Below are positions 1-34,348 of a stretch of 34,348 nucleotides of DNA, in pieces. The stretch comes from a virus. The DNA lies in the IMG/VR virus record IMGVR_UViG_3300005607_000033, positions 1 to 34,348 of that record; one strand, written 5' to 3'. The position numbers were made by a program, and so were the translations under genes. Below the pieces are notes generated by a model. The model ran no database searches. It worked only from the letters and a program-made list of their open reading frames with translations, and was not told where the DNA came from. How positions within the stretch are numbered: position 1 is the stretch's first letter; each line of letters begins with the position of its first letter.

Positions 1-2
1 CG

Positions 3-19
3 CACCGGGATCTCCTTTT
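3..19 (-). promoter_or_regulatory. Shine-Dalgarno site and GTG start pointing off the left edge
   Basis: On the minus strand an AAAAGGAGA sequence (positions 11-19) is followed after a canonical short spacer by GTG at 5-3. It should start a gene that leaves the window to the left, of which only the first codon is visible. The region up to the helicase start at 98 is therefore a divergent intergenic region of about 90 bp. I see no convincing sigma70 promoter in it. If the molecule is circular, this site would lie just upstream of the small-terminase candidate at the right edge (see findings). Confidence 0.45.
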
Positions 20-97
20 GTCGCCCCGTTTTTGCACAATCGGATGGGGCGCTCTTCGGTCGTCGTGGGGTCTTCTTGTCGTCGGAGAGCTTGCGGG

Positions 98-1402
98 ATG
101 CTGAACACCGTTCCCCTGTGGGCGCACCAGCGGGCCGAGATCGACGCCTCGTGGTCGGTCCCGGCCCGCGCGCGCCTGTGGGAGCCGCGGCTTGGCAAGA
201 CTCGTGTCTGCGCCGTCGAGATGCGCCGCCTCTGGGAGGGCGGCCACATCACGCGGTTCCTCGTGGCCTGCCCGAAGACGGTCGCCGGGGTCTGGCGGGA
301 CGAGCTCGCGCTGTGCTTCCCCGACGCGCAGGCGCTCGACCTCTCGGACGGCCGCGTGGCGGACCGGTTCGCGCGCCTGCGGCAGGCGACGACGTCGGGA
401 CCGGTCGTCGTGATCGTGAATTACGACGTCGTACACCGCGCGCTCATTCCGCTCCTGCAGTGGAAACCACAGTATATCGTCGCCGACGAGATGCACAGGC
501 TCAAATCTCCCGGCGCGAGGCGGTCACGTGCGATGCATCAGCTCGGGCGGGTCGCGCAGTACCGGCGCGGCCTGTCGGGAACGCCGGATCCGTCCGGGTG
601 GGCCGACTTCTACAGCGAATACAAGTATCTCGCTCCCGACATCTTCGGCACGACATATCGCGCTTTCTCGCTGCGGTACCTGATCCGCCACCCCGTGTAC
701 CGCTCGAAGGTCGTCGCGTACAAGAACGTGCCGGAACTTCGAGCGAAGGTGTTCAGCATCGCGTCCCGCGTCCGCCGGAGCGATGCCTGGGACGTGCCCG
801 AGGAGCACGTGGTCGAGCGCGACATCGAGCTCGTGCCCGACGAGGCGCGGATCGTGGACGAGGCGCGCCGCCAGCCGTACTCGACGCGGCTCGAAGCGCT
901 CCTGCGGCTCCAGCAGGCGACCGCCTCGGTGAAGGCACCGTATGTTGCGGCGGAGCTGGAGGAGATCCTGGAGGCAGGGAAGTCGGCCGTCGTGTTCACA
1001 CGGTTCCGCGAGGAGCTGGCGCGGATCGAGGGCGAGATCCGGCGCGAGCACCCGGACGTGCCGCTTTTCATTCTGCACGGGGACACGCCCGCATCGGAGC
1101 GCGAGGTGATCCGGAGGGAATTCTCGAAGACGAGCGGGCCGCCCGTGGTGCTCGTGGCGCAGATCGCGACGGGCTCGCTCGGCATCTCGCTGCGGCGCGC
1201 AGAGTTCGCGATCTTCAGCTCGCTCGACTGGTCATACGAGACATTCAAGCAAGCGAAGGACCGCGTGTGGTCTCCAGATCGTCCGAGCACGCTGATCTAC
1301 CTGCTGGCGAAGGGGACGCCGGATCGGCTCGTGCTGGAGACGGTGCAGAGGAAACAGGATCTGTCGGAGGCGTTCCTTGACTCGATCAAGTGGACACCAT
1401 AG
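98..1402 (+). CDS. SNF2-like superfamily 2 DNA helicase/translocase
   Basis: A 434-residue superfamily 2 ATPase of the phage SNF2/DEAD-like type, expected to move on or unwind DNA during replication or recombination. Visible motifs: a Q-motif-like LWAHQ near residue 7; motif I WEPRLGKT at 28-35; motif II as DEMH instead of DEAH; motif III-like SGTPDP; and in the second RecA lobe VVFTRF, ILHGDT, and a degenerate motif VI region QAKDRVW. The usual arginine-finger pattern QxxxRxxR is thus altered. The ATG at 98 is chosen because the family signature begins right after it and GGAG lies upstream; an in-frame ATG at 32 would add 22 residues without family character. It is the first gene of the plus-strand replication arm. 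In other phages such helicases often travel with VRR-NUC nucleases, and one is present at 6387. The family call is solid; the exact DNA substrate is unknown. Confidence 0.85.
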   Translation: MLNTVPLWAHQRAEIDASWSVPARARLWEPRLGKTRVCAVEMRRLWEGGHITRFLVACPKTVAGVWRDELALCFPDAQALDLSDGRVADRFARLRQATTSGPVVVIVNYDVVHRALIPLLQWKPQYIVADEMHRLKSPGARRSRAMHQLGRVAQYRRGLSGTPDPSGWADFYSEYKYLAPDIFGTTYRAFSLRYLIRHPVYRSKVVAYKNVPELRAKVFSIASRVRRSDAWDVPEEHVVERDIELVPDEARIVDEARRQPYSTRLEALLRLQQATASVKAPYVAAELEEILEAGKSAVVFTRFREELARIEGEIRREHPDVPLFILHGDTPASEREVIRREFSKTSGPPVVLVAQIATGSLGISLRRAEFAIFSSLDWSYETFKQAKDRVWSPDRPSTLIYLLAKGTPDRLVLETVQRKQDLSEAFLDSIKWTP

Positions 1403-1424
1403 ATAAGGGAGCGGTGAAGCAGAA

Positions 1425-3662
1425 GTGACTGACGAGATCCGCGTTGGGGGCGAGGGCCCGGTCCCGGCCGAGGCCGCGGTAGTCGGGCAAAGCCCAGGCC
1501 GCGTCGAGGCGATCCACCGCCGCCCCTTCGTGGGGCCGAGCGGCCAGCTCCTGGACGAGGCGCTCGCGGCGTGCGGGCTCGACCGCCGAGCGCTCTACGT
1601 GACGAACGCGGTCTCGGTCTACCTGCCCGGAAATCCGCCTCCGGAGCGCGACCTCATCGCGGCCGAGCGGCCTCGGCTCATCGAAGAACTGCACAAGGTC
1701 CATCCCCGCGTCGTGCTGGCGCTCGGCGACGTGGCGCTCCGGGTTCTCACAGGGATGGGGAGGATCACCGACCGCCGCGGCCAGGAGCTGCCGATCCACC
1801 GAGACTACGGGCTCGACGCCGTGGTCGTGCCGACCTATCACCCGGCCGCCGTGCTCAGGGACATGCGGCTTCGGCCCCGCTTTGTGGAAGACGTGGCCGC
1901 GTTCGCGCGGGCGCTCCGGCGCGGCTACACCGAGATCCCGATCTCCTACGAGATCAACCCTCCGTTCGCCGCTCGGTCCGTGCTGTACGTGGACGTGGAG
2001 ACGCGCGCGGGCGAGCTCTGCCTGATCGGTCTCAAACCCCCGGGCGAGCCGTGCGCTCTTTACACGCCCGAGGGGTTCGACATCGCGGTGCAGAGGCTCC
2101 GGGAGGCGCTCGTCCTCTTTGCGTGGAACGCGCAGTTCGATCTCCTGGAGCTGCGGCGTCATTTCGGCGACCGTCTGCGCGACATGACGTGGCCCGTGGG
2201 CGATCCCATGTTCATGGTCTACTTGCTCGATGAGGAGGGGCGGCAGGACCTCAAGTCCGTCGTCATGCAGCGTCTCGGGGTCGCGCCCTGGGAGCGCGGG
2301 ATCCGACAGAAGCTCATGCGGGGGGAGATCGAGCAGGGGCCGGAGCTGTGGGAGTACAACGCGCGCGACCTGACATACATGGAGGCCGTGCACCGCCTTC
2401 TGGAGGCCGAGCTCCAAGATCTCCCGGCCTGGCGTGTGTACGAGCAGGTGCTGTGCCCGGCCACGTGGCTGTGCCTCCACATGCGGGAACGCGGTCTCTA
2501 CGTGTCGCTGGAGGCCATCGCCGAGGCGCGGCTCCAGCTCGGCGCCGCGCGCGAGGAGGCGCGGGCTCGGATCCGGCGCCACCTCGGGGATGTCAATCCG
2601 CACTCGCCCAAGCAGCTCGCATACGCGCTCTACACGCGGCTCGGGCTTCCGGCGGCGGACTGGACGGCGCACGGGTTCCCGTCGACGGCCGAGCTCGCGC
2701 TGCGGCGGATCCAGGACCACCACCCGGTCATACAGGACATCCTCGCTTTCCGCGAGGCCGAGAAGCTCCTGGAGTTCGTCGAGGCTTATCAGGACCTTCG
2801 CGACGAGGCGGGCCGGATCCATCCGAACACGACGCTGACATTCACGGTGACCGGACGCACAAGCGCGCGCGAGCCCAACATCCAGCAGATCCCGCGGGAT
2901 CCCCGTGTGCGCCGGATTATCGCGGCGCCCCCGGGGAAGCTCCTGGTGTCTGCCGACTACAGCCAGCTGGAGCTCCGGGTCTGCGCGTTCGTCTCTCGCG
3001 AGCCAGTCATGCTCGACGCCTACCGTCGGGGGCTGGACCTGCACACGCTCATGGCTTCGCGCATTACGGGGAAGCCCGAAAGCGAGGTCACAGCCGAGGA
3101 TCGATACCGCGCGAAGCCTGTGAACTTCGGGTTCTTATACTGCGCCGAGCCCGAGACATATCGCGAGCAGCTCCTGAAGCAATGGGGTCTCTCGATCTCA
3201 GCGGAGGACGCGCAGGCGGCGTATGACATGTTTCACTCGACCTACGCGGGCATTCTGCCGTGGTACGAGCGCGTGTACGCGCAGCTCCGGAAGGACGGCT
3301 ACGTCGAGACGGTATTCGGGAGACGCCGACGGCTTCCCAACATCATGAGCGAGAAGACCGACATGCGGCTCCAGGCTCTCCGCCAGGGCGTGAACTTCCT
3401 CGTGCAGTCGACGGCGAGCGACCTCATGCTCATCGCCGCGACGCGCATGGACGAGTGCAGTCTTCCTGTCTGTGCGTACATTCACGACGCCGTCCTCCTG
3501 GAGGTCGAGGCCGACCGTGCGCAGGAGGTCGCGGAGGCCGTGCGCCGCATCATGGAGGACGAGGTTGTGGAGTTCGTGTGGGATCAGTTTGGCGTGGAAT
3601 GGGACGTGCCGCTCGTGGCCGAGATCGAGATTTCGCGGGCCTGGGGCGAGAAAGGAGCTTGA
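1425..3662 (+). CDS. Family A DNA polymerase with N-terminal uracil-DNA-glycosylase-like domain and 3'-5' exonuclease
   Basis: A 745-residue replicative polymerase starting at GTG 1425. Residues about 8-165 have the family 4/5 UDG fold pattern: VGQSPG at 20-25, RPFVG, a TNAV strand, and HPAAVLR with H139. The Fe-S cysteines of family 4 UDG are not visible. Residues about 185-330 form the proofreading domain: Exo I D190-x-E192, Exo II D239 in WNAQFD, Exo III Y311-x3-D315. The polymerase domain has motif A DYSQLELR (D511), motif B with R560, K564, F568 and Y572, and motif C as HDA (H687, D688) instead of the usual HDE. Phe at 568 is the residue associated with discrimination against dideoxynucleotides in Pol I. 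There is no 5'-3' flap nuclease domain. A UDG-like domain fused to Pol A is known from some phages (SPO1-type). The -35 of a candidate promoter overlaps the stop codon. Confidence 0.93.
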   Translation: MTDEIRVGGEGPVPAEAAVVGQSPGRVEAIHRRPFVGPSGQLLDEALAACGLDRRALYVTNAVSVYLPGNPPPERDLIAAERPRLIEELHKVHPRVVLALGDVALRVLTGMGRITDRRGQELPIHRDYGLDAVVVPTYHPAAVLRDMRLRPRFVEDVAAFARALRRGYTEIPISYEINPPFAARSVLYVDVETRAGELCLIGLKPPGEPCALYTPEGFDIAVQRLREALVLFAWNAQFDLLELRRHFGDRLRDMTWPVGDPMFMVYLLDEEGRQDLKSVVMQRLGVAPWERGIRQKLMRGEIEQGPELWEYNARDLTYMEAVHRLLEAELQDLPAWRVYEQVLCPATWLCLHMRERGLYVSLEAIAEARLQLGAAREEARARIRRHLGDVNPHSPKQLAYALYTRLGLPAADWTAHGFPSTAELALRRIQDHHPVIQDILAFREAEKLLEFVEAYQDLRDEAGRIHPNTTLTFTVTGRTSAREPNIQQIPRDPRVRRIIAAPPGKLLVSADYSQLELRVCAFVSREPVMLDAYRRGLDLHTLMASRITGKPESEVTAEDRYRAKPVNFGFLYCAEPETYREQLLKQWGLSISAEDAQAAYDMFHSTYAGILPWYERVYAQLRKDGYVETVFGRRRRLPNIMSEKTDMRLQALRQGVNFLVQSTASDLMLIAATRMDECSLPVCAYIHDAVLLEVEADRAQEVAEAVRRIMEDEVVEFVWDQFGVEWDVPLVAEIEISRAWGEKGA

Positions 3663-3687
3663 CACTGGCGGCCGAATGTGCAATAGT
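3659..3687 (+). promoter_or_regulatory. Candidate sigma70 promoter for the nuclease-to-lower replication genes
   Basis: A perfect TTGACA at 3659-3664 overlaps the polymerase stop codon. A 17-bp spacer follows, then AATAGT at 3682-3687, preceded by TG at 3679-3680 (extended -10 pattern). Transcription would start near 3694, just before the GGAGAGGAGG ribosome site and the ATG at 3713. It would let the nuclease/ATPase/SSB genes be expressed apart from the polymerase. The -10 is imperfect and activity is inferred. Confidence 0.45.
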
Positions 3688-3712
3688 GGTGCGGAGAGGA
3701 GGCGAAACGGGA

Positions 3713-4726
3713 ATGGGAGAGCTGAGAGAGATCCGGATGCACGAGCTGGCCACGTTCCGTCGGTGCCCGAAGAAGTACGAGTATGCGTTCGTACGCAATT
3801 GGGAGCCGCTGGTCCCGCCCGAGGTCGTGCGGATCGGCGACTACGTTCACCAGTTCCTTGCGCACGCAGTCGCGTCAGACGCGCGCCCTCAGCCTGTCCC
3901 CCGAAGGGAGGACGAGGACGCCTTCGCGATGGCGGAGGACATCGTGACGCGCTATGTGCAGCACGTAGGTCTCCCTCCAGCGGGCGACGTGATTGCGGTC
4001 GAGGAGGACTACTCTCGGGAGATCTCAGAGCTTGGCGTGACGGTCGCGTTCAAGCCCGACCTCGTGTACTGGGACGAGGCGAGGACACGGTTCGTGATTC
4101 GGGACTACAAGACGGTCGATCAGATTCCACGGGAGCGGACGGAGGACGAGCTCGATCTCCAGCCGCTCGTGTACCTCTGGGGGATGAGGCCCTATCTCAA
4201 TTTGATGGCTATGCTGATCGGGCGGCGACCGGGGACCTGCTCGATTCTCTGGGAGTACGAGTTCCTGCGGCGCGCAGTCCCGCGCGATCCCGACGTGACG
4301 CGCGACGGCCGGGTCTCCCGCGCGCGCATTACGACGACCCGAGAGCGCTACGAGGCGGCGGTTCGGAGGGCCGGAGCGGACCCGGCCGAGTACGCGGACA
4401 TCCTCGATTCCCTGCCTCGCGAGGCGGACTACTTCGGCCGCGAGCGCATCCTGCTGACGCCGGAGGAGCTCGACCGCGCGGAGTCCGAGATCCTGGACTC
4501 TCTGCGGCTCCTGCTCCTGGCCGACCGCCATGACCTGTTTCCGAGGAACCCGATCAAGACGGGCGGGGAGCGGTGCGCGGGGTGTCCGTACTTCCAGCTG
4601 TGCAAGGCGGAGCTTCTGTTAGGACGCGAAGAGAACGAGCAGGCAATTCGCGCGATGGGATACAAGAAGAGAGGAGTCGATGAGGAGGAGGTGACAGCGG
4701 ATGAAGCTGCGAGTGCGTTTGACTAA
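3713..4726 (+). CDS. Cas4/RecB-like PD-(D/E)XK nuclease with Fe-S cluster motif
   Basis: A 337-residue nuclease of the PDDEXK_1/Cas4-AddB type. The N-terminus carries FRRCPKKY with C18. The core has H46 (after RIGDY), D116 in AFKPD and the D131-Y-K133 catalytic motif. The C-terminus has C288-x2-C291-x5-C297. One N-terminal and three C-terminal cysteines are the pattern that holds a 4Fe-4S cluster in Cas4 and AddB. Such enzymes degrade or trim DNA ends with single strands as substrate; in phages they accompany recombination genes. The start is set by GGAGAGGAGGCG upstream of ATG 3713; the reading frame is open further upstream but that part is only antiregister of the polymerase. The gene overlaps the next one by 26 bp. 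There are no cas1/cas2 genes here, so a CRISPR adaptation role is not indicated. Confidence 0.85.
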   Translation: MGELREIRMHELATFRRCPKKYEYAFVRNWEPLVPPEVVRIGDYVHQFLAHAVASDARPQPVPRREDEDAFAMAEDIVTRYVQHVGLPPAGDVIAVEEDYSREISELGVTVAFKPDLVYWDEARTRFVIRDYKTVDQIPRERTEDELDLQPLVYLWGMRPYLNLMAMLIGRRPGTCSILWEYEFLRRAVPRDPDVTRDGRVSRARITTTRERYEAAVRRAGADPAEYADILDSLPREADYFGRERILLTPEELDRAESEILDSLRLLLLADRHDLFPRNPIKTGGERCAGCPYFQLCKAELLLGREENEQAIRAMGYKKRGVDEEEVTADEAASAFD

Positions 4727-4901
4727 CGGAGAGGATGTGCATGGGGACGAGCTCCGGCCGGACGAGAGCGGGCAGTACCGCGTGCTGTACCGGAACGACG
4801 TGGGAGTCGTCCGCATCCTGCGGCCGGACGAGATTGCGTACGTGGCGCCGATCCCGCACTCGACCCCGGACTCGCCGCACCCGGTGAGAGGAGGCGAGTG
4901 A
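4701..4901 (+). CDS. Small conserved-looking protein of unknown function (66 aa)
   Basis: A 66-residue acidic protein that starts inside the end of the nuclease gene with GAGGAGGAGG just upstream. The sequence alternates short beta-prone stretches (KLRVRLT, YRVLYRN, VGVVRIL, EIAYVAP), which suggests a small beta-barrel or SH3-like fold, and ends in a Pro/Ser tail. I do not recognise a family. Position between a nuclease and a recombination ATPase, with overlaps on both sides, suggests it is co-translated with them and may be an accessory factor. The strong ribosome site and tight packing are the main reasons to accept it as real. Confidence 0.6.
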   Translation: MKLRVRLTNGEDVHGDELRPDESGQYRVLYRNDVGVVRILRPDEIAYVAPIPHSTPDSPHPVRGGE

Positions 4902-4903
4902 CC

Positions 4904-5746
4904 ATGGCGAAGGGGAACGGGACCGAGAAGATCCTGCTCATCGACACGGAGCGGGGGGCGGGCGGATTCAAGTCGCTCGCGCACGTGACGATCCTCGACG
5001 CCTCGCCGGACACCAAGCAGACAGCCGCCGAGAAGGTCGAGGCTGTCCTGTGGGCGCTCCTCGACCATCCCGAGAAGCTGCAGGGCTATTCGCTTCTCGT
5101 CTTAGACACGATCTCGTCTCTCTCGACCCTCGTTCGCCACGATCTGATGGGCGACGGAAAGCTCGGCATCTGGCAGAACCGGGGCGTGTATAGGGCCGAT
5201 ACGCGGTCGGAGTACCGCGCCACGGCCGACATGGTGAGCCGGATGCTCCAGCATTTCCGGAGGCTCCCCATCGCGACCGTGTTCGTCGCGCACGAGGAGG
5301 AGCGGCTCGACCCCGCGGGCGTCTTGAAGCGCGGCCCGGCGCTGAGCCCCGCTCTGCTCAAGGATGTGGTAGGCTGGAGCCACGTTCTCGCCCACCTCGG
5401 GCAGACGACGCACGCCGTGACGCTCCCGAATGGACGCGAGATCCCGGCCGGGACGAGGCGGCTCAGAGTGGAGCCGGACAACCGCTACATGGCGAAGGCC
5501 AGGAGGAGAGTCGACCTGCCGCCGCTCCCGCCCGTCATCCTGGAGCCGACGCTTCGGGACCTGCGGGAGATTTTAGACGGCACGGGCGAGCCCTACCCGT
5601 GGGCGACCCTGTACGGCCCGCCGGGGGTCGGGAAGACCAGCCTCGTCGTGGGCGCAACCTATGCGCGGCGCTCCGCCGAGGCCGAGGAGGCAGTCGCGAA
5701 GCAGGAAGTGACGGACCGCGTGCGCGGGGAAAGAGGTGAGACGTAG
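4904..5746 (+). CDS. RecA-like (Sak4/AAA_24-type) ATPase with circularly permuted P-loop
   Basis: A 280-residue P-loop ATPase whose motifs occur in permuted order. The protein opens with KILLIDTERG (DTE at 14-16), which in Sak4/AAA_24 proteins is the second strand, after the P-loop. Walker B LLVLD with D68 follows, then the sensor-type strand TVFVAH (H130), then NRYMAKARR and a proline-rich stretch typical of the normal C-terminal part. Only after that comes Walker A, GPPGVGKT at 238-245, with the helix SLVVGATYARR and a charged tail. No other Walker A exists at the N-terminus and no second Walker B follows the C-terminal P-loop. The simplest reading is a circular permutation that keeps the fold. 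ATG 4904 is preferred over GTG 4898 because GAGAGGAGG lies nine bases before it. The gene lies among SSB-like and nuclease genes, so a role in single-strand annealing or recombination is likely. Family: confident; permutation: seen directly; activity: inferred. Confidence 0.85.
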   Translation: MAKGNGTEKILLIDTERGAGGFKSLAHVTILDASPDTKQTAAEKVEAVLWALLDHPEKLQGYSLLVLDTISSLSTLVRHDLMGDGKLGIWQNRGVYRADTRSEYRATADMVSRMLQHFRRLPIATVFVAHEEERLDPAGVLKRGPALSPALLKDVVGWSHVLAHLGQTTHAVTLPNGREIPAGTRRLRVEPDNRYMAKARRRVDLPPLPPVILEPTLRDLREILDGTGEPYPWATLYGPPGVGKTSLVVGATYARRSAEAEEAVAKQEVTDRVRGERGET

Positions 5747-5988
5747 TGGCGCAGTACAGCGTGGAGCGGAGCTACGACGTGGCGGGCGCCTGGGACGTGT
5801 TCGACGTGAGCGGAGGTGGTCGCAACAGGGTCGCCACGTTCTACAGCCCCGACGCGAGGGCGAGAGCGGAAGAGTACGTTGCAATGGTGCCTCACGTCGA
5901 AACATGGAAAGCAGCTCTCGGGAAGCTAGAGAGCGATGTACAGGACATCGAAAAGATCCTCGGAGAGGAGGAAGGGAAGAATGGCTAA
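5746..5988 (+). CDS. Small protein of unknown function between ATPase and SSB-like gene (80 aa)
   Basis: An 80-residue protein starting with GTG that overlaps the ATPase stop codon by one base (TAGTG), a translational-coupling arrangement. The first half looks beta-rich (YSVERSYDVAG, WDVFDVSGGG, RVATFYS), the second half is helical and charged (ARAEEYVAMV, ETWKAALGKLESDVQDIEKILGE). I do not recognise a family. The overlap at both ends (it runs 8 bp into the SSB-like gene) argues that it belongs to the recombination cluster. A partner or loader of the ATPase is a guess from position only. Confidence 0.6.
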   Translation: MAQYSVERSYDVAGAWDVFDVSGGGRNRVATFYSPDARARAEEYVAMVPHVETWKAALGKLESDVQDIEKILGEEEGKNG

Positions 5989-6406
5989 GCTCAAGGACAT
6001 TGTCGGAGGATCGCGGTTGCCGGACGGGGAGTACCTCGTCACCATCGTGAGCGTGACCGACGATGTAAGCCAGACCGGCCACGCCAAACTCACATTCAAG
6101 GCGGCCACGCAGGACGGCTCGACGGTCATCTGGTCGAGGTCCCTGCAGCCGCAGGCTTTGTGGAAGCTCGGTCGCGACCTGCTGGCGGCCGGGGTCGTCG
6201 ATGAGGACACGGAGATCTCGGACGATCCGGATCAGCGGGCGGTCGAGCTCGCCGACCTCGCGCACCAGCTCCAGCACGAGCAGGTGCGGATCTCGGTCAC
6301 GACCACGACGAACAAGGTCACGGGCCAGAGCGGGTCGGAGGTCTCCATCATCGGGCCCGCCGCGGTGAGAGCACAGAGCAGGGCCGATGCGCTCGCAAAT
6401 CTCTAA
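5981..6406 (+). CDS. DUF669/SSB-like single-strand DNA-binding protein
   Basis: A 141-residue protein starting MAKLKDIV with PDGEYLVTIVSV, the pattern of DUF669 proteins, which sit next to Sak4/AAA_24 ATPases in many phages and have an OB-fold-like SSB character. Alternating strands (AKLTFKAAT, STVIWSRSL, EQVRISVTTT, SEVSIIG) fit that fold. No acidic C-terminal tip of the classic SSB type is present; the protein ends ADALANL. The start at 5981 follows GGAGAGGAGGAAGGG; the frame is open upstream but the ribosome site decides. Its place directly downstream of the ATPase supports a shared job in covering and annealing single strands. Without a search the SSB function is an informed inference. 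Confidence 0.7.
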   Translation: MAKLKDIVGGSRLPDGEYLVTIVSVTDDVSQTGHAKLTFKAATQDGSTVIWSRSLQPQALWKLGRDLLAAGVVDEDTEISDDPDQRAVELADLAHQLQHEQVRISVTTTTNKVTGQSGSEVSIIGPAAVRAQSRADALANL

Positions 6407-6773
6407 GGGACCGACAGAGAGGTCCATTGTCGAGCGCCTCAAGCGCCGCTTGAGGGAGACGGGCAAGGTCGTCAAATTGCATGGGGGGCCCTACCAAGAG
6501 GCGGGGCTCCCCGACCTCCTCTACATTGAGAAGGGGTGCGCATACTGCATTGAGGTGAAGACGCACAGCGCGTTCAATCGTGAGAAGCACGGTCTCTCAG
6601 AGCTCCAGCACAAGCAACTCACGGGCTTCGCGCAGGCCGGAGCGGTCTGTACAGTGACGGATGGAGAAAGGTGGGTGCTTATCAATGAGAACGGCGAGTT
6701 TCGCGATCTGTCTCTTGACAACGATGATAATGCTGGTCCCGGTGCCGGGGGAGCCGAGCCCGCAGATCAGTGA
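6387..6773 (+). CDS. VRR-NUC domain nuclease
   Basis: A 128-residue PD-(D/E)XK enzyme of the VRR-NUC family. The active-site pattern is G40-L-P-D43, then E56-V-K58, followed by the family's LSELQHKQL and FAQAGAV segments. Standalone phage VRR-NUC proteins are thought to act as Holliday-junction or branch nucleases and are often found with SNF2 helicases, as here. It overlaps the SSB-like gene by 20 bp. The last about 30 residues lie beyond the folded core, are low in complexity (GPGAGGAEPADQ at the end), and overprint the start and signal peptide of the next gene in another frame. Confidence 0.82.
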   Translation: MRSQISKGPTERSIVERLKRRLRETGKVVKLHGGPYQEAGLPDLLYIEKGCAYCIEVKTHSAFNREKHGLSELQHKQLTGFAQAGAVCTVTDGERWVLINENGEFRDLSLDNDDNAGPGAGGAEPADQ

Positions 6774-7614
6774 TCCAGCGGTTGGACAGCTGGAGGTGCA
6801 TTTTAATCCGCTCCTCCAGCCGTTCCTCAAGTTCTTCGGGTTGCCTGAGTGGCTTCCGATCTGCACCGCCACACAGATCGAGGACCGCATCGTCGTGACG
6901 GCCTCGCACTGCATCCCCGACGATTCCTTCTACCTGTTCTCCGGCGGAGGCGCGGGGCCAGATGTCCAGGCGATCCACGTTGTGCGGCGGTCGAGCCTCT
7001 ATGCGGACTCGCTGGCCGCGTATCTCCGGCGCCTGCCCTCCGGCGCAACGCCCCTCCAGTACTGGTCTGGCCCGTACCCCGTGATCGATGGATTCCGCGT
7101 GGGATTTTACAGGGGCACGCTCGGACACGTCTACTACAGGGATGCGGACGTGTTGTTCAGCGGATTTAGGCTGACAGACGATTCCGACTATTCGCTTCCC
7201 GACCGCGTCGTGCCGACATCGCCGTCCGACCCGCTCTACCAGGTCGATATCGCCGTGCTCACGCTCCGCGATCCCTGGCCCGCGGTGCACCCCGTGCAGT
7301 TCGGCCCGATCCCCCGAAAGGGCGAGCAGGAGTGCTCGACAGGCTTCTCCGTTGGGCTCCGGCAGTGGTCCGGCTGCGCGACCGTGACCGTGCCGCTCAC
7401 GTACCTCGACGGCTACGGGTGGGTGACAGCCCTGGGCTCGGATGTCATGGCGTGGGCGCCGGGCGCAAGCGGGTCGCTCGTCACCAACCCTCTGACCCGG
7501 AAGACCATCGGCATTCTGACGCTGGGAGCTCCGCCCGGGTTCCTCCACAATTTTGTGGGGGTCGTCCCGAGTGGCCTGCTGCGGCTCGCGCTGGAGCGGG
7601 CCGGGGTGCGCTGA
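6685..7614 (+). CDS. Secreted chymotrypsin-like serine protease
   Basis: A 309-residue S1-type (trypsin/chymotrypsin fold) protease. The catalytic triad is visible: H75 in VVTASHC, D188 in VDIAVLTL and S262 in APGASGSLV. C60 and C76 bracket the histidine like the conserved Cys42-Cys58 disulfide of the family, and a second Cys pair lies in ECSTGF/SGCATV. The first 20 residues (FAICLLTTMIMLV after a basic start) are a typical signal peptide, so the enzyme should act outside the cytoplasm. ATG 6685 is chosen over ATG 6661 because it gives a clean signal peptide and AGAAAGGTGG lies about 11 bases upstream. The gene overlaps the VRR-NUC gene by 89 bp and its stop overlaps the next start. A secreted protease is odd in a phage replication arm; it might change the host surface or rival phages, or be acquired cargo. 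Substrate unknown. Confidence 0.82.
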   Translation: MRTASFAICLLTTMIMLVPVPGEPSPQISDPAVGQLEVHFNPLLQPFLKFFGLPEWLPICTATQIEDRIVVTASHCIPDDSFYLFSGGGAGPDVQAIHVVRRSSLYADSLAAYLRRLPSGATPLQYWSGPYPVIDGFRVGFYRGTLGHVYYRDADVLFSGFRLTDDSDYSLPDRVVPTSPSDPLYQVDIAVLTLRDPWPAVHPVQFGPIPRKGEQECSTGFSVGLRQWSGCATVTVPLTYLDGYGWVTALGSDVMAWAPGASGSLVTNPLTRKTIGILTLGAPPGFLHNFVGVVPSGLLRLALERAGVR

Positions 7615-8453
7615 TGGCGACCGCGCGCCTCGTGGTCCTGTCCGATCTCCACGTGGGGTCGATCTACGGGCTCTGGCCGGAAGGATTCCGCACGGCCGGG
7701 GGCGGAGCGTATGCGCTCAATCCGGGGCAGGCGTATCTCTGGAAGTGCTGGACCTGGACGCTTGACAAGCTGAGGGAGCTCCGCCCCACAGCCGTGATCC
7801 TGAACGGAGACATTCTCGACGGCCGCCAGCAGGCGCAGAGAGCGACCGAGGCCGTGACGGTGTCGATAACAGATCAGCAGGAAGCGGCCATCGCCCTTCT
7901 GTCGCCCCTCCGTGAGATCGCGCCGACCCTGTTCGGGGTCCAAGGAAGCGAGTACCATGACCAGACGGCAGGGGAAGCGTGCGAGGCGGTCTACAAGGCG
8001 CTCGGGTGCGCGACCTATGACGGCCCGGGGGTCGGATTTTATGGGAAGGAGACGCTCGATCTCAAGGTCGGACACACGATCATCAATGTGTCGCACGGCA
8101 TCAGCGTGTCCGGGGGACTGTACCGTGCGACGGCGCCCGACCGCGAGGGTGTGTGGTCGGCCCTCGCGGGCAAGGAGGGGCGCACGCCCGCCGCGCATGT
8201 CGTGGTGCGGAGCCACGCGCATCACTGGGTGTACGTGCAGCACCCGACGAAGCACATCCTCATCACGCCGTGCTGGCAGCTCCAGACTCGGTACATGCGG
8301 AGGCTCTCGGCCTACCGCATGTTGCCCGACATCGGGTTCGTGACAATAGAAATCGACACGGAGGTGAAGCCGAGCTATGCCGAGGATCCTGTGCGCATCT
8401 CCCGAACCCTCTTCGGGCTCCCCGAGCGACGCCCCGCGGCGCTCAAGCTCTGA
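7614..8453 (+). CDS. Calcineurin-like metallophosphoesterase
   Basis: A 279-residue member of the metallophosphoesterase superfamily. Metal-site motifs: D11-x-H13 in VLSDLHVG, the NGD motif with D66 in ILNGDILDG, a GSEYHD motif at 111-116 where most members have GNH[DE], a later VSHG histidine, and SHAHHW near residue 201. The usual Asn ligand is therefore replaced by Ser at 112 or supplied by neighbouring residues. Members cut phosphoesters in nucleic acids, nucleotides or proteins; phage versions are common but mostly uncharacterised. The ATG overlaps the protease stop (TGATG-type junction), so the two are translationally coupled. A DNA-end or nucleotide-processing role would suit the neighbours, but nothing in the sequence fixes the substrate. 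Confidence 0.85.
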   Translation: MATARLVVLSDLHVGSIYGLWPEGFRTAGGGAYALNPGQAYLWKCWTWTLDKLRELRPTAVILNGDILDGRQQAQRATEAVTVSITDQQEAAIALLSPLREIAPTLFGVQGSEYHDQTAGEACEAVYKALGCATYDGPGVGFYGKETLDLKVGHTIINVSHGISVSGGLYRATAPDREGVWSALAGKEGRTPAAHVVVRSHAHHWVYVQHPTKHILITPCWQLQTRYMRRLSAYRMLPDIGFVTIEIDTEVKPSYAEDPVRISRTLFGLPERRPAALKL

Positions 8454-8679
8454 GAAGCCTGTTCCCGACTGGACGTGGGAGGACCTCGACCGCGCCATCG
8501 GCGCTCCGGGGCCGTCGAGCGACCCCGGCTACACGGTGCGGGAGTACGCCGCTCGGAAGGGGATCCCCGTGCGCACGGCCTATGATAGAATCCGCAAGGC
8601 CGTCGAGCGCGGGAGCCTCATCAAGGGAACCCGCCTGATCGGGGGACGGCGCGTGTCGGTCTACCGTCCCGCGACGTGA
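8377..8679 (+). CDS. Small winged-helix-like DNA-binding protein
   Basis: A 100-residue protein starting at ATG 8377 with GGAGGTGA upstream, overlapping the phosphoesterase gene by 77 bp. The first 45 residues are Pro/Ser-rich. Residues about 52-85 read as a helix-turn-helix: YTVREYAARKGIPVRTAYDR, a recognition helix with IRKAVERGSL, then strands (GTRLIGG, RRVSVYRP) that could form a wing. This suggests a transcription factor or DNA-binding regulator, perhaps switching early to late expression as it is the last gene of the plus-strand arm. Its 3' end overlaps the endolysin 3' end on the other strand by 19 bp. Confidence 0.6.
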   Translation: MPRILCASPEPSSGSPSDAPRRSSSEKPVPDWTWEDLDRAIGAPGPSSDPGYTVREYAARKGIPVRTAYDRIRKAVERGSLIKGTRLIGGRRVSVYRPAT

Positions 8680-9164
8680 TCGATCCCGTTCACGGCGCGC
8701 CGCATCCAGCCGAGCAGGAATGCCCGCAGCGACGGGTTGGACGCGGCGAGCTGCGCGTACTCGACCGCCAGCCGAGCGCGGATCTCCTGGAGGAGTGCCC
8801 GAGGGTTGCACCCGTTCGCCGCTGCGGCCGTGATCGGGCCGAACACGCCGTCGACTGCGATGCGTGTCGGCCCGACGGCATTCACGGCCTCCTGCAGGAT
8901 GCGCACGGCCCTGGCGGTCCCCAGGTTCACGGCCGCGTCGAACACCTTGGTCGCCACGTCTTGGTCGAGGAGCGCGTCGTACTGCCAGTAGTCGCGCTTG
9001 TAGATCGCCTTCGCCTGCTCCAGGGTCAGATTCTTGATGTCGAGCTCCGGGTACTGGCGCTTGCTGATCCCGTACTTCGTCTCCCCGCCCGGATCGCGCG
9101 GGTCGAACGAGTACCCGCCCTCATGCGCGAGCACGATAGGGATCGCAAGGTCGAACGAGGCCAT
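8661..9164 (-). CDS. Endolysin, GH108-type muramidase with PG-binding C-terminal domain
   Basis: A 167-residue lysis enzyme. The N-terminus carries the glycoside hydrolase 108 signature: AHEGGYSFDPRDPGG with catalytic Glu at 15, then TKYGISKRQYP and a DYWQYD segment. Residues about 88-160 match the family's peptidoglycan-binding companion domain (NLGTARAVRILQ, VDGVFGPIT). It cuts the glycan strands of peptidoglycan for release of progeny. There is no signal peptide, so it should rely on the holin-like protein encoded just upstream (9169-9393). ATG 9164 is chosen because GGAGGT lies just before it and the family begins at MASFDLAIPI. It is the last gene of the late operon and overlaps the convergent plus-strand gene. 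Confidence 0.9.
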   Translation of the reverse strand: MASFDLAIPIVLAHEGGYSFDPRDPGGETKYGISKRQYPELDIKNLTLEQAKAIYKRDYWQYDALLDQDVATKVFDAAVNLGTARAVRILQEAVNAVGPTRIAVDGVFGPITAAAANGCNPRALLQEIRARLAVEYAQLAASNPSLRAFLLGWMRRAVNGIDHVAGR

Positions 9165-9168
9165 GCGC

Positions 9169-9393
9169 TTACCTCCGGAAGAGCGCGCTGAAGACGGCCG
9201 CGCCGAATGCCACATAGAGGCCGATGACCAGCTGCCAGAGGAGCTTGAGCTGAGCAGGGAGATGGTTAGTAACGTGAGAGCGCACGACAGCCAGGTCTTC
9301 CTCCAGCTTGGCAAGGCGCGCGTGGATCCCGTCACGAAACTCCTCCTTCGCTTCGAGCGTGGCGAGGCGCTCTTCCACCGTGGGCGCATCCAT
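9169..9393 (-). CDS. Holin-like protein (XhlA-type, coiled coil plus one membrane segment)
   Basis: A 74-residue protein. Residues about 5-45 are a charged coiled-coil region (TVEERLATLEAKEEF, ARLAKLEEDLAVVRSHV); residues about 51-70 form one membrane span (LLWQLVIGLYVAFGAAVF) with a short basic tail ALFRR. This topology is that of hemolysin XhlA/small phage holin families. The start at 9393 follows GGAGGTGAC; the frame is open further upstream but without this character. The gene lies four bases before the endolysin start, the usual holin-endolysin pair. It would permeabilise the inner membrane and give the endolysin access to the wall. Confidence 0.72.
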   Translation of the reverse strand: MDAPTVEERLATLEAKEEFRDGIHARLAKLEEDLAVVRSHVTNHLPAQLKLLWQLVIGLYVAFGAAVFSALFRR

Positions 9394-9401
9394 GGATGTC
9401 G

Positions 9402-12400
9402 TCACCTCCCTCCGAGCGAGGGGGGCTTCGGCCCCTTCGGGAGACCGGGGAGGCCGAGGCCCCCGGAGACCTGTCCTTCTGTCGCATAGAACGGTGTGAG
9501 ACCGAACAGATAGAGCCACAGCTGGTCGCGCGGAATCTGCAGACCCGCCTTGAGATTGAAAATGTTTACGATTGGGGTGGGAAGGATATCGCTTCCGACG
9601 AGCTTGGCAAGATCTTCAAAGTCGACTGGCTTGTGCCCTGGTCCCAAAAGAGTTATTGCATCAGCAAGCATTCGCACGGGAACGCCTGATTTCGACTTGG
9701 CCTCCCAGACAACGGGGCGGAAATCGGGCTTCGCCTGCGGATCTCCTGCTCTCTTCAGATATTCCTGGTAGGCATATTCTGCCAGGTGATATCCGAGAAT
9801 CTCGGCGTCTGTCGTGTACTCCTTGATGCGGAAGTACTCGCCCTTTCTCTTCCTCTTGTCGATCTTTTCTCCGATTCTGATGTCGAACTTGTGGTATCCG
9901 GGATTATTCGCGGCCCAGGTTCCTGTGACGGCATACTGGATAGAGTTCGTCCACAGAAATTGCAGGACCATAGCACGAAAATTGATGGCATTGGCGACCT
10001 TCATCATTACGAGGCGTTCTTCGGGAGAGACCGCCGCAGGCAGGTATCGCCCCCCTACGAGTTTTCCTCCGATGCGGGTTCCTGATTGCGCCAGCGAGGC
10101 GTATTCTCCGAACGTGTAATGTATAGCAAAGAGAAGGGTGTTGCCGTATTTCTGGAGCCACAGCGGGAGCATCGAGCGCGGAATGCTCCCAAACCGAGTG
10201 GCCACGAGGGCGGCGGCCACGCGCCCCGCGCGTTCTTCAGGAAGACGGACGCGCACGCCGTTCTCATAGACATCCTTCTCCATGAGGAGTGCCTTCAGGC
10301 GCTTGTACGCGAATCCTTGGAGAGCGGGAGCGAGACGCTGGAAGAGCAGATCTTCGGCGACCCGGTAGACGGCCTTGCCGACCGGAAGAATGATTGTCGA
10401 CGTGGCGAGAGCGCGCACCCACGGATATCTCTCTGCGAGCCGATTGAAGAGTTCTCCCGAGAATGTCGAGAACTCACGGTGGAGAACGTCGACATCGAGG
10501 CCGTTCTGCTTCATCTCGGCATAGATGGGATCGAGGCGCCGAAACTCCTCATACGCACGAATGACGTCCGGCCACTTCCACGGCAGAAGGATATCGGGGG
10601 CGATGGAGGCAGCCGCTCCGATCAGGGTGCGGCCGTGGAAGATCGGGTTCCAGCCTATGATGAGCTTGCGGAGATCCGACGGAATCCCCCAAAGAGGGCG
10701 CCCTCCTGAGGGACCGACATAGCGGTCGAGGACCTCAACGAGCGGCTTCGGCGCATACATCGTGTAGGGCCGGAGCTCGCTGACAGAGAGGACCTGCTCG
10801 TATCCAGGAAGCTTGACAGGAGAGAGCAGACCAAGGTTCTCGAAGACGTTCAGGATGGAGTGCGTGGCGGTTGCGTCGGCTGAGTGCGTGATTCGGCGCG
10901 TGATGATGTCGAGGGGGTCGTAGACGGGCTTCAGCCCAATCCTCTCAGCAAGAGCATGGTTCAGCTTCTGCGGCTTCACGTGGTGGAATTTCGTAATGAG
11001 ACCCCGGCGCTCCTCGCTGATCTTTGTTCCCACTTCAAGATAGGACCCTGATTCTCCGAAGAGGTCCTTTGAGAGCTCGTTCTCGAATCCGTCGGCGAGG
11101 GACGCGGCTTCCTCAGCCGTCTTCCCCGCCGCCTCGGCAACCTTCATGAAGGCCGCTTTCGGTGTGTGGTTGGGCAGGAGGCCGCGGTACGTTTGCAGGA
11201 AATCTCCAACATTCTCGATGCCTGCTGTTTTCGCGAGATAGCCGGGAAGGAGAGCATCTCCGCGCTCAATCCACAACTTCGCGAGCGCAGTGGGGATCTC
11301 CTCGGGGTTCTTGAAGAAGAGCGCGAGGTACCGGTCCCGCTTGGGATAGACGTATCCCACTGCCTTCTCCGCCTTATAGAGGGCATCGAGGACGGCTGTC
11401 ACATAGGACGCCATGCGTTTGACCCCTTCGGGGGCGTTTGGATCTGGAGTCAAGACCTGGCGGCCGACCCGCTCCCAATCTGCTTTTGTAACGACACCGA
11501 CTCGCCGACCTTCGTCGACGAGGAATCTCCTGATCTTCTCGATGTAAAACTGAACAGTGGATACGTAAGACTCTGCGCCTTTGACGGCCTCTAGCCCTTT
11601 GACACCCTCTTCAGTGAGCCCCCCCTCGCGCAAAACCTGCGCATCTTTTGAAATGAGATAGCCGGGAAAATTCACGCGCGTTAGGGCGCTTACAAGAGGC
11701 TGAAGGATCGGCCGAATCGCACGGAGTTCGGGAGGAACGTTGACAATGTATCGATAGGGAGAGATCTTTGTCAGCGCATCGGCGACTTGCTCCTTTACCT
11801 CATTCGGGCCCTGTGGGGGGCGGTTCGCTTCGGTCGGACCCCGGCTCGTGTAGACGGAGTCGGTATACGTCACTCCCGACTGAGGGTCGATGGCGGGGCT
11901 TCGCCCGCGCACGGCTCCGACCGATTCGGCCATCTCGCGCTTGGCGGTCGCCTCGGCCGCCTTCTCCGCGTAGGTCGCCTTCCCCGTGCGAGGCGAAATG
12001 AGGCGCTGGAGATCGCGTGGGAGCTCTCCCACGCGGGGAGACGGCCCCGGAGGGTCGAGACGCCAGTGCGGCTCGGGCAAAGGCGCAGGGTGCAGGGTAA
12101 CAGTAGGTTGCGGTGGGAGCCCCGGAGACAGCGTTCCGGGAGACTGCACGACCCTGATCTGGGTCTTGCCGCCCGCGTGCTCGGCGACTCGCCATGTTCC
12201 GGCGGGCGTTTCTCCGAGAGGTTCCGCCAGCGGAGAGCGGACGATCTGCGGAGCGGGAACGCGCACCTCGGGGCGGAGCGGGGTCGCTCCGACCGGGGCT
12301 CCGGGGCGCGTGGCAGGAGGTGTCGGCGTCAGGACCTTCTGCGCGACGGCGGAGGTCGCCGCCCGCGCGGCCGCGTGCGCCGCCTCTCCCTGCGCTCCGG

Positions 12401-13745
12401 TCGGAGGGTGCGCGGCGGGGGTCGATGCCGCTTCTCTCTCCAGATCCGCTATAGCGCGGGCGCGAGCGAGATTGCCCTTGAGCACGAAGAACCCCTTGAG
12501 CCCCGGCAACAGGAGAAGCGTGTTTGTTACGGTCAGCTGAGGATCGCGCTTGAACTCTTCGAACCACCAGGCCCAGACATTCTCCGGGATCTTCTCGGCC
12601 AGCAGGAGCGTGGCCTTCGCGGGAGGGATGTTGTGCGCCCTTGCCCACGCATAGTAGTCTTCGATGTACTGGCGCGCCGCCTGAACGGTTGGAAAGGCGT
12701 CCTTCTCGTAGGCTTTCGCCGCGGCCACGTGGCCCGCGACGACCTGTTCAGCCTTTTGGCGGTCTCCGATGAGCGTATAGTACACGCCCTGAACGATCCC
12801 CGCGACATCGTTCGCGATCCCTCCGAGAATCGCCACCGCATCGTGGTGAATGGCGGCGATGGGCTGGAGAGCTCCCGCGACGAACTGGCCTCCGACGATC
12901 AGGGGCTGCCGCACGACGGGGGTCACGCCGGGGAATGTCAGGGCCCGAGCGAACTTGTTCCACAGGCGGTCGACGGCTTCAACGTAATTGTGCGTCTCGG
13001 TTGGGAGCGCGGCCCCCTTGTCGATGTTCGCAATGACCCGGGAGTACCCGCCATTGTAGGCCGCGAGCGCCATCTTCCATGCCGTTCGGTCGTCCATCGC
13101 GGGGTAGCGCGTCGTCAGATCATCGTGCAGCCTCCGCAGATAGAGCGCTCCGTACAGGAGCTGGAGACCTGGCTTGGAGGCAACCTGCTGGGGATCGACA
13201 CCGAGCCCTCTCACGGTCTCCGGCATGAGCTGGGTCAGCCCGAACGCTCCCGCCTTCGAGACGGCCTTCGGATTCCACCCCGACTCCTGAGTGACGAGTC
13301 CCAAGAACAGAGGCACCGGGATCCCGAACGCTTGCGCCGTCTTCACAGCTTGTGCGTACCAGGGCGAACGCGGAATGCCGGGCGGAGGCTCCGGCGCGGT
13401 CGGTGTCGGAGCAGGCGCCGACGGCGCTGTGAGCCGGACCCCGCCGGGCGGGAGCTGCTCGCGGGTTGGGATCTCGCGCACATCGGCGCCGGCGCCGGTC
13501 GGGGGGATCGCGCGCGTGCCTGCGTCATCCTCGCTCTTCTGAAGAGGAGGCGGTGCGCCTCTTACAGAGATGATAGGCGAGGGCGTGCCTGCGTCATCCT
13601 CGCTCTTCTGAAGAGGAGGCGGTGCGCCTCTTACAGAGATGATAGGCGAGGGCGTGCTAGGCGCATCTCGCACGGATCCAATCAGCGGGGACTGCGACGG
13701 AATCTCGCTCGGCGCGCCTCTGACAGCGATGATGGGATCAGCCAT
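9402..13745 (-). CDS. Giant internal virion protein with lytic transglycosylase domain (1447 aa)
   Basis: The largest gene of the window. Residues 1-95 form a Pro-rich, repetitive leader with several copies of a [P/S]-I-x-x-VRGAP motif. Residues about 115-265 form an SLT/goose-type lysozyme domain: catalytic E154 in TQESGWNP, then AFGLTQLMPETV and AAYNGGY. A hydrophobic region follows near residue 410 (NTLLLLPGLKGFFVL), then an Ala/Pro-rich linker with VAQKVLTPTPP, and a long helical C-terminal half with aromatic-rich stretches. Size, domain order and place near the end of the structural operon resemble T7 gp16-type ejection proteins, which enter the cell envelope at infection and open peptidoglycan locally. 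ATG 13745 overlaps the stop of the upstream gene (TGATG). The codons for the C-terminal third look less GC-rich than the flanks. Lytic domain: confident; ejection role: inference. Confidence 0.8.
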   Translation of the reverse strand: MADPIIAVRGAPSEIPSQSPLIGSVRDAPSTPSPIISVRGAPPPLQKSEDDAGTPSPIISVRGAPPPLQKSEDDAGTRAIPPTGAGADVREIPTREQLPPGGVRLTAPSAPAPTPTAPEPPPGIPRSPWYAQAVKTAQAFGIPVPLFLGLVTQESGWNPKAVSKAGAFGLTQLMPETVRGLGVDPQQVASKPGLQLLYGALYLRRLHDDLTTRYPAMDDRTAWKMALAAYNGGYSRVIANIDKGAALPTETHNYVEAVDRLWNKFARALTFPGVTPVVRQPLIVGGQFVAGALQPIAAIHHDAVAILGGIANDVAGIVQGVYYTLIGDRQKAEQVVAGHVAAAKAYEKDAFPTVQAARQYIEDYYAWARAHNIPPAKATLLLAEKIPENVWAWWFEEFKRDPQLTVTNTLLLLPGLKGFFVLKGNLARARAIADLEREAASTPAAHPPTGAQGEAAHAAARAATSAVAQKVLTPTPPATRPGAPVGATPLRPEVRVPAPQIVRSPLAEPLGETPAGTWRVAEHAGGKTQIRVVQSPGTLSPGLPPQPTVTLHPAPLPEPHWRLDPPGPSPRVGELPRDLQRLISPRTGKATYAEKAAEATAKREMAESVGAVRGRSPAIDPQSGVTYTDSVYTSRGPTEANRPPQGPNEVKEQVADALTKISPYRYIVNVPPELRAIRPILQPLVSALTRVNFPGYLISKDAQVLREGGLTEEGVKGLEAVKGAESYVSTVQFYIEKIRRFLVDEGRRVGVVTKADWERVGRQVLTPDPNAPEGVKRMASYVTAVLDALYKAEKAVGYVYPKRDRYLALFFKNPEEIPTALAKLWIERGDALLPGYLAKTAGIENVGDFLQTYRGLLPNHTPKAAFMKVAEAAGKTAEEAASLADGFENELSKDLFGESGSYLEVGTKISEERRGLITKFHHVKPQKLNHALAERIGLKPVYDPLDIITRRITHSADATATHSILNVFENLGLLSPVKLPGYEQVLSVSELRPYTMYAPKPLVEVLDRYVGPSGGRPLWGIPSDLRKLIIGWNPIFHGRTLIGAAASIAPDILLPWKWPDVIRAYEEFRRLDPIYAEMKQNGLDVDVLHREFSTFSGELFNRLAERYPWVRALATSTIILPVGKAVYRVAEDLLFQRLAPALQGFAYKRLKALLMEKDVYENGVRVRLPEERAGRVAAALVATRFGSIPRSMLPLWLQKYGNTLLFAIHYTFGEYASLAQSGTRIGGKLVGGRYLPAAVSPEERLVMMKVANAINFRAMVLQFLWTNSIQYAVTGTWAANNPGYHKFDIRIGEKIDKRKRKGEYFRIKEYTTDAEILGYHLAEYAYQEYLKRAGDPQAKPDFRPVVWEAKSKSGVPVRMLADAITLLGPGHKPVDFEDLAKLVGSDILPTPIVNIFNLKAGLQIPRDQLWLYLFGLTPFYATEGQVSGGLGLPGLPKGPKPPSLGGR
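13514..13651 (-). repeat. Two identical 69-bp tandem repeats in the giant virion protein
   Basis: Two adjacent 69-bp units (13514-13582 and 13583-13651) encode a 23-residue repeat containing PIISVRGAP and LQKSEDDAG. The unit length keeps the frame. Degenerate copies of the VRGAP core lie further toward the N-terminus (IIAVRGAP, LIGSVRDAP). Perfect identity suggests recent duplication and possible length variation. Confidence 0.9.
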
Positions 13746-15250
13746 CACTTCACCTGCGCCCACCACGTTGTGCCATCAGACAGCCAGTCGCGTCCATCTC
13801 GGGTCGTTGCGATTTGATTCGGAAATCGAGACGCCGGAGGCATTCCCGGAGGGGGCGCGACACCAGCCCGCCATTTGCTTCCGTCCGCAAGAGTCTTAAT
13901 CCCGCCTCCTGCTCCTCCTGATTGCGGTGCGGGCTGTGCAGGGGGACTCTGCGATGGCGTGGGCTGAGCCGGTGCCTGAGACGCTCCTGCTCCTGTGGAG
14001 CTCGGTGTCTGCTGCGATGTCTGCTGTGACAGAGCGTCATCAATGATCTGGAGATACTGCCGCTGAAGAGCTTTGAGCTGGTCGATCCCGCTCTGCGCCT
14101 CGCTGATCCTCTGGTCGATCTCGTCGAGCATCTCCTTTCCCTCGTCGCGCCCGATCTGCTTCGTCGCGATGGCCGACTTGACGATCAGGCGCTGACGTTG
14201 CAGATTCACGATCTCGCGCTGAGCGTTCGTAATGTTCGTTGTCAGGTTTGTGACGAGCGCTTTCGCGGCGTTCAGGTTTGCGACTGTCGGCTTCTGGAGG
14301 AGAGCATCTGCGCGCTTGAGATTCGCCTCCGAGTTCTGCAGGGCTGCGAACGCCTTCTTGTGGGAATCCTCGATGCCTGCGAGAATCGCCTGCGCACGGG
14401 CCGACGCAACCTGCGTCTGCGCCTTCGTGAGATCGACCTTTGCCTCCGTCAAAGTCTTCAGTGCGCCGAGGTAGTCCCCGTGCGCGAGAAGGTCCTGCGC
14501 GCGCGCCAGAGCTTCCTTCGAGCGGGCGGCCTCCATGTCCGTGCGGCCCTTGAGCTCGTCGATTCGCGCCTGCACGAGCTGGGAGATCTCGGTGACGGCG
14601 GCCTTCGCCTCTTCGGGAATCTCAAACCCATAACGCTTCGCGACGGTTTCGAGAGCCGCAAGCGCCCCAAGCTTCTGCATGGGTCCGGCATTGGGATTGT
14701 ACAGGGCCTGCGTGACTTGTGCGCTGAGCTTGAGCGCTGCATCCGGCGAGATGTACGGCGGCGCGTTCAGGAATGCGTTCGGCAGGTCGATTCCTGTCTC
14801 CTCTTTCAGCGTCTGCGCATACGCCCTGCGAGCGTCGGGCGGCATCGCGAGGAGGTCCGGGAGCTTGTCGAGGATCGTTGCGCGCTCTTTCGGGCCATAT
14901 GCCAGTGTGGCGACGGTCCGCGGCGTGATCCCTCCTGGGGGAATGGGGATGTTCAGCCCCTTGAACAGGTCCGAGAGCTTCGCTTGGACTGTCGGGTCCT
15001 GCAGGAGGGCCGGGTTCCCCTGGAGGAGCGGGAGCATCGTCTGGAGAGTCTCCTGCAGCTGCTTCTGCTGCTCGGTCTGGAGCTGGATCTCCCGGAGCTT
15101 CTGCTCCGTGATCAGCCTCTCGTACTCCGGCTTCTGGAGCTGCCCCTGCGTGTAGCCCGACACCGCCGACTGCAGGAGCTGGCCCAGGAGGTCCGGCGCG
15201 AATCCCTGCGGCGGAACGGGCGGAAGCGGTCCAATCTGAGGAATCGGCAT
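13745..15250 (-). CDS. Coiled-coil internal virion protein candidate (501 aa)
   Basis: A 501-residue, strongly helical protein. The N-terminus is Pro-rich (IPQIGPLPPVPPQG), followed by Gln/Glu-rich coiled coil (residues about 45-75, with EQKLREIQLQTEQQKQLQE), a central part with GGITPRTVATLAYGP, and long coiled coils from about 215 to 400 (LKGRTDMEAARSKEALARA, NAQREIVNLQRQRLIV). Then a Gln/Ser/Pro linker and a compact C-terminal WLSDGTTWWAQVK. No family is recognised. Its place directly before the transglycosylase protein, and overlapping its start, suggests a second ejection/internal core protein. There is no signal peptide or membrane span. Confidence 0.65.
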   Translation of the reverse strand: MPIPQIGPLPPVPPQGFAPDLLGQLLQSAVSGYTQGQLQKPEYERLITEQKLREIQLQTEQQKQLQETLQTMLPLLQGNPALLQDPTVQAKLSDLFKGLNIPIPPGGITPRTVATLAYGPKERATILDKLPDLLAMPPDARRAYAQTLKEETGIDLPNAFLNAPPYISPDAALKLSAQVTQALYNPNAGPMQKLGALAALETVAKRYGFEIPEEAKAAVTEISQLVQARIDELKGRTDMEAARSKEALARAQDLLAHGDYLGALKTLTEAKVDLTKAQTQVASARAQAILAGIEDSHKKAFAALQNSEANLKRADALLQKPTVANLNAAKALVTNLTTNITNAQREIVNLQRQRLIVKSAIATKQIGRDEGKEMLDEIDQRISEAQSGIDQLKALQRQYLQIIDDALSQQTSQQTPSSTGAGASQAPAQPTPSQSPPAQPAPQSGGAGGGIKTLADGSKWRAGVAPPPGMPPASRFPNQIATTRDGRDWLSDGTTWWAQVK

Positions 15251-15251
15251 G

Positions 15252-16556
15252 TCAGCGCACCTCGAATCCCATGGACGTCAGCCGCGCGATGTCCTTGCGC
15301 TCGTGCTCGCCGAAGTCCGTTCTCCACCAGGCGTGCGGGATCTCGATCTCTTTCGTCGTCGCGTACACGGACGCGCAGGCTTTCTCGACCGTCGGCCCCT
15401 TCCCGAGCGCGACGCCGACGTTGCCGTCCGGTGCCGCGACGATCAGCTGACCGTCCCGGCGGCCGACCCCGAACGCCCCAAAGCGCTCGCCGATGATGTC
15501 CGGGATCGCCCCCACAGGGAGGCCGACCGGCGACTCCTTGCGCGCGACATCGCCCGCAAAGGGGTACGGCGGCACGCCGACATGCACGCCTCCCCAGTAC
15601 TCGCCCCTCCGGAACGGAAGCTCCGTGAGCGTCCCGGCGGCGAGCTCGGCGAGCACGTCCCCCAGGGGCCGCGTGAGCCCCTGCAGGTAGACCGCGTCGG
15701 CGTCCCACCCGAACCGCGGTCCCCACTCCAGGTAGTAGAGCTTCTCGTCCCGCTCCGAGATGACGCCGTTCACGTCGTACTCTCCGGGAGGGAGCTCAAG
15801 CCGCCGGAACAGCTCGGCGATGTCCTTCGCGCGCAGGAGCGCCGCAACCCGGGGCTCGTCGCTCTCGTACGCCCACATCAGCGAGGTCGCGGCCCCCGTG
15901 TTCGGGCCGAGGTCACCGGTGTACGCCTTCTTGTATTCCAGCAGCGCCATGTACCCGATGATGTCGGTCCCGTTCCACCACCAGGCCGTGTCGATCACGA
16001 CGCCGTCGATTCTCTTCTGCAGGACGCCTGGCATGTCGCCGTACGTCTTCCGGAGGTACCGGAGCATCCGGAGGAGGTCCTCGCGGTCCTTCGCGCCGTA
16101 GGTCGTCTCGGACGGGAGACCCTTCTTCGTCGGCTTCCAGAACCACCGAGCCCCGCGCGAGGATCGGAGAACCTCGCTCGCCTCGGCCTCGGAGATCGAC
16201 GCGAAGGCGTGCGTCTCGGGGATCCGGATCCCGAGGAGCGACGCGACCTTGAGGCCGTAGGTGCGCTCCTCCAGGCGGTCCCCGATCTCGCTCGCTCCGA
16301 GCACGCGCGCGCCGCGCGATCTCAGCTGGTCCGCGATCTTCCCGAACCCCGTGAGGTCGAAGACGAAGACCGTCCGCTCGTCCTGGCGGCCCCACCGGAG
16401 GAGGGCGTCGAGCGAGTCCGCGCGGTCGACGATTCCCTCGCCGACGCTCCGGAAGTCAGGCTCCTTGATCCAGACGCGGACCTCGTGCCCCTCGGCAAGA
16501 AGCCGCGCCCACCAGCTGAGGCTCAGGCCCTCCGTGGAGACGAACGCGAACCGCAC
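15252..16556 (-). CDS. PurD-like ATP-grasp ligase in the virion gene block
   Basis: A 434-residue protein that follows phosphoribosylamine-glycine ligase (GARS, PurD) over its full length. The N-domain has MRFAFVST and ARLLAEGHEVRVWI; the ATP-grasp core has WFWKPTKKG and LQKRIDGVV; the GARS signature appears as GDLGPNTG (normally PNTGGMG); the metal-site segment reads YLEWGPRFG where PurD has EYNxRFG, keeping Glu but replacing Asn with Gly; the C-terminal lobe ends with WWRTDFGE, matching RTDIG. GTG 16556 is the start, two bases after the upstream stop. ATP-grasp enzymes join a carboxylate to an amine with ATP. Lying alone among virion proteins, with no other purine genes, this diverged enzyme probably modifies a protein, nucleotide or small molecule rather than making purines. 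Fold: confident; substrate: unknown. Confidence 0.78.
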   Translation of the reverse strand: MRFAFVSTEGLSLSWWARLLAEGHEVRVWIKEPDFRSVGEGIVDRADSLDALLRWGRQDERTVFVFDLTGFGKIADQLRSRGARVLGASEIGDRLEERTYGLKVASLLGIRIPETHAFASISEAEASEVLRSSRGARWFWKPTKKGLPSETTYGAKDREDLLRMLRYLRKTYGDMPGVLQKRIDGVVIDTAWWWNGTDIIGYMALLEYKKAYTGDLGPNTGAATSLMWAYESDEPRVAALLRAKDIAELFRRLELPPGEYDVNGVISERDEKLYYLEWGPRFGWDADAVYLQGLTRPLGDVLAELAAGTLTELPFRRGEYWGGVHVGVPPYPFAGDVARKESPVGLPVGAIPDIIGERFGAFGVGRRDGQLIVAAPDGNVGVALGKGPTVEKACASVYATTKEIEIPHAWWRTDFGEHERKDIARLTSMGFEVR

Positions 16557-16558
16557 GG

Positions 16559-17392
16559 CTACGTCGGAGGCGCATAGGTCTGTTGCGTCGGCGGCGTGTA
16601 ATACGTGTCTGCGCCCGGCCCGTAGTACTCCTCGGACGCGCGCGACACGCTCGGCGCAGGCCAGGCCGCTCCGACGTCGATGCCGGGGGTCGGCGCGGCA
16701 GTCCTCTTAGGGTTGTACAGCCCCATCGCGTAGTTCTGGAGCACCTGTTGCACGCCCGCAAACGGGTTCCCCATGCTGGCGAGCGCCTGCGACGCTCCGT
16801 ATCCGGCAGTCCCGTACATGTTCCCGAGGTTCTGGAGACCGCCCATCGCCTGCCCCGTGATATCGCGACCGAGCGCCGTGTACTGGCCCGCCTGACCGAG
16901 GAGATTGGTCAGAATGCCGAGCGCCTGCTGCATCCGCTGGTCCTGCAGGAGGTTCGACTGAATGTTCATGTTCGACACCGCCGAGAGCGCCTGCTCCCCG
17001 AGCCTCTGCGCGAGCTCGGCCTTCTGGCCCTCCGAGAGGTCGGACCTGGCGGCGAGCTCGTCGACCATGTTCGCGAGCCCCGAGAGGATCGTCTGCAGGT
17101 TCACCTGCTGGTAGGCGTTCGGCTGGAGCAGGTTCGCGACCACGTACTGGGCCGTCGGCGTGACGGGGAGCCCCACGGCCTGCGACAGCGCGGATGCGAC
17201 CGCCCGCTCTAGGGGCTGGAAGACGCCCCCGTACTGGCTGAGGAGCGTGTTGATAAGGTCGCGCTCGGCCTGCGCAATGGCCGTCTGCCCTTCTGACGCC
17301 TGCTGCGCGGCCGAGGCCGCCTGCTGCTGAGGGCCGCGGTTGAAGAGCCCGCTGATGATCGATCCCGCAAGCGGGAGCAGGAAGTTCAGCAT
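16559..17392 (-). CDS. Internal virion/ejection-like protein (277 aa)
   Basis: A 277-residue protein with a hydrophobic N-terminus (LNFLLPLAGSIISGLF), a Gln/Ala-rich helical part (QQQAASAAQQASEGQTAIAQ), a middle region rich in LGQ and NLLQ helices, and a Tyr/Pro-rich tail (EEYYGPGADTYYTPP). There is no recognised family. The combination of one N-terminal membrane-like helix and long amphipathic helices near transglycosylase and coiled-coil virion proteins resembles small podovirus ejection proteins such as T7 gp14. That is inference from composition and position. Confidence 0.6.
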   Translation of the reverse strand: MLNFLLPLAGSIISGLFNRGPQQQAASAAQQASEGQTAIAQAERDLINTLLSQYGGVFQPLERAVASALSQAVGLPVTPTAQYVVANLLQPNAYQQVNLQTILSGLANMVDELAARSDLSEGQKAELAQRLGEQALSAVSNMNIQSNLLQDQRMQQALGILTNLLGQAGQYTALGRDITGQAMGGLQNLGNMYGTAGYGASQALASMGNPFAGVQQVLQNYAMGLYNPKRTAAPTPGIDVGAAWPAPSVSRASEEYYGPGADTYYTPPTQQTYAPPT

Positions 17393-17614
17393 TTAGCGCA
17401 CCTTCTTCGTCAGCGCAATCGACAGTCGTCCATACGGCGTGTCGAGCCGAGACATCGCCGTGAAGTCGAAGACTCTCCCCCATGGAGTGCCCGCAATCCC
17501 GTAGGGCTTCCCGAGCGCGCCCTGGAGCGCACTGTAATACTGGTACGCCTCGGGGAGGCGGAACGGCCTCGCCGAGGACAGGCGCGGAAAGCTCGGGAGC
17601 GTCATCTTCACCAT
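17393..17614 (-). CDS. Small virion-block protein of unknown function (73 aa)
   Basis: A 73-residue basic protein beginning MVKMTLPSFPRL. The ATG at 17614 is chosen over one at 17638 because GGAGGAAAC precedes it and because the upstream gene ends at 17616, one base away. It contains a Tyr/Pro-rich middle (YQYYSALQGALGKPYG) and ends with a beta-like ALTKKVR. It ends one base before the start of the next gene. Function unknown; tight packing in the structural operon suggests a minor virion or assembly part. Confidence 0.6.
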   Translation of the reverse strand: MVKMTLPSFPRLSSARPFRLPEAYQYYSALQGALGKPYGIAGTPWGRVFDFTAMSRLDTPYGRLSIALTKKVR

Positions 17615-17615
17615 C

Positions 17616-17987
17616 TTATGAGTTTCCTCCGCCCGCATTGAATTCGGCCGGGCTCAAGCCTCCGGTCGGGCTCCCCGGGCGCTGCCACCACGCCGTCCAG
17701 CTCGGTTGCGCGGGAGGTTGCATCTGGACCGGCTGCGTCGCCGGAGGAGGCGGCGGAGGCACGGCCGGGATGATCGGCTGCACGGGAGCCAGGATCTGGC
17801 TCAGGAGCTGCTGCAGGAAACCGGACAGGCCGCTGGAGGCCGCGCCTCCAGCGGCAAGGCCTCCGGAGGCAACGCCTCCGGCGAACGGAAACGGCGCGGC
17901 CTGGCCCAGAACGGCCTGGACGTACGGCCACAGGGCCGACCACACGGGGCCAGCCGTCTGCGGGTCGATCTGCCCAGGAATGGCCAT
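17616..17987 (-). CDS. Pro/Ala/Gly-rich virion-block protein, paralogue A (123 aa)
   Basis: A 123-residue low-complexity protein. A helical N-terminal part (GPVWSALWPYVQAVLGQ) leads to a Gly/Ala/Ser linker, then the segment FLQQLLSQILAPVQP, a run of prolines and a Gln/Pro/Trp-rich tail. The FLQQLLSQ-LAP segment recurs in the next upstream gene (18000-18587), so the two are paralogues. Both also carry an aromatic helix of the IWQALAPYIA/VWSALWPYVQ type before it. Role unknown; a scaffold-like or tail-linked peptide is possible. The linker DNA holds strong inverted repeats. Confidence 0.65.
   Translation of the reverse strand: MAIPGQIDPQTAGPVWSALWPYVQAVLGQAAPFPFAGGVASGGLAAGGAASSGLSGFLQQLLSQILAPVQPIIPAVPPPPPPATQPVQMQPPAQPSWTAWWQRPGSPTGGLSPAEFNAGGGNS
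17831..17870. repeat. Hairpin and palindrome in the Gly/Ala linker of paralogue A
   Basis: Positions 17831-17840 and 17844-17853 are a perfect 10-bp inverted repeat around a 3-base loop. Immediately downstream, 17859-17870 is a perfect 12-bp palindrome (GCCTCCGGAGGC). Both are built from GCCTCC/GGAGGC units that encode Ala-Ser/Gly-Gly codons. They may reflect repeat expansion or an mRNA structure; no terminator-like T run follows. Confidence 0.7.
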
Positions 17988-17999
17988 GACCAGAGCCCC

Positions 18000-18587
18000 C
18001 TACGGAGTGAATCCTCCGGCAATCCCTCCGCCTCCTGTGTAGCCACCCCCACCGCCAGAGCCCCAGCCTCCTCCTCCGCCTCCTCCATAGCCACCCCCGC
18101 CCGTGTCGGGAGCGCCCATGCCGCCGAAGTCTCCGCTAGCGGCTGTTCCGCCCTCGCCCCCGACCCCCGCGGGGTACGCCGCGGGAGGCGGTGTCGGCTG
18201 AGGCGGGGGCGTGTACGGTTGCACTGGGGTCGCCTGGGGCGGTGTCGGTTGCACGACCGGGGTCGTGGGCGCGAGCACCTGGCTCAGGAGCTGCTGCAGG
18301 AACGACATCGCGGGCGTGCTGAACGCCGCCCCTCCCTGGGGCGAGAAGAGGCCTCCCTGCCCGCCGATCAGCGCAATGTAGGGAGCGAGCGCCTGCCAGA
18401 TCGACGCCGTCACGTCTCCGCCCGCGCCGGTCCCGGCCGCCCCTAGGGTCGGCTGGCGCACGGGATTGGGGCCGAGCGCCTGCGGCGGGGTCGTGCCGAG
18501 ACCCGTCGGCTGGTAGTTCCCGCCCAGGAGCTGAGAGATCAGCGTCCGGATCGGGCCGTAGTCTGCTGTCGGAAGAGGCCCTATCAT
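18000..18587 (-). CDS. Pro/Gly-rich virion-block protein, paralogue B (195 aa)
   Basis: A 195-residue protein starting at ATG 18587 behind AAAGGAGAA. It has a helical N-terminal part (YGPIRTLISQLLGG), then a helix like that of paralogue A (SIWQALAPYIALIGG), the shared FLQQLLSQVLAP segment, a Pro/Thr-rich stretch and a glycine-rich end (about 45 residues of mostly Gly with Tyr and Trp) closing in IAGGFTP. Gly-Tyr-rich tails of this type are flexible and sticky. The function is unknown; the duplicated architecture with 17616-17987 suggests related partners in the virion. Confidence 0.65.
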   Translation of the reverse strand: MIGPLPTADYGPIRTLISQLLGGNYQPTGLGTTPPQALGPNPVRQPTLGAAGTGAGGDVTASIWQALAPYIALIGGQGGLFSPQGGAAFSTPAMSFLQQLLSQVLAPTTPVVQPTPPQATPVQPYTPPPQPTPPPAAYPAGVGGEGGTAASGDFGGMGAPDTGGGGYGGGGGGGWGSGGGGGYTGGGGIAGGFTP

Positions 18588-18611
18588 ATGACAGATTCTC
18601 CTTTCATTCCT

Positions 18612-18640
18612 ATTCTATCATTAATGCACGGTGAACACAA
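18612..18640 (-). promoter_or_regulatory. Weak candidate promoter in an AT-rich island
   Basis: On the minus strand TTGTGT (18640-18635) and TAGAAT (18617-18612) are separated by 17 bp, in an unusually AT-rich 35-bp patch between two structural genes, just before the ribosome site of the gene at 18587. The -35 matches poorly. It could be an internal late promoter or only a ribosome-friendly open patch. Confidence 0.3.
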
Positions 18641-19136
18641 CGTCGAGCCACAGCGTGATCGACTGCCCCGTCGGGATGCTGGCAGCCGTCGCGTTGTAGA
18701 GCGAGACCGTCACGAGCACGGCGAAGCTGCTGTAGATCGTGCCGCCCGCGAACACGCGGCCCTGGAAGACGACCTGGCCGCTCGCGGCGAGCGCGACCGT
18801 CTGCAGGCTCTGCAGGCACAGGCCCGCCACGCCGTGCTGGACCCACGGCACGACATGCACGTAGAGCGACAGCGGCGGGTCGATGAGGAGCGGCGGCACG
18901 TCCGAGAGCGGCACCTGCTGCGTGATCGTGATCGCCTGCCCGCTCGCGATGGCGGCGCTCGTCGTGTACGCGTACGAGTACTGGTTGTCCCACAGCACGA
19001 GGGACGACGGGTTCGTCGTGACCCGCGCGGGCGCAGGCACGCCCGCCGGGAACGGCGGCTTCGTGCGCTTGGTCCCGACCGCGTACTCGTCGAGGACGCG
19101 CTGCGGGATCGTCTCGGTCGCGCGGGGAGTGGCCAT
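18621..19136 (-). CDS. Beta-rich structural protein of unknown function (171 aa)
   Basis: A 171-residue protein. After a charged N-terminal 30 residues, it is dominated by beta strands with Thr/Val/Ala (YSYAYTTSAAIASGQAITIT, LSLYVHVVPW, GQVVFQGRVF, VLVTVSLYNATA, ITLWLDVVFTVH at the C-terminus). The profile is that of a compact jelly-roll or decoration-type domain. It lies directly after the tail-hub gene (2 bp apart), so a tail-attached or decoration role is likely. No family is recognised. Confidence 0.62.
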   Translation of the reverse strand: MATPRATETIPQRVLDEYAVGTKRTKPPFPAGVPAPARVTTNPSSLVLWDNQYSYAYTTSAAIASGQAITITQQVPLSDVPPLLIDPPLSLYVHVVPWVQHGVAGLCLQSLQTVALAASGQVVFQGRVFAGGTIYSSFAVLVTVSLYNATAASIPTGQSITLWLDVVFTVH

Positions 19137-19138
19137 GT

Positions 19139-20923
19139 CTACATCGGCACCGTCAGCTCAGAGTCCGGCCACCCGACGAGCAGGAGCCGCTGAATCTCGA
19201 TCTGGATCGTCGACGACGTGGTGATCGACACCTGCGCCTGGTACGCCTTGTGGGGCGGCGGAATGCTGATCTGCTTGCGGATCGGGTACGCCGAGAGGTC
19301 AACGCTCCGCGAGGTCGACGCCTGGTTCACGCCGGGGTCGAACACGACCGTCACGGTCGCGAGCTGGCCGCTCTGGATCGGCGCCACGAGCTCGATGTAC
19401 CGGTACGTCTTCTTCGCCTGCGGCATCCCGCTGTCGTCGATCTTGCCGACGAACGACGCGCCGATGCTCGCGCCGAGGTCCGTGCTCGCGGCGAACCACG
19501 TGTCGATGTTCCCGAGGCCCGGCCTGCTCCCGTCGACCTCCTCAACCGACGGGTCGTAGTACGCGGTCTCGGCCGCCCACCCGATCTTGTACCACTCCTG
19601 GGTCGCGATGTTGTAGCAGTACGTCACGCCCTGCGCGGGCAGGCTCAGGTACCAGACGCCGTTCCGGTAGAATCCGACCGCGCGCGAGAGGTCGGACGTC
19701 GACAGCGCGAGGAGGGTCGACTGGATGTTCGTGCTGATCCGCGTCGGCTGCTGGCCGTCGAACATCCAGGCGCCGTCCTTGCTCAACCAGAACACGACCC
19801 CGAGCGCGACCGTGATGGAGCGGGGCGCGATGCACCCGATGTCCAGGATCTTGCGATGCACGAACGACGTCGGATCGTCCCCGTACAGCGCCCACGTGCT
19901 GAACTGCTTGAAGAAGACGAGGATAGACCCCAGGGACGCGAGCCCCTGCGCGAAGTCCTGGACGCTCGATTTCCCGACCGAGAAGTACTGGTTCAGCAGG
20001 TCCCAGCCCCACGGCTCCTTGTAATTGCTGAACCAGCACCCACTCGGGTCTCCGGGCGCCCCGAACACGAACAGGCGCTCCTTGTGGGCGGCGATGTACC
20101 AGGCGCCCACCGGAGGCTGGTCGCGCACGAGCACGAGCTGCTGGCCGAGGTTGCTGTCCGCCACGTTGTCCGTGAACGTCGTCGTCGTGTTGTCGGTGAT
20201 CGTGCCCACGAGCTTCCACACCGAGGACGTCCCGCCGAGCCGGTAGATGTTGCGCTGCGTGACCTGCGGGTCCGAGCTCGTCGGAATCCCCGACAGGCTC
20301 GCCGACTGGTTCGTGAGCGTGAGCGGCCCGGCAATCGGCCCAGGACCGGATTCCTGCGTCGCGTTCCCGAACGTCACGCGCCAGTAGTAGGGGTTGCCCT
20401 GGCTGTTGAGATTGCCCGCTCCTCCGGCCGCGACCGTCGGCGCCACCGTGGGCGCGGCGATCTGCGCGAGCGTGATCGCGAGGGTCGGGTCGATCTTGAC
20501 CATCGGATCCTTGCCGTTCACGACGAACAGCCAGTAGTTCGATCCCGTCCCCGCCTGCGCGAAGTAGGTCGGCTGCGAGGCCGTCGGCGTGACGTTCGAG
20601 GGGTACGTCAGCTGCGCCGGAGCGGTCGTCGTCGTCCACTGCCACAGGGCCGCCGCGCCCGTCGACGTGTTCGCGGCCCCGATGTAGACGGGCGACTGCG
20701 GCGCGAGGCGGTCGAACCGCGTGAAGCCGAGGCAGGCCGACGGGAGCGCGCCCGTGTTCGCGACCCGGCCGAGGACCGTCACGTAGCTCCCGAGCTTCTG
20801 ATCGGGAACGAGGTTCAGGACATCGACGCACCGCTTCGGGTCGATGAAATAGGACGCCGTGAAGACATCGAGCCCCTTGAACGGGCCGAGGTCGACCAGC
20901 ACCTGGGGGCGGCCAATCGGCAC
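19139..20923 (-). CDS. Tail hub/nozzle beta-propeller protein (P22 gp10/T7 gp12-like)
   Basis: A 594-residue protein beginning with the pattern of podovirus stabilisation/nozzle proteins: LVDLGPFKGLDVFTASYFID and a loop that names loci of the tail surface. Repeating propeller-like strands follow: WLFVVNGKDPMVKID, PYYWRVTFGNATQE, then the strongly aromatic KERLFVFGAPGDPSG and CWFSNYKEPWGWD, VFWLSKDGAWMFDG, GVWYLSLPAQGVTYCYN and WYKIGWAAE. This resembles the gp10-type tail stabilisation proteins of podoviruses, which attach to the adaptor below the portal and close the DNA channel. Some strands look like fibronectin-type inserts. It lies downstream of the tail-fibre and adaptor genes, as expected. 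Confidence 0.68.
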   Translation of the reverse strand: MPIGRPQVLVDLGPFKGLDVFTASYFIDPKRCVDVLNLVPDQKLGSYVTVLGRVANTGALPSACLGFTRFDRLAPQSPVYIGAANTSTGAAALWQWTTTTAPAQLTYPSNVTPTASQPTYFAQAGTGSNYWLFVVNGKDPMVKIDPTLAITLAQIAAPTVAPTVAAGGAGNLNSQGNPYYWRVTFGNATQESGPGPIAGPLTLTNQSASLSGIPTSSDPQVTQRNIYRLGGTSSVWKLVGTITDNTTTTFTDNVADSNLGQQLVLVRDQPPVGAWYIAAHKERLFVFGAPGDPSGCWFSNYKEPWGWDLLNQYFSVGKSSVQDFAQGLASLGSILVFFKQFSTWALYGDDPTSFVHRKILDIGCIAPRSITVALGVVFWLSKDGAWMFDGQQPTRISTNIQSTLLALSTSDLSRAVGFYRNGVWYLSLPAQGVTYCYNIATQEWYKIGWAAETAYYDPSVEEVDGSRPGLGNIDTWFAASTDLGASIGASFVGKIDDSGMPQAKKTYRYIELVAPIQSGQLATVTVVFDPGVNQASTSRSVDLSAYPIRKQISIPPPHKAYQAQVSITTSSTIQIEIQRLLLVGWPDSELTVPM

Positions 20924-20929
20924 TTCCGG

Positions 20930-21088
20930 TCACTCCCCGCGTAGCTTCGCGAGCTCCTTCTGCAGGGACTCGACCTGCGCCTGCAGCGCCTGCAGGGACT
21001 GGTTCGCCTGCTCCTGCTGGAGCTGCATGTGACCGAGCGCCTGCGCGACGAGCTGCACGAGAAGCGCAAGACCAAGGCGTTCCACCAC
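20930..21088 (-). CDS. Small coiled-coil protein with N-terminal hydrophobic helix (52 aa)
   Basis: A 52-residue protein starting with GTG at 21088, set by an ideal AGGAGGT six bases away. The first 20 residues are hydrophobic (ERLGLALLVQLVAQALGHM), then a Gln-rich coiled coil (LQQEQANQSLQALQAQ, VESLQKELAKL). This is too short for most gene finders but the ribosome site and 6-bp spacing to the tail-hub gene make it credible. It could be a trimeric stalk or membrane-tethered peptide. Function unknown. Confidence 0.6.
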   Translation of the reverse strand: MVERLGLALLVQLVAQALGHMQLQQEQANQSLQALQAQVESLQKELAKLRGE

Positions 21089-21092
21089 GGTA

Positions 21093-21269
21093 TTACCTCC
21101 TCCGGCGGCCCCGGGCCGCCATCTTCTGGAAGCGGCGCTTGCCGTAGCGCCGCCTCCCGATCCACGCCGCAAGCGCGCGGGGATTCTTCGCGCCGCGCTT
21201 CCGGAGCTTTGCGGTGAGCTTCTTGAAGCGGCCTCCCCCTCCAGGTCTCATGGACTTACGTCGAGCCAT
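21093..21269 (-). CDS. Very basic small protein (58 aa), phage-type conserved
   Basis: A 58-residue Arg/Lys-rich protein. The ATG at 21269 follows AAAGGAGG; the frame is open upstream to 21314 but without such a site. The pattern RFKKL, GAKNPRALAAWIGRRRYG and RFQKMAARG recurs in small phage proteins of unknown role that I recall from many tailed phages. The charge suggests nucleic-acid binding. It lies four bases before the coiled-coil gene. It could act in DNA packaging or head filling. Confidence 0.62.
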   Translation of the reverse strand: MARRKSMRPGGGGRFKKLTAKLRKRGAKNPRALAAWIGRRRYGKRRFQKMAARGRRRR

Positions 21270-21370
21270 TGCTGCCATCCTCCTTTCTTCTTTAGCCGCA
21301 TGCAGGACGCGCACGCGCCGGAACCATTATGAGCCTCTCCGCTAGCGTCAGCCGACAAGAAATCTTTTCT
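21270..21370 (-). other. 100-bp intergenic region after the fibre gene
   Basis: This stretch after the fibre stop contains AT-rich AGAAAAGATTTCTTG, a short inverted GCTGACGCTAGC patch, and on the minus strand CATAAT, which resembles a -10 box, but no -35 at proper spacing. AAAGGAGG at the low-coordinate end is the ribosome site of the basic protein gene. No terminator with a T run is seen. Confidence 0.4.
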
Positions 21371-22966
21371 CTAATTCGTGGCGGGCATGATTTGGACGAC
21401 CATTGTGGGCCACTGGCCGCTCCCGCTGTTGTATATCGTGAAAGAAGTTCCTGAGGCGTTGACACAGTACTGGAGGCTGATCGTGTGAGATGCTCCGTCT
21501 CCCGTGATGACAGCGAGGAGAGCGAACGTGTTGGTGTTGTTCGAGCTTCCACCGATGCTATCGTTCTGAAGGACCGTTGTCCCATCGACAAGGTAGACGG
21601 TCCCATTGACGGTCGCCGATGCCGAAGCCCCGAATCCCGCCGCCTGAACAATAGCCTTCGCCCCCACAGGAATTGTCACGGTCGTCTGCAGATTTGTGGA
21701 ATCGACCGCGACGGGGGTGGTGCTTGTTGTCGTGTAGTTCCCTGTTCCCGACCCTCTGAGGTAGATCACCCTCGGGATCAGCTGGACGCCGTTGTAGATA
21801 ATCTGGCCCCCGCTCGGGCCGTTGATGGCGAGGTTGCTGTTCGTCTGGGCCTGGAACAGCCAGGAGTACTGCGTGCCGCCGCCTGTCGATGTGCCTGCGG
21901 TGACGGCCTGGAGCTGGAGGGAGGTGGTCTGGGCAGGGGAGTTCGCCCCCGTGCTGAAGGCAGAAAGCAGGAGCTGGGCATCCCCCGAACGAGTGCCATT
22001 ACGGAAAAATCGGGCAATAGTCGCGCTTGAATCGACGAGGAAGTCGAAGTAGGTGGAGCCTCCGGTGAGAACCGTGAGCGCGTTCGTAAAGTTCTGATAA
22101 TCGGGGCTCAGGAGAATTCTCGCCCCATTTCCGCCTTTTACAACGAATGAATCGTAAACGTCGTCGGGGTCTCCTCGCTGTAACGAGAATGGCTGTGTCG
22201 CCCCAGGGATTTGGCTCGGGGCCGCGAGGATCGTGACATTCCCCGTGTCGTTCAGGTTGATGCGGCCTGGGGAGGCGGGGGGGGCGCCGCCGAAGTTCAG
22301 CATCTGATAACCTCCAATAAATACGCTTCCCCCGCTTCCCCCGTTATCCCAGTTAAGATAGACACCTCTACCTGTCCCAGCGGTGAGGAAGAGATCCCCG
22401 CCGCTGGTATACCGCATGAAGGATTTCGTCGTCGAGAGCGTGGGGACCGTCGCGTTGTCTGTGTGAATCTCGAACGTGCCCTGAGTCCCCGAGAGCGCGA
22501 GATACGTCGTTGCAATCTGCGTTCCCGATCCCGTAACGCTCGAGACGGTCGCGTTGGCGACGCCGAGAGTGCCCGACAGCGAGGCGTTCGTCGCCGACAG
22601 CGCCCCCGATGCCGTCACGTTCCCCGAGACATCGATGGTCGCAAGGACTGTCCACGTGATCGCGCCCGCCGTCGCGGCGGAGTAGATCTTCTGCCAGTTC
22701 CCCGAGGCGTCGATCCTCCAGCCGTCGGCCTCGGCGGCCGTGTTCACGCAGACCCAGTTCGTGCCGTTGTACGTGGCGTTGTTGACGATGTAGAGGACGC
22801 CGCCGACCTCTCTGACCTCGCACTGACGCGCGTTCGTCTCCGTGCCCTGGAGGACGACCCCGGGGTTCGACTTCGAGATCAGCAGGTCCGCCGTCAGCAG
22901 GCTGTTCGCGGGCGACGCCTGGCTGGGCGCGAACGTGAAGAAGGACTCCTGGCCGAAGATGCTCAT
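21371..22966 (-). CDS. Tail fibre/receptor-binding-like protein (531 aa)
   Basis: A 531-residue Gly/Ser/Thr/Asn-rich protein of fibre type. It starts MSIFGQESFFTF, then alternates short strands with GTxG turns (NATYNGTNWVCV, GNVTASGALSATN, SLSGTLGVANATVSSV, QIATTYLALSG), a middle part with GGAPPASPGRINLND, and a C-terminal globular-looking domain with ALLAVITGDGASHTISL and ending VVQIMPATN. The composition fits a trimeric beta-helical fibre with a C-terminal binding head. No chaperone or depolymerase motif is evident. The next 100 bp downstream is untranslated. Receptor unknown. Confidence 0.65.
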   Translation of the reverse strand: MSIFGQESFFTFAPSQASPANSLLTADLLISKSNPGVVLQGTETNARQCEVREVGGVLYIVNNATYNGTNWVCVNTAAEADGWRIDASGNWQKIYSAATAGAITWTVLATIDVSGNVTASGALSATNASLSGTLGVANATVSSVTGSGTQIATTYLALSGTQGTFEIHTDNATVPTLSTTKSFMRYTSGGDLFLTAGTGRGVYLNWDNGGSGGSVFIGGYQMLNFGGAPPASPGRINLNDTGNVTILAAPSQIPGATQPFSLQRGDPDDVYDSFVVKGGNGARILLSPDYQNFTNALTVLTGGSTYFDFLVDSSATIARFFRNGTRSGDAQLLLSAFSTGANSPAQTTSLQLQAVTAGTSTGGGTQYSWLFQAQTNSNLAINGPSGGQIIYNGVQLIPRVIYLRGSGTGNYTTTSTTPVAVDSTNLQTTVTIPVGAKAIVQAAGFGASASATVNGTVYLVDGTTVLQNDSIGGSSNNTNTFALLAVITGDGASHTISLQYCVNASGTSFTIYNSGSGQWPTMVVQIMPATN

Positions 22967-22970
22967 CGGA

Positions 22971-23765
22971 TCACCAGGCCGCGGGCCCGAGCATGGGCGT
23001 GCGGTAGAACGTCCTGTACGTCACGGGGACCGGCCGCTCGACAAACTGCTTTGTGAACTCCTTCTTCCACTTGAGCAGCCCCGCGCGGGGATCGAACAGC
23101 GCGCGCTCGAACCGCGCGGCCCAATAGTTCGCGGCCTCGTACTGCTTCTCGGACGCCATCGCGAGCTCGCACGCCTTCGCGCAGAGCGCGTCCCGGCAGA
23201 TCTCGGGGAACACGCAGAGACCGTTCGGGCTGCTGCTCGACAGCTGCGCAGGGCGCACGACGAAGTCAATGGTCACGAGCGTGCCAGAGGTCGGCTGAGG
23301 AATGAGCCCGAGGTTCGCGCCCCGCACGTAGTACGCGGGCCGGATCGGATAGCCGGGCACCTGCGGGACGGGGTAGCCCGTGACACCCTGCGTCGCTGTC
23401 ACGGGGTAGGACGAGGGGTTGGCGTACGGAGCGCGGTCGAGCGCGATCCACTCGGGCTTCTGACCCGTGCCCGACTGGTCGTACATCTCCAGCTGCTGAC
23501 CTTCGAGCACGGGGATCGACGTCGGGACCGCTTCCTGCCCCGCCACGTACACGCGGAGCACGGCCAGCATGTCCTCGACAAGCGGGTTCTCCTGGTTCGT
23601 GTTCCAGGTCCCCGTGACGCGCCCCTCGGGCCAGTACAGCGCCAGCGCGAGCGCGTCCTGGGCGCGGTTGAGGAACAGCGTCAGCGTCGCGCTGCTGAAC
23701 CGCCCGTTGACATCCGGCTCATCGAGGTACGCCCTCGTGAGGGTTTCGAGGTCGGACTGGGTCAC
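22971..23765 (-). CDS. Head-tail adaptor-like protein (264 aa)
   Basis: A 264-residue protein starting with GTG behind GAGGATGA. The first 60 residues are helical (LETLTRAYLDEP, ATLTLFLNRAQDALALALYW), typical of connector/adaptor proteins that dock to the portal with N-terminal helices. A central beta region (VLRVYVAGQEAVP, EMYDQSGTGQKPEWIALD, YPIRPAYYVRG, TIDFVVRPAQL) and another helical block at the C-terminal end (ICRDALCAKACELAMA, YWAARFERALFD) follow. Architecture and position between capsid-decoration genes and tail genes fit a P22 gp4-like adaptor. The call rests on architecture; a search would settle the family. Confidence 0.6.
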   Translation of the reverse strand: MTQSDLETLTRAYLDEPDVNGRFSSATLTLFLNRAQDALALALYWPEGRVTGTWNTNQENPLVEDMLAVLRVYVAGQEAVPTSIPVLEGQQLEMYDQSGTGQKPEWIALDRAPYANPSSYPVTATQGVTGYPVPQVPGYPIRPAYYVRGANLGLIPQPTSGTLVTIDFVVRPAQLSSSSPNGLCVFPEICRDALCAKACELAMASEKQYEAANYWAARFERALFDPRAGLLKWKKEFTKQFVERPVPVTYRTFYRTPMLGPAAW

Positions 23766-23774
23766 GGGTCATCC

Positions 23775-24143
23775 TCACGGAACCGCAAAGCACCAGACGG
23801 AGATCGTTCCGCTCGTGTACGCGGTCACGGCCGCCGCGACGGCCACGAGCGGGCCGCTGAACGTGAAGAAGCCGTCCGCCGTGACGGACCCAAGCGGGGA
23901 CCAGTGCACAGACTGGGAGCCTCCCCACGGCGCGATCACGGCGGGATCGAGCGTGCCGTAGAATGTGACGGTCGCGGTCCCAATCCCCGTGACCTGGAAC
24001 GTGTAGCCCTTGAAGCCCTTCGCCTCGACGAGCGCGGCCGGGGGGCTCGCCGCCGTCGTCGGGACAGGGGTCGTCGCCGTTGCGGCGTTGATGAGGAGGG
24101 CTCCGGCCTTCGACGGAACGGAGATCTGGCCTGGCAGAGCCAT
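23775..24143 (-). CDS. Beta-rich head/tail protein of unknown function (122 aa)
   Basis: A 122-residue protein beginning MALPGQISVPSK with AAGGAGGGG just upstream. The sequence is beta-dominated (GYTFQVTGIGTATVTFYGT, GFFTFSGPLVAVAAAVTAY, TISVWCFAVP). It looks like a small decoration or stopper-like domain. It is packed between the adaptor and another beta-rich protein, with 9 and 12 bp gaps. No family is recognised. Confidence 0.6.
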   Translation of the reverse strand: MALPGQISVPSKAGALLINAATATTPVPTTAASPPAALVEAKGFKGYTFQVTGIGTATVTFYGTLDPAVIAPWGGSQSVHWSPLGSVTADGFFTFSGPLVAVAAAVTAYTSGTISVWCFAVP

Positions 24144-24155
24144 GGAAGCCCCTCC

Positions 24156-24650
24156 TTACGGCGCGGTAGCGAGGTTGATCGGCTTGAACGGCGCGAGATC
24201 GATGATCCGGTAGACGAACTGCACCTTCAGGTTGCTGATCGACCCGGTCGTCGCCTGCGTCACGGCGCGCAGGGTGAGAAGACCCCCCGCCGGGTACACG
24301 ACATCGGGGTTCGTGGGAATGAATATCGTCGGCGTGTTCGCGGCGGCCGAGAGAGCCTGGTCCGCCGAGAAGACGGGCGTTCCCGACACGGCCTGCGGGT
24401 CGTTGGACCCTGTCGGGACCGCGCCCTCGGCGGCGGTGCCGTACACGATGTTGACGGCATCCGATCCCGCGATGGCCGAGTAGATCACGACCACCGCGTA
24501 GATCTTGATATTGACGGCGAGCGGGTAGTACGCCTGAATCGTGGTGTTCGCGACCCCCGCGCCGATGCTCGGGACGTTGTCGAACGCCTCGATCCCGAGC
24601 GCATCATAGAGATACGCATTCAGCCAGTGCTGCTTCGCGAGCGTTGGCAC
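24156..24650 (-). CDS. Beta-rich head protein of unknown function (164 aa)
   Basis: A 164-residue protein starting with GTG at 24650 behind GAGGAGGATGTGAC. It opens PTLAKQHWLNAYLYDALG, then a Gly/Val-rich beta region (IKIYAVVVIYSAIAGSDAV, GGLLTLRAVTQATTGSISN, LKVQFVYRIIDLAP). Immediately downstream of the major capsid gene, this is where decoration or head-completion proteins are usual. The segment before it (24651-24743) contains a structured leader (see that entry). Confidence 0.6.
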   Translation of the reverse strand: MPTLAKQHWLNAYLYDALGIEAFDNVPSIGAGVANTTIQAYYPLAVNIKIYAVVVIYSAIAGSDAVNIVYGTAAEGAVPTGSNDPQAVSGTPVFSADQALSAAANTPTIFIPTNPDVVYPAGGLLTLRAVTQATTGSISNLKVQFVYRIIDLAPFKPINLATAP

Positions 24651-24661
24651 GTCACATCCTC

Positions 24662-24735
24662 CTCACCAGAGGGGCCGGTGGACACCGCGTTCCATGGCGC
24701 CTCACCTGCGCCGTGCGGCCCGTTAGCCCGGCCCC
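24662..24735 (-). promoter_or_regulatory. Structured leader with 10-codon mini-ORF after the capsid gene
   Basis: In the 93-bp gap downstream of the capsid gene, 24669-24677 and 24727-24735 are a perfect 9-bp inverted repeat, with a smaller stem (24695-24699/24707-24711) inside. A mini-ORF of ten codons (ATG at 24694, stop at 24664-24662) is preceded on the minus strand by AGGTGAGG and runs through one arm of the large stem. It may set capsid versus downstream protein ratios. No T run follows, so it is not a typical terminator. Confidence 0.45.
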
Positions 24736-24743
24736 TGTCGATG

Positions 24744-25661
24744 CTAGCTGCCTTGAGATCCCCACACGCCCCGCCAGTCCACGGCGCCGTAGGCGAGCCG
24801 GAACTTGGACTTGTGGTTGAACGTGTCCGTCGCGTCGTCGAGCCAGCTGTGGTGGCGGTTCTGGTACTTAAAGCTGACGATGATGCTGTGGGTGTCGCCC
24901 TCAAGCGAGCCCTTCCCCGCCGTGATCATCCACTGCGTCGGGCTCGTGATGTAGCGGATCACGTGCAGGCGGAGCCTGCCCTCCTGAATGTTGACCCTGT
25001 TCTCGGAGCTGAACGGGTAGTGGGTACTCCCGAGGATCTCCTCCGCGGGCTTCTGCAGGCTCGGAGGAACCCACAGGTCCTGCGGGGTGCGGTAGATCGG
25101 GATGCCTCGGTCGTCGACCAGCGTCATGAAGTGGATGAACGCGTTCTGCAGGGCCTCGGGGCTGAGCGCGAGCGTGCCGCCGCTGTTGCTCACGGTGACG
25201 CCCGGCTCCTTCAGGAGCGGGTGCGCCGTCGAGCACAGAGGCTGCCCATCCGGGAGCAGAACGGTCGAGTCGAACGCGAAATTGAAGATGTTCCAGAGCA
25301 GGAGCTCCTTCGTAATCTGCTCCGAGTACGCGAGCATCCGGGGGAGCCGGGACAGCGCGACCTTCGCGGTCTCCATCCGGCCCTCGTCGGTGATTCGATA
25401 CGCGAGGCCGTAGGAGACGAACACGAAGGTGCTCGGAAGCAGCTCCTCGGCCTTGTCGAACGTCGGAGGCGCGCCCTCGACCTGGAGGCCGAAGGTCGAC
25501 AGCCCGACGATGGGCGCGAACGTGATGAACGGCCTATCGCTGTCAGGCTCGACCTGGTTGTAGAGCTCGGTGTAGAGAAGCGGCATCTTGCGGACCTGCT
25601 TCTCGTACAGGCCATGCACGACCTTGGTGCTGATCTGGAAGAATTGGCTGTTGGAAATCAC
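24744..25661 (-). CDS. Major capsid protein candidate
   Basis: A 305-residue protein starting with GTG behind AGGAGGAGA. It has long helix-forming segments in the N-terminal third (TKVVHGLYEKQVRKMPLLY), then aromatic/hydrophobic strands (DRPFITFAPIVGLSTFGL, TFVFVSYGLAYRITDEG, WNIFNFAFDSTVLLPDGQPL) and an LLKEPGVTVSNSGG loop. Content and the SALxD/YxTPQDLWVPP-type central part fit the HK97-fold family related to Mu gpT-like major heads. It lies between a scaffold-like and a decoration-like gene, the expected place. No delta-domain or protease site is visible, so the separate scaffold gene makes sense. Confidence 0.75.
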   Translation of the reverse strand: MISNSQFFQISTKVVHGLYEKQVRKMPLLYTELYNQVEPDSDRPFITFAPIVGLSTFGLQVEGAPPTFDKAEELLPSTFVFVSYGLAYRITDEGRMETAKVALSRLPRMLAYSEQITKELLLWNIFNFAFDSTVLLPDGQPLCSTAHPLLKEPGVTVSNSGGTLALSPEALQNAFIHFMTLVDDRGIPIYRTPQDLWVPPSLQKPAEEILGSTHYPFSSENRVNIQEGRLRLHVIRYITSPTQWMITAGKGSLEGDTHSIIVSFKYQNRHHSWLDDATDTFNHKSKFRLAYGAVDWRGVWGSQGS

Positions 25662-25673
25662 GGTCTCTCCTCC

Positions 25674-26285
25674 TTACGCGGTCACGGTCGGCAGGAACGC
25701 GGCAATGTACCGCACGTTCGTGTCGCCGAACGCTGGAAGCCCGCCGCCGGGCATGACGGCCGGAGACGTTCCGGGGAGCATGTAGGGCTTCTGCACGAGC
25801 GCGACGACGACCATCGCGGGCGTCGCAGAGCTCCCGAGGTTGATCGTCCAGTACCCGGTGGTCGCGTCCTTGATGATGTTGAAGGTCGAGCCGATATTGC
25901 CCGATGCCGACACCCCGCTCGCCGTCAGCTCGAAGTACTGCCCGGAGACGGCGTGCGCAACGTGGACCTGGTTCGCGTCGATGGGCTGGAGCTTCGTCCC
26001 CGCCTGGCTCGCGCCGAACAGGGTCGTCTCATACGGCTGCTCGAAGTTTGCGGGCGCCGTGGTCGCGGGATTGTACACAGCCAGGGCCGAATGCAACGCG
26101 AGCCCGATGATGTTGCTGTTTGCGCCGTTCGCGGCCTCCTGCGCCGCGCCCGCGCTCACGACGAGGATCGCGCCGTCGAAGAACGTCTGCCCCGACGCGA
26201 TGGTGTACGCGACAACCTCCGGCTCCCAGTTCGACCGGGGGCCCTGAGCGACCTGCGCCTTCATGACAGGCCATGTGTTCGCCAT
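25674..26285 (-). CDS. Head decoration/structural protein candidate (203 aa)
   Basis: A 203-residue Ala/Gly/Val-rich protein with AAAAGGAG upstream. Short strands predominate (EVVAYTIASGQTFFDGAILVV, GLALHSALAVY, QVHVAHAVSGQYFELTASGV, GYWTINLGSSATPAMVVVALV). The GQTFFDGAILV and IIGLALHSA patterns resemble phage head-decoration proteins. It precedes the capsid gene by 12 bp. Role in stabilising the capsid is an inference. Confidence 0.62.
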   Translation of the reverse strand: MANTWPVMKAQVAQGPRSNWEPEVVAYTIASGQTFFDGAILVVSAGAAQEAANGANSNIIGLALHSALAVYNPATTAPANFEQPYETTLFGASQAGTKLQPIDANQVHVAHAVSGQYFELTASGVSASGNIGSTFNIIKDATTGYWTINLGSSATPAMVVVALVQKPYMLPGTSPAVMPGGGLPAFGDTNVRYIAAFLPTVTA

Positions 26286-26300
26286 AGATCGTCACTCCTT

Positions 26301-26870
26301 TTATCGTCCGTACTGCTTCTCGACGGTGATCTGGGCTCCGACTGCGTGGCCGACTCTCTCGCCCTCGGATCGGAACCAGTTCTCCTGATGCACGAGCCTC
26401 TTGAGAGCCCGCGCCTTCGGCTCCTCGTACATCTCGTCGGCGTACTGCTTGGGGATGCGCACGAGGATGTGCCGGTACCACCACACGCGGTCGTCCGTGC
26501 CCTCGTGGGTGACGAGGTCTCCGGCCGCGTTCAGGTCGTCCTTGCCGAGAGGCTGATACAGGCCCGCGCGGATCCGCGCCTGCGTCTCGGGGTCGTCGGC
26601 GAGCGGCCAGGCGTAGACGTACTTGTCGGGCTCGTACTTCTTGAGAATTTTCTCAAACTGCACGAGCGCGTCGCCCCGGTTCTTGAACGCGGGGCGCGCC
26701 TCGATGTACTCGCGGGCGTTGATCGCTTTCCCGCCGGGCAGAACAACGATCTCGCCGGGGTCGGAGACGGACCTCTGGCGGCGGACCTCCAGGGCCGCCT
26801 CCAGCTCCGCCTTCGCAAGCCTTTCGCTGTTCGAGAGAGTCTGAAGCTTCTCGGTCTTTGTCTCAGGCAT
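26301..26870 (-). CDS. Charged protein of unknown function between scaffold and decoration genes (189 aa)
   Basis: A 189-residue charged, mainly helical protein: a coiled N-terminal part (TLSNSERLAKAELEAALEVRR), then AINAREYIEARPAFKNRGD, a KYEPDKYVYAWPLADDPE motif and YQPLGKDDLNAAGD. The tail GHAVGAQITVEKQYGR is basic. Lying immediately after the scaffold, it is likely an assembly or minor head protein. The upstream junction holds a strong hairpin (26888-26918). Confidence 0.55.
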   Translation of the reverse strand: MPETKTEKLQTLSNSERLAKAELEAALEVRRQRSVSDPGEIVVLPGGKAINAREYIEARPAFKNRGDALVQFEKILKKYEPDKYVYAWPLADDPETQARIRAGLYQPLGKDDLNAAGDLVTHEGTDDRVWWYRHILVRIPKQYADEMYEEPKARALKRLVHQENWFRSEGERVGHAVGAQITVEKQYGR

Positions 26871-26918
26871 CCCGCCTCACCTTTCCGAGCGAGGCGGGTG
26901 CCATGCACCAGCCTCGCT
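26863..26918 (-). promoter_or_regulatory. Hairpin and mini-ORF between the scaffold gene and the next gene
   Basis: Positions 26888-26895 and 26911-26918 form a perfect 8-bp stem that begins on the scaffold stop codon, and inside it 26897-26901/26905-26909 form a 5-bp stem whose 3-base loop is an ATG (26904-26902). That ATG opens a 13-codon mini-ORF that ends at 26863, across the start of the next gene. There is no T run. It may tune translation or RNA decay. Confidence 0.55.
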
Positions 26919-27783
26919 ACTCGCTGCTCAGAAGCTCATCGAGCTCTTTGTCTTCGAGCCCCCCGAGCCGCGCGACATCCCGAATTGCCTCCAGGGTCTT
27001 CGCGTCGGCCTGCGGAGCCCGTCGTTCGGCCGTCCCTCCCGGAGCTCCCCCCGTCCCGCCCATCACGGGCGGCGTCTGCTGAGGGAGCTTCACGCCCCGT
27101 CTCTGGGCGCGATCCAGGCTCTGGGCGTAGGCGATGCCCATCGCCGTGAAGAGGATCTCGCCGAGCACGCGGTCGAGCTGCGCGGGGTCCATGCCGTCGA
27201 GGTGCCTCTGAGCCACGAGGCGGTCGAAGTAGGTCTCGACGCTTGCGAAGAAGGGGACGGAGGAGCGAGCGCGACTCTTGAAGCCCTCGATGCTCTGCCG
27301 GAGCGCGAGCTGCTTGACAGGACCGAGCGCCTTCTCCAGCGCGGCCGTGACGGCGGCCTGCGAGGTCATGAGGGTCGCGGCGAGGGGGTCCTGCTCGTAC
27401 AGCCGCTGCCACTGCTCCCGCGCCTTCTCCAGGTCCGCTGGTTGGGGCTGAGGCTGGACCGGCTGAGGAGCGGGCTGAGGCTGCGGAGCGATGTAGCCGC
27501 GCGCGAGGGCTGCTCGGATCTCGTGGATCTTGGTCGGATCGCGCTCCAGCTCGTCGGCGAGGGCATCGAGTCCGAGCTCGCGGTAGCGTCGGACTTGCCG
27601 CTCGACCTCACGGAAACGTGCGAGGGGAACGACCTTGCTATCCGGTTCGCCAGACTCCGCCGTCGGAACTCCTGACACGGCAGGCTCTGACGTCCTTTCC
27701 CCTTCCTCACCCGTCGGTGCAGCAGGCGTCGACGCCGGGGACTCGTCGAGGAGAGGTACACCGAACTCGTTCTCAGCTTGCAT
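26917..27783 (-). CDS. Scaffolding protein candidate
   Basis: A 288-residue strongly acidic, low-hydrophobicity protein starting MQAENEFGVPLL. The N-terminal 45 residues are Ser/Pro/Glu-rich, followed by helical blocks (VVPLARFREVERQVRRY, ALADELERDPTKIHEIRAAL), a Pro/Gln-rich linker (QPQPAPQPVQPQPQPA), and helices at residues about 115-215. The tail has GGTGGAPGG and ends with acidic DKELDELLSSE. This disordered-helical, acidic profile beside the capsid gene is typical of scaffolds that are later removed from the procapsid. It overlaps the LAGLIDADG gene by 11 bp. Confidence 0.68.
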   Translation of the reverse strand: MQAENEFGVPLLDESPASTPAAPTGEEGERTSEPAVSGVPTAESGEPDSKVVPLARFREVERQVRRYRELGLDALADELERDPTKIHEIRAALARGYIAPQPQPAPQPVQPQPQPADLEKAREQWQRLYEQDPLAATLMTSQAAVTAALEKALGPVKQLALRQSIEGFKSRARSSVPFFASVETYFDRLVAQRHLDGMDPAQLDRVLGEILFTAMGIAYAQSLDRAQRRGVKLPQQTPPVMGGTGGAPGGTAERRAPQADAKTLEAIRDVARLGGLEDKELDELLSSE

Positions 27784-28297
27784 TGTATCCCACCGCCTTT
27801 AAGTTGTCAATAGCCCTGGCAGGGCCCGTCCGGTTCAGTTCTTTTAGCTGGCGGCGCGTCTCCATTACGAATGCCCTCGCAATGAGCGAGAAAGGCCGGC
27901 CAGATTTTCCTTTCTGATACAGTTCCCCCCTCGCCCGAAGGTGTTGCGCGACATCCCGAAGGTTGAGGAGCAGACTCGCCTGCGACGTCTTAATCACCAG
28001 ATATGGGTACAGGCGGGACAGAATGTAATTAGCCGAGTCTCCCGTCCAGAGTGCCATTCGAGTCTCTTTATGCGCCGAAGTAGATCGGCGATTAACTGTG
28101 ACTCTTGCAAAAAACTTGTCTCTCAACCACTCCATGACCCGCGGGTTCGTGTTTGTTACTCTCAGCGCTGGGCTTAGCGTGCATTGCCGCCCGCCATTCA
28201 GATACACAGATCCCTCCCCGTCAATAAGCCCAGCGAGGTATGCCCATTCAGTTTCGGTTATCTCGTCGTATCGAGGCTCTTCAGGAACTCCATCCAT
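27773..28297 (-). CDS. LAGLIDADG homing endonuclease (single-motif)
   Basis: A 174-residue protein with one LAGLIDADG motif, YLAGLIDGEGSVYL at residues 20-33; the catalytic acid is the Glu at 28. Conserved strand/helix elements follow (ALRVTNTNPRVMEWLRDKF, SANYILSRLYPYLVIK, FVMETRRQL). One motif means it should act as a homodimer, cutting near-palindromic DNA. The ATG at 28297 follows GGAGGT; the frame is open upstream but only as an antiregister of the HNH gene. Its DNA looks clearly less GC-rich than the neighbouring structural genes, a sign of recent entry. It overlaps the HNH gene by 40 bp and the scaffold gene by 11 bp. Its target may be the homologous junction in other phages, protecting this insertion. 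Confidence 0.86.
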   Translation of the reverse strand: MDGVPEEPRYDEITETEWAYLAGLIDGEGSVYLNGGRQCTLSPALRVTNTNPRVMEWLRDKFFARVTVNRRSTSAHKETRMALWTGDSANYILSRLYPYLVIKTSQASLLLNLRDVAQHLRARGELYQKGKSGRPFSLIARAFVMETRRQLKELNRTGPARAIDNLKAVGYNAS

Positions 28298-28689
28298 CGC
28301 GATGACCTCCGACTCTGCAGGTATGACGTGATCTTGCTGAGCCAACGCATCTCGTCCCGTTGCGGAACCATCTTCATGCACATCCTGCACAGCAGCCCTC
28401 GGATCTCGCCGTCCTCCGCACGGCGATCCACGGAGAGCCGAGCCTGCCGGCCATCGCGCCCGCAGAGAGCACACACGCCCCGCTGGCGGCGCCAGAGCGC
28501 CATGTATTGGTCGTAGCTGACCCGACCCCTCTCGCAGACCGGAGCAACCGCTCTCCTCCAAGCGTCTTCCTGCTCGACACAGGCGCTGCAGAGGCGATAC
28601 CGCACGCCGTGCTTCGTCAGCGGGAATTTCGCCTCGGGCAGGCACCGCCCGCACAAGCCACAGCGAACGAGAATGTCCGCCTCATTCAA
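28258..28689 (-). CDS. Degenerate Endo VII-type HNH protein (zinc sites kept, His/Asn lost)
   Basis: A 143-residue protein starting with TTG at 28689 (TTGAATGA, coupled to the upstream stop). An N-terminal zinc knuckle has C10/C13 and C34/C37 around FPLTKHGVRYRL. A second zinc site has C73/C76 and C101/C104 in the order of phage Endo VII-type HNH proteins. The active-site segment reads LSVDRRAEDGEIRGLLC, whereas family members have VDH-x-H and an Asn after the last Cys pair. Here both His positions are Arg/Ala (D88 remains) and Asn is Met (105). The nuclease is thus likely inactive, leaving a DNA-binding protein or a decaying gene. It overlaps the LAGLIDADG gene by 40 bp. Confidence 0.78.
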   Translation of the reverse strand: MNEADILVRCGLCGRCLPEAKFPLTKHGVRYRLCSACVEQEDAWRRAVAPVCERGRVSYDQYMALWRRQRGVCALCGRDGRQARLSVDRRAEDGEIRGLLCRMCMKMVPQRDEMRWLSKITSYLQSRRSSRWMEFLKSLDTTR

Positions 28690-28942
28690 GGAGGTCGGTC
28701 AGCTCCTTCGGGAGACGCGCGTTCGCAAGCTCGTAGAGCGAGACCATCATCGACTTGGTCTCGCGGAGCATCGCAATGTACGCCGCCCTCTGGCGGTCGT
28801 CGAGCGAGTCGTTCGTCAGGAGGCTCCGCCGGCACCGCGCGAGGACGGGGGCCACGATGTTCCGCAGGTAGTACTCCCATCCTGGGTGCCCAATCAGGTC
28901 ATCGAGAATGTGCCGGACCTCGCGAACGGCCGCCTCAGCCAC
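28682..28942 (-). CDS. Small helical protein after the portal (86 aa)
   Basis: An 86-residue mainly helical protein starting with GTG at 28942, overlapping the portal gene end by 8 bp. Segments: VREVRHILDDLIGHPGWEYY, NIVAPVLARCRRSLL, YIAMLRETKSMMVSLYELAN and PKELTDLL. The WEYYLRN element and overall charge pattern resemble small head-completion proteins often encoded directly after portals. Its stop overlaps the HNH start. Function unknown. Confidence 0.62.
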   Translation of the reverse strand: MAEAAVREVRHILDDLIGHPGWEYYLRNIVAPVLARCRRSLLTNDSLDDRQRAAYIAMLRETKSMMVSLYELANARLPKELTDLLE

Positions 28943-30917
28943 CGAGCGGCCCCCCCTGGATCCCTGCGAACGGGCTCACGCCCTGCTGCTGCTGCGCCGC
29001 CTTCTTGGGGCGGCGTCGTCCTCCGGCCGGAGCTCCTCCGGGAGCGCCGCCTCCGCGCGCGCCCATCATGGCCGCCATCTGCGCCATCTGCTGCATCTGC
29101 TGCTGCATCGCGGCGGCCTGCTCCTCGGTCCCGATGATGCTGATCGTGTCCTCGATCTCGAACTCTTCCAGGATTCGCTGCGTCATGGCGAACACGCGGC
29201 GCATGTCCTGGCGCACGAGCGGGTTCTGCATCATGAGGTTGTACAGGAACAGGAGCTCCTGCCTCCGCGCCTGGCGGTCGAGCGGCGCGCCCATGCCGTT
29301 GATCCCGATGTCGTAGCCGAGCGACAGGATGTCCTTGCCGATGGTGACCTCGCGCGTCGGCGCGCCGGGGATCGACACCGACATCTGGTCCGGCCCGTAC
29401 TGCAGGGTCAGCTGGTGCGTCTGGTACGCGCACTCGTGGAGCGCCCTCTGGAGGCGGCTCGCCATGAGCGCCATGCGGATCGTGACGGCCGCCGCCACGA
29501 GCTGCATCTCGTACTTCGTGCGCCGACCTCCCGGGGCCTGCCCGACCATCTGGTCGGAGAGCCCCAGGAGCTCCTTCGCATAGTTGTTCAGGAGCAGCTC
29601 TTCTTCCCAGGACGACTGCGGCACGTCCGGGAGCTGCATCATCTGCAGGTCCGTGACCTGCCCCACGTTCCAGATCGTGCCCGGTCCCCAGGGGCGCGCG
29701 CTGTTGTCCGGAGACGCGCCCGCCGTGCGCAGGAGCGGCGGAGACAGGCGCAGGTCGATCTCGTCGCGCCGCTGATTGTGGATCGCGTTCAGCTCGATCT
29801 GGATCCCGTACAGCCGCTCGCACGCCGAGTAGCCGTAGAATCGGTTGGGGCGCTCCATCGGAGAGAACGCGACGAACGGCCTGCGCCCGTGCGCATAGGG
29901 GTAGGCGTGCGCGCCGAGGAGCGTCTTCGTGTACTCGTGGAAGTAGAGGACGTTCTCCTCGAAGATGCCGTCGCCATCGAGGTCGAACTCGCGGGTGTGG
30001 ATCCGCCAGACCTTGAAGTAGGACGCCTGCTGGCGCTTCCCCAGGATCTTTGTCTCGGCCGACGGAGAGACATCGACCTGCCCGCCCATCGTGTACGTCT
30101 CCGTGTGCTCGTCCTGCGGCAGCTCCTCCTGGCCATTGACCGTGCGGATGACGTACTCGACCTTGTCCTTCCACAGCGTTTTCGCGCGCGCCATCGCGCG
30201 GAGGTCGGCTTCCGACAGGTACATCACGCGGCCGACCGACGGCGCCTCCTCAATGGAGCGAGCCCACGCCGGGAACAGGTAGAAGTCGCGGAGCTCGACG
30301 GGCGTCCACCGCACGTCGTTGTACTCCTCGATCTCGACGGGGCGCACGATGCGCTCGGTCACGGGATTCCCCTCTGCGTCGAGCACCGGGATGCCCGTCT
30401 CCTGATCGACCACGGGGGCGTCGAGCACGAGGTTCGCCACCCGGACCTTCTTCTCCCACAGGATCTCCATGACCGCCGTGCCGTCGCGGAGACCCATATG
30501 CACGAACTGGTAGATCGCGTTCACCCAGTCGTTCTTGATGAGCTTCGTGTTGTAGAAGCGCTCGACGAGGTAGCTGTGCTGCTCGGCCTGCGGCGAGAGT
30601 CCCTTGACCGCGAAGAGGCGCGGCGCCACGACCAGCTGCATGAGACGCGAGACGGCGGTGTCGAGCTGGGTGGCAGTAAGCGGAACGAACACATTCGACG
30701 CCGACGGCCACGGCCAGTCTCTCTGCTGGACGCGCATGTTGTACTGCGCTTCCCAGAGATCGAGGTTACGATCAAGCGTCTCGCGCGCGGAGGTTCCCTG
30801 CGCGACCATGAGGTCGAGCGTCTGCTCCAGCTTCGACCTCAGATCTCCGGAGATGCGCGGCGTGTAAAACTCCGCGCGCGTGGAGTCAGGATCGTGGAAT
30901 TGCTGGGTCTCAGGCAT
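28935..30917 (-). CDS. Portal protein
   Basis: A 660-residue portal of the podovirus/P22-like size class. Visible features: an N-terminal helical region (LRSKLEQTLDLMVAQG), WPWPSASNVFVPLTATQLDTAVSRLM, the mixed alpha/beta body with VEIEEYNDVRWTPVELRDFYLFPAW, a stem/wing segment NRFYGYSACERLYGIQIELN, the long-helix segment LLGLSDQMVGQAPGGRRTKYEMQ, and a Met/Gln-rich crown-like end (QQQMQQMAQMAAMMG) with a basic Gly/Pro tail RRRPKKAAQQQQ. The portal is the dodecameric DNA entry point and docks terminase and the adaptor. It lies downstream of terminase and the small basic genes, and one base after the DUF6496-like gene. Confidence 0.85.
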   Translation of the reverse strand: MPETQQFHDPDSTRAEFYTPRISGDLRSKLEQTLDLMVAQGTSARETLDRNLDLWEAQYNMRVQQRDWPWPSASNVFVPLTATQLDTAVSRLMQLVVAPRLFAVKGLSPQAEQHSYLVERFYNTKLIKNDWVNAIYQFVHMGLRDGTAVMEILWEKKVRVANLVLDAPVVDQETGIPVLDAEGNPVTERIVRPVEIEEYNDVRWTPVELRDFYLFPAWARSIEEAPSVGRVMYLSEADLRAMARAKTLWKDKVEYVIRTVNGQEELPQDEHTETYTMGGQVDVSPSAETKILGKRQQASYFKVWRIHTREFDLDGDGIFEENVLYFHEYTKTLLGAHAYPYAHGRRPFVAFSPMERPNRFYGYSACERLYGIQIELNAIHNQRRDEIDLRLSPPLLRTAGASPDNSARPWGPGTIWNVGQVTDLQMMQLPDVPQSSWEEELLLNNYAKELLGLSDQMVGQAPGGRRTKYEMQLVAAAVTIRMALMASRLQRALHECAYQTHQLTLQYGPDQMSVSIPGAPTREVTIGKDILSLGYDIGINGMGAPLDRQARRQELLFLYNLMMQNPLVRQDMRRVFAMTQRILEEFEIEDTISIIGTEEQAAAMQQQMQQMAQMAAMMGARGGGAPGGAPAGGRRRPKKAAQQQQGVSPFAGIQGGPLGG

Positions 30918-31118
30918 CTACTTGTTCGCGGGGTGCCGAGGGCGGCCGCGCCTCTTCTTTCTCTTGTGCGGATACTTCCCTCCGTGCGCCTGCTCTTTAC
31001 GGCGTTCGCTCAGGAAAATGGCCGTCGCCTGGGCACGACTCTTTACCTTGGGGCCGTGCTTACTCCCCGACCGCAGTGTTCCCCTCTTGAATTTCTTCCA
31101 CACGTCCTTGCTCGGCAT
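30918..31118 (-). CDS. DUF6496-like small basic protein (66 aa)
   Basis: A 66-residue Lys/Arg-rich protein with the DUF6496 pattern: KDVWKKFKRGTLRSGSKHGP, then VKSRAQATAIFLSERRK, and a very basic C-terminus (KRKKRRGRPRHP). Members are known from phages and bacteria without a firm function; the charge suggests DNA or RNA binding. It ends one base before the portal start. A role in packaging or in neutralising DNA in the head is possible. Confidence 0.7.
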   Translation of the reverse strand: MPSKDVWKKFKRGTLRSGSKHGPKVKSRAQATAIFLSERRKEQAHGGKYPHKRKKRRGRPRHPANK

Positions 31119-31128
31119 CGCCCCGCAC

Positions 31129-31284
31129 CTACCGGATCGCCTTCGGCTTCTTCAGGCGGTACCGCTTCGTCCGCGCGCCGATCCCCGTCCCAAACTTACT
31201 GATCCCCTTGGGGCCGCGCACGCGGATCCGAAGCCCTGTCCGGAGCTTCGGGAGCTTCGGTCGCAGTGAAATGAACTTCGCCAT
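31129..31284 (-). CDS. Very small basic protein (51 aa)
   Basis: A 51-residue Lys/Arg-rich protein starting MAKFISLRPKLP, with an ideal GGAGG nine bases before the ATG (31284). The sequence has KLRTGLRIRVRGPKGISK and ends KKPKAIR. The stop of the previous gene overlaps its ATG (ATGA). It is too short for standard gene finders but the ribosome site and tight coupling support it. Likely nucleic-acid binding; role unknown. Confidence 0.6.
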   Translation of the reverse strand: MAKFISLRPKLPKLRTGLRIRVRGPKGISKFGTGIGARTKRYRLKKPKAIR

Positions 31285-31487
31285 CAGAAGATCCCTCCTA
31301 CGCCCGAGCTCCCCGTGCTCGGAGCGACGAATGGGCCGCCCGCATACGCCGTGTCCGGCTGCGGCGCTGGCCTGCGCGCTCGCTTCGGCGCGACCTTCTT
31401 CGTTCGCTTCGGAGCGCGCACGACGACGACCGTCTTCTTCGCGCGCTTTCGACCCGCCTTTCCCTTCCCCTTCTTCTTGTGCGCCAC
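31284..31487 (-). CDS. Histone-H1-like basic protein (67 aa)
   Basis: A 67-residue protein with a basic Lys/Arg/Ala-rich N-terminal two thirds (MAHKKKGKGKAGRKRAKK, VVVVRAPKRTKKVAPKRA) and a neutral Pro/Gly/Ser C-terminus. The composition is like histone H1 tails or other DNA-condensing peptides, but no family can be named. It is coupled by overlap to 31129-31284. A packaged-DNA-condensing role is a reasonable guess. Confidence 0.6.
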   Translation of the reverse strand: MAHKKKGKGKAGRKRAKKTVVVVRAPKRTKKVAPKRARRPAPQPDTAYAGGPFVAPSTGSSGVGGIF

Positions 31488-31697
31488 CTACGCACCTCCC
31501 GTCTGGGTTGGTGTATCCTGCTTGGCGTATGCCACGAGATCATCGACAAGGCGGTCAAGGAGCGCGCGGAGCCGCATCTCCCCCATCGCCTGAAGCCTCT
31601 GCCCGAATCCGGCGATCACGAGGCCGTCAAAGGCCGGGGGAACGCCGAGGTCGGACAGGATCGCCTTCGCATCGCGGAGCGCCGCATCCCTGTCCAT
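31488..31697 (-). CDS. Small helical protein of unknown function (69 aa)
   Basis: A 69-residue protein (MDRDAALRDAKAILSDLG, GQRLQAMGEMRLRALLDRLV, ending PTQTGGA). The ATG at 31697 lies two bases after the stop of the preceding mini-gene, so translation is likely coupled; the frame is open upstream to 31814 but that part overlaps the well-supported 27-residue gene. Helical and acidic, it differs from its basic neighbours. Function unknown. Confidence 0.5.
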   Translation of the reverse strand: MDRDAALRDAKAILSDLGVPPAFDGLVIAGFGQRLQAMGEMRLRALLDRLVDDLVAYAKQDTPTQTGGA

Positions 31698-31699
31698 GG

Positions 31700-31783
31700 C
31701 TAGTGGAAGATGACGCGGCCCGCGATGACGAGGTGCTGCGACAGCCACGCCGCGAGCCCGAGAAAGATCAGAAGCCAGATCAT
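31700..31783 (-). CDS. Tiny membrane protein, copy 1 (27 aa)
   Basis: A 27-residue peptide starting at ATG 31783 with GGAGGGAGG six bases upstream, an unusually strong site. It is a single predicted membrane helix (IWLLIFLGLAAWL) with a short polar tail. Its first codons repeat those of the next upstream mini-gene. It may be a holin-like, regulatory or membrane-anchor peptide; no family applies at this size. Its stop is two bases before the 69-residue gene start. Confidence 0.5.
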   Translation of the reverse strand: MIWLLIFLGLAAWLSQHLVIAGRVIFH

Positions 31784-31853
31784 GGTATCCTCCCTCCTCC
31801 CACGAGAGCGACATAGAGAAGTGCCGGAAGCACGAGAAAGATCAGAAGCCAGA
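31759..31853. repeat. Direct repeat with 74-bp period in the tiny-gene cassette
   Basis: A 21-bp identical segment occurs at 31759-31779 and 31833-31853, and similarity continues a few bases into both start codons. The 74-bp period is not a multiple of three, so the duplication copied a start region rather than extending one gene. Confidence 0.8.
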
Positions 31854-31857
31854 CCAC
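31780..31857 (-). CDS. Tiny membrane protein, copy 2 (25 aa)
   Basis: A 25-residue peptide starting with GTG at 31857 and ending over the ATG of copy 1 (ATGA overlap). It is one hydrophobic helix (VWLLIFLVLPALLYVALV). The start and first seven codons are almost identical to those of copy 1; the identical 21-bp segments are 31759-31779 and 31833-31853. A GGGGGAA patch lies before the GTG. The start is less certain than that of copy 1 because the site is weaker. Confidence 0.4.
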   Translation of the reverse strand: MVWLLIFLVLPALLYVALVGGGRIP

Positions 31858-31979
31858 GGTGCCGTTCCCCCGATCAAAAAGACATAGAGGATCGCCGCCG
31901 CAAGGTTCACCGCGAACACAACGACCGCGATCCACGCGAGCATGAGGAGCGCATCCCGCACGTCGCGGCGCAAGCGCAT
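31842..31979 (-). CDS. Small membrane protein (45 aa)
   Basis: A 45-residue protein starting at ATG 31979, one base after the stop of the upstream gene, with GGGGAAGTAGG before it. It has a basic amphipathic N-terminus (MRLRRDVRD) and a membrane span (LAWIAVVVFAVNLAAAILYVFL). It reads the end of the duplicated 21-bp segment in another frame than the next mini-gene does. It could be an antiholin-like or membrane-attached assembly factor. Function unknown. Confidence 0.5.
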   Translation of the reverse strand: MRLRRDVRDALLMLAWIAVVVFAVNLAAAILYVFLIGGTAPWSGF

Positions 31980-31980
31980 C

Positions 31981-32112
31981 CTACTTCCCCTTCTTCTTGA
32001 ACGGTCCGCCCGGAACGCTGTAGTGACCGACCTTGCCGCCGCGGACCCATCCCTGGTGCGTGTTCTTGGGCTTCAGCTCGTGCCCACCCTTGTGCGCGCC
32101 CTTCTTCGCCAC
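31981..32112 (-). CDS. Small basic His/Gly/Lys-rich protein (43 aa)
   Basis: A 43-residue protein starting with GTG at 32112 and AAAGGAGG upstream. It begins MAKKGAHKGGHELKPKN, has a WVRGGKVGHYSVPGG middle and ends KKKGK. It is strongly basic and flexible. It is the first gene after terminase in the late transcript. Unknown function; nucleic-acid binding is likely from charge alone. Confidence 0.55.
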   Translation of the reverse strand: MAKKGAHKGGHELKPKNTHQGWVRGGKVGHYSVPGGPFKKKGK

Positions 32113-32223
32113 CGTCCGTCCTCCTTTCGGCTGGAATGTGCGGGGGCGGAGCGAGACCAGGGCGGGGAGCCCTGAGAGACGGGCCTCTGTGGCGGCCAGC
32201 CCATCGAGAGGAGAGAATCCACG
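32113..32223 (-). other. 111-bp intergenic region after terminase with a 6-bp hairpin
   Basis: This gap contains a perfect 6-bp stem (32158-32163/32169-32174) with a five-base loop, and weaker GGCC/GGCC pairings nearby. No T run follows, so it is not a classic terminator. The ribosome site AAAGGAGG of the 43-residue gene is at the low-coordinate end. It may be an RNA processing or attenuation site. No small ORF with a ribosome site is seen. Confidence 0.45.
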
Positions 32224-33828
32224 CTACCGCCCCCGACCAGCATCGATGTGAGCGGTCGACATCCCCGCCGTAGGTAAAGTATATGCCTTCCGAGAGGCGG
32301 GTGTCAAGTCATCCTCCTTGTCATCCTCCTCGACCCATTTCTTCCAGACCTCCTGGGGGGGCGCCACAATCGCCATGTGCTGCGCGAGGCTGTCCAGGAG
32401 GTCGTCGTGCCGAGTCTCCGGCCAGTCCTCCAGCTCCTGATAGAGGTCAGACAGGCCGCGCCGCAGGACGATCTTCCCCGCCCGCATGAGCGGCTGAAGG
32501 GCGTTGATCCGCTCCGCCTTCGTGCGCCGCCGCGACTCCGTGTAGGGAATCACGGCAACGCCCCCCAGCCCTTCCTCACGGAGGCGGTCCACGAGCGCGG
32601 CCCGGTACAGCACCTGCGCGGATGTCGCCTCAATCGCGACGCGGCGCAGGCCATACCTCCGAATGTAGTACACGAGCGTATCGAGCACGGTCGCCGGGCC
32701 CGCCTTGAGACGGGTCGCCTCCAGCACGTACCACGTCTTCTCGCCGTCGACGGCCACGACCGTGATGCCTGTGTAGTCCGCCTCGGCCGAGGTCGAGTAC
32801 GCGGGGTCGACCGCCATAGTGAGCGCGACGGGGAACGACGCCTCCTCCGTCGTGAGCACGGGGAACGGGTAGGGATCGACCTCGCCGTCGAAGAACCGCC
32901 ACCAGCGCCGCGGGAAGATGCGGGCCGACTCCTCGATGGGCGAGTTCTCGTACCAGACCGCGTAGTACTTCTCCTCCAGCTCGTCCCGCTTCTGCCGGAG
33001 GAACTCCTCCGTCAGCCGCGACGGGAAGTACAGAGAGCCGTCGGGGAGGTAGGCCGAGCGGATGAGCGTCACCCACTCGCGCTTCCCGAACTTCTTCTCG
33101 CGCGCCTCGTCCTGGCGCAGGATGTGCCCGTAGACATCGTTGTTGTGCCAGCGCGTCCCGATGATGAGGAGGACTCCGCCCGGCTCCAGGATCGGGTAGA
33201 GCGTCTGCACGTAGCGGTGGACCGACCGGATCGTCGCGTCGCTTGTGATGTTCTTCTCGCTGTGCAGGTCGTCGCAGATGATCACGTCGTAGTGCCCGCC
33301 GACCTTCGGGCGGTTGACCCCCGCCGTGTCGATGGACGGCTCCTTGATCGGCTTCGTGCGCTGCGGGATGAGGATCGACTCCTCCGACCACTCGGGCGCG
33401 CCCGTCACCCAGTCGCCCACGAAGTCGCGCACCGCCTGATGGTACTGGAGGTACGCCTGGATCTCCTGGAGGTAGTCCTTCGCGATGTCGTGCGTGTGCG
33501 AGCTGATGAGGATCCGCAGGTTCGGGTCCCGCACAAGGAGCCAGATCGGAAGCCCGATAGACGCGAGGCTCGACTTGAAGCTACCGCGCGGAACGAGGAG
33601 CATCCCCTTCGCCTGCTCGCTCCCCGCCCCCAGCCGCTCGACGAGCCTCTGGAGGAAGCCGCACATCTCGCGGTGGGGCTGCTCCTCCACGTCGAACTTC
33701 ATGACCTCGCGGCAGAAGGCGAAGAAATCAGTGAGCAGCCTCTGACGACGGCTCGTACTGGCGAGGGTCAATGCCTCGGCTACGAGCGATCTGGAGAAGC
33801 TCTCGGATGGCGGCGGCAATCTGCTCAT
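32224..33828 (-). CDS. terL: Terminase large subunit
   Basis: A 534-residue packaging motor with N-terminal ATPase and C-terminal RNase H-like nuclease. The ATPase has a deviant Walker A, PRGSFKSS (K85), a known style of TerL P-loops, a Walker B VIICDD (D186, D187), and the coupling segment LLIIGTRWHNND. The nuclease has D341 in AVDPAYST, a second acidic patch at VAIEATSAQ, and HDDLLD (D475, D476, D479). It drives DNA into the head and cuts genome-length pieces. The start at ATG 33828 gives a 101-bp overlap with the upstream gene; the ribosome site is weak, so a somewhat later start cannot be excluded. The gene begins the late structural arm as usual. Confidence 0.92.
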   Translation of the reverse strand: MSRLPPPSESFSRSLVAEALTLASTSRRQRLLTDFFAFCREVMKFDVEEQPHREMCGFLQRLVERLGAGSEQAKGMLLVPRGSFKSSLASIGLPIWLLVRDPNLRILISSHTHDIAKDYLQEIQAYLQYHQAVRDFVGDWVTGAPEWSEESILIPQRTKPIKEPSIDTAGVNRPKVGGHYDVIICDDLHSEKNITSDATIRSVHRYVQTLYPILEPGGVLLIIGTRWHNNDVYGHILRQDEAREKKFGKREWVTLIRSAYLPDGSLYFPSRLTEEFLRQKRDELEEKYYAVWYENSPIEESARIFPRRWWRFFDGEVDPYPFPVLTTEEASFPVALTMAVDPAYSTSAEADYTGITVVAVDGEKTWYVLEATRLKAGPATVLDTLVYYIRRYGLRRVAIEATSAQVLYRAALVDRLREEGLGGVAVIPYTESRRRTKAERINALQPLMRAGKIVLRRGLSDLYQELEDWPETRHDDLLDSLAQHMAIVAPPQEVWKKWVEEDDKEDDLTPASRKAYTLPTAGMSTAHIDAGRGR

Positions 33829-34321
33829 CGGAGTACTCTGTCACCTTCTGCGTGCCCAGGGTCTCGGCCATTTTCTCGAACCGCTCGTAGGTCTTCTGAA
33901 GCTCCTGCGCGGCCGGGCGCACAATCTTGTCGTAGTACCGCAGCCCTATCGCGCGCAGCTTCGGGTCCTCGCTGTTCAGGAACTCCAAGCACACCTGCGC
34001 CGCGCGGTCCTGGATCTGCGTGAACATCATGAAGTTCCGGCCCAGGAGGCGCGCGAGGAGCATCTGGACGCCCCGGTTCTTCATGAGGTCGTCCGTGTTC
34101 TTGCCCACCTGCGCGGGCGAGTACTCGGCCGCGAGGTACGCGCGGCCGATGCTCCCGCGCCGGATCTCTCCCTTGCCCGCCTGGATCTCGCGCACGAGGT
34201 GGGCGGCAAAGCAGATGCGCTGGTCCGTCACCCCGAGGAGCCGCAAGGTCGCGAGCTCTCCAGGGAACAGCTGGCTCTTAATTTCTTCGACGAGGGCGAG
34301 GTTCTCGGGCTTTGTGAGCAT
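33728..34321 (-). CDS. Small-terminase candidate, possibly truncated by the right edge
   Basis: A 197-residue mainly helical protein from ATG 34321. It has LVEEIKSQLFPGELATLRLLGV, then VTDQRICFAAHLVREIQAG, a segment with YLAAEYSPAQVGKN and several long charged helices, ending with RSRGIDPRQYEPSSEAAH. No family is evident from the sequence, but the position directly upstream of terL, the helical build and the possible DNA-binding N-terminus suggest the small terminase subunit. The frame stays open to the right end with no good ribosome site before 34321, so the true start may lie beyond the window. It overlaps terL by 101 bp. Confidence 0.5.
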   Translation of the reverse strand: MLTKPENLALVEEIKSQLFPGELATLRLLGVTDQRICFAAHLVREIQAGKGEIRRGSIGRAYLAAEYSPAQVGKNTDDLMKNRGVQMLLARLLGRNFMMFTQIQDRAAQVCLEFLNSEDPKLRAIGLRYYDKIVRPAAQELQKTYERFEKMAETLGTQKVTEYSDEQIAAAIRELLQIARSRGIDPRQYEPSSEAAH

Positions 34322-34348
34322 GGAGCTGCGGACCCGGGCCTGTTGCCG

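Follow-up and report, generated by a model that had tools for sequence, protein, structure and literature searches.

A contig of an uncultured virus (IMG/VR record IMGVR_UViG_3300005607_000033) encodes a protein of the Sak4 family whose P-loop lies behind the rest of the ATPase core instead of ahead of it. The window analyzed here is the whole 34,348 bp stretch of this record. We consider the best reading, with a probability of roughly 0.72 and from a single contig, to be a naturally circularly permuted Sak4 that would still bind ATP and anneal single-stranded DNA (ssDNA). The segment order, the family and the gene context are shown for this gene, as is the canonical order in its relatives.

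The permuted sak4 gene (4904..5746, plus strand) is an open frame without internal stop that encodes 280 amino acids and matches both AAA_24 and phrog_124. Residues 1-226 (4904..5581) comprise a Sak4 core that lacks a P-loop and runs from strand 2 to the C-terminal helix, based on the match to AAA_24 positions 23-194 and on comparison of the predicted model with 8rc5. The core proper spans residues 8-226 and a 54-residue C-terminal tail follows. Within the core are a DTE motif (residues 14-16; 4943..4951), the Walker B aspartate D68 (5105..5107), which is invariant in the family alignment and sits in the context LLVLDTI (residues 64-70), and the sensor-like motif VAH (residues 128-130; 5285..5293), assigned by motif reading and the family alignment. 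The tail (residues 227-280; 5582..5743) contains the relocated strand 1, P-loop and helix 1, recognized by a P-loop profile and by AAA_24 positions 6-19, and a hydrophilic end. Its Walker A motif is GPPGVGKT (residues 238-245; 5615..5638), with K244 encoded at 5633-5635. The family residues K198 and R200 are also present. The initial annotation of this DNA had listed the DTE, D68, VAH and GPPGVGKT motifs, and all of them were confirmed at their positions in the 280-residue translation. A second, N-terminal P-loop, which the annotation had named as one finding that would contradict a permutation, is encoded in no reading frame immediately before the start codon.

Profile searches reproduce this segment order. 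The native protein matched AAA_24 in Pfam (53.3 bits; cut-off of 27) and PHROG 124, a Sak4-like family (E-value = 1.7e-26), each in two stretches. In detail, the body alone aligned to AAA_24 positions 23-194 or 23-195 and the tail alone to positions 6-19, so the two do not overlap. A rotation of the sequence had been suggested in the initial annotation as a check, and it bore out the expectation of one AAA_24/Sak4 domain: with residues 225-257 moved ahead of residues 1-224, the protein formed a single continuous stretch in both AAA_24 and phrog_124. We also scored the two arrangements with a Sak4 profile of 80 canonical homologues from which the query was excluded. The native sequence obtained 102.3 bits, split over two domains of 90.3 and 10.0, and the rotated, linker-trimmed sequence reached up to 118.5 bits in a single domain. 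The untrimmed rotation gave no gain over the native score, because about 30 tail residues then become an insertion between the P-loop helix and strand 2. When searched with a Sak4 P-loop profile, the 54-residue tail scored 20.6 bits, compared with 7.8 for the best of 5000 shuffles, and a viral ORF is expected to contain about 0.012 Walker A motifs per 54 residues. In combination, these sequence checks support the annotation's description of the protein as a circularly permuted Sak4/AAA_24 ATPase.

The assignment to the Sak4 family is firm, based on the phrog_124 match, a structure match to 8rc5 and a profile match of the body to the 8rc5 chain (E-value = 2e-17). The entry 8rc5, the Sak4 of Staphylococcus aureus phage 52A, a Rad51-like phage annealase, is the best solved match of the body model (Z = 14.9 over 171 residues, rmsd of 2.5 Å), and the next is a Rad51 filament (Z = 11.1). 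Model residues 7-226 aligned to residues 48-257 of 8rc5; thus, the body corresponds to the Sak4 fold from strand 2 to its end, minus everything before residue 48 of that entry. Two AlphaFold runs predicted the body with fair confidence and left the P-loop unplaced, with pLDDT of about 40-45 for residues 228-257. In the first run, the alignment included basic tails overlaying the P-loop, and the second run, with a clean alignment, gave the same low P-loop confidence. This may be because the alignment rows for the P-loop and the body are unpaired and few. The models therefore neither support nor refute a position of K244 beside D68 in the predicted fold.

We searched for Sak4 homologues by tblastn in annotated phages, by the neighboring polymerase in viral contigs, by a P-loop pattern and by body-only patterns. 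As searches with a P-loop pattern could favor canonical genes, we also relied on the neighboring polymerase and on the body-only patterns, which are biased toward neither segment order. Among the matches listed, this sample comprised 256 ORFs, 192 of them different, that contain a Sak4 core, and the permuted order was found in none of them; nor did the searches of viral and genome contigs reveal a homologue with that order. An ordinary Walker A motif is located just upstream of the core in 254 of the 256 listed ORFs. One of the other two (L258:9935-10783) is a canonical Sak4 with the variant loop GRNGTEKT at the canonical site, in which glutamate replaces the glycine before the lysine. The other (L114) was initially a candidate for a Sak4 without a P-loop, and was rejected as a canonical gene broken by a frameshift that may stem from a sequencing error. 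The frameshifted gene is at positions 2742-3657 of L114, and the same locus encodes a family A polymerase (3-1715) that is apparently interrupted by an intein-like insert. Given that the 192 different homologues are canonical, we infer that the canonical order is ancestral and that of the window is derived. For the same reason, the window protein, whose P-loop (residues 238-245) follows the core where the family order has it first, was classed as a permuted Sak4 and not as an ordinary member. The query shares at most 26% identity with any other member of the family tree. No close relative was detected by exact-peptide search of viral and genome contigs, by tblastn against phages (at 1e-5) and plasmids or by a scan of genome contigs with a body alignment, and a strict DNA pattern of the P-loop plus flanks had no match in viral contigs.

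A sole permuted case against 192 different homologues among the matches listed, on a contig assembled from a metagenome, could also reflect an artefact, in which the true gene is canonical and its pieces, or those of two related genes, were joined in the wrong order. Several features of the locus make this unlikely. The single open frame has coding-like codon usage from end to end, in body and tail alike, which the other frames do not. An AGGAGG ribosome-binding site (4889..4894, plus strand), read in the sequence, lies 9 bases before the ATG. The neighboring genes abut the frame on both sides: a 66-residue ORF of no known family with coding-like codon usage (4701..4901, plus strand) ends 2 bases upstream of the start, and the start of an 80-residue ORF, for which family searches gave no known family (5746..5988, plus strand), overlaps the stop. 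The cut points coincide with secondary-structure borders, and no long repeat that could mislead an assembler occurs at the junctions. The codon usage, the ribosome-binding site and the abutting neighbors thus argue for a real gene as judged from the sequence; misassembly is possible, but so clean a gene would then be a matter of luck.

If the gene is real, the tail may still have had another source. A P-loop-less Sak4 could have replaced its lost loop through chance fusion with a P-loop fragment of a different ATPase, whether AAA_16-like or not. On its own, the tail scores higher against AAA_16 (21.1 bits, E-value = 5e-4, below the cut-off) than against AAA_24 (14.0 bits), although the best AAA_16 score of 26.6 bits is below the cut-off of 32.6 and covers only positions 6-51 of 167. 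The similarities of the query P-loop and the query body to those of other members are also uncorrelated (rho = 0.03; canonical median = 0.45). However, with close kin left out this value is at the 47th percentile, so a missing correlation is usual for isolated members. Moreover, the tail consists only of strand 1, P-loop and helix 1, the very part that the body lacks, and it resembles the P-loops of Sak4 more than other viral P-loops (Mann-Whitney p = 5e-25; maximum of 0.55 vs. 0.28, in a sample partly made up of loci fetched by P-loop pattern). The tail P-loop scored 21.8, compared with 16.5 for the top P-loop among the tested non-Sak4 ORFs, once three rows that scored above it had been recognized as Sak4-like ORFs or fragments that had escaped the first filter. 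We therefore regard a chance fusion as improbable, and if the tail restores the ATP site the resulting architecture is a permutation anyway. The simplest origin of the permuted order would be a tandem duplication within sak4, followed by loss of the start of the first copy and the end of the second, a step to which we give less weight. We looked for a duplication scar around sak4 and found none, nor a P-loop remnant upstream.

The gene is located in a replication module on the plus strand at the left end of the window, which comprises a helicase, a polymerase, an exonuclease, the permuted Sak4, a single-stranded DNA-binding protein (SSB) and a VRR-NUC-like nuclease. The family A DNA polymerase (1425..3662, plus strand) matched phage DNA polymerases by tblastn over 99% of its length, and its N-terminus (1425-1950) resembles, by eye, a uracil-DNA glycosylase domain to which the exonuclease and polymerase domains are fused. 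Between it and sak4 lies the gene of a PD-(D/E)XK-type exonuclease (3704..4726, plus strand; phrog_1218, E-value = 5.8e-23). Downstream are an SSB-like, DUF669-like protein (5981..6406, plus strand; phrog_378, single strand DNA binding protein, E-value = 4.3e-6) and a VRR-NUC-like endonuclease (6387..6773, plus strand; phrog_93, endonuclease, E-value = 6.4e-8). A trypsin-like protease gene (6724-7614) adjoins the module. The order polymerase-exonuclease-Sak4-SSB, with VRR-NUC behind it, is the standard phage arrangement. SSB is the usual partner of Sak4, and its gene lies close by here, as is expected of a member of this family. The start regions of sak4 (4886-4912) and the SSB gene (5963-5989) show 70% identity over the 27 bases that run from ribosome-binding site through MAK, which may be due to chance.

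The Sak4 of HK620 requires an acidic tail in its SSB partner. The SSB of the window ends in RAQSRADALANL and has no acidic tail. We considered this loss as a change matching the permutation and dropped the idea, as 29 of 124 distinct tails from relatives also lack an acidic tail. The minus-strand structural genes match T7-like portal (head-tail adaptor), internal virion protein and terminase families, and the virus is thus probably a podovirus, judging from these gene matches. Another minus-strand gene (9402-13766) encodes 1454 residues that include a lytic transglycosylase (SLT) domain; its product is probably a virion protein that is ejected.

As the gene neighborhood is unchanged and neither part of the ATP site has been lost, the simplest reading is that of the canonical site and function. 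In the permuted Sak4, strand 1, P-loop and helix 1, which formed the N-terminal unit of the ancestor, would now be attached to the end of the core by a few linker residues (about TGEPYPW); the loop that formerly joined helix 1 to strand 2 would have become the new N-terminus. The C-terminal strand would then re-insert in the middle of the RecA-like sheet, so that K244 meets D68 at the normal ATP site. With ATP bound, the protein would bind and anneal SSB-coated single strands produced by the neighboring exonuclease, in phage replication and recombination. In HK620, ssDNA binding and annealing by Sak4 are ATP-dependent and stimulated by its SSB (PMC5928155), and the phage 52A protein assembles into filaments (PMC11846896). 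Folding around the standard site, ATP binding and a working protein are accordingly what we would expect of the permuted Sak4.

A decayed Sak4 that is no longer an ATPase, whose core binds DNA without ATP while the tail P-loop is unused, is very unlikely. The branch of the query is indeed long, at 1.62 changes per column against a family median of 0.46, but those of several canonical relatives are equally long. Likewise, a Walker A mutant of phage PA73 Sak4 (K30A) retains some recombineering activity, whereas the HK620 protein needs ATP both to bind and to anneal ssDNA (PMC5928155). The catalytic and family residues are kept in both halves of the window protein and its codon usage is coding-like, which also argues against decay. 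For a working permutation, the initial annotation proposed that the P-loop and both termini could share one surface, which may change oligomer contacts or DNA loading. A more speculative variant, which we consider quite unlikely, is that the freed C-terminal P-loop unit completes the ATP site of the neighboring protomer in a strand-swapped filament. Assembly on ssDNA would then be linked to ATP binding in a manner unlike that of known canonical recombinases.

In RecA-like folds, strand 1 is an inner strand of the central sheet, with the P-loop helix packed on it, and for this reason the P-loop unit would be expected to be the last part to be movable. If the permuted Sak4 is as we describe, the recombinase core can be opened between helix 1 and strand 2, and evolution would have supplied a protein from which to test folding order in P-loop ATPases and to develop split annealases. 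As profile tools label the permuted protein a normal Sak4, further cases may have been overlooked.

The window protein shares the core sequence, the fold and the exonuclease and SSB neighborhood with Sak4/phrog_124 proteins (AAA_24; HK620 Sak4 and 8rc5 of phage 52A), but their P-loop unit is N-terminal and its C-terminal position here is without counterpart among the matches listed. Its core fold is also like that of Rad51, RadA and RecA (Z = 9-11), which have extra recombinase domains, whereas the window protein is small, lacks these domains and is permuted. A P-loop placed behind other motifs through circular permutation of the P-loop domain is known from GTPases, with the order G4-G5-G1-G2-G3 in the YRG group (YjeQ/YlqF type) and G3-G4-G5-G1-G2 in cpRAS (PMC2430557). 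However, the window protein is a RecA-type ATPase with a RecA/Rad51-like core, and no GTPase family occurs among its Pfam or PHROG matches. Searches of the open-licence literature turned up no permuted ATPase of the RecA or AAA type. The cut sites also differ: between strand 3 and helix 2 in YRG and between strands 2 and 3 in cpRAS, but between helix 1 and strand 2 in the window protein. The permuted P-loop domains known from the literature examined are GTPases cut elsewhere (PMC2430557).

Follow-up and report, generated by a model that had tools for sequence, protein, structure and literature searches.

A PurD-like ATP-grasp protein family linked to the DNA-ejection cassette of uncultured viruses

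Why would a virus keep a relative of PurD, the GAR synthetase (GARS) of the purine pathway, among its virion genes? The question arises from the IMG/VR record IMGVR_UViG_3300005607_000033, of which a stretch of 34,348 nucleotides (the window) was analysed. A sequence-only reading had described one of its genes as coding for a full-length PurD-type ATP-grasp enzyme that is not an ordinary GARS, has lost an Asn of the metal site and might add an amino acid or peptide to a capsid protein, a DNA base or a small molecule. The features discussed here are collected in Table 1. An antisense ORF overlaps the PurD-like coding frame in this high-GC DNA. An identical PurD-like protein is encoded in another IMG/VR record (32,126 bases).

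Table 1. Coordinates of the features in the window and in other records.
Record	Feature	Coordinates	Strand	Details
Window	PurD-like ATP-grasp protein (putative ligase)	15252..16556	-	434 aa, GTG start (ORF listing); profile, PDB and structure matches
Window	antisense ORF	15249..16577	+	
Window	virion/ejection-type protein, Ala/Gln-rich	16559..17392	-	277 aa; directly upstream, 2 bp gap; position and composition only
Window	virion/ejection-type protein	13745..15250	-	501 aa; directly downstream, 1 bp gap; position only
Window	large internal virion protein, lytic transglycosylase (SLT)	9402..13766	-	1454 aa; PF01464 E 2.9e-18; PHROG 342 (internal virion protein with endolysin domain) E 8.5e-12
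Window	stabilisation/head-closure type protein heading the cassette	19139..20923	-	PHROG 511 (internal virion protein) 6.7e-25; PHROG 578 (head closure) 3.1e-13; family cluster 3 profile E 2.1e-8
Window	uracil-DNA glycosylase fused to family A DNA polymerase	1425..3662	+	PF03167 8.7e-25; PF00476 3.5e-87
Window	likely free-standing homing endonuclease	27773..28654	-	ORF with LAGLIDGEGSVY, between the portal and capsid genes; seen by eye
MW202796.1	PurD-like gene	42140..43471		unannotated in this circular phage genome
L111	stand-alone bacterial copy	7986..9275		
L114	ligase ORF with intein	8390..10663		757 aa
L136	GNAT	5191..5661		
L133	Asp/Asn beta-hydroxylase-type protein	3892..4482		
L174	methyltransferase + GT9 heptosyltransferase domains	347..1912		521 aa; cluster 10 (7 loci)

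The window protein carries all three GARS motifs that had been picked out by eye: GPNTG at residues 217-221, LEWGPRFG at 276-283 and RTDFG at 412-416. In profile searches it matched TIGR00877 (purD) with 29.3 bits (E 3.7e-7; the cut-off is 288 bits) and GARS_C with an E-value of 3.6e-5, and PHROGs returned no family for it. A single-sequence search of the PDB found the GAR synthetase 2yrw (E 2.7e-4). These single-sequence matches are weak but specific, and the resemblance to PurD goes beyond chance. The profile of the family described below (53 sequences) matched 11 PDB entries; all 11 were PurD/GARS, the best being 2xcl (E 1.2e-36).

The predicted structure of the window protein (model m3b043f7a17e7) has a pLDDT of 79.8 and a pTM of 0.81, with residues 335-374 unreliable. 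GAR synthetases rank first in Foldseek. In VIA-align the top 13 structural rows are all PurD (Z 27.7-32.3; rmsd 3.3-5.1 over 361-389 aligned residues), followed by PurK (Z 24.5), and the alignment to PurD begins at residue 1, the N-terminal domain included. The model thus has the PurD fold over its full length, both the ATP-grasp part and the C domain, and together with the TIGR00877, GARS_C and 2yrw matches it bears out the claim of a full-length PurD-type ATP-grasp protein. In BFVD the model found no full-length match, the best TMq among the 50 matches listed being 0.48.

By sequence comparison the window gene is the outlying member of a large PurD-like family of uncultured viruses. Scans of IMG/VR for relatives, which began from the phage record MW202796, gave 49, 175 (80 kept) and 373 (80 kept) sequences, counts that overlap and are not additive. 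Among 50,697 phage records searched, MW202796 was the sole family member found; it is the one named phage record that matches the window protein (24.5% identity). The six other matches that were scored were rejected as family members, being genuine PurDs with 464-596 bits against TIGR00877. Locus L054 was likewise rejected: its gene sits in a purine operon and is a genuine PurD. The phage-filed records MT838306, OR845008, OQ572412 and others carry ordinary purD, one of them within a purine operon, probably because bacterial DNA has contaminated the collection.

A tree was built from 56 family members and seven PurDs, and in it a fully supported, very long branch divides the two groups. The end branch of the window copy measures 3.68 changes per column. 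Its pairing with a bacterial row (98/99) is unsure, as both are long-branched and the tree contains only seven PurDs. The bacterial row is a stand-alone copy in a Betaproteobacteria MAG (L111), where it adjoins a leucine-degradation-like cluster; the same MAG has its own purD (555 bits against TIGR00877). No second bacterial copy was found in the class of this MAG, the one positive among 274 genomes being the MAG itself, and the L111 copy is possibly a capture from phage or a misassembly.

Residue conservation was counted in 56 representatives below 75% identity, reduced from 182 rows through 132, with same-place duplicates (L003, L115, L117-L123, L125), the intein-bearing L114, proteins shorter than 400 aa and exact copies left out. 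Invariant in all 56 are E96, R98, K141, Q180, E207, K209 and K210, and also G217, G221, D261, E277, R281, R412 and D414. Passages of PMC8880213 give Glu100, Lys103, Lys143, Glu185 and Lys214 as ATP/Mg residues of A. aeolicus PurD, Glu192 as an ATP residue, and Asp212, Arg287 and Glu292 as glycine-site residues. The mapping to the family was read from the 2yw2 alignment of the family profile, in which E96, R98, K141, Q180 and K209 align with the first five residues, and E207 and R281 with Asp212 and Arg287. Of these, Glu100, Lys143, Lys214 and Arg287 persist, and the family has Arg for Lys103, Gln for Glu185 and Glu for Asp212. E187, the equivalent of Glu192, is kept in 55 of the 56 representatives and is Val in the window. 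The ATP- and Mg-binding residues are conserved across the family. The glycine site of PurD is incomplete: its Arg is kept (R281), its Asp is Glu207, and Glu292 is gone.

The Asn of the metal-site ExN motif is absent from the window protein (ExG, with Gly279), as the sequence-only reading had noted, but its loss is not particular to this gene: the family as a whole has exchanged it, for Thr in 55 of 56 representatives. E. coli PurT (EVS) and PurK (ELA) are likewise without this Asn, and passages of PMC4431377 describe ATP-grasp proteins in which it is sometimes swapped for polar residues, so the change does not mark the enzyme as inactive. In the family, D261 (56/56) and N263 (55/56) stand where the PurD controls carry Tyr/Phe and Gly, and DVN takes the place of PurD's YAG. 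D-alanine--D-alanine ligase (DdlB) has an Asp at the place matching D261, on the strand before its LE motif (compare GYIDVNCII..G..PLEFTMRPGW in the family). The overall alignment with DdlB is very weak, however, with no overall sequence similarity (-1.1 bits), and the likeness may be convergent. A metal site rebuilt in the family, with D261 placed as in DdlB, is plausible.

Other changes are greater. The R and E of the N-terminal GxGGREHA motif, which has a role in PRA binding, are present in 7/7 PurD controls and absent from the family. The family has conserved N-domain residues of its own (H24, G41 and W55 invariant, N68 in 54/56), and these, together with the lost REH, suggest that the acceptor differs from that of PurD. 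The GDPE loop of the glycine site has been replaced as well. The lost REH, the gained Asp261 and the replaced GDPE are stronger differences from PurD than the loss of Asn. The view that the protein is not an ordinary GARS is supported by these changes and by its score of about a tenth of the purD cut-off.

In the window, the gene belongs to a same-strand late block of terminase large subunit, SU10-type portal, major capsid protein, stabilisation/head-closure protein and small proteins, followed by the 277-aa protein, the PurD-like gene, the 501-aa protein and the 1454-aa transglycosylase protein. With gaps of two and one bp to its neighbours, it lies among virion genes as had been claimed. Neither flanking protein has a PHROG or Pfam match, and the profiles of the family's neighbour clusters do not recognise them.

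Same-strand, tight packing between virion genes recurs in divergent viruses. Neighbourhoods were placed for 51 of the 56 representatives (the gene caller missed L001, L111, L140, L141 and L194). Of the 49 neighbourhoods having an upstream gene, 41 show a recurrent cassette cluster at -1 or -2, where the clusters counted as ejection-type are our choice by size and place; a single recurrent cluster (cl4) matches PHROG 598 (DNA ejection) and the rest are ejection-type by size and place. Homologues do sit in virion blocks, so their absence, which would have spoken against the sequence-only reading, is not what is seen. The usual order is a stabilisation protein, an optional GNAT or Asp/Asn hydroxylase type, a small ejection-type protein, a protein of ~480 aa, one of 500-1500 aa, the ligase and a tail-fibre-like gene. 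Cluster 0 or 17 lies directly 3' of the ligase in 19/51 neighbourhoods. Where the distance to an upstream gene could be measured (48 representatives), the ligase start overlaps the upstream stop by 4 bases in 29. The window order differs, the ligase standing before the 501-aa and large internal proteins and not after the large one, which points to a link with the cassette rather than with one partner. The gene is linked to the DNA-ejection cassette rather than to the capsid. At the seven cluster 10 loci, the protein with methyltransferase and heptosyltransferase domains is encoded upstream of the stabilisation gene; it possibly serves virion glycosylation.

On the most likely reading, to which we give an even chance, the protein is an active ligase of PurD descent, from a phage-specific subfamily, that uses ATP to join an amino acid to an acceptor other than PurD's, and that modifies a component of the ejection apparatus or is packaged and ejected with it. 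Computation shows the fold, the family, the conserved catalytic residues, the cassette and the selection; the activity is inferred, and the acceptor is guessed from context. By homology, ATP would phosphorylate a small carboxylate to an acyl-phosphate. The carboxylate is probably that of an amino acid bound by Arg281 and Glu207, and the amine of the acceptor would then displace the phosphate. This acceptor should not be assumed to be phosphoribosylamine, given an N-terminal domain with its own conserved residues in place of the PurD motif. The ligase would be made late and is apparently translationally coupled to the DNA-ejection proteins, which makes a virion component, presumably a protein, the first suspect as acceptor. 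Modification of the ejection apparatus, or travel with it, would then be its most likely role. A fuller scenario, in which a purine enzyme was turned into a dedicated ligase attaching an amino acid to the ejection machinery, sometimes with GNAT and an Asp/Asn hydroxylase, in a large uncultured-phage lineage, is doubtful as a whole. A literature search, most subscription journals lying outside it, found no paper that places a PurD-like ligase among ejection genes.

The main rival to a virion-component acceptor is a late ATP-grasp ligase that acts on a small molecule or host target (it might amidate, for example, a metabolite, a polyamine, a cell-wall precursor or a host protein), perhaps as anti-defence, and sits in the late operon for timing only. 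We regard this as possible, if on the unlikely side. Small-molecule chemistry is also what PurD carries out, and the alignment of the model with PurD takes in the N-terminal domain too. At some loci the same ejection cassette includes other modifying enzymes: among the 30 neighbourhoods reaching six genes upstream, 17 have a GNAT (PHROG 1249; cluster 1, for example the L136 gene of Table 1) and 8 have a protein of the Asp/Asn beta-hydroxylase type (PF05118, 8.5e-15; cluster 8, for example the L133 gene). Passages of PMC4431377 read linkage of ATP-grasp and GNAT genes as pointing to the modification of peptides or metabolites. However, the neighbours beyond the ejection cassette are not constant, no metabolic partner recurs, and the window has no GNAT or hydroxylase profile match.

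Rather improbable is a degenerate or purely structural protein, in which the PurD fold would have become an inert component of the virion or of its assembly, if only in the window virus. Compared with the family consensus, the window copy has Ser for K149, Val for E187, Ala for E222, Gly for T279 and Asp for P285. Because K149, E187, E222 and T279 are lost and the branch is very long, this copy may be altered or inactive in its virus, or possibly retuned; its activity is less certain, and the claim for the family is firmer than that for the window protein. Yet even the window copy retains K141, E207, K209, K210, D261, E277 and R281, and no catalytic residue varies among the 56 divergent members. 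The family is under strong purifying selection, with a median dN/dS of 0.069 and a maximum of 0.213 in 371 close pairs (85-98.5% identity), values that are uninformative on the window's isolated copy, which is without a close relative. In L114 an intein interrupts GPNTG between GPN and TG, beginning in a Cys right after GPN and ending before TGEMGT, and includes a LAGLIDADG_3 domain (E 1.9e-6). Inteins are usually located in functional motifs, and this placement supports GPNTG as a working site.

It is very unlikely that the gene is a conventional purD, an auxiliary metabolic gene that would raise purine synthesis in infected cells. Viral purD/GART genes, which may or may not belong to the family described here, have been reported as purine metabolic genes in snow and ocean viruses (PMC11097641, PMC11360552). 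Against this, the PurD-like gene is present in 21/21 virus records at 27.6 to 115.4 bits against TIGR00877, none over the cut-off and all far from the genuine PurDs above, and neither the REH motif nor the GDPE loop nor the Asn remains. The same 21 records (20 over 40 kb and the window; their completeness is not given and they may be fragments) contain neither AIRS (purM/purL) nor Formyl_trans_N (purN), for which 14/14 and 12/14 control genomes were positive, and the gene is placed in an ejection cassette. The absence of purine pathway partners, first remarked in the window, thus extends to all of these records, and the gene is probably not one of purine metabolism. Least probable of all, at very long odds, is a DNA-base hypermodification enzyme adding an amino acid to a phage base: some phages do attach amino acids to bases, but this gene lies in the late operon instead of with replication genes, and no base-modification gene recurs among the neighbour clusters, most of which are unannotated.

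Among known systems, PurD (TIGR00877; PF01071, PF02843) is closest, sharing the whole fold over residues 1-424, the ATP lysine, Glu96, Lys209, Glu277, Arg281, GPNTG and the C-terminal RxDxG. The family differs in its scores far below the cut-off, in the loss of GxGGREHA, the ExN Asn, Glu292 and GDPE, in DVN for YAG and in its phage late-gene context. Phage R2K and LUZ24-like ATP-grasp/amidoligase genes also encode ATP-grasp ligases, presumed to form peptide-like bonds. They are not shown to descend from PurD, and in the LUZ24-like UFV-P2 the ATP-grasp gene is in the early module, on the strand opposite to the virion genes. The cassette resembles the P22/T7-type ejection cassettes in its stabilisation protein, small ejection protein (PHROG 598), mid-size and large proteins and tail fibre-like gene, whereas the review passages of PMC8954989 name no ligase among ejection genes.

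Automatic annotation could call this widespread phage enzyme purD and so tally it as a purine metabolic gene, where its residues and neighbourhood say otherwise. The reports of virus-enriched purD/GART (PMC11360552, PMC11097641) need a recheck against the PurD-like family. The family offers a natural experiment in re-targeting the PurD active site (Asn out, Asp in) and is a concrete candidate for the covalent modification of phage ejection proteins. If this is true, the ejection apparatus of a large lineage of uncultured phages would undergo chemical maturation.
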